Assembly: GCF_030730865.1 (NCBI RefSeq)
Contig: NZ_JAVALZ010000004.1
Coordinates: 124,001 to 188,000, forward strand
Direction: 5' to 3'
Source of the DNA: Uliginosibacterium sp. 31-16
GTDB lineage: Bacteria; Pseudomonadota; Gammaproteobacteria; Burkholderiales; Rhodocyclaceae
Length of the DNA stretch: 64,000 nt
In this document: one piece after another, positions 1 through 64,000 of the stretch
Position numbering within the stretch: the first letter of the stretch is position 1
Layout: the number at the start of each line of letters is the position of its first letter
The notes under the pieces: generated by a model
Database searches by the model: none
The model's input: the letters and a program-made list of their open reading frames with translations, nothing else
Told to the model about the DNA's origin: nothing
Made by a program: the position numbers and the translations under genes

Positions 1-322
1 CCCCCGTGGAGTGCATGTAGCGGATGAACTTGCCGCCCGCCACGTCGCGCATGATGTATTCCACACTGGCAAAGGCCACCGGCACACCGGCGGCATTCAG
101 CGAGGCATCCGGCTTGTAGTGCATTACCAGAAAGATGCCGGTGACGATCTGGATCACCAGCACCAGCAGCGCCAGCGAGCCGAAGAAGTACCAGAAGTTG
201 AAATTCTTCGGTGCGTAATACTCGGCCAGGTGCTCACGGTACAGCGTGGTCAGCGGAAAACGTTCATCCACCCAGCCCAGCAATTGTTGCGCCTTGTCAG
301 TCACGATCTTGCAGCATGTCAT
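1..322 (-). CDS. petB: Cytochrome b of the bc1 complex, N-terminal part (cut by window edge)
   Basis: Cytochrome b is the membrane-embedded, two-haem subunit of the ubiquinol-cytochrome c oxidoreductase. Reading leftwards from an ATG at 322 gives about 107 residues that match the family start: an amphipathic beginning (LGWVDERFPLTTLYREHLA), then YYAPKNFNFWYFFGSLALL and a first hydrophobic helix, followed by VMHYKPDASLNAA. The start lies 3 bases after the petA stop codon, so the two are co-transcribed as in other bacterial petABC operons. Only the first quarter of the gene is present; the haem-ligand histidines lie beyond the edge or just at it. Identification is firm, the exact ATG slightly less so. 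Confidence 0.93.
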   Translation of the reverse strand, partial: MTCCKIVTDKAQQLLGWVDERFPLTTLYREHLAEYYAPKNFNFWYFFGSLALLVLVIQIVTGIFLVMHYKPDASLNAAGVPVAFASVEYIMRDVAGGKFIRYMHSTG

Positions 323-325
323 CGT

Positions 326-955
326 TCAGGCCTCCGCAGAATCTTTGCCGATGAGCAGGCGGGTATCACTCAGATAGGCGTGCGGCGGAATCACCAGATT
401 CGTCGGCGCCGGCATGCTCTTGAAGACCCGCCCGGCCAGATCGAACTGGGAGCCATGGCACGGACACAGAAAACCGCCGTTCCAGGCGTCGCCCATGCCG
501 CTTTCGCTCCCCACGGCAAACTTGGGATTCGGCGAACAGCCCAGATGGGTACAGACCCCAAGGCAGACGAAGAACTCGTCCTTGATCGCTCGCGCCACAC
601 CTTTCACGTACTCGGGCTGCACCGCGCGTTCGGAAGCCGGATCCGCCAGCGCGGCATCATTCTTCGACAGCGCCGCAATCATTTCAGGGGTTCGGCGCAG
701 GATCCACACCGGCTTGCCCTGCCATTCGACCGTGATCATTTCTCCGGCCTTGATCTTCGAGAGATCCACTTCCACCGGGGCGCCGGCGGCCTTGGCGCGT
801 TCGGACGGCATGAAACTGGCAACAAAGGGCGTTGCTACACCCAGGCCCACGACCGCTCCCGCACCGACCGTGGCGGCCAGCATGGTGCGACGTGAATCCA
901 GGCTGCAAGCGCAGCAGGACTCTCCGCCGGATGCATCTTGTTTGTTATCGCTCAT
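326..955 (-). CDS. petA: Ubiquinol-cytochrome c reductase Rieske iron-sulfur subunit
   Basis: Rieske [2Fe-2S] protein of the bc1 complex, which takes an electron from ubiquinol and passes it to cytochrome c1. The 209-residue product shows both cluster-binding motifs: CTHLGC at residues 135-140 and CPCHGS at 164-169. Near the N-terminus, an SRRTML sequence (about residues 21-26) followed by a hydrophobic stretch looks like an uncleaved Tat signal anchor, as usual for this family. The start at 955 is chosen because the upstream extension of the open frame is not Rieske-like. A small cysteine cluster (CCAC) precedes the Tat motif; whether it matters is unknown. First gene of petA-petB on this strand. 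Confidence 0.96.
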   Translation of the reverse strand: MSDNKQDASGGESCCACSLDSRRTMLAATVGAGAVVGLGVATPFVASFMPSERAKAAGAPVEVDLSKIKAGEMITVEWQGKPVWILRRTPEMIAALSKNDAALADPASERAVQPEYVKGVARAIKDEFFVCLGVCTHLGCSPNPKFAVGSESGMGDAWNGGFLCPCHGSQFDLAGRVFKSMPAPTNLVIPPHAYLSDTRLLIGKDSAEA

Positions 956-1225
956 TGCAAACCCCGAGTGATTGTGATTCAAAGCTGGGCGATTATAGCC
1001 AATTCGGCAGCATGGATTAAAGTCCACGCCCCTCCCAAAACACGCAAAACCAGTACTGAAGCCACTCTCCGACACAAAGAAACCCTTATGGCATCCTCCA
1101 GAGGCGCGTCCGAAAGCTCGTTTCCTGAGGTTCAAGCCGTGTTTTGATGCCCTGCAGGACCACCTTCATCTTTCTGCGGCATACTTCATGCATTGTCATC
1201 CCCACTGCCCTCAGGAACACTCAAC

Positions 1226-2002
1226 ATGGCCAAGAGCATCATTTCCGACATGGACGGCGTCATCTACCGCGGCAAGCAGCTCGTGCCCGGCGCCAAGGAC
1301 TTCGTGCAGCGTTTGCTGGATACGCAGACCCCGTTCCTGTTTCTCACCAACAACGCTGAACAGACCCCGCTGGACCTGAAGCTCAAACTTGCCAGTCTGG
1401 GCATCGAAGGCCTGACCGAAGCCAACTTCATCACCGCAGCCATGGCCACGGCGATGTTTCTCAAGAACCAGAACCAGAAACAGCACGCCACGGCCTACGT
1501 AATGGGGGGTGGTGGCCTGATCAACGAGCTCTACAACGTCGGATTCTCGATTTCGGAATCCAACCCGGACTACGTGGTCGTCGCAAAATGCTCGTCATTG
1601 AGTTACGAACAGCTCAAGAAAGCCGTGCGCTTCATTGATCAGGGCGCCAAATTCATCGGCACCAACCCCGACATGATCGATCCGGTCGAAGGCGGTCTGG
1701 AGCCCGCTGCAGGCACGCTGCTCGCCGCCATTTCGGCCGCTACCGGCAAAAAACCCTATATCGTCGGCAAGCCCAACTCGCTGATGATGATGCTGGCCGC
1801 GCGCAAGCTCGGCGCGCACCCGGAAGAGTGCGTCATGATCGGTGACCGCATGGACACCGATATCGTTGGCGGCATGGAAGCAGGCATGGGCACCATTCTG
1901 GTGCTCTCCGGCGTCACCACCCCGCAACTGATGACCGAGTTTCCCTACAAACCGGATTACGTCTTCAACACGGTTGGCGACATCGATCTCGCCGCGCTCT
2001 GA
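1226..2002 (+). CDS. nagD: NagD-like HAD-IIA phosphatase
   Basis: Haloacid-dehalogenase superfamily phosphatase, type IIA, 258 residues. The nucleophile motif DMDGVIYRG lies at residues 8-16, LTNN (motif II) near 40, the lysine-containing VGKPN segment near 180, and IGDRMDTDI (motif III) near 204. Overall pattern and length match E. coli NagD, which dephosphorylates nucleoside monophosphates such as UMP, but substrate range in this family is broad and cannot be read from sequence. The ATG at 1226 is preferred over one 33 bases upstream because AGGA lies about 9 bases before it and the extra residues are not conserved. It stands alone, divergent from petA. Confidence 0.85.
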   Translation: MAKSIISDMDGVIYRGKQLVPGAKDFVQRLLDTQTPFLFLTNNAEQTPLDLKLKLASLGIEGLTEANFITAAMATAMFLKNQNQKQHATAYVMGGGGLINELYNVGFSISESNPDYVVVAKCSSLSYEQLKKAVRFIDQGAKFIGTNPDMIDPVEGGLEPAAGTLLAAISAATGKKPYIVGKPNSLMMMLAARKLGAHPEECVMIGDRMDTDIVGGMEAGMGTILVLSGVTTPQLMTEFPYKPDYVFNTVGDIDLAAL

Positions 2003-2040
2003 GCCCGCCACGTCTCAAGCAATGCTGCAGCGCATCCGCC

Positions 2041-2060
2041 AAAGGAGAAGCATCTCCTTT
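2041..2060. terminator. Hairpin downstream of the NagD-like gene
   Basis: A perfect 8-base stem (AAAGGAGA / TCTCCTTT) with a 4-base loop lies 38 bases after the stop codon. There is no clear T tract, so it may be a weak terminator or an mRNA-end stabiliser. Confidence 0.35.
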
Positions 2061-2191
2061 GAGCGGGTCGCATGACCAAAACACCATACAGATCAAAGCC
2101 AAAAACAATCTTCCGCCCGAAGGTGCCTGATGCGCCGGCTGACGAATCAGCCTAGACTTTTTGCGTCCGCACAATTTCAGGAGGGTTGGCC

Positions 2192-2956
2192 ATGTTCAGT
2201 CTCAGAGGGAAACTCGGTCTCATCGTCGGCGTCGCCAACGATCACAGCATCGCCTACGGCTGCGCCAAGGCTTTCCGCCAGGGTGGCGCAGATCTGGCCA
2301 TCACCTATCTGAACCCGAAATCGGAAAGTTACGTGCGGCCGCTGGCCGAACAACTGGGGGCGCAGTTGATTCTGCCGCTGGATGTGGAAAAGCCCGGCGA
2401 ACTCGAAGCCGTCTTCGAGGCCATCCAGAAGCAATGGGGGCGACTGGACTTTCTCGTCCACTCGATTGCCTTTGCCCCCAAGGAAGATCTGCACGGTCGC
2501 GTCACAGATTGCTCACGCGAAGGCTTCTCCCGGGCCATGGACATCTCCTGCCACTCCTTCATGCGCATGGCCAAGCTCGCCGAACCACTGATGATGCAAG
2601 GCGGCTGCCTGCTCACCATGAGCTATCACGGCGCCGATGAAGTCGTTGCCAACTACGGCATGATGGGCCCGGTGAAAGCCGCACTGCAGTCGGCCACCCG
2701 CTATGTCGCCTCCGAACTCGGCCCCAAGGGCATCCGCGTACACGCCATCTCACCGGGGCCGCTGGCCACCCGTGCCGCCTCGGGCATCAAGAATTTCGAC
2801 AACCTGATGCAATCGGCCGCCGAGCGCGCGCCCCTGCACAAGCTGGTGGATATCGACGACGTCGGAGCCCTGTGCGCCTATCTTGTCAGCGACGGCGCCC
2901 GTTCGCTGACGGGCGGAACGATCCACGTGGACGGTGGTTACAACATCATTGATTGA
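2192..2956 (+). CDS. fabI: Enoyl-[acyl-carrier-protein] reductase (NADH), FabI
   Basis: Short-chain dehydrogenase/reductase of the FabI type, which reduces trans-2-enoyl-ACP in the last step of fatty acid elongation. The 254-residue product has the FabI nucleotide-binding start (LIVGVANDHSIAYG), the SIAFAP segment after the HS motif, and a Tyr-x6-Lys catalytic arrangement in NYGMMGPVKA. The ATG at 2192 is preceded by a perfect AGGAGG with 7-base spacing (2179-2184); an in-frame TTG two codons upstream is rejected. It is followed 12 bases later by a MaoC-domain gene, a pairing that suggests a small lipid-metabolism operon. It resembles the longer FabI form common in alphaproteobacteria, so some specialisation is possible. 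Confidence 0.92.
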   Translation: MFSLRGKLGLIVGVANDHSIAYGCAKAFRQGGADLAITYLNPKSESYVRPLAEQLGAQLILPLDVEKPGELEAVFEAIQKQWGRLDFLVHSIAFAPKEDLHGRVTDCSREGFSRAMDISCHSFMRMAKLAEPLMMQGGCLLTMSYHGADEVVANYGMMGPVKAALQSATRYVASELGPKGIRVHAISPGPLATRAASGIKNFDNLMQSAAERAPLHKLVDIDDVGALCAYLVSDGARSLTGGTIHVDGGYNIID

Positions 2957-2968
2957 GGACGCGACGCC

Positions 2969-3469
2969 ATGACCGACTTCATCGAAAACCGCACCTACGA
3001 CGAAATCCGGATCGGCGAGTCTGCCAGCCTCACGCGCACGATCAGTGAGGCGGACATCCAGCTCTTCGCCGCGCTCTCGGGCGACATCAACCCCGCCCAC
3101 CTCGACCACGAATACGCCAAGGCCTCCATGTTCGGCGGCGTGATCGCCCACGGCATCTTCAGCGGAGCACTGGTGTCCACCGTGCTCGGCGTGCATCTGC
3201 CCGGCCCCGGCACCATCTACATGGGCCAGACCCTGCGCTTCACGCGCCCGGTCAAGCCCGGCGACCGGCTCACCGTCACGGTCACTGCGCGCGAAAAGTT
3301 CGACGACAAGAAACGCGTCATCTTCGACTGCGTGTGTACCAATCAGGATGGCAAGGCCGTCGTGAAAGGCGAGGCCGAAGTCATCGCGCCGAGCGAAAAA
3401 ATCCGCCGTCCGAAAATGCCCGTCCCGCCGGTATCGCTGGACAACAGCGCCTTCGCCATCAAACCCTGA
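2969..3469 (+). CDS. MaoC-domain (R)-specific enoyl-CoA hydratase-like protein
   Basis: Single hot-dog (MaoC-type) dehydratase of 166 residues. The hydratase-2 signature is visible: DINPAHLD at about residues 39-46 followed by GGVIAHGIFSG near 56-66, giving the catalytic Asp/His pair of PhaJ-like enzymes. Such proteins hydrate trans-2-enoyl-CoA to (R)-3-hydroxyacyl-CoA, feeding either beta-oxidation or polyhydroxyalkanoate synthesis. It sits 12 bases after fabI, on the same transcript, and is followed by a strong terminator, so the pair forms a complete operon. Homologues occur fused to or beside phosphate acetyltransferase; no such partner is present here. Substrate is not determinable. Confidence 0.85.
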   Translation: MTDFIENRTYDEIRIGESASLTRTISEADIQLFAALSGDINPAHLDHEYAKASMFGGVIAHGIFSGALVSTVLGVHLPGPGTIYMGQTLRFTRPVKPGDRLTVTVTAREKFDDKKRVIFDCVCTNQDGKAVVKGEAEVIAPSEKIRRPKMPVPPVSLDNSAFAIKP

Positions 3470-3487
3470 GCTACGCAGCCATGACGC

Positions 3488-3514
3488 AAACGGGGCGCCA
3501 CAGCGCCCCGTTTT
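3488..3514 (+). terminator. Rho-independent terminator of fabI-maoC
   Basis: Perfect 8-base GC stem (CGGGGCGC / GCGCCCCG) with a CACA loop followed by TTTT, 22 bases after the upstream stop codon. The A run before the stem could also let it serve the convergent DUF2059 gene. Confidence 0.85.
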
Positions 3515-3536
3515 CAAGCCAATCCTCCGCCTTGCG

Positions 3537-4154
3537 TCAACAGCTGCGGCCAGTCCTGGCATTCACGCAAACAGGCTTTGCTGCAGACGGCAGCTTGGCA
3601 AGCGCTTTCTCCGGCCGCTTGTCGAACGGCTTGTCCGTCGCCGGTTCGCTGACGGCACGTGCAAACTCAGTGTGAAAATCCTGCGAAATGCCTTGCAACT
3701 GCGGACGCATGCCATCCACCTGGCCGCGCACGACACGAGTGACGCCTTCTGCAAGAGCAGGCAAACCGCTGAGCATCTTCTGCCCGGTCGGCGTCCTGTA
3801 GAACGCCACGAGTTCCCGGGTTTCGCTCTCGGTGAAGGTTTCCATGTACAGCCGCGCCAGCGGATCCTTGAGCTTTGACCAGGCCAGCCCCCCCTCCAGC
3901 GCCTGCCCGCCACGCTCGGTGAAACGCCGTACAGCCTGACGCTGGGCTTCGCTGAGCTGCTCGGGGCGGCGCCCCTGCATGGCCTCGTCGATCACCTCCT
4001 GTGCCTGGCCCTCAAGACGCTTGCGCCAGTTGCGCACGCTGGTTTCGGTCTGGGTCAGCCCCATCAGTTCCTCGGCCAGCTTGCGATGCGCCGCCTCATC
4101 GGCCCATGCCGCCAGAGAACACCCCATCAGGAAAGTCGCCACCAAACGTTTCAT
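3537..4154 (-). CDS. DUF2059-domain exported protein
   Basis: Small secreted or periplasmic protein of 205 residues. The N-terminus MKRLVATFLMGCSLAAWADEA is a typical signal peptide with a cleavage site after AWA; a cysteine within it is not in a clear lipobox. The remainder is helical and contains the DUF2059-like segment YMETFTESETRELVAFYRTP followed by GQKML. The biochemical role of DUF2059 is not known. The start at 4154 is set by the signal peptide and a GAACGAAGA stretch just upstream. It lies 19 bases downstream-proximal to recR and may be at the tail of or independent from the recR operon. Confidence 0.8.
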   Translation of the reverse strand: MKRLVATFLMGCSLAAWADEAAHRKLAEELMGLTQTETSVRNWRKRLEGQAQEVIDEAMQGRRPEQLSEAQRQAVRRFTERGGQALEGGLAWSKLKDPLARLYMETFTESETRELVAFYRTPTGQKMLSGLPALAEGVTRVVRGQVDGMRPQLQGISQDFHTEFARAVSEPATDKPFDKRPEKALAKLPSAAKPVCVNARTGRSC

Positions 4155-4173
4155 TCTTCGTTCCCGAAGAAAA

Positions 4174-4812
4174 TCACCAGCCGCGCCGCTCAACGAAGGC
4201 CTGCGCAACGGTTCCCAGATCGGTATGTTCGAGCTCGCCGCCCACCGGCACGCCGCGCGCGATACGGCTGACCTTGAGGCCGCGCGCGCGCAGCATTTCG
4301 CTGACATAGTGGGCCGTCGCCTCGCCCTCGTTGGTGAAATTGGTGGCAAGGATCACCTCTTCCACCGTGCCATCAGTGGCACGAGCGATCAGCTTGTCGA
4401 GCTTCAGTTCGCGCGGACCAACCCCATCCAGCGGCGAGATTCGCCCCATCAGCACGTAATACAGGCCGCGATAGGCCTGCGTCGATTCCATCACCATCAG
4501 ATCCGAGGGCATTTCCACCACGCATAGCTGCGAAGGATCGCGCTGCGGATTGAGGCAGCGTTCGCACACTTCGGCCTCGGTGAATGTATTGCAGCGCGCG
4601 CAATGCTTCACGTCGGCAAGCGCAGTGGCCAGCGCCGCCGACAGGCGTGCAGCGCCCTCGCGATTGCGCTGCAGCAGGTGGTAAACCATGCGCTGGGCCG
4701 ATTTCGGGCCAACGCCGGGCAGCACCCGCAGGGCTTCGGTAAGCTGATCGATGAGGGACACGTTGGGGAGTGGGGAGTGAGGGAGATGGGGCCGGCACTC
4801 CGGCTCCACCAT
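4174..4812 (-). CDS. recR: Recombination mediator RecR
   Basis: RecR works with RecO/RecF to load RecA at gaps. The protein shows the helix-hairpin-helix segment [16 protein letters not shown], a four-cysteine zinc finger ([16 protein letters not shown]) and a Toprim-like domain with [14 protein letters not shown] and [13 protein letters not shown]. The usual RecR protein begins near [11 protein letters not shown], so the ATG at 4812 adds about 17 residues; it has a GGGAG just upstream and lies close after ybaB, but a GTG at 4761 would give the family-typical length. The bases between the two (4762-4812) are low-complexity, which favours caution. Third gene of dnaX-ybaB-recR. Confidence 0.95.
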
Positions 4813-4828
4813 TCACTCCCTGCATTCA

Positions 4829-5152
4829 TCAGAACGGCAACTTCATGCCGGGCGGCAGACCCATGCCGGAGGTGAATCCCGCCATTTTCTCCGAGCTCGT
4901 GGCTTCGGCCTTGACCATGGCATCATTCAGGGCGGTGACAATCAGGTCCTCGAGCATGTCCTTGTCGTCCATGACGGCTTCGTTGATGGCCACGCGCTTG
5001 ACCTTGTGCGCACAGCTCATCGTCACCTTCACCGCACCGGCACCCGCCGTGCCTTCCACGTCCACGAGGGCCAGTGCGTCCTGTGCCTTTTTCATGTTGT
5101 CCTGCATCTGCTGGGCCTGTTTCATCAGGCCAGCAAGGCCGCCTTTCATCAT
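4829..5152 (-). CDS. ybaB: YbaB/EbfC family nucleoid-associated protein
   Basis: Small DNA-binding protein of 107 residues, almost always encoded between dnaX and recR. The N-terminal [22 protein letters not shown] helix and the C-terminal [12 protein letters not shown] tail are characteristic. The ATG at 5152 has AGGAG at 5160-5164 with a 7-base spacer and overlaps the dnaX stop (ATGA), implying translational coupling. Homologues bind DNA as dimers and are nucleoid-associated; a precise role is not settled. Confidence 0.94.
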
Positions 5153-6843
5153 TGCGAGTCTCCTAAAGGTTTTACTGAGGACTCCACCAGCGTCGCATCG
5201 CAACGCTCGATGAGCTCCTGCACAAAGGGGTCTGATTCAAGCGAGGCAACCGCCTCGGCATGACGATTCTGGCGCACTTCTTCATTGCGCTGGGCGGGGG
5301 TCTGGCTGGCGACCTCGCCGATATCGATATTCACGCGCACCGGCTGATCGAAATGCGCGGACAGCGCGTCCTGCAGCTTGCTGACATTCGACGCCATCAT
5401 CACCAGATGCTTGTGCGAAGGCGGCAGGCGCAGCTTGAGCACATTGCCCTGCAGATCCAGCAATTCGCAGTTCTGGGCCAGCTCACGCGTCATGCCGCCC
5501 AGCCCCGCGGCCACGATCATCGCATGCCAGTCCATGTCTGCCGCCAGCGCTGCGGCGGGCACCGCGACCGAAGGCTCATTCAAGACCCGCGCCGGGGGCG
5601 GATCTTCAGGCACACAGGCGGATGAAACAGGCGCAGCGGGCTTCTCCACAGGGGGGGTCTGAAGAACCACAGCGGGAGCGGCTGTCGCAGCAGGTCGCAC
5701 CACAGCGGCAGGCGCCGCCACAGGCACTCGCGGCGAAGTTGTGGCCACCCCGGCGCCCGGCGCCTCCGGCCGGAAGGCATGCAGGCGCAGCAGATTCATG
5801 GTGAAGCCGGTGTATTCGTCCGGCGCCAGGGCCAGCTCATCGCGGCCATGAATGGCAATCTGGTAAGCCAGCTGCAGGAATTCCGCGCCAAAGGCGGCAG
5901 CATACGGCGCCAGGCGCTCGCGCTCGAAATTGTCGGCAATCGCCTGCGGGGCGAACTGCATCAGGGCTACCCGATGCAGCAGCGTCGCAAATTCCTGCAA
6001 GGCGGATTCAAAGGAGAGACTGCGCGCTTCCATGGCATCCGCCACGGCGATCAGCGCACCGATGTCTTGCGCCTGCAGTGCATCGAGCAGCTCGAAAAGA
6101 TGATCCTCGCCAACCGTGCCGAGCATGTCACGCACGCCCTCTTCCTCAACCTTGCCCGCGCCATGCGCGATGGCCTGATCAAGCAGCGACAGCGCATCGC
6201 GCATCGAGCCGTTCGCGCCCTTGGCAATGTGACGCAGCGCGCCCGGCTCGAAGCTCACGCCTTCCTGGCCGAGGATGTTCGACAGATGCTCGACGATGTG
6301 CGTCTGCGGCATCTGCTTGAGGTTGAACTGCAGGCAGCGCGACAGCACCGTGACCGGAATCTTCTGCGGGTCAGTCGTCGCGAGGATGAATTTCATGTGC
6401 TCGGGCGGCTCTTCGAGCGTCTTCAGCATCGCGTTGAAGGCGTGCCCGGTGAGCATGTGCACTTCGTCGATCATGTAGACCTTGTAGCGCCCGCGCGACG
6501 GCGCGTAGGCCGCTTTTTCCAGCAGCGAAGCCATGTCATCAACGCCGCGATTGGAGGCCGCGTCCATCTCGACGTAATCGACGAAGCGCCCGCTATCGAT
6601 CTCGGTACAGGCTGCGCACACGCCGCAAGGCGTGGCGGTGATGCCGGTCTCGCAGTTCAGGCTCTTGGCGAGGATGCGCGAGATGGTGGTCTTGCCCACG
6701 CCGCGCGTGCCGGTGAACAGATAGGCGTGGTGCAGGCGCCCGGTGGTCAAGGCGTGCGTCAGCGCACGCACCACGTGCTCCTGGCCGACGAGGGTCTCGA
6801 AACTCTTGGGGCGCCACTTGCGGGCAAGGACCTGATAGCTCAT
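5149..6843 (-). CDS. dnaX: DNA polymerase III subunit gamma/tau
   Basis: Clamp-loader ATPase of the replicative polymerase, 564 residues. Visible: [21 protein letters not shown] at the start, Walker [10 protein letters not shown] near residue 45, a zinc module [16 protein letters not shown], Walker B with the DEVHML motif, and the sensor segment [17 protein letters not shown]. The middle (about residues 370-440) is a Pro/Ala/Val-rich linker, followed by a tau-type C-terminal domain. No A-rich slippery heptamer of the E. coli kind is visible at the expected position, so a separate gamma product by frameshifting is not supported. Start is at MSYQ; the upstream open extension is not conserved. 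Confidence 0.97.
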
Positions 6844-7008
6844 GGGCGGCAATTTTAGCAGCAGGGCGCCCACCTCCCGCGGGTATTTCTGCGCGGCCGG
6901 CAAACGGCATGATTGGCACGGCCTATCATGCCTGTTCAGGCAATCAATTGGACGCCATTCCGGGGGCCGGCCAGACTGCAGTCAGACCTTCAGACAAGGC
7001 AGGCGATC

Positions 7009-7209
7009 ATGAAAACCCCCTCCCCCAGCAAGAAAGAGCCTCACAAGATCCTGCGCCTGCTTGGCGCACTGATCATTGCGATAGGCGGCATGCTGCTGCT
7101 CAATCAGCTGATCAGCCCCGAAGCTCCTGCCGGTGCTACGCCCGATGAACACTATCAACGCATGGAATTCCCCAAGTCCACGCCACCGGCACGCCTGATC
7201 GAAGCCTGA
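7009..7209 (+). CDS. Small single-pass membrane protein, unknown
   Basis: Predicted 66-residue protein, not recognised. It has a basic N-terminus (MKTPSPSKKEPHKILR), one hydrophobic helix (LLGALIIAIGGMLLLNQLI, about residues 17-35) and a short polar tail containing TPDEHYQRMEFPKSTPPAR. That topology suggests an inner-membrane protein with the tail outside. An AAGG-like site lies about 9 bases before the ATG, and a perfect bidirectional terminator begins 15 bases after the stop. It stands between divergent dnaX and ffs. The gene is short, so the call rests on ribosome site, terminator and plausible composition. Confidence 0.6.
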   Translation: MKTPSPSKKEPHKILRLLGALIIAIGGMLLLNQLISPEAPAGATPDEHYQRMEFPKSTPPARLIEA

Positions 7210-7223
7210 GAGGCCCACCAAGC

Positions 7224-7257
7224 AAAACGGGCTGTGTCGCCAGACACAGCCCGTTTT
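7224..7257. terminator. Bidirectional Rho-independent terminator between the small membrane gene and ffs
   Basis: A perfect 15-base inverted repeat with a 4-base loop: AAAACGGGCTGTGTC, GCCA, then its complement ending in TTTT. It has the A run and T run to act on both strands and is placed to end both the plus-strand small gene and the minus-strand SRP RNA. Confidence 0.9.
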
Positions 7258-7265
7258 ATATTCGA

Positions 7266-7363
7266 GGCGGCGAGCCTGACCCCCGGCACTTACAGTGAGT
7301 GGTTATGGCTGCTTCCTTCCGGACCTGACCAGATTCCCACGCTGCAATGCGGGGAGACCCGCC
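7266..7363 (-). ncRNA. ffs: 4.5S signal recognition particle RNA (small SRP RNA)
   Basis: The minus strand contains the invariant SRP apical loop, GGTCAGGTCCGGAAGGAAGC (within 7307-7330), which binds Ffh. The flanks fold back: the 5' end GGCGGGTCTCCCCGC pairs with the 3' end GGGGG...CGCCGCC, giving a hairpin of about 98 bases, normal for a Gram-negative 4.5S RNA. A -10-like TACAAT (7371-7376) lies 7 bases upstream of the proposed 5' end. Proximity to dnaX is common in bacteria. Ends are set by the terminal GGCGG/CCGCC pairing. Confidence 0.95.
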
Positions 7364-7370
7364 GCGCGGC

Positions 7371-7376
7371 ATTGTA
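7371..7376 (-). promoter_or_regulatory. -10 box of ffs
   Basis: TACAAT on the minus strand, 7 bases before the proposed start of the SRP RNA. No convincing -35 hexamer is seen 16-18 bases further upstream. Confidence 0.55.
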
Positions 7377-7490
7377 ACCCAGTTTGCCGCTCAGTTCGCC
7401 GTTGCGTCGAAGTGCTCGCTACGAATCAGGTGCAGGCCCACAGCGAATCAAGGGGCCGGAGCCCCTCCCGTTCCAACATGCTTCTGTACG

Positions 7491-7513
7491 CCTGCCCGGG
7501 CCGAGCGGGCAGG
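7491..7513. other. Hairpin in the leader of the binding-protein gene
   Basis: Inverted repeat CCTGCCCG / CGGGCAGG with a 7-base loop, about 95 bases upstream of the start at 7609. It has no T tract. Function unknown; it may be an mRNA leader structure or a repressor site. Confidence 0.3.
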
Positions 7514-7608
7514 TCTGTTCAAGTTCCTCGCCAGCCCGTCGATAACACCAGACATCAAGCGCCCGCTTCAGACGAGCGCAATTCCAAAAACAGAGACGAG
7601 GTCTGGAC

Positions 7609-8502
7609 ATGATCAAACGATTGCCCCTGCTGCTGGCAGCCGTCCTCCTGGCAGTGAGCCTGCAGACCCACGCCGCCGACGTGACGGTCATCTACAACAA
7701 GAACGAGCCCAAAAACTTCATTGCGCTGCTGCAAGACGCGCTGGAGCACACCAAGAGTGAAGGCGCTTATTCCATCAAGCCAACCGACACCGCTCTGCCT
7801 ACCGCCCGCATGATCGACGAAATCGCCGACAACACCGGAACGATTTCCATCATGACGCGCGGCTCCAACATCGAGGAAGAAAAGCGGCTTCTGCCTATCC
7901 GCATCCCACTCGACAAGGGCTTGCTGGGCTATCGCATCATGCTTGTGCGCAAGCAGGATCTGCCGAAATTCGCCGCGATCCAGAGCGTGGATGAGCTCAA
8001 GCTGTTGCGCGTCGGGCAAGGCTCGCGCTGGCCGGACACCAAGATTCTGGAAGGCGCGGGATTCAAGGTTACCAAAGGCTATTACGCCGCCGGCCTGCTG
8101 CGCATGCTCAACGAAGACCGTTTCGACATGTTCGCGCGCGCAACCTGGGAAGCAACAGGCAATCTGGAGGACGCAAAGAAACAGGGGCTGGATGATCTGG
8201 TCATCGAACCCAGTCTGGCCGTGTTCTACCCGTATCCACGCATTTTCATGGTCAGCCGGAAAGGGGATGGCCCGGCACTCGCGGCCCGCATAGAAAGGGG
8301 GCTACGCCTGATGATCAAGGACGGCAGCTTCGACAAGGCGTTCAACGACTTCTTTGGCCCGGCCATCGAATCCACCCAGCTGCGTGAGCGCAAGATTTTC
8401 CGCGTAGACAACAAACTGCTCTCACCGGACACCCCGCTGGATGACAAGAGTCTGTGGTTCTCGGTCGATGCGCCGACCACCAAGCCATCCTCCAAGCCCT
8501 GA
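7609..8502 (+). CDS. Periplasmic substrate-binding protein (SBP family 3-like)
   Basis: 297-residue exported protein with a clear signal peptide (MIKRLPLLLAAVLLAVSL...THA, cleaved about residue 23). The mature part looks like a type II periplasmic binding fold: an initial beta strand VTVIYN, the segment GLLGYRIMLVRKQDLP, a VDELKLLRVGQGSRWPD interlobe region and LNEDRFDMFARATWEA. No ABC permease or ATPase gene is nearby. It is immediately followed, 28 bases later, by a chemoreceptor gene, so it may capture a ligand for signalling instead of uptake. This is inference from proximity. The ligand cannot be predicted. Confidence 0.72.
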   Translation: MIKRLPLLLAAVLLAVSLQTHAADVTVIYNKNEPKNFIALLQDALEHTKSEGAYSIKPTDTALPTARMIDEIADNTGTISIMTRGSNIEEEKRLLPIRIPLDKGLLGYRIMLVRKQDLPKFAAIQSVDELKLLRVGQGSRWPDTKILEGAGFKVTKGYYAAGLLRMLNEDRFDMFARATWEATGNLEDAKKQGLDDLVIEPSLAVFYPYPRIFMVSRKGDGPALAARIERGLRLMIKDGSFDKAFNDFFGPAIESTQLRERKIFRVDNKLLSPDTPLDDKSLWFSVDAPTTKPSSKP

Positions 8503-8530
8503 TCAGATCCGCCCCTGACGGAGAACCGAC

Positions 8531-10072
8531 ATGCCAAAACTCAATCTCAACAGCATCAGCACTCGACTGATCCTCCTGTTCGTGGTGATCATCACCACCC
8601 TGCTGGCCATCTCCGGCAGCATCAGCTATCTCTCCACCAAACACTCGCTGGAGAGCGCCCTGGAAGAGGATGCCAGCAATGCAGTTGCCCGGATCCAGAC
8701 AAACCTGTCGATGCCGCTGTGGAATTTCGACCAACCCGTCATGGCGGCAACCCTCAAGGCAGAACTGGATGCCGAATTCATCCAGAGCGTGAGTCTGAAA
8801 ACGCCCAAGAACTGGACGCTGATCATCGGTCGCGACAAGGAAGGCAAGCCGGACGAACTGAAAGAGACGCCTGCGGCCACTGGCGACATGCTCAGCAAGG
8901 ATGCCGAGGTGATCTACAAGGAGGGAGACAAATCCCAGACCATCGGCAACATCACCCTGCAGTATTCGCGTGCGGGTGTTGATACGGCATTGCGCGGAAC
9001 CCTCGGCTCGGTCCTGCTGGAGATCGTGATCCTCGACATCGCCCTGATCGTTACGCTGTCTCTGGCACTGCGCCTGATCGTGATTGCCCCGCTGCATGGC
9101 ATTCGAGATGCGCTTCGGAACATCGCCGAGGGCGAGGCCAATCTGACCCATCGCCTGGACACCTCATCCAGCAACGAATTTTCCGAGGTCGCCCACTGGT
9201 TCAACGTTTTTGTCGGGCGTATCCAGGGCGTGATCCGCGAAGTCGGCGAGAGCGTGGCCGAGCAGATCTCGGCCTCCCGCGAGCTGACAGCTGCGGCAGA
9301 CAAGGTCAGCGCCACCTCCCGCCATCAATCCGAAGCCGTGCAATCCACCGCCGCCGCTATTGAGGAAATGTCCGTCAGCGTCAGTCACATCGCCGAGAAC
9401 ACCCATAACGTCGAAAGCGAAACCCGCAGCGCCGCCAGCACCGCCAGTGGCGGCGCCCAGACGGCCCGCCAGGCCGCTGGCGAGATCCGCCAGATTGCCC
9501 AGACCATCACCCAGGTCAGCGAAACTGTCAGTGTGCTGGCCAAGCGCTCCGACGAAATCGGCAGCATCGTCAATGTGATCAAGGAAATCGCCGATCAAAC
9601 CAACCTGCTAGCCCTAAATGCCGCCATCGAAGCGGCCCGCGCCGGCGAGCAGGGGCGCGGCTTCGCCGTGGTTGCAGACGAAGTACGCAAACTGGCCGAA
9701 CGGACCACCGTGGCCACCCAGGAAATCAACACCAAGATCGAAGCCGTGCAGCGCGACACGTCAGATGCGGTGGTCGGGATCAACGACGCCAATCGCAAGG
9801 TAGAGGCCGGAGTCAGGAGCACCAGCGACGTAGCGGAAGCCCTGCAAACTATCGAAGAACAGTCGACCGAAACTGTCGGCCATATTTCTTCGATTTCGTC
9901 CTCGGTTTCCGAGCAGAGCAGTGCCAGCCAGGACATCGCCCGCCATATCGAACGCATCGCCCACAGCAGCGAAGAGAATCAGGAAGTGGCGGAGACCACC
10001 AACCGGCTTTCCGTGCGTCTGTCAGAGATCGCCTCAAGACTGGATGCCACGGTACGCCGCTTCACCGTCTGA
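8531..10072 (+). CDS. Methyl-accepting chemotaxis protein
   Basis: Transmembrane chemoreceptor of 513 residues. A first membrane helix (about residues 12-32) is followed by a periplasmic domain of roughly 125 residues, a second membrane helix (about 158-182), a HAMP region ([16 protein letters not shown]) and the cytoplasmic coiled-coil signalling domain. The hairpin tip is canonical: [20 protein letters not shown] then [18 protein letters not shown], the CheA/CheW contact region. There is no obvious C-terminal pentapeptide for CheR tethering. The small periplasmic domain and the adjacent binding-protein gene suggest indirect ligand sensing through that protein, which is inference. A strong hairpin follows the stop. 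Confidence 0.93.
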
Positions 10073-10087
10073 AACTTCGTTTCCATC

Positions 10088-10114
10088 AGGCCGCCAGCAG
10101 GCGGCCTGTTTCTT
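10088..10114 (+). terminator. Terminator of the binding-protein/chemoreceptor operon
   Basis: Perfect 8-base stem AGGCCGCC / GGCGGCCT with an AGCA loop, then GTTTCTTT, 15 bases after the chemoreceptor stop. Confidence 0.85.
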
Positions 10115-10423
10115 TATTGCCCCCCCCCCGGCAAATCAATTTTTACAAAAACCACGTGCAATCAAAGCCTTGATGCTGTAGAGTGCGCGCCCTTGCAGCG
10201 TTGTTTGTGCGCTGCAAAAGGTTTTTACCCCGCAGTACCCCGTTTCATCGTCCCTGACCCCCCTTCTCACGCATTTCCGCATTCTTCGGAAAATCCAGCG
10301 CGTTTGTCGTACCGGTTGGCGCCGATGTTGTTTGCGCAGCACTGATTGGCTGCGCCGTTTTGCGCCAACTTCCTGCCCCGCCATGCGGAGGCAGACGCTT
10401 TGCGCTTTTTCGATTGGATTGAA
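10115..10423 (+). other. Long gene-free leader upstream of the RhlE-type helicase
   Basis: About 310 bases with no credible gene. It contains a C-tract near 10122, an AT-rich stretch (10135-10180) that could hold a promoter, and a perfect 8-base inverted repeat TTGCAGCG / CGCTGCAA (10193-10217) followed by AAGGTTTTTAC, which looks like an intrinsic terminator. The rest (10227-10423) leads to the helicase start. The layout is compatible with a regulated 5' untranslated region, as known for some DEAD-box helicase genes, but no start of transcription is proven. Confidence 0.5.
10193..10226 (+). terminator. Terminator-like hairpin inside the helicase leader
   Basis: Eight-base perfect stem (TTGCAGCG / CGCTGCAA) with a 9-base loop followed by AAGGTTTTT. 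It lies about 200 bases before the helicase ATG, so it could act as an attenuator if transcription starts upstream of it. Confidence 0.45.
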
Positions 10424-12034
10424 ATGTCGTTTGCTTCACTTGGCCTCAACGAGGCTCTCGTCGCCGCAGTAACCCGCGCCGGCTACACCACTCCCACTTC
10501 CGTTCAGGCTGAAGCCATTCCCGTCGCGCTGACTGGCGCCGACATGATGGTCTCTGCCGCCACCGGCAGCGGCAAGACTGCCGCCTTCATGCTGCCCGCA
10601 CTGGAGCGCCTGACCAAGGCCCCGGCCGCCAAGAGCATCGGCCCGCGCATCATGGTGCTGTGCCCCACCCGCGAACTCGCCCAGCAGGTCGCCAAGGCTG
10701 GCGTCACCTACGGCCGCTCGCTGCAGCGCCTGTCGGTCGTCACCGTCGTCGGCGGCATGCCCTACCCGGCCCAGCTCAAGCTGCTGCGCCAGCCGGTGGA
10801 TGTGCTGGTCGCCACCCCGGGTCGCCTGCTTGATTACATCAAGAGCGGCCGCATCGATTTCTCGCGCATGGAAATGCTGGTCCTCGACGAAGCTGACCGC
10901 ATGCTCGACATGGGCTTCATGGAAGACATCGAACAGATCGTCGCCGCCCTGCCCGCTGGCCGCCAGACCGTGATGTTCTCCGCCACCTTCGGCGGTGAAG
11001 TCGGTCGCCTTGCCGCCAGCATGCTCAACAAGCCGCAGCGCATCGAACTGGCCAACTCCACCGACAAGCATGCCGACATCGAACAGCGCGTGCACTGGGC
11101 CGACGATGCCGGTCACAAGAACCGCATTCTTGACCACCTGCTGGCCCAGCCGGACATGACGCAGGCCATCGTATTCACCGCCACCAAGCGCGACGCCGAC
11201 TGGCTGACTGAAACCCTGGCAGACAAAGGCTTTGCCGCAGCCTCCCTGCATGGAGACATGCCGCAGGCCAAGCGCAACCGCACCCTCACCGGCCTGCGCC
11301 GCGGCGACATCAAGGTACTGATCGCCACCGACGTGGCCGCACGCGGCATCGACGTGCCAGCGATCAGCCACGTGATCAACTACGGCATGCCGATGAAGCC
11401 GGAAGATTATGTGCACCGCATCGGCCGTACCGGTCGCGCCGGCCGCAGTGGCGTGGCCATCACCCTCGCGGTGCCGGCCGAGCGCTTCAAGGTGCGCGCC
11501 ATCGAGCGTTTCACCACCCAGCAGATTCCGGCCTCGGTGATCGAAGGGCTGGAGCCGCGCTTCAAACCCGAACAGCGTTCCAACAGCCGTGGCGGCTTCG
11601 GTGACCGGCCAAACCGTGGTGGTGGCGACCGCCCGCGTTCTTTCGGTGACAAGCCGCGCAGCTTTGGCGATCGCCCCCGTTCCTTCGGTGATCGTCCGCA
11701 GGGTGATCGCCCGCGTTCTTTTGAAGATCGCCCGCGCAGCTTCAGCGACCGTCCACGCACGGAAGGCGCCGCCCCGCGCAGCGCCGAGGAACGTCCGCGT
11801 TTTGACGACCGCCCGAGCTTCAACGAGCGTCCGCGTTCATTCGAGGATCGCCCCCGCAGTTTCAGCGATCGTCCGCGCTCGAATGCCGAGCGCAAGATGG
11901 GCGACCGCCCGCGCAGCTTTGCCGACCGCGACAGCCAGCCGCGCACCTTCTCGCGTGACGCAGCGCCGCGTCAGGACGAGCGTCGCAGCAGCGAAGGCCG
12001 CAGCACGTCCAGCCGTAACCGCTACGATTTCTGA
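10424..12034 (+). CDS. rhlE: DEAD-box RNA helicase, RhlE type
   Basis: ATP-dependent RNA helicase of 536 residues. Visible motifs: Q motif ([13 protein letters not shown] with YTTPTSVQ), motif [12 protein letters not shown], Ia [28 protein letters not shown], and [13 protein letters not shown]. After residue about 385 comes a tail of roughly 150 residues built on a (G/S/E)(D/E)(R/K)PRSF repeat, eight copies in all, rich in Arg, Asp, Ser and Phe. Tails of this sort in RhlE proteins bind RNA nonspecifically and are disordered. The start at MSFASLG matches family N-termini; no strong ribosome site is seen. RhlE proteins act in ribosome assembly and RNA turnover. Confidence 0.92.
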
Positions 12035-12056
12035 TCGCCAGCCGCTCCGCCGTACC

Positions 12057-12084
12057 AGCAAGGGCCTCTCCGGAGGCCCTTGCT
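12057..12084 (+). terminator. Terminator of the helicase gene
   Basis: Perfect 12-base stem AGCAAGGGCCTC / GAGGCCCTTGCT with a TCCG loop, followed by a short GCGTTTC. It lies 22 bases after the stop codon. Confidence 0.75.
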
Positions 12085-12163
12085 GCGTTTCAGCCGCGTA
12101 GAAACAGCCTCACCCATACCCTCCCGAAGTGCCGCTTCCTGCCTTGCTCTCAAGCCCCCTTGC

Positions 12164-12203
12164 CTGCACAGAGCCACCACACGCGGCTCTCCGGCCACCT
12201 GCC
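12164..12203 (+). repeat. Degenerate copy of the 40-base interspersed repeat
   Basis: The 3' half, CGCGGCTCTCCGGCCACCTG, closely matches the tail of units near 18.1 and 28.2 kb; the 5' half is poorly conserved. Single forward unit in the 240-base gap before purT. Confidence 0.4.
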
Positions 12204-12276
12204 CTCTGCGGCAGATCAGAGCGTCCAGAGCGCTGCGGCGGTAAAATGGCGCCCTTTCCTTCCCCTGCCCGCCGCC

Positions 12277-13473
12277 ATGCACATCGGAACCCCGCTCTCC
12301 CCCTCCGCCACCCGCGTCATGCTGCTGGGCTCAGGCGAACTCGGCAAGGAAGTGATCATCGCCTTGCAGCGCTTCGGCTGCGAGGTGATTGCGGTGGACC
12401 GCTACCCGCACGCACCAGGGCATCAAGTGGCACATCGCTGGCACAGCATCGACATGACGGATGCGCAAGCCCTGCGTGCTCTGGTGGAACTGGAGCGCCC
12501 GCACTTCATCGTGCCGGAGATCGAAGCCATCGCCACCGACGAGCTGGCGCGCATCGAAGCCGATGGTCTGGCCATCGTGGTACCCACCGCGCGCGCCACC
12601 CAGCTGACCATGCACCGTGAAGGCATCCGCCGCCTGGCAGCTGAAGAGCTGGGGCTGCCGACTTCACCCTATGCCTTTGCCGACAGCGAGGAGGAATTGC
12701 GCACCGCCATCGGCCAGATCGGCTATCCCTGCGTGATCAAACCGGTGATGTCGTCCTCCGGCAAGGGCCAGTCAGTCATCCGCAGCGAAGCGGACATCAG
12801 CGCCGCGTGGAACTACGCGGCCACCGGCGGCCGCGTGAAACAGAACCGCATCATCGTCGAAGGCTTCATCGACTTCGACTATGAAATCACGCTCCTCACC
12901 GTACGCGCCAACAACACGGCAGGCGAGATCGTTACCAGCTTCTGTGCGCCAGTCGGCCACGTGCAGGTGCGCGGCGACTATGTGGAGAGCTGGCAGCCGC
13001 AAGCCATGGCGCCGCTAGCCCTCGCCCGCTCGCGCGAAATCGCCGACAAGGTCACTACTGCGCTCGGTGGCCGCGGCCTGTTCGGCGTGGAGCTGTTCGT
13101 CAAAGGCGAGCAGGTCTGGTTCTCCGAAGTCAGCCCGCGCCCGCATGACACAGGACTCGTGACGATCGCCTCGCAACGCTTCTCGGAATTCGACCTGCAC
13201 GCCCGCGCCATCCTCGGTCTGCCGGTCGACACCGGTCTGCGCCGTCCGGCCGCGAGTGCGGTGATTTACGGCAACATGAACGCCAGCGGCATCGTCTTCG
13301 AAGACATCGACGAGGCCCTGCAGGTCCCCGAATCCGACCTGCGCCTGTTCGGCAAACCGGAATCCTTCGAACGCCGCCGGATGGGCGTGGCGGTCGCCAG
13401 CGCCGATGACGTGGAAACCGCGCGGGCGCGCGCCACCGCCTGCGCCAACAAGGTCAAGCCCTGCGAGGCCTGA
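12277..13473 (+). CDS. purT: Formate-dependent phosphoribosylglycinamide formyltransferase 2
   Basis: PurT catalyses ATP- and formate-dependent formylation of GAR in purine synthesis, an alternative to folate-dependent PurN. The 398-residue ATP-grasp protein starts with the typical [18 protein letters not shown], followed by VPEIEAIAT, an ATP-grasp lysine segment [16 protein letters not shown] and the metal-binding [17 protein letters not shown]. The start at 12277 gives a family-typical N-terminus (compare E. coli [16 protein letters not shown]); the 39-residue upstream extension is not conserved. A GNAT gene follows 3 bases after the stop, on the same transcript. Confidence 0.96.
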
Positions 13474-13476
13474 GCC

Positions 13477-13980
13477 ATGCTGCGGATCCGGCCGGAACGC
13501 GCGGAGGATGTCGACGCCATCCGCCGGATCATCGAAAGGGCCTTCGCCGGCCAGACACACAGCAATCAGACCGAGCATCAGCTCGTCGACGCGCTGCGCA
13601 CAGCTGGCGCCTTGAGTGCCTCGCTGGTCGCCGAACAGGCTGGCGAAATCATCGGCCACATCGCGTTTTCTGCCGTGCAGATCAATGGCCGTGACTGCGG
13701 CTGGTTCGGCCTCGCCCCGCTGGCCGTCAGCCCGTCACACCAGCGCCAGGGCGTCGGCAAGAAACTGATCGCCGCCGGGCTGGGTCAGCTCGATACGCTC
13801 GGCGCCCAGGGCTGTGTGGTGCTCGGCGACCCGGCGTACTATGCGCGCTTCGGTTTCCGCCCGCGTGCGGGCCTGTTCCTCGATCAGGTCCCCGCCGAAT
13901 ACTTCATGGCCCATACGGTCACCGATCCCTGTCCGCAGGGCAGCGTAAGCTTTCACCCGGCCTTTGCCCTCTGCGGCTGA
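13477..13980 (+). CDS. GNAT family N-acetyltransferase
   Basis: 167-residue GCN5-related acetyltransferase resembling the YhbS type. The acetyl-CoA pyrophosphate loop is visible as QRQGVGKKLI (about residues 88-97), preceded by the beta-4 segment FGLAPLAVSPSHQ and followed by VVLGDPAYYARFGFRP, a hallmark of this subgroup. It starts 3 bases after purT with no gap for a separate promoter, so it is likely translated from the purT message. Substrate unknown; protein, tRNA-related or small-molecule acetylation are all possible. Confidence 0.85.
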   Translation: MLRIRPERAEDVDAIRRIIERAFAGQTHSNQTEHQLVDALRTAGALSASLVAEQAGEIIGHIAFSAVQINGRDCGWFGLAPLAVSPSHQRQGVGKKLIAAGLGQLDTLGAQGCVVLGDPAYYARFGFRPRAGLFLDQVPAEYFMAHTVTDPCPQGSVSFHPAFALCG

Positions 13981-14009
13981 TCACCCTTCGCCCCCGAAAG
14001 GAGCACAGC

Positions 14010-14699
14010 ATGACACTCCCCCGCCTTCTCTGCAGCGCCCTGCTTGCCTTTTCAGCCACCCTTGCCCAGGCAGGGCTGCTGGACTCGTTCTCCGACAAGG
14101 ATGCCGCGGGAGGCATGCGCGAAGCACTTTCGCAAGGCGCCGAGCAGGCCGTGAAGATGCTTGGCAAGGAGGACGGCTTCCTCGGCAACCCCAAGGTGCG
14201 CATCGAGCTGCCGGGCAGGCTGCAGCAAGCCGAATCCGCGCTGCGCATGATGGGCCAGGGCAAGGCCATCGATGAACTCAAGACCAACATGAACCGCGCC
14301 GCCGAACAGGCCGTGCCGGAAGCCCGCGCGCTGCTGGTCGCCGCGGTGAAACAGATGAGCGTGCAGGACGTGAAGAACGTGCTGACCGGCGGCGAAGATG
14401 CCGCCACGCAATATTTCCGTGAAAAAACCAGCGCGCAACTCTCCACGCGCTTCCTGCCGATTGTCAGCAAGGTCACCGGCCGCCTGGCCGTTGCCCAGCA
14501 ATACAACCAGATCGCCGGCAAGGCTGCCGGCTTCGGCCTGCTCAAGGCGGAGGATGCCAGCGTGGAGCAATACGTGACCAAGCGCGCGCTGGATGGTCTC
14601 TATCTGATGATTGCCGAACAGGAACGCGAGATCCGCCAGAACCCGGCACAGGCGGCCGGCTCACTGGCGAAAAAGATTTTCGGGGCGCTGGGAAATTGA
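14010..14699 (+). CDS. DUF4197-domain exported protein
   Basis: 229-residue protein with a signal peptide (MTLPRLLCSALLAFSATLAQA) and an alpha-helical mature part typical of DUF4197: GLLDSFSDKDAAGGMREALSQ, a KVRIELPGRLQQAESALRMMGQ segment and a C-terminal LDGLYLMIAEQEREIRQNP. Likely periplasmic. The family is widespread in proteobacteria but its role is unknown. A GAAAGGAGCACAGC ribosome site precedes the ATG. It could be the last gene of purT-GNAT-DUF4197 (29-base gap) and is convergent with the exonuclease gene downstream. Confidence 0.85.
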   Translation: MTLPRLLCSALLAFSATLAQAGLLDSFSDKDAAGGMREALSQGAEQAVKMLGKEDGFLGNPKVRIELPGRLQQAESALRMMGQGKAIDELKTNMNRAAEQAVPEARALLVAAVKQMSVQDVKNVLTGGEDAATQYFREKTSAQLSTRFLPIVSKVTGRLAVAQQYNQIAGKAAGFGLLKAEDASVEQYVTKRALDGLYLMIAEQEREIRQNPAQAAGSLAKKIFGALGN

Positions 14700-14734
14700 G
14701 CTAACAGATCGCCAGCAGAGAGCGAACTGGATAA

Positions 14735-15307
14735 CTAGCTCTTCGCCGCCGCCAGTTGCCGCGCCCCGAACACCCAGGGCAGCAACCACGATATCGCCAC
14801 CGCATCATTGAGCGCACGGTGATGGGCGCCGGGCACTTCGCCAAGTCGGGCGAGTGCGCAGGCTTGGCGCAGGCCGACTTCCTGCGCCAGCTGCTGCGAC
14901 CTGGCGAATCTTTGCTTGGCATTCAGATGCGGCAACCCGAGCGGCGTGCCAACCTTGTGACGCAAACACTCCTGCGCCAAGCGGCGCGGCCCGGTCATCC
15001 CCCAGGTGACCCAGTGCGATGCGGACGCAGCATGCCGGTTTACAAAAACCCCCAGCTGGGCAGAAACCGTCGGAAAGAGTGGCGCCGCATCCACTTCGGC
15101 CTGGCTGATGCCGGTTTCGCGAAGGGTGGCGGCGCTCAGGCGTGGCTGCTCAAGCGGCCGCACGAAGGAGCGGAAGGTGGCGAGAATCTGCCCTTCCAGC
15201 GTGATCCAGGCAGCACCGATTTCGATGATTTCCGGTGACGAAGCAGCCTCATGACGCTCATCCGCGCGAATGCTCTCGATATCGACTACAAGCATCTTTT
15301 TGTTCAT
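14735..15307 (-). CDS. DEDD-type 3'-5' exonuclease
   Basis: 190-residue nuclease fold of the RNase T/DnaQ superfamily, closest in style to the KapD/ERI-1-like single-domain exonucleases. The first acidic motif is VVDIESI near the N-terminus, with IIEIGAAWI following; the last motif is AHHRALNDAVAISWL, giving the H and D of a DEDDh site. The second acidic region is less obvious but a tryptophan-containing segment (HWVTWGMTGP) sits where the ExoII motif lies in this subgroup. The ATG at 15307 is preferred (AAGG 7 bases before). Likely acts on RNA or DNA 3' ends; the substrate is unknown. Confidence 0.78.
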   Translation of the reverse strand: MNKKMLVVDIESIRADERHEAASSPEIIEIGAAWITLEGQILATFRSFVRPLEQPRLSAATLRETGISQAEVDAAPLFPTVSAQLGVFVNRHAASASHWVTWGMTGPRRLAQECLRHKVGTPLGLPHLNAKQRFARSQQLAQEVGLRQACALARLGEVPGAHHRALNDAVAISWLLPWVFGARQLAAAKS

Positions 15308-15337
15308 GAACACACCTTGCGCATTGTTTTGTGCCAA

Positions 15338-16282
15338 TCAACCCACCGCCACGATCAGCGTCAGCACCACCGGCGTGGTCACCGCCGCGAGCACGGTGGA
15401 GAGCACCATTGCAGCGGCCGTCGGCCCCTCGAAGGCTTCAAACTGGCGCGACATGAGATAGACATTCACGCCCATCGCCATCGACGAAAGGAGCACCACG
15501 ACCTGCGTCTCCATCGTCGGCAAGCCCAGCAGCCAGGCCAGCCCCCACACGACCAGCGGCAGCACGATGAGCTTCATCAGGCATACCGCGAGACTCTGTC
15601 CGATGCCTTCGCGCACGCTGTACTCGGCCAGGCCCATGCCCAGCACCACCAGCGCCATCGGCGTTGCGGCCGAGCCCACCATGGCCAGCGGCTCAGCCAC
15701 GAGATGCGGCACTGGCCAGCCGGTCAGGCCATACAGCGTACCGGAAACAATCGCCGCAACGATGGGGTTGGTGATCACGCTGCGCGCCGTCTTGGCAAAT
15801 CCTCTGGCCGACAACTCACCATGCCGCGCCCATTCGATGGACACGGTGACGAGCGTCCACAGGATCAGCGCATTGAACACCAGCACCAGCGCCACGCTGG
15901 GCACTGCGGCATCACCGAGTGTGGCCTTGGCCAGTGGCAGGCCGAGCATCACGTTGTTGGAAAAGATGCTGCCCAGCGCGAAGATCGAGCCGGACACCCC
16001 GTCGAGCCGGAACACGCTGGCGGCGACCACGCGGCCGAGACCGAACACGATCATTGCCCCGCCGAAGAAGGCGATCAGCAGGCGCGCATCCACCGGCGGC
16101 AGCTTCGAGAAGTCACTCATGGTGAAGAACAGGAAGGCCGGCAGGGCCAGGCCGAAGACAAACTTCGTCAGCGCATCCGCCACCACCTTGGACCAGCCGC
16201 CCCAGCGGACGATGGCATAACCGGCGAAAATCAGCACGAACAGCGGGGACGCGGCAGCAAGCCGGTCAAGAAAAAGATGCAT
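15338..16282 (-). CDS. AEC family transporter (auxin efflux carrier type)
   Basis: 314-residue membrane protein with about ten hydrophobic segments, beginning MHLFLDRLAAASPLFVLIFAG. It has the AEC pattern of two five-helix halves, a central polar stretch (RHGELSARGFAKTA), the NPIVAAIVSG motif at the start of the second half and GSAATPMALVVLGMGLA. Bacterial homologues transport dicarboxylates such as malonate or malate; the substrate here is unknown. It is 30 bases upstream of the exonuclease gene on the same strand, so both may be on one transcript. Confidence 0.88.
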   Translation of the reverse strand: MHLFLDRLAAASPLFVLIFAGYAIVRWGGWSKVVADALTKFVFGLALPAFLFFTMSDFSKLPPVDARLLIAFFGGAMIVFGLGRVVAASVFRLDGVSGSIFALGSIFSNNVMLGLPLAKATLGDAAVPSVALVLVFNALILWTLVTVSIEWARHGELSARGFAKTARSVITNPIVAAIVSGTLYGLTGWPVPHLVAEPLAMVGSAATPMALVVLGMGLAEYSVREGIGQSLAVCLMKLIVLPLVVWGLAWLLGLPTMETQVVVLLSSMAMGVNVYLMSRQFEAFEGPTAAAMVLSTVLAAVTTPVVLTLIVAVG

Positions 16283-16532
16283 GATGCTGACAGAGGGTCA
16301 AACGGAGAGCCGCCATTCTACGCTCCCCTCGGACTGCACCTGGAAATCCACCTGGAGGCGCTCCGGCAAGAGGTTCCGGAGAAGACCACCACGACCGGTC
16401 TGTCCATCGTTCAACGCCGTTTGCGAATTTGGCTAAAGCATCACCGTCGTGTGCTGCAACGCAGAAAACGGCGCTAAACTGAGCCTCAGACAGCTGCCCA
16501 ACAGACCCCGCCCCCTGTCAGGAGATATTGCA

Positions 16533-18011
16533 ATGTCCTCACGCACCATCCAGGTAAGCCCCTTTGATCTTGTCGTCTTCGGCGGCACTGGCGATCTGGC
16601 CGCGCGCAAGCTGCTGCCCGCCATGTTCCAGCGTGACCGTGCCGGCCAGTTGCCGGATGAGGGACGCATCATCGGCGTGTCGCGCAAGCCGCTGGGCGAT
16701 GAGGGTTACCTGGCCTTTGTCCGCAAGGCCCTCGGTGATCACGTCAAACCGGCAGACCTGGAGGCCGAGGCGGTGACGCGCTTTCTCGCCCGCATCCATT
16801 TCTGTTCGGTCGATGTCACCGGCGAAGCCGGCTGGGCAGAGCTGGCCTCACTGCTGAGCACGGGCGCCGAGCATGTACGCGCCTTCTACTTCGCGGTCAC
16901 CCCCGATCTGTTCGCGCCGATCAGCCAGCGCATCAAGCAATTCGGTCTGGTCACCCCGCAAAGCCGGGTGGTGGTGGAAAAACCGCTGGGCAAGGACGGC
17001 GAAAGCGCCGCCGAAGTGAATGCCGCCGTAGCCTGCGTGTTCGAGGAAAGTCAGGTCTTCCGCATCGACCATTACTTGGGCAAGGAAACGGTGCAGAACC
17101 TGATGGCGCTGCGCTTTGCCAACCGCATGTTCGAGCCGCTGTGGAACAGCACGCATATCGACCACATCCAGATCACCGTGGCCGAAGACCTCGGCGTAGG
17201 CGAGCGTGGCGGCTATTACGACACCTCGGGTGCCGTACGCGACATGGTGCAGAACCACATCCTGCAGTTGCTGTGCCTGACCGCGATGGAACCGCCGGAT
17301 GCCTTTGAAGCCGATTCTGTGCGCGACGAAAAACTCAAGGTGCTCAAGGCGCTCAAGCACATCAATGACCGCAATGCCGAGCACACCACCGTGCGCGGCC
17401 AGTACCGCAGCGGCTCGGTGGCCGGGCAACCGACACCGGGCTATCTCGAAGACATCCGTCAGGAAGAAAGCGACACCGAAACCTTCGTCGCGATCCGCGC
17501 CGAAATCGCCAACTGGCGCTGGGCCGGCGTGCCCTTCTTCCTGCGCACAGGCAAGCGCCTGGCCGCCCGCACCTCGGAAATCGTGGTGAATTTCCGCCCG
17601 ATCTCGCACTCGATCTTCGATCACACCGCAGGGCGCATCAGCCAGAACCGGCTGGTGATCCGCCTGCAGCCGGACGAAGGCATGACGCTCGAAGTCATGA
17701 TCAAGGACCCCGGCCCCGGCGGCATGCGCCTGCGCAGCATCCCGCTGGACATGAGTTTCGCCGAGACCTTCGGCGTGTCAAATCCGGACGCCTACGAGCG
17801 CCTGCTGATGGACGTGATCCGCGGCAACCAGACGCTCTTCATGCGCCACGACGAAGTGGCCGCCGCCTGGCGCTGGGTCGACCCGATCCTCGCGGCCTGG
17901 AGCCACAACGCCCAGCGCGTACACCACTACGCCGCCGGCACCTGGGGGCCGTCCGCCTCGGTCGCCCTGATCGAGCGCGACGGCCGCACCTGGCTGGAAG
18001 ACGCCGAGTAA
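16533..18011 (+). CDS. zwf: Glucose-6-phosphate 1-dehydrogenase
   Basis: NADP-dependent oxidation of glucose 6-phosphate, entry to the pentose phosphate and Entner-Doudoroff routes. The 492-residue protein shows the nucleotide fold FDLVVFGGTGDLAARKLLPA, the active site RIDHYLGKETVQN, EDLGVGERGGYYD and the EKPLGKD lysine motif. The ATG at 16533 has GGAG about 9 bases before it; the 28-residue upstream extension is not conserved. Unlike many relatives, no pgl, edd or eda gene is adjacent. A 9-base stem hairpin follows closely, then copies of an interspersed repeat. Confidence 0.97.
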   Translation: MSSRTIQVSPFDLVVFGGTGDLAARKLLPAMFQRDRAGQLPDEGRIIGVSRKPLGDEGYLAFVRKALGDHVKPADLEAEAVTRFLARIHFCSVDVTGEAGWAELASLLSTGAEHVRAFYFAVTPDLFAPISQRIKQFGLVTPQSRVVVEKPLGKDGESAAEVNAAVACVFEESQVFRIDHYLGKETVQNLMALRFANRMFEPLWNSTHIDHIQITVAEDLGVGERGGYYDTSGAVRDMVQNHILQLLCLTAMEPPDAFEADSVRDEKLKVLKALKHINDRNAEHTTVRGQYRSGSVAGQPTPGYLEDIRQEESDTETFVAIRAEIANWRWAGVPFFLRTGKRLAARTSEIVVNFRPISHSIFDHTAGRISQNRLVIRLQPDEGMTLEVMIKDPGPGGMRLRSIPLDMSFAETFGVSNPDAYERLLMDVIRGNQTLFMRHDEVAAAWRWVDPILAAWSHNAQRVHHYAAGTWGPSASVALIERDGRTWLEDAE

Positions 18012-18023
18012 GCGCCTGCGGCG

Positions 18024-18049
18024 GGGAGGGCTGAATCCGGAGCCCTCCC
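18024..18049 (+). terminator. Hairpin downstream of zwf
   Basis: Nine-base perfect stem GGGAGGGCT / AGCCCTCCC with an 8-base loop, 12 bases after the zwf stop. No T run follows, so it may be a weak terminator or a 3' end stabiliser. Confidence 0.5.
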
Positions 18050-18057
18050 GACGGCAT

Positions 18058-18180
18058 CCGCAAGACCCGCCACCAGCAAGGCTTTCCAGTCCACATGTTG
18101 AAAAACCCTCACCCAGCGGGCCTCTCCGGCACACCTGCCTGAAGAAGCCCGCCGGATGCGGCTTCCCAGACACACCTCGC
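18058..18180 (+). repeat. Three tandem units of the 40-41-base interspersed repeat
   Basis: Units at 18058-18098, 18099-18139 and 18140-18180 are each exactly 41 bases. Shared elements: a start of the TGAAGA/TGAAAA kind, a CCGCC or CACCCAG block, a GCGGGCCTCTCC or GCGGCTTCCC block, and a CACACCTGCC-like end. All are in the forward orientation. They lie in the 380-base gap between zwf and the cellulase gene; the remainder of that gap (18181-18394) shows nothing beyond a probable cellulase promoter region. Confidence 0.6.
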
Positions 18181-18394
18181 TGCAAATTTTTCCCCCGACG
18201 GAAATCCGCTCCGGCCAGATCGGCACCGACAGAAGCGTCCCTCCGCCTGCATTCTGCAGTCCGGCTGCCGCAGACGACTGCCTGCAAGGCCGTTGATCCA
18301 CTACTGTTTTCAATCCAAAAAGAACATCCGGATAATCCCGGCAGCCCTGTCAGACCTGACGGGACAACAAAAAGAAAGTTCTCTGGAGACCACC

Positions 18395-19840
18395 ATGCAC
18401 CACACCTTGCGCAGCTTGCTGCTGGCAGGCAGCGTCCTGCTTTCCTCATCCGCCTGGGGCGCAACTGCCTTCGACATCACCAGCAAGATGATGCCGGGCT
18501 GGAATCTGGGCAACTCGCTCGACGCCACCGGCGGCGAAACCAACTGGGGCAACCCGGTCACCACCAAGGCGATGATCGACAAGGTCAAAAGCGCGGGCTT
18601 CAAGACCCTGCGTGTGCCGGTGAGCTGGGATGATTTCACCTCCGGCAGCGGCTACACCATCGCCAGCGCCCGCATGAACCGGGTGGAAGAAGTCGTCAAT
18701 TACGGTCTGGCCAATGGCATGTATGTGATCGTGAATGTGCATCACAACAATGGCTGGGAAGCGCCGACCTACGCCAACGAAGCCGCCGCCAAGGCCCGCC
18801 TGACTGCGCTCTGGCAACAGATCGCCACGCGCTTCAAGACTTACGACAATCACGTGATTTTCGAAGTCATGAACGAGCCGCGCTCGGGCGATGACTGGTG
18901 GGGCAACGACGAGCTATCCACCGTCGTAAACCGCCTGAACGCCGCAGCACTGAGCACCATCCGCGCCACCGGTGGCAACAACGCCAGCCGCCTGGTCATG
19001 CTGCCTTCTTATGTGGCCGGCGCGTACAACCAGCAGCTCGACCGGGTAAAAATGCCTGCCGACAGCATGGTTGCCTTATCGGTACACGCCTATCTGCCCT
19101 TCGATTTCTCGATGGAAGCTGGCGGCACCACGTCCTTCACCAACACCGCCATCCTTGATGAGCTGTTCGCCCGCCTGAACACCATGTTCGTTGCCAAAGG
19201 CGTGGCCGTGGTAATGGGCGAATGGGGCTCGACCAACAAGAACAATTACGCCGAGCGCATCAAACACGCCGAGTACTACGTCAAGGCAGCCGCGAAGGTG
19301 AAGATTCCGGTGATCGTGTGGGACAACAACGCCTACAACCCTGGCGCTGAAGCCTTCGGTCTGCTCAACCGCAGCACGCTGACCTGGACCTATCCGGAAG
19401 TCGTCACGGCCATCATGAAGGGCGCCGCATCAGCCGGCGGCAGCTCATCATCGAGCAGTTCATCGTCCAGTAGCTCGTCGTCCAGCAGTTCCTCAAGCAG
19501 CTCGTCGAGTAGCTCCTCAAGCAGTTCTTCGAGCAGTTCCTCGAGCAGCTCAAGCAGTTCGTCCTCAAGCAGTTCCGGCGGTGGCAGTGGCGTTGTGGCG
19601 AGCTTCACCATCAACAATGATTGGGGTTCGGGCTACTGCGCCAGCGTGAAACTTCAGAACACATCCAGTGCCCCGGTCGTCTGGGCAGCCAGCATCACGG
19701 TTCCGGGCCGCGTCAATCAGATGTGGAACGCAATCTATACGCAGACGGGCAGCACGGTCAGCCTCAGCGGCAACGGGTGGAACAAGACGCTGGCAGCAAA
19801 AGCCATCGACACTTCGATTGGGTTCTGCGCCAACCGCTAG
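18395..19840 (+). CDS. Secreted GH5 cellulase with poly-serine linker and CBM2-like module
   Basis: Endo-beta-1,4-glucanase of 481 residues. A signal peptide (about residues 1-22) leads into a GH5 catalytic domain: PGWNLGNSLDATGGETNWGN, VHHNNGW, acid/base Glu161 in EVMNEP, and nucleophile Glu276 in VVMGEWGS. Residues 350-394 are 45 consecutive serines, then GGGSG and a C-terminal domain of about 80 residues (INNDWGSGYCASVKLQNTSS ... GNGWNKTLAAKAIDTSIGFC) resembling CBM2 cellulose-binding modules. The ATG at 18395 has GGAG with a 7-base spacer. Poly-serine linkers of this type are known from Cellvibrio and Saccharophagus enzymes, so acquisition by transfer is possible. A strong terminator follows. 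Confidence 0.93.
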   Translation: MHHTLRSLLLAGSVLLSSSAWGATAFDITSKMMPGWNLGNSLDATGGETNWGNPVTTKAMIDKVKSAGFKTLRVPVSWDDFTSGSGYTIASARMNRVEEVVNYGLANGMYVIVNVHHNNGWEAPTYANEAAAKARLTALWQQIATRFKTYDNHVIFEVMNEPRSGDDWWGNDELSTVVNRLNAAALSTIRATGGNNASRLVMLPSYVAGAYNQQLDRVKMPADSMVALSVHAYLPFDFSMEAGGTTSFTNTAILDELFARLNTMFVAKGVAVVMGEWGSTNKNNYAERIKHAEYYVKAAAKVKIPVIVWDNNAYNPGAEAFGLLNRSTLTWTYPEVVTAIMKGAASAGGSSSSSSSSSSSSSSSSSSSSSSSSSSSSSSSSSSSSSSSSSSSSSGGGSGVVASFTINNDWGSGYCASVKLQNTSSAPVVWAASITVPGRVNQMWNAIYTQTGSTVSLSGNGWNKTLAAKAIDTSIGFCANR

Positions 19841-19908
19841 AGCCTGGGCCGGCGGCAAGCCGGGCAAGTGCTCCTGCCAGAGACACGCCTCACTCCTGTG
19901 CGGCACAG

Positions 19909-19942
19909 ACGGGCCAGCCCTTCGGGGCTTGGCCCGTTTTCT
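19909..19942 (+). terminator. Terminator of the cellulase gene
   Basis: Stem ACGGGCCAGCCC / GGGCTTGGCCCGT with one bulge and a TTCG tetraloop, followed by TTTTCTTT. About 70 bases after the stop codon. Confidence 0.88.
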
Positions 19943-19968
19943 TTGCCACAGGGGCTGAAAAGCCCTTA

Positions 19969-19997
19969 TTGACTATATCGCCATATGGTTATATATT
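19969..19997 (+). promoter_or_regulatory. Sigma-70-type promoter of the DUF4395 gene
   Basis: TTGACT (19969-19974), a 17-base spacer, and TATATT (19992-19997), in an AT-rich island right after the cellulase terminator and 33 bases before the DUF4395 start. Confidence 0.7.
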
Positions 19998-20029
19998 GCA
20001 CACACCCTACAGTATTTCAGGAGTTTTCA

Positions 20030-20452
20030 ATGCTGCGCTTCGATGTCCCTCCGGTCTGGTCCAACGCCGCCCGTCTCGACGGCCTCACCACTTTCGCGAT
20101 CTGTGCCGCCGCGCTGCTCGGCTTTCCGTATCTGGTGCCCGTGCTGATGGTGCAAGGGCTGGTGCGCGGTTTCTTCGGCCACTCGCGCTGCCCTTCACAT
20201 CGTCTGTACACAGCGCTGCTGCAGAAGCTTGGCGCTGCCGGCAAGAAGGAAAACGCAGGGGCCAAGATGTTCGCCAACAAGCTGCTGTTCATTGCCAGCA
20301 CGGTCGCCACCGGTCTGTATCTGGCCGGCAGCGGCATGTGGGTTGTGCCGGTGTCGGTGCTGCTGGTGTTTTCCTTCCTCGAAGCCGCCGCGTCCTTCTG
20401 TGCCGCATGCTGGGCCTACACGCTGTGGTATCAGCTGCGCGGACAGAACTAG
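20030..20452 (+). CDS. DUF4395-domain membrane protein
   Basis: 140-residue integral membrane protein with about four hydrophobic segments, matching the DUF4395 pattern: RFDVPPVWSNAARLDGLTTF, a first membrane pair (AICAAALLGFPYLVPVLMVQ), the VRGFFGHSRCPSHRLY loop with Cys and His, and a C-terminal EAAASFCAACWAYTLWY helix. The function is unknown; homologues often neighbour thiol or sulfur-transfer proteins, but none is seen here. AGGAG lies 6 bases before the ATG at 20030, a good promoter precedes it, and a repeat-derived terminator follows, so it is a single-gene unit. Confidence 0.82.
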   Translation: MLRFDVPPVWSNAARLDGLTTFAICAAALLGFPYLVPVLMVQGLVRGFFGHSRCPSHRLYTALLQKLGAAGKKENAGAKMFANKLLFIASTVATGLYLAGSGMWVVPVSVLLVFSFLEAAASFCAACWAYTLWYQLRGQN

Positions 20453-20458
20453 GCCCCT

Positions 20459-20578
20459 TGAAGACCCGCCCCCAGCAAGCCTCTCCCGGCATACCGCCCG
20501 GAGAGGCTTTGTTTTTGCGGCCATCCCGGCAGGCATGCTGAAGAAGTCCGCCCCATGCGGTGCTGCGGGCATACCGCG
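20459..20578. repeat. Interspersed repeat cluster: forward, overlapping reverse, forward
   Basis: Forward units lie at 20459-20498 (TGAAGACCCGCCCCCAGCAA...) and 20539-20578 (TGAAGAAGTCCGCCCCATGC...), exactly 80 bases apart. Between them a degenerate reverse unit (20488-20527) and the 11-base core GGCAGGCATGC (20528-20538) give the same head-to-head layout seen near 23.9 and 28.2 kb. Part of it forms a terminator (20477-20516). Confidence 0.62.
20477..20516 (+). terminator. Rho-independent terminator built from the interspersed repeat
   Basis: Ten-base stem AAGCCTCTCC / GGAGAGGCTT with a 13-base loop, followed by TGTTTTT. The two arms are the CTCTCC blocks of opposed repeat units. It ends the DUF4395 transcript, 25 bases after the stop. 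Confidence 0.72.
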
Positions 20579-20613
20579 TTCATCGCTTCAGGCTGGCTTT
20601 TGCTCTTTGGCGT

Positions 20614-20636
20614 AATTATGATGAACCCACATAATT
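20614..20636. promoter_or_regulatory. Inverted repeat upstream of the ATPase gene, possible operator
   Basis: AATTATG and its perfect complement CATAATT, 9 bases apart, sit 19-41 bases before the ATG at 20655. This AT-rich patch in a GC-rich context may be a repressor site overlapping a promoter. No regulator gene is adjacent. Confidence 0.4.
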
Positions 20637-20654
20637 CACCATAAAGGCGAGGCG

Positions 20655-21743
20655 ATGGCCGCTCAGGATTACTGGCACTATCCGCGCACCGCGCTGGCGG
20701 ACTCGGTGCTGATGGCCTTCGACAGTGGCCTGTCGCACGCCCTGACCATGTTCGCGCCGCGCCGCATGGGCAAGACCGAATTCCTCCTCAAGGACATCGC
20801 GCCGCGCGCCGAGGAGCACGGCTGGCGGGTTTTCTACCACTCCTTCATGACCGATGGCGACGAGGCCGGCGAGGTCTTCCGCCTGTCGCTGGCCGAATTC
20901 GCGGCCGGGCGCATGAAGAGCTGGCTCAAGCCGCTGACCGCCCGCGTCTCGGCCGAACTGCTGGGGGTTAAGGCCGAATTCGCCAGCCAGCCCGCCAGCC
21001 CCCAGCACTCGCTGACCGAAATCGTCCAGGCGCTGGCCAGCGCCGGCAAGACCATCCTGCTGCTCGACGAAGCCCAGATCCTCACCCGTCTGCCGCGCAA
21101 CGAAGAGCTGCTCGGTGGCCTGCGCACCGGACTGGACATCAACAAGGACCAGCTCAAGGTACTGTTCACCGGCTCGTCGCGCGAGGGCCTGCGGCGCATG
21201 TTCTCGGAAGCGCGCGCGCCCTTCTTCCACTTCGGCACCAACATCGAATTGCCCACGCTGGAGCGCGGCTTCTGCGTGCATCTGGCCGAGGCCTACCGGC
21301 GCTCCACCGGCCGGCCGCTGGACGAGTGGCGGCTGTGGGAAGAGTTTGAAGCCATGGGCCATGTGCCGGGCCGCCTGCGCGCCGTGGTCGAAGCGATGGT
21401 ACTGAACGCCGAGCTCACGCTCGCCGAGGCCGTCGCCCTGAAGGTGCACGACATCCACGACGAGGTGCAGTACGCCAAGATCCTCAAGGCCCTGCCGCTG
21501 CTCGACCGCCTGGTGCTGCAGGCCGTACTCGCCAGTGCGCCGCTGTTTGCCGAAGACACGCGCACGCGCATCGGCATCACCCTGGGCAGCCCGCCACCGA
21601 GCACGACCGCCGTACAGTCTGCCGCCGAACGCCTGTTGCGCGACGAGCTGATCACCCGTCGCGAACGCGGCCAGTACGAAATTTCCGACCCCGGCTTTGC
21701 GCAGTGGCTCAATGCCCTCGCCACGACCAAGGAGCACCCATGA
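20655..21743 (+). CDS. AAA-type ATP-binding protein (archaeal-ATPase-like)
   Basis: 362-residue cytoplasmic P-loop ATPase. The Walker A is the APRRMGKTE form (about residues 36-44), close to the GxRRxGKT motif of the archaeal ATPase/STAND-type family, with Ala in place of the first Gly. Walker B is ILLLDEAQIL (near 136-145) and a sensor-like LKVLFTGSSREGL follows. The last 100 residues (KILKALPLLDRLVLQAVLAS ... YEISDPGFAQWL) look like a winged helix. Such proteins occur with toxin, transposition or regulatory functions, but here none is evident. It overlaps the AsmA-like gene by 4 bases (ATGA), so the two are coupled. Confidence 0.8.
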   Translation: MAAQDYWHYPRTALADSVLMAFDSGLSHALTMFAPRRMGKTEFLLKDIAPRAEEHGWRVFYHSFMTDGDEAGEVFRLSLAEFAAGRMKSWLKPLTARVSAELLGVKAEFASQPASPQHSLTEIVQALASAGKTILLLDEAQILTRLPRNEELLGGLRTGLDINKDQLKVLFTGSSREGLRRMFSEARAPFFHFGTNIELPTLERGFCVHLAEAYRRSTGRPLDEWRLWEEFEAMGHVPGRLRAVVEAMVLNAELTLAEAVALKVHDIHDEVQYAKILKALPLLDRLVLQAVLASAPLFAEDTRTRIGITLGSPPPSTTAVQSAAERLLRDELITRRERGQYEISDPGFAQWLNALATTKEHP

Positions 21744-22834
21744 AATCCCGCAAACTCCGCCTCACCCTGTTGATCGGCCTGCCCCTGCTGGCGGTCGTGC
21801 TGGTCGCCGGCTACTTCGCCGCGCTGCACCTCCTCAAGCAGCAGATCACCGCCGCGCTGGGCCAGACCGGCGAAGTGCGCGAAATCCGCGTCAGCCTCGC
21901 CCACATCGAGATCGACGGTCTGCGCATCAAGGCCAGCCGGGCCGGCTGGCCGGGCGCGGACGAACTGCGTGCCGAACGCGTCAGCGTCGTGCCGGATCTG
22001 CGCAGCCTGCTTTCCGACACGATCATCGTCAGCTCGATCACGGTTGAAGACGCCGCGCTGACCGTGCTGCGCGCCCGTGACGGCATCAAGATCCTGCCCG
22101 CCCTGCTGGATGCGCCGGGCAAGCGCAAAACAAAAAAGGATGAAGCGCCAGCCGCCGAAGCCAGCGGCCCGAAAATCCGCATCGGCCGCTTCAGGCTCAG
22201 CAACAGCCGCATCGATTTCTTTGACGCCACCGTCGCGGCCAAGCCTCTGCACATTCCGCTGGACCAGATCGAACTCAGCCTGGACGATCTGCTCCTGCCG
22301 GCCATGAGCGACAAGGCCCGCCTGAGCATGCAGGCCCGCGTCGCCAGGCAAGGCACGCTGGCGCTGGACGGCGATCTGGTGCCCGCCAACATGGATTCGA
22401 ACCTGAAGCTGAAGCTCGCCGGCGTGCCGCTCAAACTGGTCGAACCCTATCTTTTCAAGGGCAAGGCGGGCGAGATCAAGTCCGGCACCCTGGCGCTGGA
22501 TCTGCACTCGAAAGTCGTCAAGCGCCAGCTCAAGGCACCGGGCCACATGAGCCTGCACCAGCTCGAACTTGGCGGACTCTCCGGCCTGGCCCGCGAAGCC
22601 GCAGCCGCGTTTGCCCGTGCCAAGGGCGTGGATGCCGACACCCGCCGCCCGGTGGATATGGACTTCACCCTGCAGGGCAATCTGGACGATTCGCGCTTCT
22701 CGCTCAACGACACCATCTATGCGCAGGGCGGCCTGGCCGTGCTGAAACTGATCGGCATCGGCAGCGCGTCCGGCAGCAGCGACAAATCCGGCAGCGGGCT
22801 GGGCGATACGATCAAGGGCTGGTTTGGCAAGTGA
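21740..22834 (+). CDS. AsmA-like/DUF748-type inner-membrane-anchored protein
   Basis: 364-residue protein with an N-terminal membrane anchor (LRLTLLIGLPLLAVVLVAGYFAAL, about residues 6-29) and a large periplasmic part made of repetitive beta segments, for example VREIRVSLAHIEIDGLRI, IRIGRFRLSNSRIDFFD and SGTLALDLHSKV. This is the style of AsmA/DUF748 proteins, which are thought to form bridges for lipid movement or outer-membrane assembly. It is short for the family. The start at 21740 overlaps the upstream ATPase stop. A link between the ATPase and a lipid-bridge protein is not known to me and would be novel if real. Confidence 0.75.
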   Translation: MKSRKLRLTLLIGLPLLAVVLVAGYFAALHLLKQQITAALGQTGEVREIRVSLAHIEIDGLRIKASRAGWPGADELRAERVSVVPDLRSLLSDTIIVSSITVEDAALTVLRARDGIKILPALLDAPGKRKTKKDEAPAAEASGPKIRIGRFRLSNSRIDFFDATVAAKPLHIPLDQIELSLDDLLLPAMSDKARLSMQARVARQGTLALDGDLVPANMDSNLKLKLAGVPLKLVEPYLFKGKAGEIKSGTLALDLHSKVVKRQLKAPGHMSLHQLELGGLSGLAREAAAAFARAKGVDADTRRPVDMDFTLQGNLDDSRFSLNDTIYAQGGLAVLKLIGIGSASGSSDKSGSGLGDTIKGWFGK

Positions 22835-23138
22835 GCGCCTGAACGCGCGCGCCGCGACGCATGCCCCGCCCTGATTGATCCGGCCAGAGTTTGTTTGAAG
22901 CCCGTTCGGCACGAACGGGCTTCAGGACGCAAGGCTCAAACTTGATCGGGCCGGATCTGTCGTCGCGCCGTCGGCACCCCCAGAATCGACCACTCGCCGA
23001 CAACACGCGAAAGTGACGAATTGTGCAGGTAGACTGCCCAAAAACGTCACTTCCTGTTGATCATGCGGGCTCCGGAAATACAGCCGTCGCACAGTTGATC
23101 TCAGGCAGCACACCGAGATGTCACGCGAAGGCCAAACC
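22835..23138. other. Intergenic gap with a perfect hairpin
   Basis: 304 bases without a credible gene. A 12-base perfect stem (GAAGCCCGTTCG / CGAACGGGCTTC, 22897-22923) with a 3-base loop is the only clear structure. The rest shows no obvious repeat copy; the promoter of the paralogue pair presumably lies in 22950-23120. Confidence 0.6.
22897..22923. terminator. Strong hairpin after the AsmA-like gene
   Basis: Perfect 12-base stem with a GCA loop, about 60 bases after the stop codon. It lacks a downstream T run on the plus strand, so it may end transcription weakly or protect the mRNA 3' end. Confidence 0.5.
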
Positions 23139-23450
23139 ATGATCAATTCCCTGAGAACCCTGTTGGGTATCCGCACCAAGCGCCAGCCACTCCCGATCAC
23201 GTCAGCCCCCAGGCCGGGCGCCAGCATCGTGAAAGGGGATTACCGGATCAAGACGAATCAACCCTGTGACGGCGAACTGTGGGACTGGCTGCTGCTGATG
23301 GGCTGGCGCGTTTCATCGGTGCGCAACGATCGTCGCGGCTACCAAGAGATGCCTGCCGACACGATCACCCGCCTCAAAGCCGCCAGCATCGAAAGCCGCT
23401 CTGCCGTACTCGATGCGCTGAGTGCAAAAGCCAGCAGGCAGGCCGCCTGA
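23139..23450 (+). CDS. Unrecognised small basic protein, first of a tandem paralogue pair
   Basis: 103-residue cytoplasmic-looking protein that I do not recognise. Features: a basic start (MINSLRTLLGIRTKRQPLPI), an aromatic-hydrophobic core CDGELWDWLLLMGWRVSSVR, then NDRRGYQEMP and a helical C-terminus. It shares about half its residues with the protein encoded immediately downstream, so the two arose by tandem duplication. GAAGG lies 7-8 bases before the ATG at 23139; an in-frame ATG at 23118 is less well supported. No signal peptide or membrane segment is seen. Confidence 0.72.
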   Translation: MINSLRTLLGIRTKRQPLPITSAPRPGASIVKGDYRIKTNQPCDGELWDWLLLMGWRVSSVRNDRRGYQEMPADTITRLKAASIESRSAVLDALSAKASRQAA

Positions 23451-23487
23451 AAATCCGACGCAAGCCGATACAGACCAGGACGCGACG

Positions 23488-23829
23488 ATGAAGAATTTTT
23501 TCCGGCGACTGCTCGGCATCCGGACCAAGCGCCGGGCGCTCCCGATCACCCCGGTGCCGCCGACGGGAACCACCATCACCCGGAACGGCTTCAAGATCAA
23601 GGTCACCCAGACCTGCAGCCCGGAATTGTGGGACTGGCTGCTGCTGTCAGGCTGGCGGGTCGTTCCGGTGCGGCATGATCGCCGCGCCGGCACCACCCTG
23701 CCGGATGCCGCCATGCACATGCTGAACGCCGCTGGCGTCGAGCAGCGGGAGCATGTGATGGGCACCCTGCTGTCCTCCGCAAACCGCTCCCGCAAGGCCA
23801 GCCCCGCAAGGGCTCCGGCACGGCGCTAA
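23488..23829 (+). CDS. Unrecognised small basic protein, second of the tandem paralogue pair
   Basis: 113 residues, paralogue of the upstream gene. Shared blocks are LLGIRTKR, LPIT, the ELWDWLLL core followed by GWRV and VR.DRR, and an AA..E.R helix. It differs by a longer, very basic C-terminus ending RKASPARAPARR. An AGGA lies about 9 bases before the ATG at 23488, and the 37-base gap to the first copy implies one transcript. Conservation of the W-D-W-L-L-L core between copies suggests both are functional. Role unknown; nucleic-acid binding is a guess from charge. Confidence 0.72.
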   Translation: MKNFFRRLLGIRTKRRALPITPVPPTGTTITRNGFKIKVTQTCSPELWDWLLLSGWRVVPVRHDRRAGTTLPDAAMHMLNAAGVEQREHVMGTLLSSANRSRKASPARAPARR

Positions 23830-23885
23830 GGCGCAGGCAGTAAAGCAACTCCTGCCTGCAAAGCCGCGCCTGACAAGCCTCTACA

Positions 23886-23975
23886 GCACGCATCCACGGA
23901 CATCGCCAGCTGGCACCACTCTTCAGGCATGCGCACTCAAGACGCCCGCCAGATGCGGCTTTACAAGCAGCTCGC
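23886..23975. repeat. Interspersed repeat pair in head-to-head orientation
   Basis: Reverse unit 23886-23925 (ends CACTCTTCA), an 11-base spacer GGCATGCGCAC, and forward unit 23937-23975 (TCAAGACGCCCGCCAGATGC...). Same architecture and spacer length as the pair at 28147-28237, though more degenerate. Lies between the convergent paralogue pair and the YqaA gene. Confidence 0.6.
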
Positions 23976-23987
23976 TTTTCAAATTCT

Positions 23988-24416
23988 TCACGCCAGCCAG
24001 TGCAGGGTCAGCGCCGCCAGCACGAGGTAGCGCAGAAATTTGGCCACGCCAACGATCGCGATGAATGACAGGAAGGGCTCGCGCAGCACGCCCGCCACCA
24101 GGGTCAGCGGATCGCCGATCACCGGCAGCCAGCTCAGCAGCAGGCTCCAGCGCCCCCAGCGGTGATACCAGCGCTGCGCCCGCGCCAACGCCGCTGGCCC
24201 GACCGGAAACCAGCGCCGCTCACGAAAACGCTGCAGCGAACGCCCCAGCCACCAGTTGATCGCCGAGCCCAGTACATTGCCAAGCGTCGCCACCGCGATC
24301 AGCGCCCACACGGGCTGATTGCCCGCCAGCAGAAGGCCTGCGAGCAGCAGTTCGGATTGAGCCGGAATCAGGGTCGCCGCCAGCAGCGCCGCAGCGAAAA
24401 GCGAGAGATAGGCCAT
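23988..24416 (-). CDS. YqaA family (DedA/SNARE-associated type) membrane protein
   Basis: 142-residue inner-membrane protein with four hydrophobic segments. It starts MAYLSLFAAALLAATLIPAQSE, has the NVLGSAINWWLGR motif and the WSLLLSWLPVIGDPLTLVAGVLR segment typical of the YqaA/VTT-domain proteins, which are related to DedA flippases for undecaprenyl phosphate. Function of YqaA itself is not established. It follows ybaK by 8 bases on the same strand, so it is probably the last gene of the upp-FKBP-ybaK-yqaA run. Confidence 0.86.
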   Translation of the reverse strand: MAYLSLFAAALLAATLIPAQSELLLAGLLLAGNQPVWALIAVATLGNVLGSAINWWLGRSLQRFRERRWFPVGPAALARAQRWYHRWGRWSLLLSWLPVIGDPLTLVAGVLREPFLSFIAIVGVAKFLRYLVLAALTLHWLA

Positions 24417-24424
24417 CCGCCCGC

Positions 24425-24907
24425 TCAGGCCATCGCGTCAACCAGCTCTGGCTTGAGAATGTCCGCCAGCACCTGTGGTGCAATGCCGATCAGGTAGCCG
24501 CGCTTGCCGCCATTGATATAGATCTGCGGCAATTCGAGAATGCTCTGCTGCACATACACCGGCATGGCCCGCCGGGTGCCGAAGGGACTGGTGCCGCCCA
24601 CCATGTAGCCGGAGTGGCGATTGGCCACTTCCGGCGCACACGGGTGGATCTGCTTCACGCCCAGATGACGCGCGAGGTTCTTGGTCGAGACCTCGCGGTC
24701 GCCATGCATCAGCACGATCAGCGGACGCTTCGCCTCGTCTTCCATGATCAGGGTCTTGATCACGGCATGCTCAGCAACGCCCAGCTCGCGGCTGCTCACC
24801 GCCGTGCCGCCCTTCTCCTCGTAGTCGTAGAGATGGTCGGACCATTCGGCCTTGTGCTCGCGCAGCACACGGATCGCGGCGGTGACGGGGGCTTTGCTGT
24901 CTTTCAT
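24425..24907 (-). CDS. ybaK: Cys-tRNA(Pro) deacylase YbaK/EbsC
   Basis: 160-residue trans-editing enzyme that hydrolyses Cys mischarged onto tRNA-Pro. The product matches the YbaK fold: PVTAAIRVLREHKAEWSDHLYDY at the start, the conserved lysine segment (VIKTLIMEDE), and C-terminal VGGTSPFGTRRAMPVYVQQS with the GxxSPFG loop. The ATG at 24907 fits the family length; no strong ribosome site precedes it. An inverted-repeat pair of unknown function (24917-25012) separates it from the FKBP gene upstream. Confidence 0.93.
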   Translation of the reverse strand: MKDSKAPVTAAIRVLREHKAEWSDHLYDYEEKGGTAVSSRELGVAEHAVIKTLIMEDEAKRPLIVLMHGDREVSTKNLARHLGVKQIHPCAPEVANRHSGYMVGGTSPFGTRRAMPVYVQQSILELPQIYINGGKRGYLIGIAPQVLADILKPELVDAMA

Positions 24908-24916
24908 GGATTTGCT

Positions 24917-25012
24917 CAAACCGTTCGAGCCGAGTGACGCGAAGCGTCGTATCGAGGCCAGGACCTTGCCCTCGATACGCGCTCTGCGAGCGCACTCCGG
25001 CCGAACGGGTTG
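24917..25012. repeat. Inverted pair of a second repeat type between FKBP and ybaK
   Basis: The right arm (24970-25012) reads CCTCGATACGCGCTCTGCGA then GCGCACTCCGGCCGAACGGG; the left arm (24917-24957), on the opposite strand, reads CCTCGATACGACGCTTCGCG then TCACTCGGCTCGAACGG. The arms are about 40 bases, imperfectly matched, and separated by 12 bases, so the RNA could fold into a long hairpin. Each arm also has an internal dyad near its centre. REPIN-like in layout, unrelated to the other repeat family. Confidence 0.6.
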
Positions 25013-25016
25013 CGGC

Positions 25017-25727
25017 TTACTGAACGTCGAGAAGTTCCACTTCAAATACCAGCGTCGCATTCGGCGGAATCACGCCGCCGGCGCCGCGCGCGCCGTAGCC
25101 CAGCTCGGGCGGAATGATCAGCTTGCGCGTGCCGCCCACCTTCATGCCCTGCACGCCTTCGTCCCAGCCGGCGATGACGCGACGGCCGCCAAGCGGGAAG
25201 CTGAAGGGCTCGCCACGATCCTTGCTGGAGTCGAATTTCTCGCCGGTGGTGAGCCAGCCGGTGTAATGCACCGACACGTACTGACCTGCCTTGGCCAGCG
25301 CGCCCGTGCCGAAGATGCTGTCGTCGTAGGTCAGACCGGAGGCGGTGGTGACCGGATCGCGCATCGTCATGTCCAGCGCCGGCTCGATGCCGAGCAGCTC
25401 GACCTCGAAGACCAGCGTGGCATTCGGCGGAATCACGCCGCCCGCGCCTTCTTCGCCGTAGGCCAGATGCGAGGGAATCGTCAGCTTGCGCTTGCCGCCG
25501 ACCAGCATGCCCTGCACACCTTCGTCCCAGCCGGGAATCACGTGCCCACCGCCCAGCGGAAAGCCGAAGGGCTCGTCGCGATCGACGCTGGAATCGAATT
25601 TCTCGCCGGTGGTCAACCAGCCGGTGTAATGCACCTGCACGGAACGACCGGCCTGCGCCGCTTCGCCGTTGCCGACGACGAGGTCTTCATAGATCAGGCC
25701 GCTGGCCGTGGTGGTGGAATTGCTCAT
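25017..25727 (-). CDS. Double-domain FKBP-type peptidyl-prolyl isomerase
   Basis: 236-residue protein made of two FKBP domains (about residues 1-113 and 122-236). Each carries the same landmarks: [18 protein letters not shown] / [18 protein letters not shown], a GWDEGVQGM segment, and the terminal [19 protein letters not shown]. The near-identity of long blocks shows a rather recent internal duplication. No signal peptide, so the protein should be cytoplasmic. It accelerates proline isomerisation in protein folding. It lies 16 bases downstream of upp on the same strand. Confidence 0.93.
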
Positions 25728-25743
25728 GTCGGGAATGTCCTTT

Positions 25744-26376
25744 TTATTTGGCCGTGGTGCCGAAAATCTTGTCCCCGGCGTCGCCGAGGCCCGGGATGAT
25801 ATAGCCGTTCTCGTTCAGATGGCTGTCGATGGCGGCCGTCCAGCAGCGCACATCGGGGTGAGCCTTGTTCAGTGCGGCAATGCCTTCGGGCGCGGCGACC
25901 AGCACCAGCGCACGAATGTCCTTGCAGCCGCGCCGCTTGAGCAGATCGACAGTGGCGATCATCGAGCCCGCCGTGGCGAGCATCGGATCGATGATCAGGG
26001 CGCAGCGTTCATCGAGATTGCCGACGAACTTCTCGAAATAGTTGATCGGTTCCAGCGTCTCTTCATTACGCGACAGACCGACCACGCTGATCTTGGCGCT
26101 GGGGATCATGTCCAGCACGCCATCCAGCATGCCCAGCCCGGCGCGCAGGATGGGCACCACGGTAACCTTCTTGCCCTTGATCTGCTGGATTTCGGTCGGG
26201 CCGCTCCAGCAATCGATCATGACCGGACCCAGTTCGAAATCGGCGGTGGCTTCATACGCCAGCAGGCGCGCCAGTTCGGCGGTCAGCTCGCGGAATTTCT
26301 TGGTGGAGATGTCGGCCTCACGCATGAGACCGATTTTGTGTTGCACGAGCGGGTGATTGACTGCGATGACGGGCAT
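25744..26376 (-). CDS. upp: Uracil phosphoribosyltransferase
   Basis: Salvage enzyme converting uracil and PRPP to UMP. The 210-residue protein has the family-specific start [39 protein letters not shown], the PRPP loop region ([15 protein letters not shown]) and the C-terminal [10 protein letters not shown]. Length and motifs are typical. First gene of the minus-strand run upp-FKBP-ybaK-yqaA. No uraA permease is adjacent. Confidence 0.97.
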
Positions 26377-26419
26377 GACGTGCTTCCTTGTGCGCCAGGG
26401 CGAAGTTGCGATGGGCGAA

Positions 26420-26878
26420 TTATGCCTGTCCGGCGCCCGGCTTGCCTGCCAACTCCTGCATCACTTGCCGCCACGCAAGCTCGGCGGCCTCGCCCTGCCC
26501 GGCAAAAATGCTCGCCAGCAGCTCGCGCTGGGTCTGCGACAGCCGCGCTTCGAGCGCCGCTCCCTCGGCACTGAGCGACAGGCAGCGCGCGCGCCCGTCG
26601 CTGGCGTCTGCCGCGACCACCACCAGCCCGAGTTCGACCAGCTGCTTGAGCGGCGCATGCAGGGCCTGCTTGCTGACCCCCAACGTGCTGAGCAGTTCAT
26701 TGACCCGCTGCCCGGGACGACGCGCCACGAAATACAGGATGCGGTGATGCACGCGCGCCAGCCCGCGCTCGGCAAGGATGGCGTCTGGCTGCGCAGTGAA
26801 GGCCCGGTAAGCGTAGAAGAAGACTTCGATCGCCGCATGGAGCGAGGCTTCGCGTGAGGAGGAATTTTGGTCAAGCAT
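26420..26878 (-). CDS. MarR family transcriptional regulator
   Basis: 152-residue winged-helix regulator. The DNA-binding domain is visible as [28 protein letters not shown] followed by the wing [17 protein letters not shown], matching MarR. It is divergent from an aminotransferase gene with only 62 bases between starts. That space holds overlapping promoters and TTGAC/GTCAA half sites, so it probably represses both genes; this is inference. The inducer is unknown. Confidence 0.87.
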
Positions 26879-26924
26879 GTTGACTTTTATAAATCACGCG
26901 CGCATATTGGTCAACACATTTGAC
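26870..26924. promoter_or_regulatory. Face-to-face divergent promoters and candidate MarR operator
   Basis: Plus strand: TTGACT (26880-26885), 17-base spacer, CATATT (26903-26908), towards the aminotransferase. Minus strand: TTGACC (26909-26914), 17-base spacer, TATAAA (26886-26891), towards the MarR gene. The two -35 boxes are themselves the arms of GTTGAC / GTCAAC, and further TTGAC/GTCAA copies flank them (near 26872 and 26920). A dimeric repressor here would block both. Confidence 0.68.
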
Positions 26925-26940
26925 GTAAATCGACACCGCC

Positions 26941-28143
26941 ATGAGCTCTCCTGATTTGCAGCTTGCCCGCCGCACCGAACGCCTGAAGTCTTCTCTGGTG
27001 CGCGACATCCTTGCCGCCGCCGCCCGCCCCGGCATGATCTCTTTCGCGGGCGGGCTGCCCGCCGCCGACCTGATGCCGCAACTGCCGCTGGAAGCCACGG
27101 CAGCGCCGGCACTTTACCAGTACGGCACCAGCGAAGGCGAGCCAGCCTTCCGCACCGCGGTTGCGCACTGGATCGGGGAGACCGGCCTGCAGGTGACACC
27201 CGACCAGGTGCTGGCCCTGGCCGGCTCGCAGCAGGGGCTGGATTTTGCCGCCAAGCTGCTCATCGACGAAGGCACGCCGCTGCTCTGCGAAGGCCCGACC
27301 TATGTCGCCGCGCTGCAGGTATTCCAGCTTTTCGGGGCCGACATCGTGTGCGCACCGCTCGGCGCCGAAGGCCCCGATCTGGTCGCGCTCGAACACCTGC
27401 TGGCAACCAAACGTCCGCGCGCCGCCTACCTCATTCCCTGCTTCCAGAATCCGGGCGGCGCCTGCTACAGCGCCGCCGCCCGCGTCGCCGTGGCCGAACT
27501 GTTCGACCGCTACAACGTCATCCTGATCGAAGATGAGCCCTACCGCAGCGTGGCGCTGGATGTGGATCACCCGATGACGCCGATCTGCTCGCTGCTCAAG
27601 CGCGCGCCGTGGATCTATCTGGGCAGTTTTTCAAAGATCCTGTGGCCGGGCTGGCGCATGGGTTTCCTCGCCGCCCACCCGGCGCTGATGCCGCATCTGG
27701 TGCGCCTGAAGCAGGCGGCCGATCTGCACACGCAGCGCCCCGGTCAGGCCGCCGTGGCGCACTGGCTCAACAGCGACACGCGCGGCCGGGATCTGGAACG
27801 ATTGCGCGCCGGCTATCGCGTGCGCCGCGACGCCATGCAAGCGGCACTGGAGCGCCACTTCGGCGCCATTGCCGACTGGCAGATGCCGCGCGGCGGGCTG
27901 TTCTTCTGGCTGAAGCTGCGCGGTGAACTGCAGGCCACCCGTGCCATGCTCGACCGGGCGCTGGAGCAAGGCGTGGCCTTCATGCCCGGCGAAGCCTTTT
28001 TCGCCCAGCCCGCCGAAGGTCACCAGTACCTGCGCCTGAACTACAGCCGCGCCACACCGGAGGAGATGGAAAGCGGGCTGGCCACGCTGGCACGGTGCAT
28101 CCGTACTGCACAGGACCTGCAGAGCCGCCCCCAGCCTGCCTGA
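26941..28143 (+). CDS. PLP-dependent class I/II aminotransferase (2-aminoadipate/multi-substrate type)
   Basis: 400-residue aminotransferase of the MocR-like/LysN (Aro8) subgroup without a DNA-binding domain. Signs: MISFAGGLPAADLMP at the start, GSQQGLDFAAKLLIDEGTP, YLIPCFQNPGG, the PLP-binding YLGSFSKILWPGWRMG (Lys in SFSK) and FFWLKLRGE. Relatives act on 2-aminoadipate, aromatic or branched-chain amino acids; the substrate is not determined. Divergently transcribed from a MarR regulator that probably controls it. Interspersed repeats start 3 bases after the stop. Confidence 0.88.
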   Translation: MSSPDLQLARRTERLKSSLVRDILAAAARPGMISFAGGLPAADLMPQLPLEATAAPALYQYGTSEGEPAFRTAVAHWIGETGLQVTPDQVLALAGSQQGLDFAAKLLIDEGTPLLCEGPTYVAALQVFQLFGADIVCAPLGAEGPDLVALEHLLATKRPRAAYLIPCFQNPGGACYSAAARVAVAELFDRYNVILIEDEPYRSVALDVDHPMTPICSLLKRAPWIYLGSFSKILWPGWRMGFLAAHPALMPHLVRLKQAADLHTQRPGQAAVAHWLNSDTRGRDLERLRAGYRVRRDAMQAALERHFGAIADWQMPRGGLFFWLKLRGELQATRAMLDRALEQGVAFMPGEAFFAQPAEGHQYLRLNYSRATPEEMESGLATLARCIRTAQDLQSRPQPA

Positions 28144-28146
28144 GCA

Positions 28147-28237
28147 GCCAACCTGCCCGGAGAGGCTTGTCGCGCGCCAATCTTCAGGCAGGCATGCTGT
28201 AAACGTCCGCCAGACAAGGCTCTCCGGCATGCCTGCC
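28147..28237. repeat. Interspersed repeat pair, head-to-head, best-preserved copy
   Basis: Reverse unit 28147-28186 (40 bases), core GGCAGGCATGC (28187-28197), forward unit 28198-28237 (40 bases, ending GGCTCTCCGGCATGCCTGCC). Arms CCGGAGAGGCTTGTC and GACAAGGCTCTCCGG pair with one mismatch, and the core pairs perfectly with the forward tail GCATGCCTGCC, so two alternative hairpins are possible. It begins 3 bases after the aminotransferase stop. Confidence 0.7.
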
Positions 28238-28245
28238 GCGGATGG

Positions 28246-28275
28246 AAAAAAGCCGATCCTGTGATCGGCTTTTTT
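28246..28275. terminator. Bidirectional terminator between aminotransferase and the 116-residue gene
   Basis: Perfect 13-base inverted repeat AAAAAAGCCGATC / GATCGGCTTTTTT with a CTGT loop. Serves the plus-strand aminotransferase and the convergent minus-strand gene. Confidence 0.93.
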
Positions 28276-28298
28276 CTGGTTGGCGGTTTCTTGCCGGA

Positions 28299-28649
28299 CT
28301 ATTTCTGCGCTGCGCCGGGATCAAACTCCAGATCATTCGCGGAGCGGGTCTGACGGCTGTCGCCATCCTCTTCGATCATGTCGGTCCAGGTATCCACGGT
28401 GCGGGGCTGGGGTGGCAACAGTGAACGGTACCAGGTGCGCAGGTTCAGGATCTCGGTCAGAACCGGCTGCGGAAAGCCTTGGCGCCCCTCCCGGTCGGTC
28501 AGCATCAGTTCCTGGAAATACGGCTCGATCTCCGGAGAACCCCACAACTGCACGATCCGGTCCACGATCCGCGGGTAGGACGCCATCAACTGGCGTGGGT
28601 AGAAGGCGGCGGGTGCGTCTTTCAGCTTTGCGGTCAATGCATCACTCAT
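28299..28649 (-). CDS. Unrecognised conserved-looking 116-residue protein
   Basis: Cytoplasmic protein I cannot name. It begins MSDALTAKLKDAPAAFYPRQ and continues with LMASYPRIVDRIVQLWGSPE, a FQELMLTDREGRQGFPQPV block, and LNLRTWYRSLLPPQP, ending in an acidic tail. The composition is that of a well-folded small protein. AAGGAG lies 8 bases before the ATG at 28649. Placed between rlmB and a bidirectional terminator; it has its own start gap of 150 bases after rlmB, so co-transcription with rnr-rlmB is likely but unproven. Confidence 0.72.
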   Translation of the reverse strand: MSDALTAKLKDAPAAFYPRQLMASYPRIVDRIVQLWGSPEIEPYFQELMLTDREGRQGFPQPVLTEILNLRTWYRSLLPPQPRTVDTWTDMIEEDGDSRQTRSANDLEFDPGAAQK

Positions 28650-28800
28650 GTTGCATCTCCTTGCGTCTGTGACATACATGCAGCGGTCGCGCCGGCGGCG
28701 CTTTGGGCGCAGTGTACGGAGGCGCAATCACCGCGCCCGAACCCTGCAGACAGCGCACTGATCATACTCGCGCGCCATCCAGCACGGCCAGCGCCGTCAG

Positions 28801-29538
28801 TCACCCCGCGCGCTGGCGGCGCGCCTCGAACAGACAGAGGCCCGAAGCCACCGACACATTGAGGCTCTCCACCGAACCCAGCATCGGAATCTTGGCCAGC
28901 TCGTCGCAGGTCTCGCGCGTCAGGCGGCGCAGGCCATCCCCCTCGGCCCCCAGCACCCAGGCCGTCGGCACCTTCTGGTCGATCTCGTAGATCGTCTTGG
29001 TGGCTTCACCGGCCGCGCCAACACACCACACGCCGGCGTCCTGCAACTCGCGCAGGGTACGCGCCAGATTGGTCACGACGATGTAAGGCACCGTATCGGC
29101 GGCACCACTGGCAACCTTCATGGCCGTGGCATTCAGGCCCACGGCGCGATCCTTGGGGGCGATCACGGCATGCACCCCCGCCGCATCAGCCACCCGCAGA
29201 CAGGCGCCGAGGTTGTGCGGGTCCTGAATGCCATCAAGCACCAGAAACAACGCATTTTCGGTCAGGTCTTCGAGGAGGTCCGACAGGTGCAGCACCTTGT
29301 GGCGCGGGTCGATCTTGGCGACCACGCCCTGATGCCGCGAAGTGCCGGCCATGCCGTCCAGACGCGCCGTGTCGGTCGGCATGATGCGCACGCCGGCGGC
29401 CTCGGCCTTGCTCAGCAGATCACGGGCGCGCGCATCGCCACGCTGGGCGGCGACGTGCAGTTCGAGGATGGCGTCCGGGTCGTGCTTGAGTTTGGCAGCA
29501 ACGGCATGAAAGCCATGAATGAAACGGGTCTCAGCCAC
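28801..29538 (-). CDS. rlmB: 23S rRNA (guanosine-2'-O-)-methyltransferase RlmB
   Basis: SpoU-type (SPOUT, knotted) methyltransferase that modifies G2251 of 23S rRNA. The 245-residue protein has an N-terminal substrate-binding domain (FIHGFHAVAAKLKHDPDAI), then LVLDGIQDPHNLGACLRVAD (motif 1), VLGAEGDGLRRLTRETCD (motif 2) and SLNVSVASGLCLFEARRQR (motif 3). It starts at a GTG (29538) and overlaps the end of rnr by 8 bases, as in other proteobacteria. Coupled translation is likely. Confidence 0.95.
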   Translation of the reverse strand: MAETRFIHGFHAVAAKLKHDPDAILELHVAAQRGDARARDLLSKAEAAGVRIMPTDTARLDGMAGTSRHQGVVAKIDPRHKVLHLSDLLEDLTENALFLVLDGIQDPHNLGACLRVADAAGVHAVIAPKDRAVGLNATAMKVASGAADTVPYIVVTNLARTLRELQDAGVWCVGAAGEATKTIYEIDQKVPTAWVLGAEGDGLRRLTRETCDELAKIPMLGSVESLNVSVASGLCLFEARRQRAG

Positions 29539-32308
29539 GCGGGCTTCCTTTCTTCTTCGATCCAGAGGCAGCGCCGCGAGCGGCGCCGGTATTGGTTTTT
29601 CGGGCAGGCTTGCTGGCCGATGAGGCTACGCGCGGCTTTCCAGACACCTTACCTGCAGAGGCAGGCGCAGCGCCACTCTTTGGCACGCTCTTGCCGGAAC
29701 CACCCAGCAAAGCCGCCTTGACGGTTTCGCGCGGCGAGCCTTTGGCCGGCACGCCGGCCAGATCGCGCCAGCTCACCGGCTCGTCTTCGCCAAAACTGGC
29801 GGCCGGCGCCGGGCGCTTGCTTTCGCGTAATGCCGGCTTTGCGACTTCGCGTGGAGTTTCACGCACCACGGCACGCGGTATTTCACGAGACCCCGCACGC
29901 GATGTCTCACGCCGCGGTTCGCGCTGACTGTCGCGTGCGGTCTTGCCCACACGTTCCGTCGGCCGCGCCCCGCCGGAGACGAGCTTGAAGTCGATCTTGC
30001 GCGACTCCAGATCTACCCGCACCAATTGCACGCTCACACGATCCGAGAGACGGAATTGCTGACCTGTGCGCTCACCGACCAGCGCATGACGAGCCTCGTC
30101 GAAGTGGAAATAGTCCGCGCCCAGATCGGAAATATGCACCAAGCCTTCGACGAACAAATCATCAAGGGTCACGAAGATACCAAAAGACGCGACCGAGGTG
30201 ACGATTCCGGCGTACTGATCGCCTACGCGGTCCTGCATGTAGAAACACTTGAGCCAGGTTTCCACGTCGCGGCTCGCTTCGTCGGCACGGCGCTCGGTCT
30301 GCGAGCAATGCACCCCGATGTCTTCCCAGATGCCGTTCTTGGCGGCAGACGCTGCATGCTTGACACTGGCTTCACGCGCAGCCTTTTCGCGGGCCTCGTT
30401 GGGCTTGGCGCCGCCCTTGCGTCGGCGCGTATCCTTGAGCAGCTCGACGGGCCCGGCACTCGGCTCATAGCGCGTTTTGGTGAGCACCGCCTTGATCGCC
30501 CGGTGCACCAGCAGGTCAGGGTAGCGCCGGATCGGTGAGGTGAAGTGGGTGTAAGCCTCGTAGGCCAGACCGAAGTGACCGACGTTCTCCGGGCTGTACA
30601 CGGCCTGCTGCATGGAGCGCAGCATCACCGTCTGGATCAGCTGGGCGTCCGGCCGATCCTTGATCTTGTCGACGACCTTGGCGAAATCGGCCGCCCGCGG
30701 CGAGTCACCGCCGCCCAGCCCCAAGCCGAACTCGGCGAGGAATTCACGCAGTTTGCCTAGCTTGTCGGCGGACGGACCTTCATGCACACGGTACAGCGAA
30801 GGCTGCTTGTGCTTCTGCAGGAATTCGGAGGCGCACACGTTGGCTGCCAGCATGCACTCCTCGATCAGGCGGTGCGCGTCGTTGCGGCGCTCCGGCACGA
30901 TGCGCTCGATCTTGCCGTCGTCGCCAAAGACCATCTTGGTCTCGACCGTCTCGAACTCGATGGCGCCGCGCTTGGCGCGCGCCTTGAGCAGGATGCGGAA
31001 CAGCACGTCGAGGTTTTCCAGATGCGGCAGCAGGGCTGCGTGCTCGGCGCGCAAGGTGTCGTCGAGCTGCCCTTCTTCGTTACCGTACAGCATCGCTGCG
31101 ACCTTGTTATAGGTCAGGCGCGCGTGCGAGAACATCACGCCGGGATAGAAACGGTAGGCCTTGATCTCGCCGGATACGTTGATCGACATGTCGCAGACCA
31201 TGCACAGGCGCTCGACCTGCGGGTTCAGCGAACACAAGCCGTTGGAGAGCTTCTCCGGCAACATCGGAATCACCCGGCGCGGGAAATACACCGAGTTGCC
31301 GCGCGCGAGACCTTCGGCCTCCAGCGCGCTACCAGGCGTTACGTAGTGACTCACGTCAGCAATCGCCACGATCAGGCGATAGCCCTTGCCCTGCTTCTCG
31401 CAGAACACCGCGTCATCGAAATCCTTGGCGGTCTCGCCATCGATGGTCACCAGCGGCAGCGAGCGGATGTCTTCGCGCCCCGGCGTCCAGTCTTTCTTGC
31501 GCACCACATCGGGCAGCTTCTTGGCTTCAGCCTTCACTTCGTCCGAGAACTCGAAGGGCAGATCATGTTTGCGCAACGCGATCTCGATTTCCATACCGTC
31601 GTCGGCGTAGTTACCCAGGGTCTCGACGATCTGGCCGATCGGCTGGCTATGCTGAGTGGGTTGCTGCAGCAATTCGACCGTGACGACCTGTCCGGCCTTG
31701 GGCTTGGTTTTGCCTCCCGGCGCCAGCAGGATGCCCTGACTGATGCGCCGGTTCTCCGGCAGCACCATCGCCACGCCGGCCTCCACCGTGACGCGACCAA
31801 CCACGCTGGTATTCGCCCGTTCCAACACCTCGATGACCTTGGCTTCGCGGCGCCCGCGCTGATCGACGCCCACGGCGCGCACCAGCGCACGGTCGCCGTG
31901 CAGCACTTCACGCATCGCACGCGGGCCGAGGAACAGGTCTTCCGAGCCATCATCCGGCACGAGAAAGCCGAAGCCGTCTGGATGGCCTTCGACACGTCCC
32001 GCAATGAGGTCAGCCTTGTCCGGCAGGATGTAGCTGCCGCGCCGATTGCGCATGAGCTGACCGGCACGCTCCATGGCGCCGAGACGACGCGCAAAGTGTT
32101 CATCTTCTTCCGCACGAATATCCAGCTCACCCGCCAGCTCTTCCGCACTCAGCGGGCAGCCTGCGTCTTCCAGAATCTGCTGGATGTATTCGCGCGAAGG
32201 CAGGGGGAATTCATACTTCTCTGCTTCGCGCTCAAAGAACGGATCGGCACGACGGATTTTCGACACGCGTGGTTTTTTCATTTTCTTCTGTTGTGGTACT
32301 TGACTCAT
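29531..32308 (-). CDS. rnr: Ribonuclease R
   Basis: Processive 3'-5' exoribonuclease of 925 residues able to degrade structured RNA. Order of domains: helix-turn-helix start, two cold-shock domains, RNB catalytic domain (TIDGETAKDFDDAVFCEKQG with the catalytic acidic cluster; HYVTPGSALEAEG; FPRRVIPMLPEKLSNGLCSL; HFTSPIRRYPDLLVHRAI) and an S1 domain (GIVTSVASFGIFVTLDDLFVEG). The last 150 residues are a basic, low-complexity tail rich in R, P, E, K and S with AREIPRAV/RETPREV-like repeats, longer than in E. coli. ATG at 32308; AAGGAC lies just upstream. Operon rnr-rlmB. Confidence 0.97.
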   Translation of the reverse strand: MSQVPQQKKMKKPRVSKIRRADPFFEREAEKYEFPLPSREYIQQILEDAGCPLSAEELAGELDIRAEEDEHFARRLGAMERAGQLMRNRRGSYILPDKADLIAGRVEGHPDGFGFLVPDDGSEDLFLGPRAMREVLHGDRALVRAVGVDQRGRREAKVIEVLERANTSVVGRVTVEAGVAMVLPENRRISQGILLAPGGKTKPKAGQVVTVELLQQPTQHSQPIGQIVETLGNYADDGMEIEIALRKHDLPFEFSDEVKAEAKKLPDVVRKKDWTPGREDIRSLPLVTIDGETAKDFDDAVFCEKQGKGYRLIVAIADVSHYVTPGSALEAEGLARGNSVYFPRRVIPMLPEKLSNGLCSLNPQVERLCMVCDMSINVSGEIKAYRFYPGVMFSHARLTYNKVAAMLYGNEEGQLDDTLRAEHAALLPHLENLDVLFRILLKARAKRGAIEFETVETKMVFGDDGKIERIVPERRNDAHRLIEECMLAANVCASEFLQKHKQPSLYRVHEGPSADKLGKLREFLAEFGLGLGGGDSPRAADFAKVVDKIKDRPDAQLIQTVMLRSMQQAVYSPENVGHFGLAYEAYTHFTSPIRRYPDLLVHRAIKAVLTKTRYEPSAGPVELLKDTRRRKGGAKPNEAREKAAREASVKHAASAAKNGIWEDIGVHCSQTERRADEASRDVETWLKCFYMQDRVGDQYAGIVTSVASFGIFVTLDDLFVEGLVHISDLGADYFHFDEARHALVGERTGQQFRLSDRVSVQLVRVDLESRKIDFKLVSGGARPTERVGKTARDSQREPRRETSRAGSREIPRAVVRETPREVAKPALRESKRPAPAASFGEDEPVSWRDLAGVPAKGSPRETVKAALLGGSGKSVPKSGAAPASAGKVSGKPRVASSASKPARKTNTGAARGAASGSKKKGSPRG

Positions 32309-32327
32309 TGTTCTTAGTCCTTATAAT
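32300..32327 (+). promoter_or_regulatory. Promoter of tRNA-Leu
   Basis: TTGACT (32300-32305), 16-base spacer, TATAAT (32322-32327), followed by a GC-rich CCGGTCTC segment like a stringent discriminator. Transcription would start near 32334, 26 bases before the tRNA. The -35 overlaps the first codon of the divergent rnr gene. Confidence 0.8.
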
Positions 32328-32359
32328 GCCGGTCTCACGTCGCAACTGCAGCGTGAATT

Positions 32360-32444
32360 GCCCAGGTGGCGAAATTGGTAGACGCGCTAGTTTCAGGTAC
32401 TAGTGCCGCAAGGTGTGGAGGTTCGAGTCCTCTCCTGGGCACCA
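32360..32444 (+). tRNA. tRNA-Leu (anticodon CAG)
   Basis: 85-base class II tRNA. The acceptor stem GCCCAGG pairs with CCTGGGC, the anticodon loop TTCAGGT gives CAG (reads CUG), there is a long variable arm, the T-arm has GGTTCGAGTCC, and CCA is encoded. Position and structure are unambiguous. It is followed 10 bases later by a strong terminator, so it is a single-gene transcript. Confidence 0.98.
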
Positions 32445-32454
32445 AATTCGGGGG

Positions 32455-32484
32455 AAAAGCCAAGTCTTTTGACTTGGCTTTTTT
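32455..32484 (+). terminator. Terminator of tRNA-Leu
   Basis: Stem AAGCCAAGTC / GACTTGGCTT with a TTTT loop, flanked by A and T runs (TTTTTTCTTTT after it). Confidence 0.95.
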
Positions 32485-32545
32485 CTTTTCTGCTTTTGCT
32501 GTTCGTTTCAATCAACTTTTGATTCTGCGACAGGGATATAAAAGG

Positions 32546-32573
32546 TGAAAGGCCGGCTTACGCCGGCCTTTTT
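32546..32573. terminator. Terminator downstream of purA
   Basis: Perfect 10-base stem AAAGGCCGGC / GCCGGCCTTT with TTAC loop just 3-4 bases after the purA stop (minus strand) and close to the end of the tRNA region on the plus strand. A/T flanks on both sides allow bidirectional use. Confidence 0.88.
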
Positions 32574-32576
32574 GCA

Positions 32577-33887
32577 TCAGGCAGCAAACGGATGTTGCTT
32601 GAGAATCGTCTCGTCGCGCTCGGGGCCGGTCGAGATGATCGCGATCGGCACTTCGCAGACTTCTTCCAGGCGATTCAGATAGTTCCGGGCCGCCGCCGGC
32701 AGATCTTCCCAGCGTTTAACGCCAAAAGTCGTTTCTTTCCAGCCCGGCACGGTTTCGTAGATCGGCTCGCACGCCGCCACGTCGTCGGCACCGATCGGCA
32801 GCAGATCAACCTTCTTGCCGTGCAGCATGTAGCCGGTGCAGATCTTCAGCTCATCCAGGCCATCCAGCACATCCAGCTTGGTAATGCACAAGCCCGTCAA
32901 GCCGTTGATGCAGGCCGAACGACGCAGCGCTGCCGCATCAAACCAGCCGCAGCGACGTTTGCGACCTGTTACGGTGCCAAATTCGCGGCCCACCGTCGAC
33001 ATCTGCTCACCCGGCGTACCCTTGGTTTCGATATCCAGCTCACTCGGGAAAGGGCCGCCACCCACACGCGTACAGTATGCCTTGGTGATGCCCAGCACGT
33101 AGTGCAGCATGCCAGGGCCGACACCCGCGCCCGCCGCGGCCTGCCCGGCGACGCAGTTGGACGAGGTCACGAACGGATACGTGCCGTGGTCGATATCCAG
33201 TAGGGAGCCTTGTGCGCCCTCAAACAGCAGGTTCTGATCCGCCTTGTTTGCGGCATACAGATCGGCGGAAATATCGGAGACCAACGGGCGGATCGCCTCG
33301 GCATCCTTCATGGCCTGGTCATACACCGTCTGGAAATCCACCGGTTCGGCGTCCAGATACTGGGTCAGCACGAAATTGTGATACTCCAGCACTTCGCGCA
33401 GCTTGACGGCGAAACGCTCCGGATAGAACAGGTCGTATACACGCAAGGCGCGCCGGGCAACCTTGTCGGCATAGGCCGGGCCAATGCCCTTGCCGGTAGT
33501 GCCGATCTTGTCTGCCGCACATTTCTTGGCCTCACGCGCTTTGTCGAGTGCGGAATGGCAGGCCAGAATGAGAGGACAGCCAGGGCTGACCTTGAGACGC
33601 GAACGCACCTCGATGCCATCCTTTTCAAGAATTGCGATTTCAGACAGCAGATGGTGGGTATCCAGCACCACTCCATTGCCGATGTAACACTGCACGCCTT
33701 CACGCACGATGCCGGAAGGCACAAGATTCAGCTTGTACTCCTTGGTGCCCACCACCAGCGTGTGGCCCGCATTGTGCCCCCCCTGGAAACGCACCACGCC
33801 CTGTGCGTGATCGGTCAGCCAGTCGACGATCTTGCCTTTGCCTTCATCGCCCCACTGCGTGCCGACGACCACTACGTTCTTTGCCAT
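32577..33887 (-). CDS. purA: Adenylosuccinate synthetase
   Basis: GTP-dependent first step from IMP to AMP. The 436-residue protein begins with the P-loop-like [18 protein letters not shown], continues with [34 protein letters not shown] and the [13 protein letters not shown] substrate site. Length is typical. Last gene of the hfq-hflX-hflK-hflC-DUF2065-hisZ-purA run; it starts 11 bases after hisZ and is followed at once by a terminator. Confidence 0.98.
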
Positions 33888-33898
33888 TTGAATCTTCC

Positions 33899-35059
33899 TC
33901 AGTCTTCCAGTGCCACGACGCCCCAGGCGCCGTCATTCGATACGATACGCCGGTCGCAACCTGCTTCACGCCAATCCCCGACGTGTCCAGGCAACTCCAG
34001 CATCACTATCTCACCCGCAGCCCGCAATTGTGCAACCAGCGCCGCCAGTTCTGGCGCTGAATCGATCGGCGCCAGCACCGCACCGACAGCTCGGACATCG
34101 GGCCCCAAAGCCGCCAGCTCGCGCACATCCAGACTGAACCCCGTTGCAGGACGTGCCCGCCCGAATTCACGTCCCACTTCGTTATAGCGTCCGCCCAGCG
34201 CCACCGCAGTCGGCGATGCCCCACAGTAGGCTGCGAACATCAGTCCGGTGTGGTAGTGATAGCCGCGCAGATCTGCCAGATCGAAACTCAACGGCAAATC
34301 GCCGAGCTGCCGCGACAGATGCAACAGCTCATCCAGCGCAGCATGCACGCCGGGAACGTTGGGCAACACATCACGCGCACGCAGCAGCACACTGACGTCG
34401 CCATAGAGCTCTGGCAAGGCCAGCAAACCGGAACGCGCAGGCTCGGAAATATTGGCAACGAACTCACGCAGCCCAGGCACATCCTTGGCTTGCAGAATGC
34501 CGAACAAGGTCTTCTCGGCTACCGCATTCAGTCCGGCCAGGGAGCTCAGTGTGCGGAACAAGCCAACGTGCCCCACGTCGATACGACTGGTACGCGCGCC
34601 AGCAAGCTGCAGGGTCCGCGCAAGCAGACGAAGAACCTCAACATCCGCTTCGATGCCAGCGTGACCATACAGCTCCGCGCCGATCTGCAGAGGCTCACGC
34701 GAGGCACTCATGGAACGCGGCAGTACATGCACCACGGGGCCGCAGTAGCACATGCGCGCCACACCGTTCCGGTTGAGCAGGTGAGCATCAATACGGGTCA
34801 CCTGCGGCGTGGTGTCCGCTCGCAAGCCAAGCGTGCGGCCGGAGATCTGATCGACAAACTTGAACATGGTGTCTGCCATGTCCTGCCCGGTGCCGGACAC
34901 CAATGAATCGAGATACTCGACAGCCGGCGGAATGACCAGTTGATAACCATGCAGCCGGAACTCATCGAGCAATCTCCGGCGCAGATTTTCCACACGCTGC
35001 GCTTCAAGCGGCAGCACATCTTCAAAATATTCGGGCAAAGCCCAGCGTGGCAAAGCCAT
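33899..35059 (-). CDS. hisZ: ATP phosphoribosyltransferase regulatory subunit HisZ
   Basis: 386-residue HisRS-like paralogue without aminoacylation activity, required by short-form HisG in histidine synthesis. The class II fold is visible ([40 protein letters not shown], the [13 protein letters not shown] motif 2 region), but key tRNA-synthetase residues are not all kept. The gene sits far from hisG, between the hfl genes and purA, as is usual in betaproteobacteria. Starts 9 bases after DUF2065's stop. Confidence 0.93.
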
Positions 35060-35067
35060 GGGAAGTC

Positions 35068-35253
35068 TTACTTGATCAGGATGAAAAGGACAGCACCCAG
35101 CAGGAGAGATGCCAGACCGAAGAACCGGATCTGGCCATCTGCCATGCGAGTGATGCGCGCAAAGGTCTCGCGCCAGACCTTGGGCGCAATCAGGGGGAGC
35201 AGACCTTCAAGCATCAGCATCAATGCGAAGGCCGCCAGTACGAAACGCAGCAT
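35068..35253 (-). CDS. DUF2065 small membrane protein
   Basis: 61-residue protein with two hydrophobic helices: [21 protein letters not shown] and [18 protein letters not shown], separated by [17 protein letters not shown]. This is the YjeT/DUF2065 pattern, nearly always located between hflC and hisZ or purA. Function unknown; a role alongside HflKC is plausible from location only. It begins 2 bases after the hflC stop. Confidence 0.9.
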
Positions 35254-35255
35254 GA

Positions 35256-36140
35256 CTACTTCACGCCCTCTTTGCCAGCGCCATTCTTCATGTATTTGAA
35301 GAAATCGGAGGACGGATCCACCACCAGCACATCACTCTTGCTGCGGAAGGTTTGCTTGTAGGCTTCCATGCTGCGCCAGAACCGGTAGAACTCCGGGCTG
35401 CGACCAAAAGCCTCGGCGTAGATTGCTGCAGCCTTGGCATCACCCTCGCCCTTGATCTTCTGTGCGTCGCGATAGGCTTCAGCCACCACAACCTCACGCC
35501 GCTTGTCTGCGTCGGCCTTGATCTGTTCGGCTTCGGCCCCGCCGGTGGAGCGCAACTCATTGGCCACGCGCTTGCGTTCAGCTTCCATGCGGCGATAAAC
35601 GGAATCGCTGACATCGGTTGGCAACTCTACGCGCTTGACACGGACATCCACGATTTCCACACCGTACTGCACGGAGTCCGCAGCAGCTTTGGTTTTCACG
35701 GCCGCCATCAAGCTCTGCCGCTTGCCGGAAATCACATCATGCATCTGGCGCGTACCGAACTCCTCGCGCAACACCGCATTGACCGTCTGCTCCAGACGAC
35801 TGCGGGCCCGGATCTCTTCCACTCCGAAAGCGCGATAAAAAACGGCCGGATCCTTGATTCGCCATTTGACGAAAGAATCCACCAAGACATTTTTCTTCTC
35901 CGCCGTCTGGAACAACTCCGATTCGGGAGAGTCCAGAGTGAGGATGCGCCGATCGAAATACTTCACATCCTGGATCAGTGGCAGCTTGAACTTGAGTCCC
36001 GGCTCCACTTCAAAGCGTTTGATTTCGCCCATCTGAAAAACCAGCGCGTAGTTTCGCTGATCCACGGTGAACACCGACATCGCCAGCAGGACGACGACAA
36101 GCAGGACAAAACCCAGAACAACAGGCAAGCGCGAATTCAT
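35256..36140 (-). CDS. hflC: FtsH-protease modulator HflC
   Basis: SPFH/stomatin-family subunit (294 residues) that with HflK forms a membrane-anchored cage around the FtsH protease. N-terminal membrane segment LPVVLGFVLLVVVLLAMSVF (about residues 5-24), then the band-7 domain (FTVDQRNYALVFQMGEIKR, GLKFKLPLIQDVKYFDRR) and a long coiled coil rich in R, A and E. The ATG at 36140 overlaps the hflK stop (TGATG), with a GGAG 8 bases upstream; an in-frame TTG one codon earlier is rejected. Confidence 0.95.
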   Translation of the reverse strand: MNSRLPVVLGFVLLVVVLLAMSVFTVDQRNYALVFQMGEIKRFEVEPGLKFKLPLIQDVKYFDRRILTLDSPESELFQTAEKKNVLVDSFVKWRIKDPAVFYRAFGVEEIRARSRLEQTVNAVLREEFGTRQMHDVISGKRQSLMAAVKTKAAADSVQYGVEIVDVRVKRVELPTDVSDSVYRRMEAERKRVANELRSTGGAEAEQIKADADKRREVVVAEAYRDAQKIKGEGDAKAAAIYAEAFGRSPEFYRFWRSMEAYKQTFRSKSDVLVVDPSSDFFKYMKNGAGKEGVK

Positions 36141-37378
36141 CAACGTTCTCCCCGCTCACGGTTGCGCAAAGCATCGCGACGGCTATCAACATCCTGCCGC
36201 GGTAACGTCTGCGGCGTTTCCGGGACTGCCGGCTTGGCTGGCGTAACAGCAGCGTCAGGCGGCACAGGCGCATTTGCCTGCATCAATTTGTCCAGCGGCA
36301 GGTAGAGCAGGTTGCCATTTCCCTTTGCATCCACCATGACTTTGGACGTGCTCGAATACACCTGCTGCATCGCGTCGATATACATGCGATTCCGTGTTAC
36401 CTCAGGAGCTTTGGCGTATTCGGCGAATACCTGCTTGAAGCGACTGGCATCGCCCTCTGCCTGCGCAACCACGCGACCGGAATATCCCATGGCCTCTTCA
36501 CGCAAACGTGCGGCCGTACCCTCAGCCTTGGGCACGACATCGTTGAAATAGGCCTGCCCCTCGCTCTTCAGGCGCTCTCGGTCCTGGACAGCTTTTGTTG
36601 CATCATTGAAGGCATCCTGAACCTGCTCCGGCGGCTGAGCATTCTGCATCGTCACCTTGCTGACCTGAATGCCACTGCTCTTGTAATCACCGACCTTGTA
36701 ATCATTCAGAATTCGCTGGATCAACAGCTGCGCATCCTTGGCTATCGCTTCGCGTCCCTGATAAAGAACAAAATCCATTTTGCTCTTACCGACAATCTCG
36801 CGCATTGCTGATTCAGCAACCTGTTTGACAGCGGCATCCGGATCCTTGTTGCTGAACAGGAATTCAGCCGGATCATTCAATGTGTATTGAACGGCAAACT
36901 GGATGTTGATGATGTTTTCATCATCCGTCAGCATCAGTGACTCATGCAGATTCTTGGTTCGATCAGAGGCTCTGAAACCGATTTCAACGGTACGCACGCG
37001 CGTCACATTGACCAGCTCAACCGACTCGACCGGATAGGGAATGTGCCACTGCAAACCTTCGTTGGTAATGGCCTGGAACTTTCCAAAACGCAGTACTACA
37101 CCGCGTTGGCTGGCATCCACCGTATAAAACCCGCTCCCGGCCCACAGCAACAGCAATACGCCAACAATCAAACCGACGCCGCCGCCAAGTTGGCGTGAAG
37201 ACACCGGCGGCGGATTCTCGCCCCCCCCCGCACCACCACCGCCAGACCGGCCAAACAAGCCGCCGAGACGGCTATTGAAATCGCGCCAGATGTCTTCGAG
37301 GTCGGGAGGCCCCTGCTCGCTACCACGCTTGTCGTCGCCCTGGCTTTTATTGCCCCAGCGCGGGTCATTAATTGACAT
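36140..37378 (-). CDS. hflK: FtsH-protease modulator HflK
   Basis: 412-residue partner of HflC. It starts SINDPRWGNKSQGDDKRG, then GPPDLEDIWRDFNSRLGGLF, a glycine-rich stretch, a membrane helix (GLIVGVLLLLWAGSGFY) and the SPFH domain (ASQRGVVLRFGKFQAITNEG; VNVTRVRTVEIGFRA), followed by coiled coil and a Pro/Ala-rich tail. The ATG at 37378 (MSIND) matches betaproteobacterial HflK; an ATG at 37396 that overlaps the hflX stop (ATGA) is a real alternative and would add six residues. Confidence 0.94.
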   Translation of the reverse strand: MSINDPRWGNKSQGDDKRGSEQGPPDLEDIWRDFNSRLGGLFGRSGGGGAGGGENPPPVSSRQLGGGVGLIVGVLLLLWAGSGFYTVDASQRGVVLRFGKFQAITNEGLQWHIPYPVESVELVNVTRVRTVEIGFRASDRTKNLHESLMLTDDENIINIQFAVQYTLNDPAEFLFSNKDPDAAVKQVAESAMREIVGKSKMDFVLYQGREAIAKDAQLLIQRILNDYKVGDYKSSGIQVSKVTMQNAQPPEQVQDAFNDATKAVQDRERLKSEGQAYFNDVVPKAEGTAARLREEAMGYSGRVVAQAEGDASRFKQVFAEYAKAPEVTRNRMYIDAMQQVYSSTSKVMVDAKGNGNLLYLPLDKLMQANAPVPPDAAVTPAKPAVPETPQTLPRQDVDSRRDALRNRERGER

Positions 37379-37392
37379 GAGAAGTCCGGTAA

Positions 37393-38559
37393 TCATTGGG
37401 ATACTCGGTCTGGATTGTCGGTCGAATTGATCAGCCCGGCATCACCGGCCTGATCTGCGGATAAAGCAGGAAACATCTGGGTTGTCAGTACGCGACGCAA
37501 CAGATCCAGCCCATCACCTGTCCGGGCACTGAGCAAAACACGCCCGATTTTACCATAGCCATCTGCCTCAACCGCCGGCAGACCATGGGTCATGTCGATC
37601 TTGTTCCACACCTGCACCTGCGGAACATCGCCAGCGCCTATCTCGCGCAGAACACGATTCACCACCGCAATCTGTGCCTCCCGATCTTCCGAAGAAGCAT
37701 CCACCACATGCAGGAGCAAGTCAGCATTGGCTGTTTCTTCGAGCGTGGCATGAAAGGCTGCAACCACAGAATGGGGCAGGTCACGAATAAAGCCTACGGT
37801 GTCTGAAAGCACGATATGCCGTTGCGCATCGCTCAGATAGATTCGTCGTGACGTTGTATCCAGCGTCGCGAACAATTGATCGGCAGCATAGGCGCCAGCC
37901 TTGGTCAGCGCATTAAACAAGGTCGATTTCCCCGCATTGGTATAACCGACCAATGAGACCATCGGCACTTCACTACGTTCCCGAGAGCGGCGCCGAACCT
38001 TGCGCTGTTTTTCCAGTTGCTTGAGCCGGTCCTTGAGCAACTTGACCCGATTGCCAAGCAGACGCCGATCTGTCTCGAGCTGCTTCTCGCCGGGGCCGCG
38101 CAGACCAATCCCCCCTTTCTGTCGCTCCAGGTGGGTCCATCCGCGCACCAGCCGGGTCGCCAGATGTTCCAGCTGCGCCAGCTCTACCTGCAGCTTGCCT
38201 TCATGGCTTTGGGCCCGCAGGGCAAAAATATCAAGAATCAGGGAGGTTCGGTCAATCACCCGGCGCTGCAGCACACGCTCAAGATTTCGTTGCTGGGCAG
38301 CGCTCAACTCATGATTGAAGATAACAATATCCGCATCATGCGCTGCAACTGCGGCAGCGATCTCCTCAACCTTGCCTGATCCGGCATACAGCGCCGCGTC
38401 AGGAGCCCGACGACGCCCTTGCACAACAGCAACAGTGGCCGCTCCGGCTGAATCAGCAAGCAGTTGCAGCTCCGCCAGACACTCAGCAAGGCCTGCAACA
38501 CCAAAATCAAGCTGTACCAGCACAGCACGATTACCGGCGGAATCGGGACGATCAAACAT
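37393..38559 (-). CDS. hflX: Ribosome-associated GTPase HflX
   Basis: GTPase that rescues and splits stalled or heat-damaged ribosomes. The 388-residue product has the N-terminal HflX domain (RRRAPDAALYAGSGKVEEIA; HELSAAQQRNLERVL; GIGLRGPGEKQLETDRR) and a G domain with GYTNAGKSTLFNAL, DTVGFIRDLPH and NKID. I start it at MFDRPDSAGNRAVLVQLDFG, the usual family beginning; an ATG at 38613 would add 18 residues. It lies downstream of hfq with about 110 bases between, and its end overlaps the alternative hflK start. Confidence 0.94.
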   Translation of the reverse strand: MFDRPDSAGNRAVLVQLDFGVAGLAECLAELQLLADSAGAATVAVVQGRRRAPDAALYAGSGKVEEIAAAVAAHDADIVIFNHELSAAQQRNLERVLQRRVIDRTSLILDIFALRAQSHEGKLQVELAQLEHLATRLVRGWTHLERQKGGIGLRGPGEKQLETDRRLLGNRVKLLKDRLKQLEKQRKVRRRSRERSEVPMVSLVGYTNAGKSTLFNALTKAGAYAADQLFATLDTTSRRIYLSDAQRHIVLSDTVGFIRDLPHSVVAAFHATLEETANADLLLHVVDASSEDREAQIAVVNRVLREIGAGDVPQVQVWNKIDMTHGLPAVEADGYGKIGRVLLSARTGDGLDLLRRVLTTQMFPALSADQAGDAGLINSTDNPDRVSQ

Positions 38560-38672
38560 CTGCGCGGACAAGCGAAAGCCCGGCAATGGCTTGGCGCCAG
38601 AACCGGACAACATGGATACGAAGCATACAAAAGAACGTGTCGGGCCGGCCCGACAGACCAGGCCCGATCAAC

Positions 38673-38936
38673 TTACTCCTTGGGGACTTCGGCAGGCAAT
38701 GCGGCCGCACCGTTTTCATGCGGAATTGACACCGCGCGCGCAGGCACCACGGTAGAAATAGCATGCTTATAAACCATCTGGGTCACAGTGTTCTTCAGCA
38801 GCACCACGTATTGATCAAACGACTCAATATGGCCCTGCAGCTTGATACCGTTAACCAGATAGATGGAAACAGGGATGTGTTCCCGGCGCAGGACATTCAA
38901 AAAGGGGTCTTGCAGCAATTGGCCTTTGTTGCTCAT
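38673..38936 (-). CDS. hfq: RNA chaperone Hfq
   Basis: 87-residue Sm-like hexamer subunit that pairs small RNAs with mRNAs. The Sm1 motif [20 protein letters not shown] and Sm2 ([20 protein letters not shown], including the YKHAIST block) are exact, followed by a short acidic/alanine tail. GAGGG lies about 9 bases before the ATG at 38936, and an in-frame ATG 15 bases upstream is less likely. Heads the hfq-hflX-hflK-hflC-DUF2065-hisZ-purA run. Confidence 0.98.
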
Positions 38937-39023
38937 GGTTGTGGCCCTCATGTGTATTGTTATGGGGTAATGCGCCAGCCGTCCGGTCAGGCATGGCCGG
39001 GCAAGCTTGGGAGGATAGCAGGC

Positions 39024-40352
39024 TTAGTCCTTGTCGGCATAGGGGTTGCGCGCAGACCGGAATTCAATGCGCAACGGGGTCCCCTGCAATTTGAACACGT
39101 CCATGAAGGTTCGCTCCAGATAGCGTCGGTAGGCCTCAGGAATGTGATCAAGTGCATTGCCATGGATCACCACCACAGGAGGATTCTGCCCGCCTTGGTG
39201 AGCGTAGCGCATCTTCGGCCGGAAAATCCCCTGGCGAGGAGGTTGCTGCTTGGCAATGGCCTCGACAAGTGTCCGGGTCAATTTTGGGGTTGGCAGCTTG
39301 GCCATTGCTGCCGCATAAGCCAGGTCGACAGACTTCAGCAGCGGCCCCATGCCTTGCGCCTGCAAAGCTGAAATGTAGTGATGCCGCGCAAACCCCAGAA
39401 AATGAAGTTTGCGTGCGATATCGGCCTTGACCCGCTCACGGCGATACTCGTCCACGTCATCCCATTTATTGACGGCCAGCACCAGCGCCCGGCCAGCCTC
39501 AAGCACAAAGCCTGCAATATGCGCATCCTGATCCGAAATATCCTGGCTCGCGTCCAGAACAAGCACGGCAACGTTGGACTCTTCTACCGCCTGCAGGGTT
39601 TTGATTACCGAAAATTTTTCGATCGTCTCAAACACTTTGCCACGACGTCGCAAACCCGCCGTATCAATCAGCGTATATGCCTTGCCATTGCGCTCAAACG
39701 GGATCTCGATTGCATCGCGAGTCGTGCCTGGCATGTCGAAAGCGATAACACGATCTTCGCCAAGCAGCGCATTGATCAATGTGGACTTGCCCACATTCGG
39801 GCGGCCAACAATCGCAACCTTGGGCCCGCTACCTGTGTCCTGCTCGGCCCCCTCGCCCTCGGGAAAGCGCTCAAGGATCAGGTCGATCAAGCTTCGCACG
39901 CCTTCTCCGTGCGCACCGGAAATCACGTACGGCTGCCCGAAACCCAATTCGTGGAATTCGGCACTGAAAGCATCCCGATTCATCCCCTCGCCTTTATTGA
40001 CAGCAAGGTAAACCGGGCGTCCCGAGCGGCGCAAAGTGTCAGCGATCTGCTTGTCGTGCGGAGTCAGGCCCAGGCGGCCGTCCACGATAAACAGCAAGGC
40101 GTCACCTTCAGCAATCGCTGATTCAGCCTGACGTGCCATTTCAGCCACAACACCATCCTTGGCATTGGGCTCGAAGCCACCTGTATCAACCACCAGATAG
40201 GAGCGGGACCCGAGACGTCCGTGCCCGTAATGCCGGTCTCGCGTGAGGCCCGGCATATCCGCAACCAACGCATCGCGGGAGCGGGTCAATCGGTTAAAAA
40301 GAGTGGACTTGCCGACATTGGGTCGACCGACCAGAACCAGCGTAGGTTTCAC
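39024..40352 (-). CDS. der: Ribosome biogenesis GTPase Der (EngA)
   Basis: 442-residue protein with two tandem GTPase domains, each showing [10 protein letters not shown] (about residues 8 and 184) and a DMPG element ([12 protein letters not shown] and [12 protein letters not shown]), then a C-terminal KH-like domain ending in a tail with [17 protein letters not shown]. Essential for 50S subunit assembly. Lies 19 bases downstream of bamB and 88 bases upstream of hfq, the conserved hisS-yfgM-bamB-der context. Confidence 0.98.
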
Positions 40353-40370
40353 TGCAACTCCAGACCCTGC

Positions 40371-41507
40371 TTATTGCGGTACGGAAAACGCATACAGGCT
40401 GCCATCACGAGCCTGCACCGCCACCGCGTTGTTAGGTAGTTGCAGCAAAGGAGCGCTGATGCCCGAACTATCAGCCCGCAGACGGGAAATGAACCGCCCG
40501 TCCTGACGACTGAGTACATGCATATATCCCTCTGCATCCGCCACAACCAGCGAATTGCCCACGATGGCTGGACGTCCCACCCGCCGGTGCAGCAATTTAT
40601 CCTGCTTCCAGTTAGTGGCTCCATTGCTTGCATCAAGAGAATAAACAGCATCCGTTGCGTCAGTTACATACAAGGCAGTGGCATCTGCATCAACTCCGAC
40701 GGCGGAGGAGAAATCACGAGTCCAGCGCACAACCCCGCTATCACGATCCACACAAGCAACGCGCCCCTGAAAGGCAGCCACGCACACAGCGTCACCACGC
40801 AATACCGGTGTGCCAACAACATCGGTCATGCGTTCCAGTTCGTTTGAGCCCTTGGGTTGTGCAATGGTTGCCTCCCAGCGCTGAACACCACCTCCTGCGC
40901 TGACTGCCACCAGCTTTCCGCCAGGAAAACCTGCCACCAGCAAATCCCCCGCCTGCAGCAGCCCCGCATAATTACGCAAGGCCAGCGGCGACTGAGCCCG
41001 CTGATATATCCAGCGACGCTTGCCGTCAGCTACGCCATAGGCCGCCAGCAAGTTGTCGCCGACCCGCACGACCACCAGATCCCCCGTAACCAGGGGACTC
41101 GCCAATACTTCTCCTTCGACCGCGACCTTCCAGCGCAAACCGCCTTTGTCCGCATCGTGAGCCAACAGCATTCCGTCACTACTGGCCACCACCACGACTG
41201 AACTGTCACTCCCGACACCGCCAGTCAAGCGCGCTGCAGTCTTGACCCGCCACAATTCGCGCCCGGTGGCATCAAAACGCATCAGCGTTCCGCTACGGCT
41301 GGCTGCATACACACTCCCGCCAGCCAAGGCAGGGCGCAGCATGGACTCCTCGATGGACCCAACTCCGCTGTGCCACTGCTCCCGCAAAGCACCAGAGGGG
41401 TTGAAAACAGGCAGCGGAGAAGGCTGCGGCCCCTTGCTGGAAGACCAGAGAAAACAGCCGCCAAGAGACGACGCCAGCACCAGAACAACGAATGCGCGAA
41501 GTTTCAT
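40371..41507 (-). CDS. bamB: Outer membrane assembly lipoprotein BamB
   Basis: 378-residue lipoprotein of the BAM complex. The start MKLRAFVVLVLASSLGGCFL carries a lipobox (LGGC). The mature part is an eight-bladed WD40/PQQ-like beta-propeller with repeats such as GGSVYAASRSGTLMRFDATG, DGMLLAHDADKGGLRWK and RVACVDRDSGVVRWTRDF. It overlaps the yfgM stop by one base (TGATG), so translation is coupled. Confidence 0.96.
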   Translation of the reverse strand: MKLRAFVVLVLASSLGGCFLWSSSKGPQPSPLPVFNPSGALREQWHSGVGSIEESMLRPALAGGSVYAASRSGTLMRFDATGRELWRVKTAARLTGGVGSDSSVVVVASSDGMLLAHDADKGGLRWKVAVEGEVLASPLVTGDLVVVRVGDNLLAAYGVADGKRRWIYQRAQSPLALRNYAGLLQAGDLLVAGFPGGKLVAVSAGGGVQRWEATIAQPKGSNELERMTDVVGTPVLRGDAVCVAAFQGRVACVDRDSGVVRWTRDFSSAVGVDADATALYVTDATDAVYSLDASNGATNWKQDKLLHRRVGRPAIVGNSLVVADAEGYMHVLSRQDGRFISRLRADSSGISAPLLQLPNNAVAVQARDGSLYAFSVPQ

Positions 41508-42157
41508 CAGGCCCCTCCAAGGGCTTCCAGCTTGGTTTGCACAGCAGAGCGGAACCCGGCCGACTGTTGTCCGCCTTGCAGTGCGATAGCATCCGCGGCT
41601 TTTTTGTATGCATCCCGGGCCGCCTCCTGCTCCCCTTTGGCGAACAACACGTCACCACGCAGGTCTTCAAAGCGTGCAGTGAAGGCCTGCGCAGGCGCGG
41701 CTTCCAAGGTTTTCAGGGCCGCTGCGTAATCTTTCTCATCCAGTTGCACGCTGGCCAGTCGCAAACGCGCCAGATCGCGCAAGAGAGGGTCTGCCCCTTT
41801 GCTGGCAGCCCACTCTAGTCTGCTGCGTGCAGCCTTGCCGTCACCAGAGTCAATCTCCGCTTTGGCGCTCAGCAACGCAGCTAGTTCGGCTGCCGCCGTA
41901 TCGCCATGTTTGCTGATGATTTCATCTGTCAGTACGCGCAGCTTGGCAACATCCTTGGACTGATCGGCCTGAGCCACCGCACCATAGATGGCGCCCGACT
42001 CAGCGGCCTGTCTGGCCTGATACGCGCGCCACCCGGTCGTGCCGGCAACAACCAGTGCCAAGGCCAGAGCGGCCCCCGTCACCCGATTGCCATTTTTTTC
42101 CCACCAGGCCTTGATGGCCGATAGCTGCTCCTGCTCTTCCAGATCGTAAGCTGCCAT
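41507..42157 (-). CDS. yfgM: YfgM-like tetratricopeptide-repeat membrane protein
   Basis: 216-residue inner-membrane protein. A short cytoplasmic N-terminus (MAAYDLEEQEQLSAIKAWWE) precedes one membrane helix (TGAALALALVVAGTTGWRAY) and a periplasmic TPR-type domain. In E. coli YfgM binds the SecYEG translocon and the PpiD chaperone. The context hisS-yfgM-bamB-der is the same. Starts 25 bases after the hisS stop and overlaps bamB. Confidence 0.93.
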   Translation of the reverse strand: MAAYDLEEQEQLSAIKAWWEKNGNRVTGAALALALVVAGTTGWRAYQARQAAESGAIYGAVAQADQSKDVAKLRVLTDEIISKHGDTAAAELAALLSAKAEIDSGDGKAARSRLEWAASKGADPLLRDLARLRLASVQLDEKDYAAALKTLEAAPAQAFTARFEDLRGDVLFAKGEQEAARDAYKKAADAIALQGGQQSAGFRSAVQTKLEALGGA

Positions 42158-42182
42158 TTAATTTCGTTCCTTCATTCAAAAA

Positions 42183-43469
42183 TCAGGTTGAAGATTCGCC
42201 ATAAAGGCGACTCACCAGTAATTCAGTCAACGCTTCGGGCGACACGGCCTGCTGCTCGCCCTCCTCGCGCAAGGACTTCAACGCAACTTCGCCCGCCGCT
42301 GCTTCGTTATCGCCGACGATGACCGCGTAGGCAGCCCCTGAGGCATCAGCTCTCTTCATTTGCGACTTGAAACTGCCCCCGCCACAGTGGAACAGCACCG
42401 AGAACCCTGCACTGCGCAATAGCTCCCCGACTCGGAAAGCAAAAGGCTGCGCCATCTCCCCCTGATGCACCATGTAAACATCAGGCGCGCTCAACGGAAC
42501 AGATGAGTCCTGCCCCTCCAGCCACAACAGCATGATTCGCTCCATGCCCATGGCAAATCCACAGGCAGGCGCCTGCTTGCCGCCCAACTGGGCAATCAGC
42601 CCATCATATCGCCCACCCGCACAGAAAGTTGCTTGCGCCCCCAGACGCGAAGTCGTCCATTCGAACACGGTCCGGTTGTAGTAGTCCAGCCCTCGTACCA
42701 GGCGAGGATTGATCCGATAAGGCACTGCGGCTTCTCGCAACAGGAACTGAACCGCCTCGAAGTGGTTCAGAGAGTCTTTGCCAAGAAAGTCGATGAGTTT
42801 CGGGGCTGCCTCGACAATTCCTTGCATGGCAGGATTTTTGGTGTCCAGTACCCGCAACGGATTGGTGTGCAGGCGACGCTTGCCATCCTCATCGAGTTCG
42901 GTCTCGTGACGCAGAAGATAGGCAATCAACTCGCCGCGGTGGCGAGCACGCTCTTCTGCATCGCCTAACGAATTGAGCTGCAGCTCAACATCTTCCAGCC
43001 CGAGATCATCCCATAAACGACGACACATCACGATGTGTTCGGCGTCTATATCCGGACCGGCGAAGCCCAGCGCCTCCACGCCGACTTGATGAAACTGGCG
43101 ATAGCGCCCTTTCTGAGGACGCTCATGGCGGAACATCGGGCCACTGTAGTAAAGACGCTGCGGATTCTGGAAAATCAGGTTGTGTTCAATGACTGAGCGC
43201 ACGCAGGACGCGGTCCCTTCAGGACGCAGCGTCAGTTGCTCGCCATTGAGCCGATCTTCAAAGGAATACATTTCCTTTTCAACGATATCGGTGTGCTCAC
43301 CAACACCGCGCGAAAAAAGCTTGGTGGCTTCAAGGATCGGAGTTCGGATCGGCCTGTAACCGTAACTCTTGAGCCAATCCCGAACTATGGCTTCAAAAGC
43401 CTCCCAGCGCTCCGCTTCATCAGGGAGCAAATCGTTCATGCCGCGAATGCCTTGCAGTTTGGTGCTCAT
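42183..43469 (-). CDS. hisS: Histidyl-tRNA synthetase
   Basis: 428-residue class II synthetase charging tRNA-His. Motif 1 is in [18 protein letters not shown], motif 2 is [16 protein letters not shown], the histidine-specific signatures are [15 protein letters not shown] and the [15 protein letters not shown] region, and the C-terminal anticodon-binding domain starts near [15 protein letters not shown]. Starts 3 bases after ispG. Length typical. Confidence 0.98.
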
Positions 43470-43472
43470 GGA

Positions 43473-44717
43473 TCAAATTTTCTTGGTGTACTTTGTTGCC
43501 ACATAACTGTCGAGTATGGCGCGGAACTCGTTGGCGATGTTGTCGCCGCGCAGAGTCATGGCTTTTTCGCCATCAATAAAAACAGGTGCCGCGGGAGTCT
43601 CTCCCGTCCCGGGTAGTGAAATCCCGATATTGGCATGCTTGCTTTCGCCAGGGCCATTCACCACACACCCCATCACCGCCAGCGTAAGGTTTTCAACTCC
43701 ATCGTACTGTTCACGCCAGGTTGGCATCTGCTCACGCACGTAGGTCTGGACACTCTGCGCCAGCTCCTGGAAAAAACTGCTGGTCGTACGACCACAGCCA
43801 GGACATGCCGTGACCATCGGAGTAAAGGCCCGCAAGCCCATGCTCTGCAGGATTTCCTGCGCCACAATCACTTCCTGTGTGCGCGCCCCGTTCGGCTCGG
43901 GTGTCAATGACACGCGAATCGTGTCACCAACCCCCTCCTGCAGAAGCACACCTAGCGCGGCTGTCGAGGCAACAATGCCTTTACTGCCCATGCCCGCTTC
44001 GGTCAAACCAAGGTGCAGAGGGTAGTCACAACGCACAGCCAGTTCTCGGTATGTTGCAATCAGGTCCTGTACGCTGGAAACCTTGCATGACAAAATGATG
44101 CGATCTCCCCGAAGACCAACATCCTCCGCCATCTGCGCAGACTCCAAGGCAGAAACGATCAGCGCCTCTCGCATTACTGCACTGACGTCCCACGGAAGTG
44201 CACGCTGACTGTTGGCATCCATCATGCGAGCCAGCACAGACTGATCCAGACTGCCCCAATTAACCCCGATCCGCACCGGCTTTTCATACCGGCAGGCAAG
44301 CTCGACAATCTGCGCAAATTGCAGATCATGCTTGGCCCCCTGTCCGACATTCCCAGGATTGATGCGGTATTTTGCAAGAAGCTCGGCACAGGCGGGATTG
44401 TCCATCAGCAGCTTGTGACCGTTATAGTGGAAGTCGCCAATCAAAGGGACGTCCACACCCATCTTTGCAAGTTGCTCACAAATTTTCGGAACAGCTTTGG
44501 CCGACTCGTCATTATTGACGGTGATCCGGACCAATTCGGACCCGGCTCGTGCCAGCTGGGCGATCTGAATCGCCGTCGCGACGTGATCGGCCGTGTCGGT
44601 ATTGGTCATTGACTGAACCACGATGGGCGCAGCGGAACCAACCTGAACCTGCCCGATCTTTACCAGGCGGGTGGCATGCCGCGCCCGGGCGCGGGCCAAA
44701 GGAACGTCTTGCGTCAT
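43473..44717 (-). CDS. ispG: 4-hydroxy-3-methylbut-2-enyl diphosphate synthase (IspG/GcpE)
   Basis: [4Fe-4S] enzyme of the MEP isoprenoid pathway, 414 residues. TIM-barrel part includes [20 protein letters not shown] and RINPGNVG; the cluster-binding cysteines are visible in ACPGCGRTT and later [20 protein letters not shown]. The protein is a little longer than E. coli IspG, matching betaproteobacterial forms that have an insertion. Located 10 bases after rodZ, in the conserved block before hisS. Confidence 0.97.
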
Positions 44718-44727
44718 GATCGTCCTG

Positions 44728-45744
44728 TTACTGCACGGTCAACCGCGCTACATCGCCCTTGGTATAAGGAGCCAGATCAACAGGCTTCCCCTTCCAGGAC
44801 AGCTTAACCTTTGGCGCATTACCAATCACCAGCACAAAGGGCGCACTCCCCTGCACCTCCTGCACCACACCAGCCTGATTCAAGCGCGCGAACACAACCT
44901 TGTCCGTCGCGTCCCGCACTTCGACCCAGGACTCGCCTTCAAATCCCAGCACAATCCGTGGTAACCCGCCAAGCGCAGGCTGCGAAGCCGTGACAGGAGC
45001 AGACATGGATGGTCGGGATGCAGAGACATTACTTTGCGACGAAGATGCGGTGACCTGACGCGTCACCGGGGCACTCTGTCCTGCGACAACCGCCACGGAG
45101 GGGATGTCAGACAGGCTAACCGGCGCAGCACTGGCCTGTGCCACCGGAGCAGAGAGCAACGCACTCGGCGCGGGAACCAGAGAAATTCCGGATACAGGCT
45201 CCTGGCTGACCGCAGCAGCAGGGACACTGCCAGTCGCATTCGCCAGCACTTCGACGTCAGGATCGAGCTGTTCGCTGCCATCCAGCAGTGCAACATCCTC
45301 GCGTGCTTCAAACCAGTGAAAAGACCACCCCAGGCCCAGCAGGCAGGCCAAAAGCAGCACGACCAAAACCGCCGGCAGCGCAGAGAGCCGCGAGTTGCCG
45401 GGGCTAGGCATACGCCCCAAACCGGGAGAATACATCGGAGAGGAAATGCCAACCGGCTCTCGCCCCTCACCCGCATCAATCAACTCGAGGAAAGGCGCAG
45501 GGTCAAGCTGCAGGAAACGCGCGTAATTGCGCACAAACCCTCGCGAAAAAGCCGATCCGGGCAGCGCCGACAAATCTCCTCGCTCGATGGCTTCGATCTG
45601 GCGCGGGGTCAGCTTGAGTTGCGCCGAAACCTGACCGAGAGACAGGCCACGAGCCTCGCGTTCCGCACGCAGATCCAGCCAATCCACTTCTTGCTCAGGC
45701 TGAGCCTGCGCCTTGCCATTGTCGTCCTGCATCACGTCACTCAC
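44728..45744 (-). CDS. rodZ: RodZ-like cell-shape protein (HTH + DUF4115)
   Basis: 338-residue bitopic protein that links MreB to the elongasome. An N-terminal XRE-type HTH ([38 protein letters not shown]) is followed by one membrane helix ([20 protein letters not shown]), a Ser/Ala/Val-rich periplasmic linker and the DUF4115 domain ([20 protein letters not shown]). It begins with GTG at 45744, overlapping the pilW stop (GTGA). The linker is highly Ser/Val/Ala rich. Confidence 0.94.
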
Positions 45745-46553
45745 TCGAATTTCCCTTGCAGATAAAGCTGGTATTCGTTCGAGCCAGGGAATTCGCTGCG
45801 CATTTTTTTGCCGTACGCCTGAACCACATCGTTGTTACCCAGCTTTTTCTCGATCCTGGTGGCCAGCCAGAGCACCTCGACATCGGCACGCTGGATTTGC
45901 TGCTGGGCATTATCGATCCACTGCTTGGCACGCATGAGGCGATCCGTCCGGTAAGCAATATTCGCCAGATAAACAAGCGCAGCTACGTTGCTTGCATCTG
46001 CCTGGATCGCCCGCAGAAACCGCTCCTCGGCCGCAGCATCATCCTTTTTGCGCAACAGACACAGCCCGGCATTGGTCCAGGCTCGTGTCGGCGTCTGATA
46101 GTAGGGGTTGCGCGCCGCCAGCTCCAAGCGCGGCAGCCCCATGTTTTCCTGCCCCTGAGAGCACAGGAACCAGCCATAGGCATTATTGATGACCGGGTCT
46201 CCAGGAGCAAGACGTGCAGCCTCTTCAAAGGAGGGACGCGCCATGGAAAACTGTTCCTGATTGGCGTAAACCATCGCCATCAACAAATGGGCAGGGGCAT
46301 AGCTGCTATCTGCTGCAATCGCAATCCGGGCCTCATCCAGAGCAACGCCATTGCGGTCAGCCCGAAGATAGATATTGCCCAGTTCAACGTGCGCCTTGGC
46401 CGAGGTTCGTGCGGGAGAAGTGCTTGGCAACTCTGAGCTTGGTCGCACAAGCTCTACCGCAGGACCAGGTCCCGGAGCAGCAACATCAAGCGTACAGGCG
46501 GACAGGAACACGGCGCATAGCGCCAGCATGTATCCCGGCTGGTTTTTCATCAT
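45741..46553 (-). CDS. pilW: Type IV pilus biogenesis/stability lipoprotein PilW
   Basis: 270-residue lipoprotein required for secretin (PilQ) assembly. The signal peptide contains the lipobox LSAC. The rest is [63 protein letters not shown] and so on. The rlmN-pilW-rodZ-ispG order matches many betaproteobacteria, where it is called pilW (pilF in Pseudomonas). Overlaps both neighbours by ATGA/GTGA, so all three genes are coupled. Confidence 0.92.
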
Positions 46554-47641
46554 GACCGCACCTCATTGATAGGAACTACACGTTTCTGGGTTCTGCGCGT
46601 TTTGTCTTTCACCTGGCCTGCAAGCTGGCCACAGGCTGCATCGACATCATCACCGCGCGTCTTGCGCGTGGTCGTGACGATACCGGCTTCATTCAATAGT
46701 TGCGAGAAGCGACGGACCACCGGCGCTGACGATCTCCGAAACCCCGACTGCGGAAAAGGATTGAAGGGAATCAGATTGAACTTGCACGACACCTGACGAC
46801 CAATATCGATGAGCTGACGCAAATGCTCGTCCTGATCATTCACGCCGGCCAACATGATGTATTCGAACGTCACGAAATCACGTGGCGCCCGCTCCAGATA
46901 ACGGCGACAGGCCGCCAGCAGGTCCTTGAGCGGGTATTTCTGATTGATCGGCACCAGCTTGTCGCGCAACGCATCGTTCGGTGCGTGCAATGAAACGGCC
47001 AGAGCCACCGGGCATTCTTCGCGCAGACGATCCATGGCCGGCACAATGCCGGAGGTGGAGACAGTCACGCGACGGCGCGACAAACCATAGGCATGATCAT
47101 CCAGCATCAGTTTGAGGGCCGAAACCACGCTGTCGAAATTTGCCAGAGGCTCGCCCATGCCCATCATTACGACATTGCTGATGATGCGCTCGCCATCAGC
47201 CGTTGCGCCCAGCAAGCGGTTGGCCAGCCACAGCTGACCGATGATCTCGGCGGCCGAGAGGTTGCGGTTGAAGCCCTGTTTGCCTGTCGAGCAGAACGCG
47301 CAGTCGAGAGCACAACCGGCCTGCGAGGATATGCACAGCGTGCCGCGACTGGTTTCAGGGATATACACCGTCTCGACGGCATTGCCATTGCCTACATCCA
47401 TCAGCCACTTGCGCGTGCCGTCGGTGGACACGTTATCACGCACCGGTACGGGCGGCTGAATGCAGGCCGTTTCCTTGAGCTTGGCGCGCAAGCTCTTGGC
47501 AACATCGGTCATGGCATCAAAATCGGTTTCCCCGAAACGATGGATCCAGTGGAGGATCTGGCGCGCACGAAAGGGCTTCTCGCCACGTTCGGCGAACCAG
47601 GCAATCAGCGCATCGGCATCAAGATCGAGAAGGTTTTGCAT
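46550..47641 (-). CDS. rlmN: Dual-specificity RNA methyltransferase RlmN
   Basis: Radical SAM enzyme that methylates A2503 of 23S rRNA and A37 of some tRNAs, 363 residues. The cluster motif [20 protein letters not shown] (CxxxCxxC) is present, with [13 protein letters not shown], and the catalytic cysteine is in the C-terminal ACGQL region. The N-terminus [20 protein letters not shown] is a helical domain typical of RlmN. Starts 49 bases after ndk and overlaps pilW (ATGA). Confidence 0.97.
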
Positions 47642-47689
47642 GAATACTCACATCAGTGCCCGGCACACGAGGCACCGGGCAATTGCAGC

Positions 47690-48115
47690 TTAACGGCTAT
47701 ACACATTCATACCGGGGAAGAAGAATGCCACTTCCACTGCGGCAGTTTCCGGCGCATCCGAACCATGCACGGCATTGGCATCAATCGAATCCGCAAAATC
47801 GGCGCGGATGCTGCCCGGCGCAGCCTTCTTCGGATCTGTCGCCCCCATCAGCTCGCGATTTTTCGCGATGGCGTTCTCACCCTCCAGCACCTGGATCATG
47901 ACCGGGCCTGAAATCATGAAACTCACCAGATCCTTGTAGAAGGGGCGCTCCTTGTGCACTGCGTAAAACTGCCCTGCCTCCTGCGCGGACAGCTGTACCA
48001 GCCGGGCGGCAGCAATCTTCAGTCCAGCCTCTTCAAAGCGCTGGTAGATCTTGCCGATCACGTTCTTGGCGACAGCATCGGGCTTGATGATGGACAGGGT
48101 TCGTTCAATTGCCAT
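47690..48115 (-). CDS. ndk: Nucleoside diphosphate kinase
   Basis: 141-residue enzyme balancing NTP/dNTP pools. It begins [20 protein letters not shown] and contains the phosphohistidine motif [12 protein letters not shown] and [17 protein letters not shown]. Length and motifs are typical. It heads the long minus-strand block and is divergent from the histidine kinase, with 135 bases between starts that must hold both promoters. Confidence 0.97.
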
Positions 48116-48250
48116 TTCGTTTCTCTCTTTGGTAACGGGGTGGTTGAAATGATGTTTTTGTGAAAAGCTTCTTATTTTATCAGTAGCGCCAGCATCCCGG
48201 CAGCTTCATTGCAAAACCCCTGAGTCCCGTCTCGCGCTACCATTGCCAAC

Positions 48251-50221
48251 ATGGCCGAGCGCATCCCGCACCCACTGATTTCCCTGTTCCCACGCACCGG
48301 CGTCTGGTTCTGGCGCCTGCCTTTGCTGGCGATCACCGCCCTGATCGCCATCGTCAGCTTCTTCGTGTGGTTCGGGCTCAGCCAGGAACGGGATGAACGT
48401 CGCGCCGCGCTGGTCAGCGATTCGCTGTGGATGGAGCAGAATCTGCGCTATCAGTTTGAAAGCACGGAAAACCAGCTGGCGCAGATCGGCAACGAATTTG
48501 GCGGCGGTGGCGAACTGCACTCGGAGCAAGCCCAGGACAAGGTCAGAGCCCTCCTGCAAGGCAACTCCGGCCTGAGCGCACTGCTCTGGCTCAATTCGGA
48601 AGGCACGATGCTCAGCACCCTGCCTGCCAGCGCAGCGCCGGTCAAACTGGCAGAAGACCATCCGATCGGTGTGCTGCGTGCTCGCACCCTGAACCGGCCA
48701 GCCTACACGCACCCCTTCCTGCAGCCGGATGGCACATACGCGATCGAGGTCGTCATGCCCGTTTTTGGCGCAAACGACTTCAATGGCTACGCCGTGGGGG
48801 TTTTCTCCTTGCCGCGCGTGATCAGCTCCCATGTCCCCTGGTGGTTTGCCGAACGCTACCGCCTTTCTTTCACTGACGCCGGCGGACTGGAAATTGCCAG
48901 CACCACCCAGGCCGGGGCCCTCAACGACGCCCAGGCCTTTGGCGTCACTTTTGAACGCATGGGCGGCCTTGGCATCCGTGTGAATGCCTATCGGGCTACC
49001 ACCCGCGTCATGCCTGCCATCGTGGTCATGGTGCTGGTGGGTTTTACCCTGATCATTACCTGGAGCCTGTGGATGCTGCGCAATCGCGTCCTGCGCCTGC
49101 AGGACACCGAAACCGCATTGCGCAGCGAACACGCCTTCCGCCTGGCCATGGAGAATTCGACCCTCATCGGCCTGCGCGCACGTGACTTGCAAGGGCGCAT
49201 CACCTACGTTAATGCGGCGTTTTGCCGCATGGTGGGCTGGAACAGCGATGAGCTCATCGGCTTGCGCCCGCCCATGCCATTCTGGCCAGATGGTGAGTCA
49301 GAACCCGCCCGGACTGATCGAGACGGCCTGACCAACACCCCGGCGGTTGAGATGCGCTACCAGCGCAAGAGCGGGGAGATTTTCGACGTCCTGATCTATG
49401 AGGCCCCGCTGATCGATGCCGACGGCCGTCACGCCGGCTGGATGGGCTCCGTCCTCGACATCACCGAGCGCAAGCGGGCCGAAGCGCTGGCCCGCGATCA
49501 GCAGGAACAGCTGGAAGCCACTGCACGGCTGGTCACCATGGGCGAAATGGCCTCCACCCTGGCCCATGAGCTGAACCAGCCGCTCTCCGCCATCACCAGC
49601 TACAGCGCGGGCTGCCTGAACGCACTCAAGGCGGGGCGCTACGACGAGAAACAATTCACCGACGTACTCGGCAAGATCAATCACCAGGGGCAGCGCGCCG
49701 GACGCATCATCCATCGAATCTATGGTTTCGTACGCCGCAGCGAATCGCGCCGCGAGCGCATGGATGTGAACGCAGCGGTCCTTGAAGCCACCGGCCTGCT
49801 CGAGACGGAAACCCTGCGCCGCAAGGTCCGCCTGCAGATCGAGCTGGGCATGGACCTGCCGGCCATCATGGGCGACCGGACAATGATCGAGCAGGTCATG
49901 GTGAACCTGCTGCGCAACGGCATGGACGCCATGAAGCACACCCCGGAAAGTCAGCGGGTGTTGCGCGTCACCAGCGAAGCGCATGGCGACGGCGTGCGCC
50001 TGTCCGTGAATGATCACGGCGCCGGGATTTCGCCGGAAATCGCCGGCCGCCTGTTCGACTCCTTCTTCACAACCAAACCCGAAGGCATGGGCATGGGCCT
50101 GAAGATCTGCCGCTCGATCGCCGAGCAGCACAACGGCCGCCTGTGGTTTGAGCCCGGCCCCCATGGCGGCACCACCTTCTACCTCCAGTTGCCGGTTGGC
50201 GAAGAAGAAGTCAGCGCCTGA
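48251..50221 (+). CDS. Orphan PAS-domain sensor histidine kinase
   Basis: 656-residue membrane kinase. Two membrane helices (about residues 20-43 and 254-276) bracket a periplasmic sensor domain of roughly 210 residues, Cache-like in appearance. After them come a PAS domain (LAMENSTLIGLRARDLQGRI; VLDITERKRAE), the HisKA phospho-acceptor His439 in TLAHELNQPLSAI, and an HATPase domain (VMVNLLRNGMDAM; NDHGAGISPEIAGRLFDSFF; TTKPEGMGMGLKICRSI). It resembles DctB/FixL-type kinases. No response-regulator gene is adjacent. It overlaps the 3' end of convergent tilS by 11 bases. Confidence 0.9.
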   Translation: MAERIPHPLISLFPRTGVWFWRLPLLAITALIAIVSFFVWFGLSQERDERRAALVSDSLWMEQNLRYQFESTENQLAQIGNEFGGGGELHSEQAQDKVRALLQGNSGLSALLWLNSEGTMLSTLPASAAPVKLAEDHPIGVLRARTLNRPAYTHPFLQPDGTYAIEVVMPVFGANDFNGYAVGVFSLPRVISSHVPWWFAERYRLSFTDAGGLEIASTTQAGALNDAQAFGVTFERMGGLGIRVNAYRATTRVMPAIVVMVLVGFTLIITWSLWMLRNRVLRLQDTETALRSEHAFRLAMENSTLIGLRARDLQGRITYVNAAFCRMVGWNSDELIGLRPPMPFWPDGESEPARTDRDGLTNTPAVEMRYQRKSGEIFDVLIYEAPLIDADGRHAGWMGSVLDITERKRAEALARDQQEQLEATARLVTMGEMASTLAHELNQPLSAITSYSAGCLNALKAGRYDEKQFTDVLGKINHQGQRAGRIIHRIYGFVRRSESRRERMDVNAAVLEATGLLETETLRRKVRLQIELGMDLPAIMGDRTMIEQVMVNLLRNGMDAMKHTPESQRVLRVTSEAHGDGVRLSVNDHGAGISPEIAGRLFDSFFTTKPEGMGMGLKICRSIAEQHNGRLWFEPGPHGGTTFYLQLPVGEEEVSA

Positions 50222-51515
50222 GTCCGTCCGGACCACACCACTCGATCTGCCAGCCTGTCTCGCCCGCCGCAGCACGTCGCCCGGCAGCAGCACCAACACC
50301 GCCAATCCAGATCAGCTCATCGCCTTGCCACAGCAGCGGGAGCTGACTGCGCCACCAGGGCGGAATCGCATTCTCCTGACACAACTGCTTGAAGAGCCGC
50401 GTCGGGCGGCCTTCTTCGAGGCGCATGCGCTCTCCACCGCGTCGCAACTTGATCTGCAGGCAGGCATCGCCAGGATCAAGGCGCAGAGCCGCTCTCCCGG
50501 ACGACGGAGTAAAGAACAAAAAACCATCCCCCCAGGGCAGTGCAGCCTCGCCACGCCACTCCACGACTTCAGGGCGTGAGCACTCCGCAGCCTCCAGCCA
50601 CAAGCGGTCGCGGTAAGCACACACGGCCAATGCCCCGTGCAGCCAGCGCACCGCACTTTCGCCATCCATCGCCTGACGGAGCGACTCCAGTCGAACAGTC
50701 CCTGGCGCCATTTCCCCCGCCTGCGCAATCCAGTAACGCAGCAGATTGCGCTCCCGCGCCGCCGACAAGGCTTTCAGCCGACACCGCGCCCCCGCCTCGC
50801 CCAGACGCACGGCTGCCGCATCCGCCAGCGCCAGTTCCTGCAGCAGATCTGCAGCCTCCGCAAAGTGTTGCGTGGCCCGTCGCAGATTGGCCGAAGCCTC
50901 GGGGAAGCGCTCGGTGAGCGGCGCAAGAATGCGGTGACGGAGAAAGTTGCGGGTCAGCCCTTCGTCAACATTGCTGTCGTCTTCCACCCACTTCAGATCG
51001 TGCGTCTGCGCCCACGCCAGCAGCTCGGCACGCGTCGCCGCCAGCAGCGGACGCCACAAACGGCGCGCGGCATCCTGCTCGCGCATGGCTGCCGCACCGG
51101 CCACTCCACTACCTCGAATCAGCCGGTGCAACAGGGTTTCCGCCTGATCGTCGGCGTGGTGGGCCAGCATGATCCAGTCGGCCTCCAGCTGCGCCAGCGC
51201 CGCATGGCGCGCCGTGCGTGCTGCAGCCTCCAGCCCCTTGCCATCCAGCCTCACCACAACCCGGCAGATCTGCAGCGGCACACCCAGTTGCACACAGGCT
51301 TGCTCGCAGTGAGCCGCCCACGCATCGGCATGAACACTCAAGCCATGATGAACGTGTGCTGCAGAAAGCGAAAAGCCCGCCTCGGACGCAAGGCGGGCCA
51401 GCAGATGGAGCAGAACCGTGGAATCAAGGCCGCCGCTATAGGCAACACACAGACGCTGGTTTGCGCAGTCGCGAAACGCGGGGCGAAGCCGCCCAAGCAA
51501 ATCCGGGCACACCAT
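50211..51515 (-). CDS. tilS: tRNA(Ile)-lysidine synthetase
   Basis: 434-residue enzyme that converts the wobble cytidine of the AUA-reading tRNA-Ile to lysidine. The N-type ATP pyrophosphatase P-loop is CVAYSGGLDSTVLLH; further motifs are AHVHHGLSVHADAW, the MLAHHADDQAETLLHRLIRG HADD segment and the C-terminal domain (LRRGGERMRLEEGRPTRLFK then LCQENAIPPWWR). ATG at 51515 is chosen because AAGGA lies 8 bases upstream; a GTG at 51536 is possible. Usually next to accA, as here. Confidence 0.95.
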   Translation of the reverse strand: MVCPDLLGRLRPAFRDCANQRLCVAYSGGLDSTVLLHLLARLASEAGFSLSAAHVHHGLSVHADAWAAHCEQACVQLGVPLQICRVVVRLDGKGLEAAARTARHAALAQLEADWIMLAHHADDQAETLLHRLIRGSGVAGAAAMREQDAARRLWRPLLAATRAELLAWAQTHDLKWVEDDSNVDEGLTRNFLRHRILAPLTERFPEASANLRRATQHFAEAADLLQELALADAAAVRLGEAGARCRLKALSAARERNLLRYWIAQAGEMAPGTVRLESLRQAMDGESAVRWLHGALAVCAYRDRLWLEAAECSRPEVVEWRGEAALPWGDGFLFFTPSSGRAALRLDPGDACLQIKLRRGGERMRLEEGRPTRLFKQLCQENAIPPWWRSQLPLLWQGDELIWIGGVGAAAGRRAAAGETGWQIEWCGPDGLRR

Positions 51516-51614
51516 GAGCAATGTCCTTGCAATCACAGGCCAGACAGGCGTCAGCCACTACGGAGCGAAAACATCCCCGCAAAGCACTGCTTCACAGCGC
51601 ACCCGGTCGCGTGG

Positions 51615-52580
51615 TCAGGCCGCAACTTCCTTGAACTTGCCGTAGGAGAGCAGGCGCTCAAAGCGTTTTTCGGTCAGTTCCTGCGGCGAAAGATCCGAGA
51701 ACTGGCGCAGAGAATCCTGCAGAACGCGCTTGAGCGACACGGCCATGGCGCGATAGTCGCGATGCGCACCACCCACGGGCTCATTGACCACCTTGTCAAT
51801 CAGCCCCAGAGATTTAAGGCGTGCAGCGGTGATCCCCATGATCTCGGCCGCCTCGGGGGCCTTGTCGGCGCTCTTCCACAGAATGGAAGCACAGCCTTCC
51901 GGCGAGATCACTGAATAGGTCGAAAATTGCAGCATGTGGACCTGATCCGCCACGGCAATCGCCAAGGCGCCGCCGGAGCCGCCCTCACCGATCACGGTCG
52001 TGATGATGGGCACACGCAGTTCCGCCATCGCATAGAGATTGTGTCCGATGGCTTCGGATTGACCGCGCTCCTCGGCGTCAATGCCTGGATACGCCCCGGG
52101 CGTATCCACAAAGGTGAACACCGGGATACCGAACTTCTCGGCCAGCTTCATCATGCGCAGCGCCTTGCGATAACCTTCAGGCCGCGGCATGCCGAAATTG
52201 CGCAGGATCTTTTCCTTGGTATCGCGGCCCTTCTGGTGACCGATGACCATGCAGCTCTGCCCATTGAAACGGGCCAGACCGCCAACGATTGCCTTGTCAT
52301 CCGCAAAGGAACGATCGCCATGCAACTCTTCAAAATCCGTGAACATGTGTTCAACGTAATCAAAGGTGTAGGGACGCTGCGGATGGCGCGCCACCTGAGC
52401 AATCTGCCAGGGCGTGAGCTTGGCGTAGATGTCTTTGGTCAGCGCTTGTCGCTTGACCTCCAGCCGCGAGATCTCTTCGGAAATATCCACAGCGGAGTCG
52501 TCCTGCACAAAGCGGAGTTCCTCAATCTTGGTTTCCAGATCGGCTATCGGCTGCTCGAAGTCGAGAAAAGTTGTCTTCAC
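51615..52580 (-). CDS. accA: Acetyl-CoA carboxylase carboxyltransferase subunit alpha
   Basis: Half of the carboxyltransferase that makes malonyl-CoA. The 321-residue product begins [20 protein letters not shown] and has the conserved [58 protein letters not shown] and [15 protein letters not shown] blocks. The start codon is GTG at 52580 with no clear ribosome site; it is the last base-triplet block of a perfect palindrome CTTCACGTGAAG (52575-52586). Followed by tilS after about 100 bases. Confidence 0.97.
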
Positions 52581-52586
52581 GTGAAG
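52575..52586. promoter_or_regulatory. Palindrome spanning the accA start codon
   Basis: CTTCACGTGAAG is a perfect 12-base palindrome whose centre forms the GTG initiation codon of accA on the minus strand. It might be a protein-binding site or chance. Confidence 0.3.
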
Positions 52587-52708
52587 TCGGCTGAATCAAA
52601 AATGGTGGAGCATTGTACCCGATCAGCGGGCAGTCGAAGCCTGCGAAATACTCCTTGCAGATCAAGCGCTTGAAGCACACAAGAAAATACGCAGGCGTAC
52701 GGAGCGTC

Positions 52709-54181
52709 TCAGGCCGCGGCCAGCAGATAGGTACGGATCTCGTGATCCAGACCAAATTCACGCCCAGGCAAAGGCACCAGCTTGAGTGCCTTGTGCTGGT
52801 CCAGCAGATACAAGGGCCGATCGCTGCACCGGGCCGACAAGGGCAGAATCAGGCGAACCGGCATCCCGCGCCTGAGCGGATCAAGCAGGACAACACGCAT
52901 GCGACTGACGCCATCATCGGCCAACACACTCACGGGGGTATCCCCCAGCAATTCAATGCCGATCTGGCTCTCCCCCTTGCTGGAGCGCCACAGCCGGCGC
53001 ACGGCACCAATGCGCCAGCGGTCGCCATCTGGTGAATGCATACCGATCAGGCTGCCCACCTCCACGCCATCGATATCGCCGTTTGGGGCATCGGCACCGA
53101 CACCTTGCAGGCTCGCGTCACGCACGGCCCAGTCGCGCAGCATGGGAGCACCATTCTCTCCGTCCAGTCGCGTCAGCAGACGCTCCATCCCCTCCACCAC
53201 CAGCAAGCGCCCGGGCATGCGGTGACGGCGATGACGCCGCACCGGCGCCTCGCTTGACCACAACCGGATCATGTGCGAAAGCACGCTGACCAGATTGCTG
53301 CCCTCGGCGTCGTGCAGCAACGCGAAGCCGGCCGGGAGATTCCCGACAGAAGCCAGTTCCAGGAGCTCCTGCAAGGCCTTGGCCGCCAGGACGCCTCCGA
53401 AGAATCGGGGCAGCGCAGCATGCCGGGGTGCCTGCACCAGACGCGCAGGTGGCAGGGAATGCGCCGCATCGATCCAGTACAGGGTTGTCGCAGCAGGAGC
53501 ATTACTCAGCTCAAGCCTTGGCAGCACGTAGTGCACCAGTCGCGACGCAAGCTCCAGACGCTCTGCGTCCAGCTGATCCAGCCCGACACTATGCAACGCA
53601 ATTGCACGCAGATACTCGCACTTGACGGTCGACGTCGCCTCGCGATCGGGCCGCAGACGCACGGGCAATTCGGCAACACCCGCCCGCACCGCCAGGCGAT
53701 AGGCCAGATTCAGACGCGCCCAGACGGCATCGTCAATCGGACCGTGGCGAAAGGCATCCCACTTCGCCCGGCTGGAGGCCGCGCGCATCGCGCGCACGGA
53801 CAACTGGGCAACAAAGCCGCTATCGGCTATTTCGCGCTCAGCCGCCTGCGCGATCAGCAGTTCGCCGTAGGCATCCAGCACCATCGCCCAGTACCCGTGG
53901 GCAATTCCCCACAAGCGTCGCCGCTCAAGTGACGAGGAGGCGCAGGCCTTCAGGTACAGATCCACACAATATCGGGCAGGGCGCTGTGAGGCCTCGTCAA
54001 GCGCAAACAGCAGACGGCACCTCTCGACAAAATCAAGCTCGCCATTCCCGATCAGTGAGTCGATCCATGGCGCGATCTCGCCAATCGCCTCATCAGGAGC
54101 ACAGCGCGACAGGTCAGCAACAACCCGCTCCAGCGCATGCCTCTCTGACAGGGGATGATTCTGGGCGGCTTGGGGACGCAC
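52709..54181 (-). CDS. Unrecognised protein of about 490 residues
   Basis: A long, mostly helical protein I cannot assign. There is no signal peptide or membrane helix. The N-terminal two thirds have many A/L/R-rich helices (RYCVDLYLKACASSSLERRR; AERLELASRLVHYVLPRLEL), and the C-terminal third looks beta-rich, with VGSLIGMHSPDGDRWRIGAV then RRLWRSSKGESQIGIELLGD, a pattern that recalls PilZ-like barrels but without the RxxxR/DxSxxG signature. A GTG at 54181 with GAGG 7 bases upstream is the preferred start; a TTG at 54214 in an AT-rich, promoter-like stretch is the other option. Divergent from thyA. Confidence 0.72.
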   Translation of the reverse strand: MRPQAAQNHPLSERHALERVVADLSRCAPDEAIGEIAPWIDSLIGNGELDFVERCRLLFALDEASQRPARYCVDLYLKACASSSLERRRLWGIAHGYWAMVLDAYGELLIAQAAEREIADSGFVAQLSVRAMRAASSRAKWDAFRHGPIDDAVWARLNLAYRLAVRAGVAELPVRLRPDREATSTVKCEYLRAIALHSVGLDQLDAERLELASRLVHYVLPRLELSNAPAATTLYWIDAAHSLPPARLVQAPRHAALPRFFGGVLAAKALQELLELASVGNLPAGFALLHDAEGSNLVSVLSHMIRLWSSEAPVRRHRRHRMPGRLLVVEGMERLLTRLDGENGAPMLRDWAVRDASLQGVGADAPNGDIDGVEVGSLIGMHSPDGDRWRIGAVRRLWRSSKGESQIGIELLGDTPVSVLADDGVSRMRVVLLDPLRRGMPVRLILPLSARCSDRPLYLLDQHKALKLVPLPGREFGLDHEIRTYLLAAA

Positions 54182-54322
54182 GGACAGGCCTCGCGATTTT
54201 GTTAGATATATCAAATTCTAATGACTCCAGCAAAAAAACCAATCACCCTTCGACAAACGGAAGCAGGTCCCGGAACCCCACGGTAAAAGGCTAGAATTGC
54301 ACCTCCAACCTGAAGGTGTTCC

Positions 54323-55117
54323 ATGCGCCAATACCTAGACCTGATGCAGCACGTGCTCGAATACGGACACGACAAGACCGATCGCACCGGCACCGGCACC
54401 CGCTCGGTTTTCGGCTGGCAGATGCGCTTCAATCTGGCGGACGGCTTTCCCATGCTGACGACCAAGAAACTGCATCAAAAATCGATCATTCATGAATTGC
54501 TGTGGTTCCTGCAGGGCGACACCAACATTGGCTATCTCAAGGAAAACGGCGTTTCAATCTGGAATGAGTGGGCTGACGAGAATGGAGAACTGGGGCCTGT
54601 ATACGGCAAACAATGGCGCCGCTGGGAAGCCCCGGATGGACGGGTAATAGACCAGATCAGCCAGTTGGTAGAGGGGCTCAGGAAAAATCCGGATTCCCGT
54701 CGCCATCTGGTCAGCGCGTGGAACCCTGCCGACGTGGACCGCATGGCTCTGCCGCCGTGCCATGCCTTGTTCCAGTTTTATGTAGCGAACGGTCGACTTT
54801 CCTGCCAGCTCTACCAGCGCAGTGCCGACATTTTCCTCGGCGTGCCTTTCAATATCGCCAGCTACGCATTGCTTACCCTGATGGTCGCCCAGGTCTGCGG
54901 CTATGAACCCGGCGATTTCGTGCACACCCTCGGCGACGCACATCTGTATTCGAACCATCTGGACCAGGCTCGCCTGCAGCTCACTCGCGAACCGCGCCCT
55001 CTGCCCACACTGAAGATCAACCCGGAGGTGAAGGATCTGTTCGCCTTCCGCTTCGAGGACTTCACACTGGAAGGCTACGACCCGCACCCGCACATCGCAG
55101 CAAAGGTCGCCGTTTGA
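54323..55117 (+). CDS. thyA: Thymidylate synthase
   Basis: Folate-dependent dUMP methylation, 264 residues. Typical blocks: [20 protein letters not shown] at the start, the [18 protein letters not shown] segment, active-site Cys in [33 protein letters not shown] and a C-terminus of the usual [10 protein letters not shown] form. AAGG lies 7 bases before the ATG. Its stop overlaps the folA start (TGATG), so both enzymes, which share the folate cycle, are co-translated. Confidence 0.98.
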
Positions 55118-55614
55118 TGACATCTCCGGAAGTAGCGATCATTGTCGCCCGGGCCCGCAATGGCGTGATCGGTCGCGACAACACCCTGCCCTGGCGCCTG
55201 CGCGACGATCTGCTGCAATTCAAGCGGCGCACGCTGGGCTGCCCGATCATCATGGGCCGCAAGACCTGGGAATCTCTCCCGGGGATACTGCCTGGCCGAC
55301 CGCACGTGGTCATCAGCCGGCAGCCGGATTACCGTGCCGAGGGGGCAGCCGTGGTGCCTTCACTGGATGCTGCGCTCGCCGCTTGCAAGGGCGCCGAGCG
55401 CGTCTTCATCATCGGCGGTGCGCAGATCTACACAGAGGCGCTCAAGCGCGCCGACGTGCTGTGGATCAGCGAGATCAACGCCGAAATCGCAGGTGATGCG
55501 CATTTCCCGGATTTCGACCCGACACGTTTCCGCGAAACCAGCCGCGAACATTTCGCGGCATCTGAAACCAATCAATATCCGTTTGATGTGGTTGAGTACC
55601 GGCGAGAGCGCTGA
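55117..55614 (+). CDS. folA: Dihydrofolate reductase
   Basis: Regenerates tetrahydrofolate used up by ThyA; target of trimethoprim. The 165-residue protein has VAIIVARARNGVIGRDNTLP then WRLRDDLLQFKRRTLG, the cofactor-binding IIMGRKTWESLP and IIGGAQIYTEAL motifs. The ATG at 55117 overlaps the thyA stop; an in-frame TTG just before is ignored. The stop codon TGA (55612-55614) is also the first three bases of an interspersed repeat unit. Confidence 0.97.
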   Translation: MTSPEVAIIVARARNGVIGRDNTLPWRLRDDLLQFKRRTLGCPIIMGRKTWESLPGILPGRPHVVISRQPDYRAEGAAVVPSLDAALAACKGAERVFIIGGAQIYTEALKRADVLWISEINAEIAGDAHFPDFDPTRFRETSREHFAASETNQYPFDVVEYRRER

Positions 55615-55730
55615 AGACCCGCATAGGGCGTATCTCTCCAGCCAGCCTGCCTGAAGAACGGCGCTACACGCGGGCCTCCAGCCATGCCGCCTGGAGAGCA
55701 AGCATGCACGCGCCTTTGCAGACAGGCATG
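55612..55730. repeat. Interspersed repeat cluster after folA: two forward units and a reverse unit
   Basis: Forward units 55612-55651 (TGAAGACCCGCATAGGGCGT...) and 55652-55691 (TGAAGAACGGCGCTACACGC...) are exactly 40 bases each, in tandem. A reverse unit (55681-55720) overlaps the second and ends in TTTGCA, followed by a core-like GACAGGCATG. Arms CTCCAG and CTGGAG form a hairpin. The first unit starts on the folA stop codon. Confidence 0.66.
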
Positions 55731-55756
55731 AAAAAGGCGGCAAACGCCGCCTTTTT
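55731..55756. terminator. Bidirectional terminator between folA and phoU
   Basis: Perfect 11-base inverted repeat AAAAAGGCGGC / GCCGCCTTTTT with an AAAC loop, placed between convergent folA and phoU, directly after the repeat cluster. Confidence 0.93.
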
Positions 55757-55774
55757 ATCGAGCCCCGCCTCGCT

Positions 55775-56482
55775 TCAGCTTTCCGGGTAGCCGACTTCCT
55801 TCATCACTTCACTCACTCCGATGTGGCGCACATCACGACCGCGCACCAGGAAGATGGTGTATTCGGCGATATTCTTGGCGTGGTCGCCAATCCGCTCCAG
55901 CGCCTTGGCGGCAAACAGAATGTCGATCCCGCGCGAAATGGTCCGCGGGTCTTCCATCATGTAGGTGATCAATTGCCGCATCACGGCCTTGAACTCGCTG
56001 TCGAGTTCGCGATCTTCCTTCACCACTTCAGCCGCCGCATCAACATCCAGCCTGGCCAACCCATCCAGAGCCTTGCGCAACTGGTCGACCGCCAGACTCC
56101 CCAAGTGCTTGAGCTGCACCCGCGGGCGCCCTGCAGGCTCATTCTGATGCAACGACCGCGCAACCTTGGCAATCTTCTTGGCTTCGTCGCCAATGCGCTC
56201 AAGATCGTTCACCGCCTTTGAGACGCTGATGATTGAACGCAAATCCTTGGCTGCAGGCTGACGCCGGGCAATGATCTGGGCACACGCCTCATCCAGCTCG
56301 ACCTCCAGCGCGTTGACCCGTTTGTCATTGTCAATCACACGCTCGATCAAGGCTGCATCCCCCTCCAGCAACCCTTCCATCGCCTTGACCACCTGCTGCT
56401 CTACATATCCACCCATCTGCAGAACACGGGTACGCATGTCATCCAGCTCGACGTCGTACTGGCGTACGGTATGTTCACTCAT
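55775..56482 (-). CDS. phoU: Phosphate signalling protein PhoU
   Basis: 235-residue regulator that links the Pst phosphate transporter to PhoR. Two PhoU three-helix repeats are visible: VLQMGGYVEQQVVKAMEGLL ... RIGDEAKKIAKVARSL, and the second one with LERIGDHAKNIAEYTIFLVR. The pst genes and phoBR are not adjacent. ATG at 56482 is chosen because GGAG lies 6 bases before it; an ATG at 56503 would add seven residues. Ends next to a bidirectional terminator. Confidence 0.95.
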   Translation of the reverse strand: MSEHTVRQYDVELDDMRTRVLQMGGYVEQQVVKAMEGLLEGDAALIERVIDNDKRVNALEVELDEACAQIIARRQPAAKDLRSIISVSKAVNDLERIGDEAKKIAKVARSLHQNEPAGRPRVQLKHLGSLAVDQLRKALDGLARLDVDAAAEVVKEDRELDSEFKAVMRQLITYMMEDPRTISRGIDILFAAKALERIGDHAKNIAEYTIFLVRGRDVRHIGVSEVMKEVGYPES

Positions 56483-56545
56483 GTCAATCTCCGATTCTTT
56501 CAAGCAGCACCCGGCATCATCGCGCCGTCGTGTGACAACCGTATT

Positions 56546-57208
56546 TCAATTCCGCTCAAATGTCAGCACGCCGCCAGCCGTTCCCAGAAGCAGGATATCG
56601 GCCGGCCTTCTGGCAAACAGCCCGTTGGTCACAACGCCAACGATCTGATTGATCTCGGCCTCCAGTCGTACCGGCTCTGCAATTGCCAGATCATGTACGT
56701 CCAGAATGATGTTGCCGTTATCCGTCAACACGCCTTCCCGCCAGACGGGACGCCCCCCCAGCGCAGCCAGCGCACGCGACACCTGCGCACGCGCCAAGGG
56801 AATGACCTCTACGGGCAAGGGAAACTTGCCCAGTACGGCCACCTTCTTGGAGCCATCGGCAATACAGACAAATTTCCGGGCCACGGCAGCCACGATTTTC
56901 TCACGGGTCAGGGCGGCCCCTCCCCCTTTGATCATGGCAAAACCGGCATCCACTTCATCAGCGCCATCCACATACACGGGCAGACTTTCAACGTCATTCA
57001 GATCGAACAACGGGATGCCATGCGCCAACAGACGGGCGGCACTCGCTTCGGAGCTGGCCACCGCCCCCTTGATCCGGTCGCGCATGCCAGCCAGACCATC
57101 AATGAAGAAATTTGCGGTCGATCCGGTGCCGACACCAATAATTTCTCCTTCGGGTACGTACTTCAGTGCAGCGTCAGCCACCAATTGTTTCAATGAGTTT
57201 TGGTCCAT
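56546..57208 (-). CDS. rpiA: Ribose-5-phosphate isomerase A
   Basis: Interconverts ribose 5-phosphate and ribulose 5-phosphate. The 220-residue protein has [14 protein letters not shown] near the N-terminus, then [40 protein letters not shown] and the C-terminal [20 protein letters not shown] block. Length typical. It lies 63 bases upstream of the phoU start on the same strand, and its start is divergent from the YidB-like gene. Confidence 0.97.
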
Positions 57209-57280
57209 GATTCAGGTACACGCAGTCGGTATGCCGTGCATTGTAGTGGAGCCTGTCGGATTGCAGCGCTCTCGCTTGGT

Positions 57281-57300
57281 TTTCCTGCCTAAACAGGAAA
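57281..57300. promoter_or_regulatory. Inverted repeat just before the YidB-like gene
   Basis: TTTCCTG / CAGGAAA with a 6-base loop, directly upstream of the GGAG ribosome site (57302-57305). It could form a small mRNA hairpin near the start or be an operator. Confidence 0.35.
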
Positions 57301-57313
57301 TGGAGATCTAAAA

Positions 57314-57727
57314 ATGGGCCTTTTTGACCAACTCGCAGGACAAGTCCTCAATTCACTGGGCAGCAGCAGCCAGGCAAACAGCAGCCCCCCCTTGATGCAG
57401 ATCGCAGCCAACCTGCTCGAAAGCCAGGGAGGACTGGATGGACTGATCGCCAAGCTGCAACAAGGGGGGCTCGCCGAACAAGCTGCGTCCTGGGTCGGCA
57501 CCGGGCATAATCAGGCGGTCAATGGCGGGCAGCTCGCCGACGCACTGGGCCAAGGCACCCTGACACAGCTGGCCAGCCAATTCGGTATTTCAGATGAACA
57601 GGCTTCCAGTGGTCTTGCCCAGATGCTGCCTCAACTGATTGATCAGCTAACGCCCAATGGCAATACCGCAAACGCTGGCGATTTGCTCGGTTCTGTTCTG
57701 GGCAGCTTTTTGAACAACAAGACCTGA
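57314..57727 (+). CDS. YidB family (DUF937-like) protein
   Basis: 137-residue protein with the YidB pattern: MGLFDQLAGQVLNSLGSSSQ at the start, LESQGGLDGLIAKLQQGGL in the centre, ASWVGTGHNQAVNGGQLADA and LASQFGISDEQASSGLAQML in the second half, ending with GDLLGSVLGSFLNNK. Function is unknown; homologues are broadly distributed. GGAG lies 8 bases before the ATG. A single-gene unit with a perfect bidirectional terminator after it. Confidence 0.88.
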   Translation: MGLFDQLAGQVLNSLGSSSQANSSPPLMQIAANLLESQGGLDGLIAKLQQGGLAEQAASWVGTGHNQAVNGGQLADALGQGTLTQLASQFGISDEQASSGLAQMLPQLIDQLTPNGNTANAGDLLGSVLGSFLNNKT

Positions 57728-57737
57728 GGCAGACACA

Positions 57738-57769
57738 TGAAAAGCGCGAACCAAAGTTCGCGCTTTTCA
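57738..57769. terminator. Bidirectional terminator between YidB-like gene and thiolase
   Basis: Perfect 14-base inverted repeat (TGAAAAGCGCGAAC and complement) with a CAAA loop, placed between the convergent genes. Confidence 0.95.
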
Positions 57770-57780
57770 TTACATCCACA

Positions 57781-58956
57781 TCAGCGCTCAACCGTCAGCG
57801 CAACCCCCATCCCGCCTCCAATACACAGAGTCGCAAGCCCCTTCCTGGCATCACGCTTCTGCATTTCGTGCAACAGCGTCACCAGAATGCGACATCCCGA
57901 AGCACCGATCGGATGACCGATGGCGATTGCACCACCATTGACATTGATCTTGCTGACGTCCCAACCCAGCTCCTTGTTGACCGCGAGCGCCTGCGAGGCA
58001 AATGCCTCATTGCCTTCTACAAGATCCAGATCCTCGGCAGTCCAGCCAGCCTTTTTCAAAGCCAGGCGCGTCGCGGGCGCCGGACCAATCCCCATGATGG
58101 CGGGGTCCACCGCAGCAGAAGCAAAGGATTTGATCGTCGCCAGAACCGGCAACCCCATTTCTCGCGCTTTGGCCTCACTCATCAGCATCACGGCAGCAGC
58201 ACCATCATTGATGCCGGAAGCATTCCCTGCTGTTACGGTCCCGGCTTTGTCAAACGCCGGGCGCAACGCCGCCATCTGCTCAAGAGTTGCACCGGGCTTG
58301 ATGAACTCATCAGTATCGAAAACCGTATCACCCTTCTTGCTGGGGATCACCACCGGCACGATCTCATCCTTGAAACGACCGGATTTCTGCGCAGCCTCGG
58401 CCTTGTTCTGCGAGCCGACCGAAAAGACATCCTGCTCTTCGCGTGATATCGCGTATTTTTTGGCGAGATTTTCCGCCGTCACACCCATGTGATAGTTGTT
58501 ATAAATATCCCACAAACCATCATTGACCATGGTGTCGACAAGTTTGGCATCGCCCATGCGAAAGCCATCGCGCGAACCATTCAGCACGTGCGGGCTGGCC
58601 GACATGTTCTCCTGTCCACCAGCGATGACGATTTCCGCGTCACCACACTGAATCGCCTGTGCCGCCAGCATCACCGCCTTCAGGCCAGAACCACACACCT
58701 TGTTGATGGTCATGGCGGGCACGGTTTCCGGCAGGCCGGCACGGATCACCGCCTGACGCGCAGGATTCTGACCCAGCCCGGCAGTCAATACCTGGCCAAG
58801 AATCACATCGCTGATCTGGTCCGGAGCGACTCCCGTCCTGGCCAGTAAAGCACGAATCACCGTCGCCCCGAGTTCAGCCGCAGGAACCTTCGCCAGCGAA
58901 CCGCCAAATTTACCGACCGCTGTACGCACTGCCGCCACGATCACAATCTTGTCCAT
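57781..58956 (-). CDS. Acetyl-CoA C-acetyltransferase (thiolase)
   Basis: 391-residue biosynthetic-type thiolase. The nucleophile Cys is in [19 protein letters not shown], the His in [20 protein letters not shown], and the second Cys in [18 protein letters not shown]. Such enzymes make acetoacetyl-CoA for polyhydroxybutyrate (PhaA) or act in fatty acid breakdown (AtoB); no phaB or phaC is adjacent. ATG at 58956 is chosen (AGGAG 6 bases upstream of the second of two adjacent ATG codons). Stands alone with terminators on both sides. Confidence 0.94.
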
Positions 58957-59140
58957 CATGAACTCCTGAAAGGTTGAAAACCATCTGGTTGCGCTGCCGA
59001 TTCTTTTGCCGGGCGACTCTCTGCCACGCACAAGGCCCATGCATCCCTGCTCTTGCGGTCTGTGCGCAAATACTACTGCGCCAGTATTGCGCCCGTTCTG
59101 AACCTACCCCCTAGGGTGTGTTCACCAGGCATGAGGTACG

Positions 59141-59173
59141 AAAAAAAGGGCCGCCCGCAGGCAGCCCTTTTCC
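59141..59173 (-). terminator. Terminator of the pyruvate dehydrogenase operon
   Basis: Stem AAAAGGGCTGCC / GGCGGCCCTTTT (one mismatch) with a TGCG loop, then a run of seven T on the minus strand, 25 bases after the lpdA stop. Confidence 0.92.
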
Positions 59174-59197
59174 AGACAGCAAAACAGCCTGGTTGGC

Positions 59198-60976
59198 TTA
59201 CTTCTTTTTCTGCGGAGGCAGATCCGTGCACGCGCCTTCGAACACCTCTGCCGCCATGCCGATCGATTCACCCAATGTCGGGTGCGGGTGGATGGTCTTG
59301 CCGATATCCACCGGATCGCAACCCATTTCAATCGCCAGGGTGATTTCACCGATCATGTCGCCAGCATTCGGACCAACGATGCCGCCACCGATGATGCGAT
59401 GGGTCTCCTCATCGAAAATCAGCTTGGTGAAACCGTAGTCACAGCCGTTGGCAATTGCGCGGCCCGAAGCGGCCCACGGGAACTTGCCGACGCCGATCTT
59501 GCGACCGGTTGCCTTGGCTTCGATTTCGGTCACGCCCACCCAGGCTACTTCCGGCTCGGTGTAGGCCACGCCCGGAATCACCGAGGCGTCGAAGTAGGAC
59601 TTCTGCCCTGCCGCAACTTCGGCCGCCACATGCGCCTCGTGCACGCCCTTGTGTGCCAACATGGGCTGACCCACGATGTCACCGATGGCGAAAATGTGCG
59701 AGACGTTGGTGCGCTGCTGCTTGTCGACCTGGATGAAGCCACGGTCCGTAACGAGCACGCCAGCTTTTTCGGCCGAGATTTTCTTGCCGTTCGGGCTGCG
59801 CCCCACGGCCACCAGCACCATGTCGTACTTCTGTTCGTCAGCCGGCGCCTGATCACCGTCGAACTTGACCAGCACGCCATCCGGACGGCAGGTCACGCCC
59901 ACGGTGCGGGTCTTGAGCATGATCTTGTCGAAGCGATGCAGGTTCTGTTTCTCCCACACCTTGACGAGATCGCGGTCAGCGCCCGGCATCAGGCCATCGC
60001 CCATTTCGACCACGTCGATGCGCGCACCGAGGGCCGAATAAACGGTCGCCATTTCCAGACCAATGATGCCGCCACCGATGACCAGCATGCGCTTCGGAAC
60101 CGAGCGCAGTTCCAGCGCACCGGTGGAGTCCACGATGCGCGGATCTTCCGGAATGAAGGGCAGCTTCACCACCGAGGAACCGGCGGCAATGATGCACTTC
60201 TGGAACTTGATGACTTTCTTCTCGCCCGTCGCGTCCTGGCCTTCACCGGCCGTTACGCTGACTTCCACGTGGTTCGCGTCGATGAAATTGCCATAACCGC
60301 GCACGACTTCGACCTTGCGCGCCTTGGCCATGCCGGACAAGCCACCGGTCAGCTTGCCGATGACCTTTTCCTTGTGCGCACGCAGACGATTCAGGTCAAC
60401 CTTGGTCTCGCCGAAGGACACGCCCACATCCGAGAAATGGGAGGCTTCTTCGAGCACCGAAGCGACGTGCAACAAAGCTTTGGACGGAATGCAACCGACA
60501 TTCAGACACACGCCGCCCAGCGTTGCATAACGTTCGACCAGCACGGTCTGCATGCCCAGATCAGCGGAGCGGAAAGCAGCTGAATAGCCGCCAGGACCGG
60601 CGCCAAGCACGAGCATTTCACACTCGATGTCCGCCTTGCCGGTAAAACTGCCAGCCGCCACTGGAGCAGCTGAGGCGGCCGCGGGAGCGGGTGCCGCAGC
60701 AGCGGGCTTCGGCGCTTCAGCCGCTGCGCCGCCAGAGATGGCATCCAGCATCAGCAGCACGCTGCCTTCGGAAACGCGATCACCGACCTTCACCGATACC
60801 GACTTCACCACGCCAGCGGCCGGCGAAGGCACATCGAGCGTGGCCTTGTCAGACTCCAGGGTTGCAAGGCTGTCTTCGGCACTGACGGTGTCACCCGGTT
60901 TGACGAACAGCTCGATAATGGGAATGTCCTTGAAATCCCCGATATCGGGGACTTTCACTTCAATCAATTGGCTCAT
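59198..60976 (-). CDS. lpdA: Dihydrolipoyl dehydrogenase with N-terminal lipoyl domain (E3 of pyruvate dehydrogenase)
   Basis: 592-residue flavoprotein that reoxidises dihydrolipoamide. An N-terminal lipoyl domain (IEVKVPDIGDFKDIPIIELF; ATLESDKATLDVPSP with the lipoylated Lys) and an Ala/Pro linker precede the FAD domain (ECEMLVLGAGPGGYSAAFRS) with the redox disulfide in GGVCLNVGCIPSKALLH, and the NAD and interface domains (HPHPTLGESIGM with the catalytic His). The lipoyl-domain fusion is a recognised betaproteobacterial/Neisseria form. It starts 15 bases after aceF. Confidence 0.96.
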   Translation of the reverse strand: MSQLIEVKVPDIGDFKDIPIIELFVKPGDTVSAEDSLATLESDKATLDVPSPAAGVVKSVSVKVGDRVSEGSVLLMLDAISGGAAAEAPKPAAAAPAPAAASAAPVAAGSFTGKADIECEMLVLGAGPGGYSAAFRSADLGMQTVLVERYATLGGVCLNVGCIPSKALLHVASVLEEASHFSDVGVSFGETKVDLNRLRAHKEKVIGKLTGGLSGMAKARKVEVVRGYGNFIDANHVEVSVTAGEGQDATGEKKVIKFQKCIIAAGSSVVKLPFIPEDPRIVDSTGALELRSVPKRMLVIGGGIIGLEMATVYSALGARIDVVEMGDGLMPGADRDLVKVWEKQNLHRFDKIMLKTRTVGVTCRPDGVLVKFDGDQAPADEQKYDMVLVAVGRSPNGKKISAEKAGVLVTDRGFIQVDKQQRTNVSHIFAIGDIVGQPMLAHKGVHEAHVAAEVAAGQKSYFDASVIPGVAYTEPEVAWVGVTEIEAKATGRKIGVGKFPWAASGRAIANGCDYGFTKLIFDEETHRIIGGGIVGPNAGDMIGEITLAIEMGCDPVDIGKTIHPHPTLGESIGMAAEVFEGACTDLPPQKKK

Positions 60977-60991
60977 CGTTCAGTCCTCGCC

Positions 60992-62647
60992 TCAGAGCAG
61001 CACACGGCGGAAATCTTGCAGCACGCCGGCGAAGTAAGCATTGAAACGTGCGGCGGCGGCGCCGTCGATCACGCGGTGATCCCAAGACAGCGACAGCGGC
61101 AGCATCAGGCGCGGCGCGAACTGCTTACCGTCCCACACCGGGCGGATTTGTGATTTGCACACGCCCATGATCGCCACTTCCGGCGCATTGATGATCGGCG
61201 TGAAGTACACGCCGCCAATGCCACCCAGCGAGCTGATGGAGAAACAACCGCCCTGCATCTGATCGGGTTTGAGCTTGCCGTCACGCGCGAGCTTGGCCAG
61301 ATCGCCCATTTCCTTGGCAATCTCGATCACGCCCTTCTTGTCGGCATCACGAATGACCGGCACGACCAGACCATTCGGGGTATCGGCAGCGAAACCGATG
61401 TGGAAGTATTTCTTCAGCACCAGATTGTCGCCGTCGAGCGAGGCATTGAATTCGGGAAATTTCTTCAGCGCCGCCACGGCTGCCTTGATCATGAAGGCCA
61501 GCATGGTGAGCTTGGCGCCGGACTTCTCCAGCTCCTTGTTCATCTGCACGCGGAAGGCTTCCAGTTCGGTGATGTCCGCGTCATCGTGGTTGGTGACGTG
61601 CGGAATAACCACCCAGTTGCGGTGCAGGTTGGCACCGGAAATTTTCTTGATGCGCGACAGCGGCTGGGTTTCGATGCCGCCGAACTTGCTGAAGTCGACC
61701 TTCGGCCAAGGCAGCAGATTGAGGCCGCCCACACCCGAGCCTGCGGCAGGCGCGGAACCTGCCGGCGCCAACGCGCCGGACGACACCTGCGCAAGGATGC
61801 CCTTGACGAAGTTCTGCACGTCATCCTGCAGGATGCGGCCCTTCGGACCCGTTGCGGCGACCTTGGTGATATCCACGCCCAGTTCGCGTGCGAAACGGCG
61901 CACGCCGGGGCTGGCATGGGACTGAGCGGCGGAGGCCGTCGCCACAGGGCCTGCAGCCAGGGCGCCCGTAGACGCAGGCGCAGCGGGCGTCGGCGCGGCA
62001 GTTGCCGTAACAGCGGCCACTGGCGCGGCTGCCGGGGCTGCAGCTGCGACCGAAGCCGGCGAAGCCGCGGTGGCGGCCCCCTCCAGAATCGCCAGCACGG
62101 CACCTTCGGCCACGCGCTGCCCGACCTTGACCAGCACTTCCTTGACCACGCCGGCAGCCGAACTCGGCACTTCCATGGTGGCCTTGTCGGACTCCAGGGT
62201 CGCGACCGGCGCATCGACGGCGATGGTGTCGCCGACCTTGATGAAGAGCTCGATAACCGGCACGTCCTTGAAGTCACCGATGTCCGGCACCTTCAGTTCG
62301 ATGCGCCCCACAGCGGCGGGCGCGGCAACCGGTGCAGCTGCGACAGGCGCAGCAACGGGAGCCGGCGCGGCAACTGCCGGGGCAGGCGCTGGCGCAGCGG
62401 CGACGCCAGCGGCTTCCAGCACAACCACCACGGCGCCTTCGCCAACACGCTCACCAATCTTGACCTTGACTTCCTTGACCACGCCGGCGGCCGAGGACGG
62501 CACTTCCATGGTGGCTTTGTCCGACTCCAGGGTCAGCAACGGGTCGTCCAGCTTGACCGTATCGCCGACTTTGACGAACACCTCGATAACCGGCACATCC
62601 TTGAAGTCACCGATATCGGGGACTTTCACTTCAATGAGTTGACTCAT
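60992..62647 (-). CDS. aceF: Pyruvate dehydrogenase E2 (dihydrolipoamide acetyltransferase)
   Basis: 551-residue core of the complex. Two lipoyl domains (each with the ESDKATMEVPSSAAG motif) are joined by Ala/Pro-rich linkers, then an E3-binding domain (ASPGVRRFARELGVDITKVA) and the catalytic domain with LSLSWDHRVIDGAAAARFNA near the C-terminus. The start at 62647 is set by GGAG 6 bases before ATG and by the MSQLIEVKVPDIGDFKD beginning; the 15-residue upstream extension is not conserved. Between aceE and lpdA. Confidence 0.97.
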   Translation of the reverse strand: MSQLIEVKVPDIGDFKDVPVIEVFVKVGDTVKLDDPLLTLESDKATMEVPSSAAGVVKEVKVKIGERVGEGAVVVVLEAAGVAAAPAPAPAVAAPAPVAAPVAAAPVAAPAAVGRIELKVPDIGDFKDVPVIELFIKVGDTIAVDAPVATLESDKATMEVPSSAAGVVKEVLVKVGQRVAEGAVLAILEGAATAASPASVAAAAPAAAPVAAVTATAAPTPAAPASTGALAAGPVATASAAQSHASPGVRRFARELGVDITKVAATGPKGRILQDDVQNFVKGILAQVSSGALAPAGSAPAAGSGVGGLNLLPWPKVDFSKFGGIETQPLSRIKKISGANLHRNWVVIPHVTNHDDADITELEAFRVQMNKELEKSGAKLTMLAFMIKAAVAALKKFPEFNASLDGDNLVLKKYFHIGFAADTPNGLVVPVIRDADKKGVIEIAKEMGDLAKLARDGKLKPDQMQGGCFSISSLGGIGGVYFTPIINAPEVAIMGVCKSQIRPVWDGKQFAPRLMLPLSLSWDHRVIDGAAAARFNAYFAGVLQDFRRVLL

Positions 62648-62730
62648 TCTTTTCTCCGCGGGAAGGAGGAAAAGCGAAGAGGGAAGGGGCAAACTGCTTC
62701 GCCCTTCCCGCCTCGCGCTTCACCTATTCA

Positions 62731-64000
62731 TCAGGCAAACAGGGGATTCGGCTTATTGACGTCAATGCCGTACTTGGCAATCGCTTCGGCCACCTTGGCA
62801 CGCTCGATCTTGCCGTCGTCGGCCAGTGCCGCCAGGGCAGCCACGGTCACCCAGCGACGATCCACTTCGAAGTGGTCACGCAGGGCTTCGCGGGTGTCCG
62901 AACGACCGAAGCCATCAGTCCCCAGCACCACGTACTTGTTCGGCACGTAGGGGCGAATCTGCTCGGCATACAGGCGGATGTAGTCGGTCGCAACCACGAG
63001 CGGGCCAACGCTGCCCTTGAGTTTCTTCTCGACGTGCGAAACGCGCTTGTCATCCAGCGGATGGAGCATGTTCCAGCGAGTCACGTCCTGACCATCACGG
63101 GCCAGCTCGTTGAAGCTCGGCGCGCCCCAGATGTCGGCCTCGACACCCCAATCGGCCTTGAGCAGGTCGGCGGCGGCGATCACTTCACGGAAGATCGTGC
63201 CGGAGCCCATCAGCTGGACGCGCGCGCCCTTGCTCTTGGCGCCATCGCGGAACTTGTACAGGCCCTTGATGATGTCGGCCTCCGCGCCTTCCGGCATGGC
63301 CGGATGCTCGTAGTTCTCGTTCATCACCGTCAGGTAGTAGTACACGTCTTCCTGCTCGGCAAACATGCGGCGCAGGCCGTCCTGGAAGATCACCGCGACT
63401 TCGTAGGCAAAAGTCGGGTCATAGCTCACACAGTTCGGGATGGTATGAGCCAGCACGTGGCTATGACCATCTTCGTGCTGCAGGCCTTCACCGTTCAGCG
63501 TGGTACGGCCAGCCGTACCACCGATCAGGAAGCCACGTGCGCGCGAGTCGCCGGCGGCCCAGCACAGGTCCATGGTGCGCTGCAGACCGAACATCGAATA
63601 GAAGATGTAGAACGGAATCATCTGCACGCCATGCGCCGAATAGGCGGTGGCCGAAGCAATCCAGTCAGCCATGGCGCCGGCTTCGTTGATGCCATCCTGC
63701 ATCACCTGACCGTCCTTGGTCTCCTTGTAGAACATGAGCTGGTCATGATCCTGCGGAATGTATTTCTGGCCTTCCTGATTCCAGATGCCGTACTGACGGA
63801 ACATGCCTTCCATGCCGAAAGTGCGCGACTCATCGACAACGATTGGCACCACATTCTTGCCAATGTTCTTGTCCTTGAGGATGGTATTGAACATGCGCAC
63901 GATGGCCATGGTCGTGGAAATTTCACGACCTTCACCCGAAGCCTTCAGCTGGGCTTCAAACGCCGACAGCGCGGGCACATCCAGCTTGGCGGCGGTGCGG
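62731..64000 (-). CDS. aceE: Pyruvate dehydrogenase E1 component, C-terminal half (cut by window edge)
   Basis: Homodimeric-type E1 that decarboxylates pyruvate on thiamine diphosphate. About 423 C-terminal residues are present: REISTTMAIVRMFNTILKDK, IVVDESRTFGMEGMFRQYGI, GTAGRTTLNGEGLQHEDGHS, PNCVSYDPTFAYEVAVIFQD and YVLGTDGFGRSDTREALRDH (approximately). The reading frame is open to the right-hand edge, so the N-terminal half, with the ThDP-binding motif, lies outside. First gene of aceE-aceF-lpdA; 83 bases separate it from aceF. Confidence 0.97.
   Translation of the reverse strand, partial: RTAAKLDVPALSAFEAQLKASGEGREISTTMAIVRMFNTILKDKNIGKNVVPIVVDESRTFGMEGMFRQYGIWNQEGQKYIPQDHDQLMFYKETKDGQVMQDGINEAGAMADWIASATAYSAHGVQMIPFYIFYSMFGLQRTMDLCWAAGDSRARGFLIGGTAGRTTLNGEGLQHEDGHSHVLAHTIPNCVSYDPTFAYEVAVIFQDGLRRMFAEQEDVYYYLTVMNENYEHPAMPEGAEADIIKGLYKFRDGAKSKGARVQLMGSGTIFREVIAAADLLKADWGVEADIWGAPSFNELARDGQDVTRWNMLHPLDDKRVSHVEKKLKGSVGPLVVATDYIRLYAEQIRPYVPNKYVVLGTDGFGRSDTREALRDHFEVDRRWVTVAALAALADDGKIERAKVAEAIAKYGIDVNKPNPLFA

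Follow-up and report, generated by a model that had tools for sequence, protein, structure and literature searches.

Modular 71- to 111-nt palindrome arrays dispersed over the chromosome of Uliginosibacterium sp. 31-16: possible binding sites that evolve in place

Results

The element behind the aminotransferase gene

The window, by which we mean the whole 64-kb stretch of DNA analysed here, contains a gene for a PLP aminotransferase whose 3' end runs into an element composed of three imperfect 31-nt palindromes at an exact 40-nt pitch. The features of this locus are as follows (strand is given where it was assigned).

26941 to 28143, + strand: PLP aminotransferase gene (Aminotran_1_2), with its 3' end within unit 1
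28117 to 28227: complete three-unit site, 111 nt, scoring 76.6 bits with the 111-nt model
28117 to 28147, - strand: unit 1, 31 nt, CTGCAGAGCCGCCCCCAGCCTGCCTGAGCAG, which includes 27 bases from the 3' end of the aminotransferase ORF (8 codons and the TGA stop)
28148 to 28156: spacer 1, 9 nt, placed on the basis of the exact 40-nt pitch
28157 to 28187: unit 2 (middle), 31 nt
28188 to 28196: spacer 2, 9 nt
28197 to 28227, + strand: unit 3 (outer), 31 nt, ending in AAGGCTCTCCGG
28246 to 28275: intrinsic-terminator-like hairpin with T-run, separate from the site, read from the sequence

The consensus of the outer unit across the family is CTGAAGAnGnCCGCCnGAnGCGGCTCTnCAG. A preliminary description of this locus had drawn the element from 28147 to 28237 and had it begin 3 bases after the stop codon. 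The family model moves these limits to 28117 and 28227: what had been described corresponds to unit 2, unit 3 and a tail that resembles a spacer, and unit 1 has 27 bases, the TGA among them, in common with the ORF, so that the element begins within the aminotransferase gene. Several other points of that description are borne out by the letters themselves. A single mismatch interrupts the pairing of the outer arms, CCGGAGAGGCTTGTC (28157-28171) with GACAAGGCTCTCCGG (28213-28227); the core GGCAGGCATGC (28187-28197) and the tail GCATGCCTGCC (28227-28237) are exact reverse complements; a separate terminator-like hairpin does follow the element; and the reported recurrence at 23.9 and 20.5 kb corresponds to the three-unit sites at 23856-23966 and 20458-20568. 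The 2 competing RNA folds that had been proposed are possible on paper, but the fold is unremarkable when compared with dinucleotide shuffles (z of -1.65 for 28117-28227 and -1.87 for 28147-28237, with 12/200 and 11/200 shuffles as good or better, respectively). A search of the window with Rfam 15 at gathering score detected an SRP RNA and one tRNA only, and the element was without a match. DNA homology of the aminotransferase locus with 6 congeners ends at window position 28103 or earlier.

Other sites and repeats in the window

The remaining matches to the family models within the window, which carry no assigned strand, are listed below.

5579 to 5689: three-unit site, 51.8 bits, within gene 5149-6903 (- strand); the segment aligned with it in congener G005 has nearly the same length (598 vs 607 nt)
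12124 to 12194: two-unit site, 50.2 bits, intergenic
14065 to 14135: weak two-unit match, 24.1 bits, within a gene; may be chance
18059 to 18169: three-unit site, 74.5 bits, intergenic
20458 to 20568: three-unit site, 72.8 bits, intergenic; its internal terminator hairpin aligns in place with congener G002
23856 to 23966: three-unit site, 80.0 bits, intergenic
29573 to 29643: two-unit site, 37.3 bits, at the 3' end of gene 29531-32281 (- strand)
50389 to 50499: three-unit site, 54.8 bits, within the called gene 50211-51515 (- strand)
55611 to 55721: three-unit site, 76.1 bits, in a convergent gene gap, with a 4-nt overlap with a stop codon
61966 to 62036: weak two-unit match, 24.0 bits, within a gene; may be chance

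The intrinsic terminator at 20476-20518, whose position is shared with congener G002, sits within a site of the family and fits its pattern. The 20.7-kb segment from 29644 to 50388 is free of sites. Much of it (32.5-48.2 kb) is a block of core genes, of the purA, hflK, hflX, der, bamB, hisS and rlmN types by Pfam, which matches all 7 congeners; an acquired island was rejected on this ground as the cause of the site-free stretch.

Repeats of other kinds were also seen. A 300-nt segment in window 25028-25690 recurs 363 nt further on with 79% identity; 2 adjacent small ORFs at 23118-23829 are apparently tandem copies that have diverged (71-72% identity between segments at a distance of 349 nt); and a 12- to 15-nt repeat at 19438-19576, within ORF 18293-19840, apparently encodes a serine-rich linker. 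In a stretch from elsewhere in the source genome, L044, positions 11103-11204 belong to another repeat family with many 79-95% copies in that genome, and positions 5413-5544 to yet another, of which congeners G003, G004 and G007 have many copies.

Copy number and geometry across the genome

We surveyed 864 kb (22%) of the source genome, G000 (3.90 Mb, 8 contigs), as the window, at C4:124001-188000, plus 40 further stretches. The position matrices were refined on the very sequence that they were then used to search. At ≥14 bits they detected 97 sites of three units (111 nt) and 57 of two units (71 nt), and a Markov null of equal length (864 kb) gave 0. The genome-wide recurrence in inverted pairs that the preliminary description had implied is confirmed by 154 sites, and the picture of a few copies without excess over background, which would have spoken against it, fails. 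It should be noted that 23 of the 154 score below 30 bits and may include chance matches; none of the 154 scores between 14 and 18 bits. Scaling gives an estimate of 695 sites per genome, or 697 if the window is left out, and a single copy used as BLAST query returned 54 matches at E≤10 from the genome. A nearly independent test utilized a model of the single unit, trained on the window and 32 other loci (2 of the 32 overlap the test sample). This model gave 64 matches of ≥12 bits in a 400-kb sample and 0 in each of 5 Markov-1 replicates, which excludes chance.

The 864 kb contain 367 units in 202 arrays, of which 87 span three units, 33 two and 82 one, and none is longer; 58 arrays, 54 of them single units, lie outside the full-site calls. 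The pitch of the arrays is rigid. Around 685 anchors (both strands, units doubled) there were 245 and 239 partners at -40 and +40, respectively, vs at most 7 at -39 or +39; pairs in which both units score ≥8 bits numbered 125 at 40 nt and 87 at 80 nt, whereas 40 other offsets averaged 0.3 such pairs and never had more than 4. At both distances the paired units stand head-to-head. A MAFFT alignment of 60 copies contained no gap, and A7 was invariant.

Placement relative to genes, and spacing

We used our own gene calls (786 genes, 86.6% coding) to place the sites. Among three-unit sites, 61 are intergenic, 19 lie over the stop-codon end of a gene, 2 over a start end and 15 inside genes; the corresponding numbers for two-unit sites are 18, 11, 1 and 27. 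Random 111-mers fall inside genes in 76% of cases and between them in 8%; of the sites, 79/154 are intergenic and 30/154 are at stop ends. The type of gap matters as well, in that sites occupy 46/76 convergent, 54/256 tandem and 3/74 divergent gaps of ≥60 nt, with one site in each of 110 gaps and 2 sites in a single gap. Sites lie at a median of 13 nt from a 3' gene end, and 11 of 32 overlaps have the last base of the stop codon at position 4 of the site. Terminator-like hairpins were not commoner in gaps with a site than in gaps without one (23/43 vs 18/28 for convergent, 7/46 vs 56/191 for tandem gaps), and inspection by eye of the genes flanking sites in divergent gaps suggested no regulator.

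The sites are also spaced more evenly than class-matched placement would give (CV 0.679 vs 0.855; 0/500 simulations as even), with a mean gap of 4.2 kb between sites inside stretches. For the 42 inside-gene sites alone, the nearest-site distance was suggestive of the same (p 0.08). These inside-gene sites score lower, with a median of 41.8 bits vs 74.6 bits for intergenic sites.

Sequence constraint, folding and helical phasing

The three-unit family carries 73.9 bits per 111-nt site (95 copies), and conservation fades within a few bases of either end. Pairwise identity among the 95 copies (4465 pairs) has a mean of 0.51 and a maximum of 0.73, and independent columns would give 0.517; near-identical copies, of the kind that form REPIN-style seed-word populations, and subfamilies were absent from these 95 sampled copies. 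Summed mutual information was 406 vs 376 for permuted columns (sd 1.8), and the excess comes mainly from neighbors no more than about four bases apart. We observed no covariation in the G000 sites: a unit hairpin, a three-way fold and a long hairpin were all at or below shuffles, and a scan of every column pair yielded one pair with z>3.5, its two columns separated by three bases.

Compared with column-permuted controls, three-unit sites have slightly more stable folds (-47.3 vs -44.7 kcal/mol, p 0.005), as do sites of genome G302, described below (-31.2 vs -26.6, p 0.008), and two-unit sites show no such excess (p 0.54). For the long hairpin in G302, pairing and covariation are slightly above shuffles, 37/500 and 33/500 of which reach them, and individual sites, such as that at 20458, hold real hairpins. 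RNA structure as the main constraint is nevertheless rejected, given that G000 lacks covariation despite the weak folding excess and the slight covariation in G302. The AT profile of 3 site sets has its strongest period at 10-10.25 bp (a raw profile, with no null alongside), as would be expected of bent or wrapped DNA.

Words of the motif rarely occur by themselves. Of CTGAAGAGCC, 1 of 42 copies lies outside sites, and of GCGGCTCTTC, 4 of 52; for the 9-mer GCCTGAAGA the number is 26 of 112. After masking of the sites, no motif word was among the most over-represented words of the sequence. A short uptake word was rejected as an explanation because the ten-base motif words are nearly absent outside arrays.

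Origin by substitution or insertion

Inside genes we counted 28 matches of ≥30 bits in the real sequence, vs 9 summed over three synonymous-codon shuffles. In 228 kb of relatives' loci there were 0 matches of ≥14 bits. The gene that we take, from its look, to be SMC-like contains 2 sites, of 45.1 and 37.8 bits, and the homologous DNA of 5 congeners scores from -39.6 to +0.8; the protein segments of G005, G002, G001, G006 and G003 align gap-free across both sites. (The gene names MobA, GloB, acyl-CoA ligase and DnaX were likewise assigned from look, and are presumptive.) The site at L044:5747 scores 79.0 bits, and the best nearby places in the near-equal-length genes of G002 and G005 score -39.6 and -38.4; that at L044:15325 scores 42.8 bits, vs 15.0 in G002, where the alignment is gap-free, and -4 to -9 in 3 others. 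Homologues that are gap-free or of near-equal length at the tested coding sites indicate that the site was gained by substitution and not by insertion of a unit. This in-place origin is clear for the 2 SMC-like sites, L044:5747 and L044:15325; the sites at window 5579 and L044:11676 aligned with gaps, and inside-gene sites beyond the aligned loci were viewed as translations only. Palindromic in-frame insertion of the Rickettsia type, which adds residues to ORFs, was rejected on the basis of the gap-free homologues in 5 congeners for 2 sites.

The intergenic picture is mixed. The excess length of site-bearing gaps in G000 over their orthologous gaps has a median of 51 nt (from -257 to +231; 12 comparisons, 8 gaps), and gaps without a site have a median length difference of 0 (279 comparisons). 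At the 12124 site, the distance between the flanking aligned blocks is 28 nt in G005 and 114 nt in the source genome, or 184 vs 242 nt if measured by projected gene ends. Some insertion would explain the longer site-bearing gaps.

Occurrence in relatives

Whole-genome searches were done with models of the sites; the row counts given here are lower bounds with both strands counted (123, 9 and 41 rows scored per genome). The 111-column model gave at least 123 rows in G000 (123 of the 123 scored), all with E≤1.3e-16. Among congeners it gave no match in G001, G003 and G007, one weak row each in G004 and G006, at least 5 rows at three places in G002 and at least 15 rows at nine places in G005; G026, from another family, had at least 4 weak rows. 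A dense lattice of sites was present in none of the 7 congeners searched. One G005 site, L219:8592 (53.6 bits), faces the G000 site L256:2692 (79.0 bits) between the same flanks with 58% identity, at a locus where G001, G002 and G003 have no site; another, L220:14978 (66.2 bits), has only the right-hand flank, and 45% identity, in common with L244:1381 of G000 (73.2 bits). Matches occurred in 8 of 399 genomes of the order, G000 counted. A pattern scan over genome contigs added six single matches in unrelated bacteria.

G302, which belongs to another genus of the same family, has its own dialect at the same pitch: 22 two-unit sites of ≥18 bits in 400 kb (20 stretches, 5 of them chosen to contain known matches), with a null of 0. 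Twenty of these sites align gap-free, and A7/A47 are common to G302 and G000. A model of this dialect had matches in 7 of 121 genomes of the family and none in 114, with at least 41 rows each in G302 and G476 (41 of 41 scored), at least 39 in G442, 37 in G000, 22 in G493 and 13 in G429, and at least 1 in G012. G476, G442, G493 and G429 represent 2 genera beyond that of G302 and are known here from model matches alone. In the aggregate, the distribution is patchy: the system occurs in four genera, and genomes that have it give many matches. The possibility that G002 holds a lattice of similar density in another dialect was rejected by a de novo seed test (3000 seeds per genome, ≥40/71 identical bases), in which the best seeds had 76 partners in G000, 18 in G002 and 6 in G005; G302 gave 89 partners, but its top seeds were GC-biased and outside the lattice, so that the test was not clean there.

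RAYT-type genes

A search of the whole genome with PF01797 detected 2 RAYT-type genes, both above cut-off for NF047646. One has a 52.6-bit site over its stop codon, and the other a 72.1-bit site 224 nt to its 3' side. Base rates over 777 genes are 9% for a site within 10 nt and 19% for a site within 230 nt, and the occurrence of sites 3' of both RAYT-type genes is therefore no more than suggestive. Each 3.3-kb RAYT locus contains a single site, on the 3' side only. The second of these genes (L032:960-2340) has GTAG-type repeats, GTAGGGTGCGCATTGCGCACC, on both sides, and seems to have an ordinary REP-like family of its own.

Discussion

The preliminary description took REP/REPIN elements, moved by RAYT transposases, as the closest known analogy. 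The part of this analogy that holds is that of a genome-wide, mostly intergenic family of head-to-head palindromes; mobility by RAYT is not supported, given tested coding sites that formed by substitution, no near-identical copies, subfamilies or G000 covariation, and three units in 87 of 202 arrays. The corresponding explanation, that the sites are an old and decayed REP/REPIN-like family whose 71- and ~110-nt elements were once spread by RAYT into 3' intergenic DNA and have since come under constraint, is in our opinion unlikely, although it stands ahead of an uptake or transfer signal and of a gyrase site among the alternatives that remain, at least as an origin of the intergenic sites. PMC3116915 reports REPIN doublets of 71 and 110 bp in Pseudomonas, describes compensatory changes as common and finds REP triplets rarer than expected. 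The REPINs of Pseudomonas fluorescens resemble our sites in their hundreds of copies, inverted pairs, mostly extragenic location, presence of RAYT-type genes and lengths of 71 and ~110 nt, the last of which counts in favor of this explanation; they differ in that three-unit arrays are common here, that near-identical copies and compensatory changes were not found, and that tested coding copies were made in place. Possibly, doublet distances so close to our 71- and 111-nt forms reflect the same 40-bp module. REP families, as characterized in PMC3733652, lie in convergent or unidirectional gaps near 3' ends, supply stop codons and include some intragenic copies, and our sites match on all of these counts, which again favors the REP origin. 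In particular, the GTAG- and CGTC-tagged families of that source are similar in lying 3' of genes in convergent and tandem gaps, in supplying the stop codon, in being patchy among species and in having some copies inside genes, and differ from ours in the rigid 40-bp pitch, the absence of a covarying stem and tested intragenic copies that are not insertions. The sites 3' of both RAYT-type genes, the longer site-bearing gaps, the weak folding excess and the weak covariation in G302 also favor a REP/REPIN origin. It is opposed by the in-place origin of the tested coding sites, by a pitch that hardly changes among copies without near-identity or subfamilies, by the lack of covariation in G000, and by RAYT loci of which one is flanked by GTAG-type repeats and neither has a second site within 3.3 kb.

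Uptake sequences are thought to accumulate by molecular drive, and sites that favor DNA uptake or packaging could have accumulated in place in the same manner. Such a transfer or uptake signal, which we consider quite improbable, would account for the in-place origin and even spacing and for the lower scores of coding copies, and the patchy distribution and second dialect recall the dialects of DNA uptake sequences (DUS) of Neisseriaceae described in PMC3630211, which likewise accumulate in place and have coding copies. However, the uptake sequences given there are words of 10 and 12 bases, unlike a modular array of 71-111 nt whose ten-base words rarely occur alone outside arrays of 2 or 3 units, and drive should leave partial sites, whereas 0/154 sites score 14-18 bits. 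A still smaller chance attaches to strong, species-adapted loading sites for gyrase or another wrapping topoisomerase, which would remove positive supercoils behind genes. The E. coli gyrase motif is symmetric over 130 bp with GC phasing of 10.75 bp, and is described as degenerate, in PMC6379681; our sites share with it a long symmetric motif (~110 bp), helically phased composition (AT, at 10-10.25 bp) and, by their enrichment in convergent gaps, a location suited to action behind genes. They differ in holding far more information (74 bits), in having modular 71- and 111-nt forms on a rigid 40-bp pitch, ill-suited to one fixed wrap, and in being patchy, whereas gyrase is universal. We regard a transcribed RNA element (a terminator, attenuator or 3' mRNA stabilizer) as very improbable: the 3' location, the conserved terminator within the 20458 site and the small folding excess would agree with one, but no covariation emerged from any of the three folds or when every pair of columns was scanned, the element at 28117-28227 has its own separate terminator, and gaps with a site are not enriched in terminator-like hairpins. 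The beta-proteobacterial repeat element BRE is similarly ~90 bp long and intergenic with some copies in genes, and is set apart by its description in PMC3110155, which gives ≤29 copies per genome in variable tandem arrays, compared with ~700 copies and ≤3 units here.

The explanation that we prefer, and hold at about even strength on the evidence of sequence comparisons, is that of a long site for cooperative protein binding that has been selected in place. The rigid pitch, the high information without subfamilies or covariation, the AT phasing, the origin by substitution and the lower intragenic scores all fit a duplex site for a cooperative protein, and we infer from them the binding, the cooperativity and the job of a predicted protein. 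Thus, the ~700 long sites would be recognized as duplex DNA by a putative protein, which would bind two or three 31-bp palindromic units cooperatively, with a spacing of 40 bp and dyads every 20 bp, and would probably bend or wrap the DNA; the recognition sequence may drift, giving another dialect in another genus. Our best guess as to its role is a transcription-unit boundary (through supercoils, a roadblock or nucleoid anchoring), since convergent and 3' gaps are filled nearly always once, divergent gaps are avoided and conserved genes are overwritten. The observations would fit maintenance of the sites by selection or by drive. Several points count against the binding-site explanation: 74 bits at ~700 places is far above what is needed for finding a site, the window has a 20.7-kb segment free of sites, site-bearing gaps exceed their orthologous gaps in length, three-unit and G302 sites have a slight folding excess, and the long hairpin in G302 has slightly raised pairing and covariation. 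An essential general function is unlikely, given that the lattice is absent as a dense system in 7 congeners and that 114 of 121 genomes of the family lack a match to the G302 model.

More tentatively, and at somewhat less than even confidence, we suggest that this chromosome-wide lattice of modular sites (71-111 bp, ~74 bits) for a predicted protein, evolving in place in genus-specific dialects, mutually spaced and overwriting silent or replaceable positions of conserved genes, is a chromosome-marking system that serves as boundary, anchoring or self-recognition. No description of such a family or system was found in the literature searched, which left most subscription papers outside its coverage.

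The usual explanation for palindromes scattered over a bacterial genome is that they are miniature mobile elements or hairpins of RNA. The family described here has the look and the 3' placement of REP elements, yet its tested coding sites originated by point substitution and its columns show no pairing constraint. In-place single-base changes within conserved genes point to a long predicted binding site rather than to a jumping repeat. If this is true, selection or drive can act on hundreds of 100-bp nucleoprotein sites in a bacterial chromosome, and it could be asked directly of other "REP" families, the 71/110-bp REPINs among them, whether they too are lattices of binding sites.
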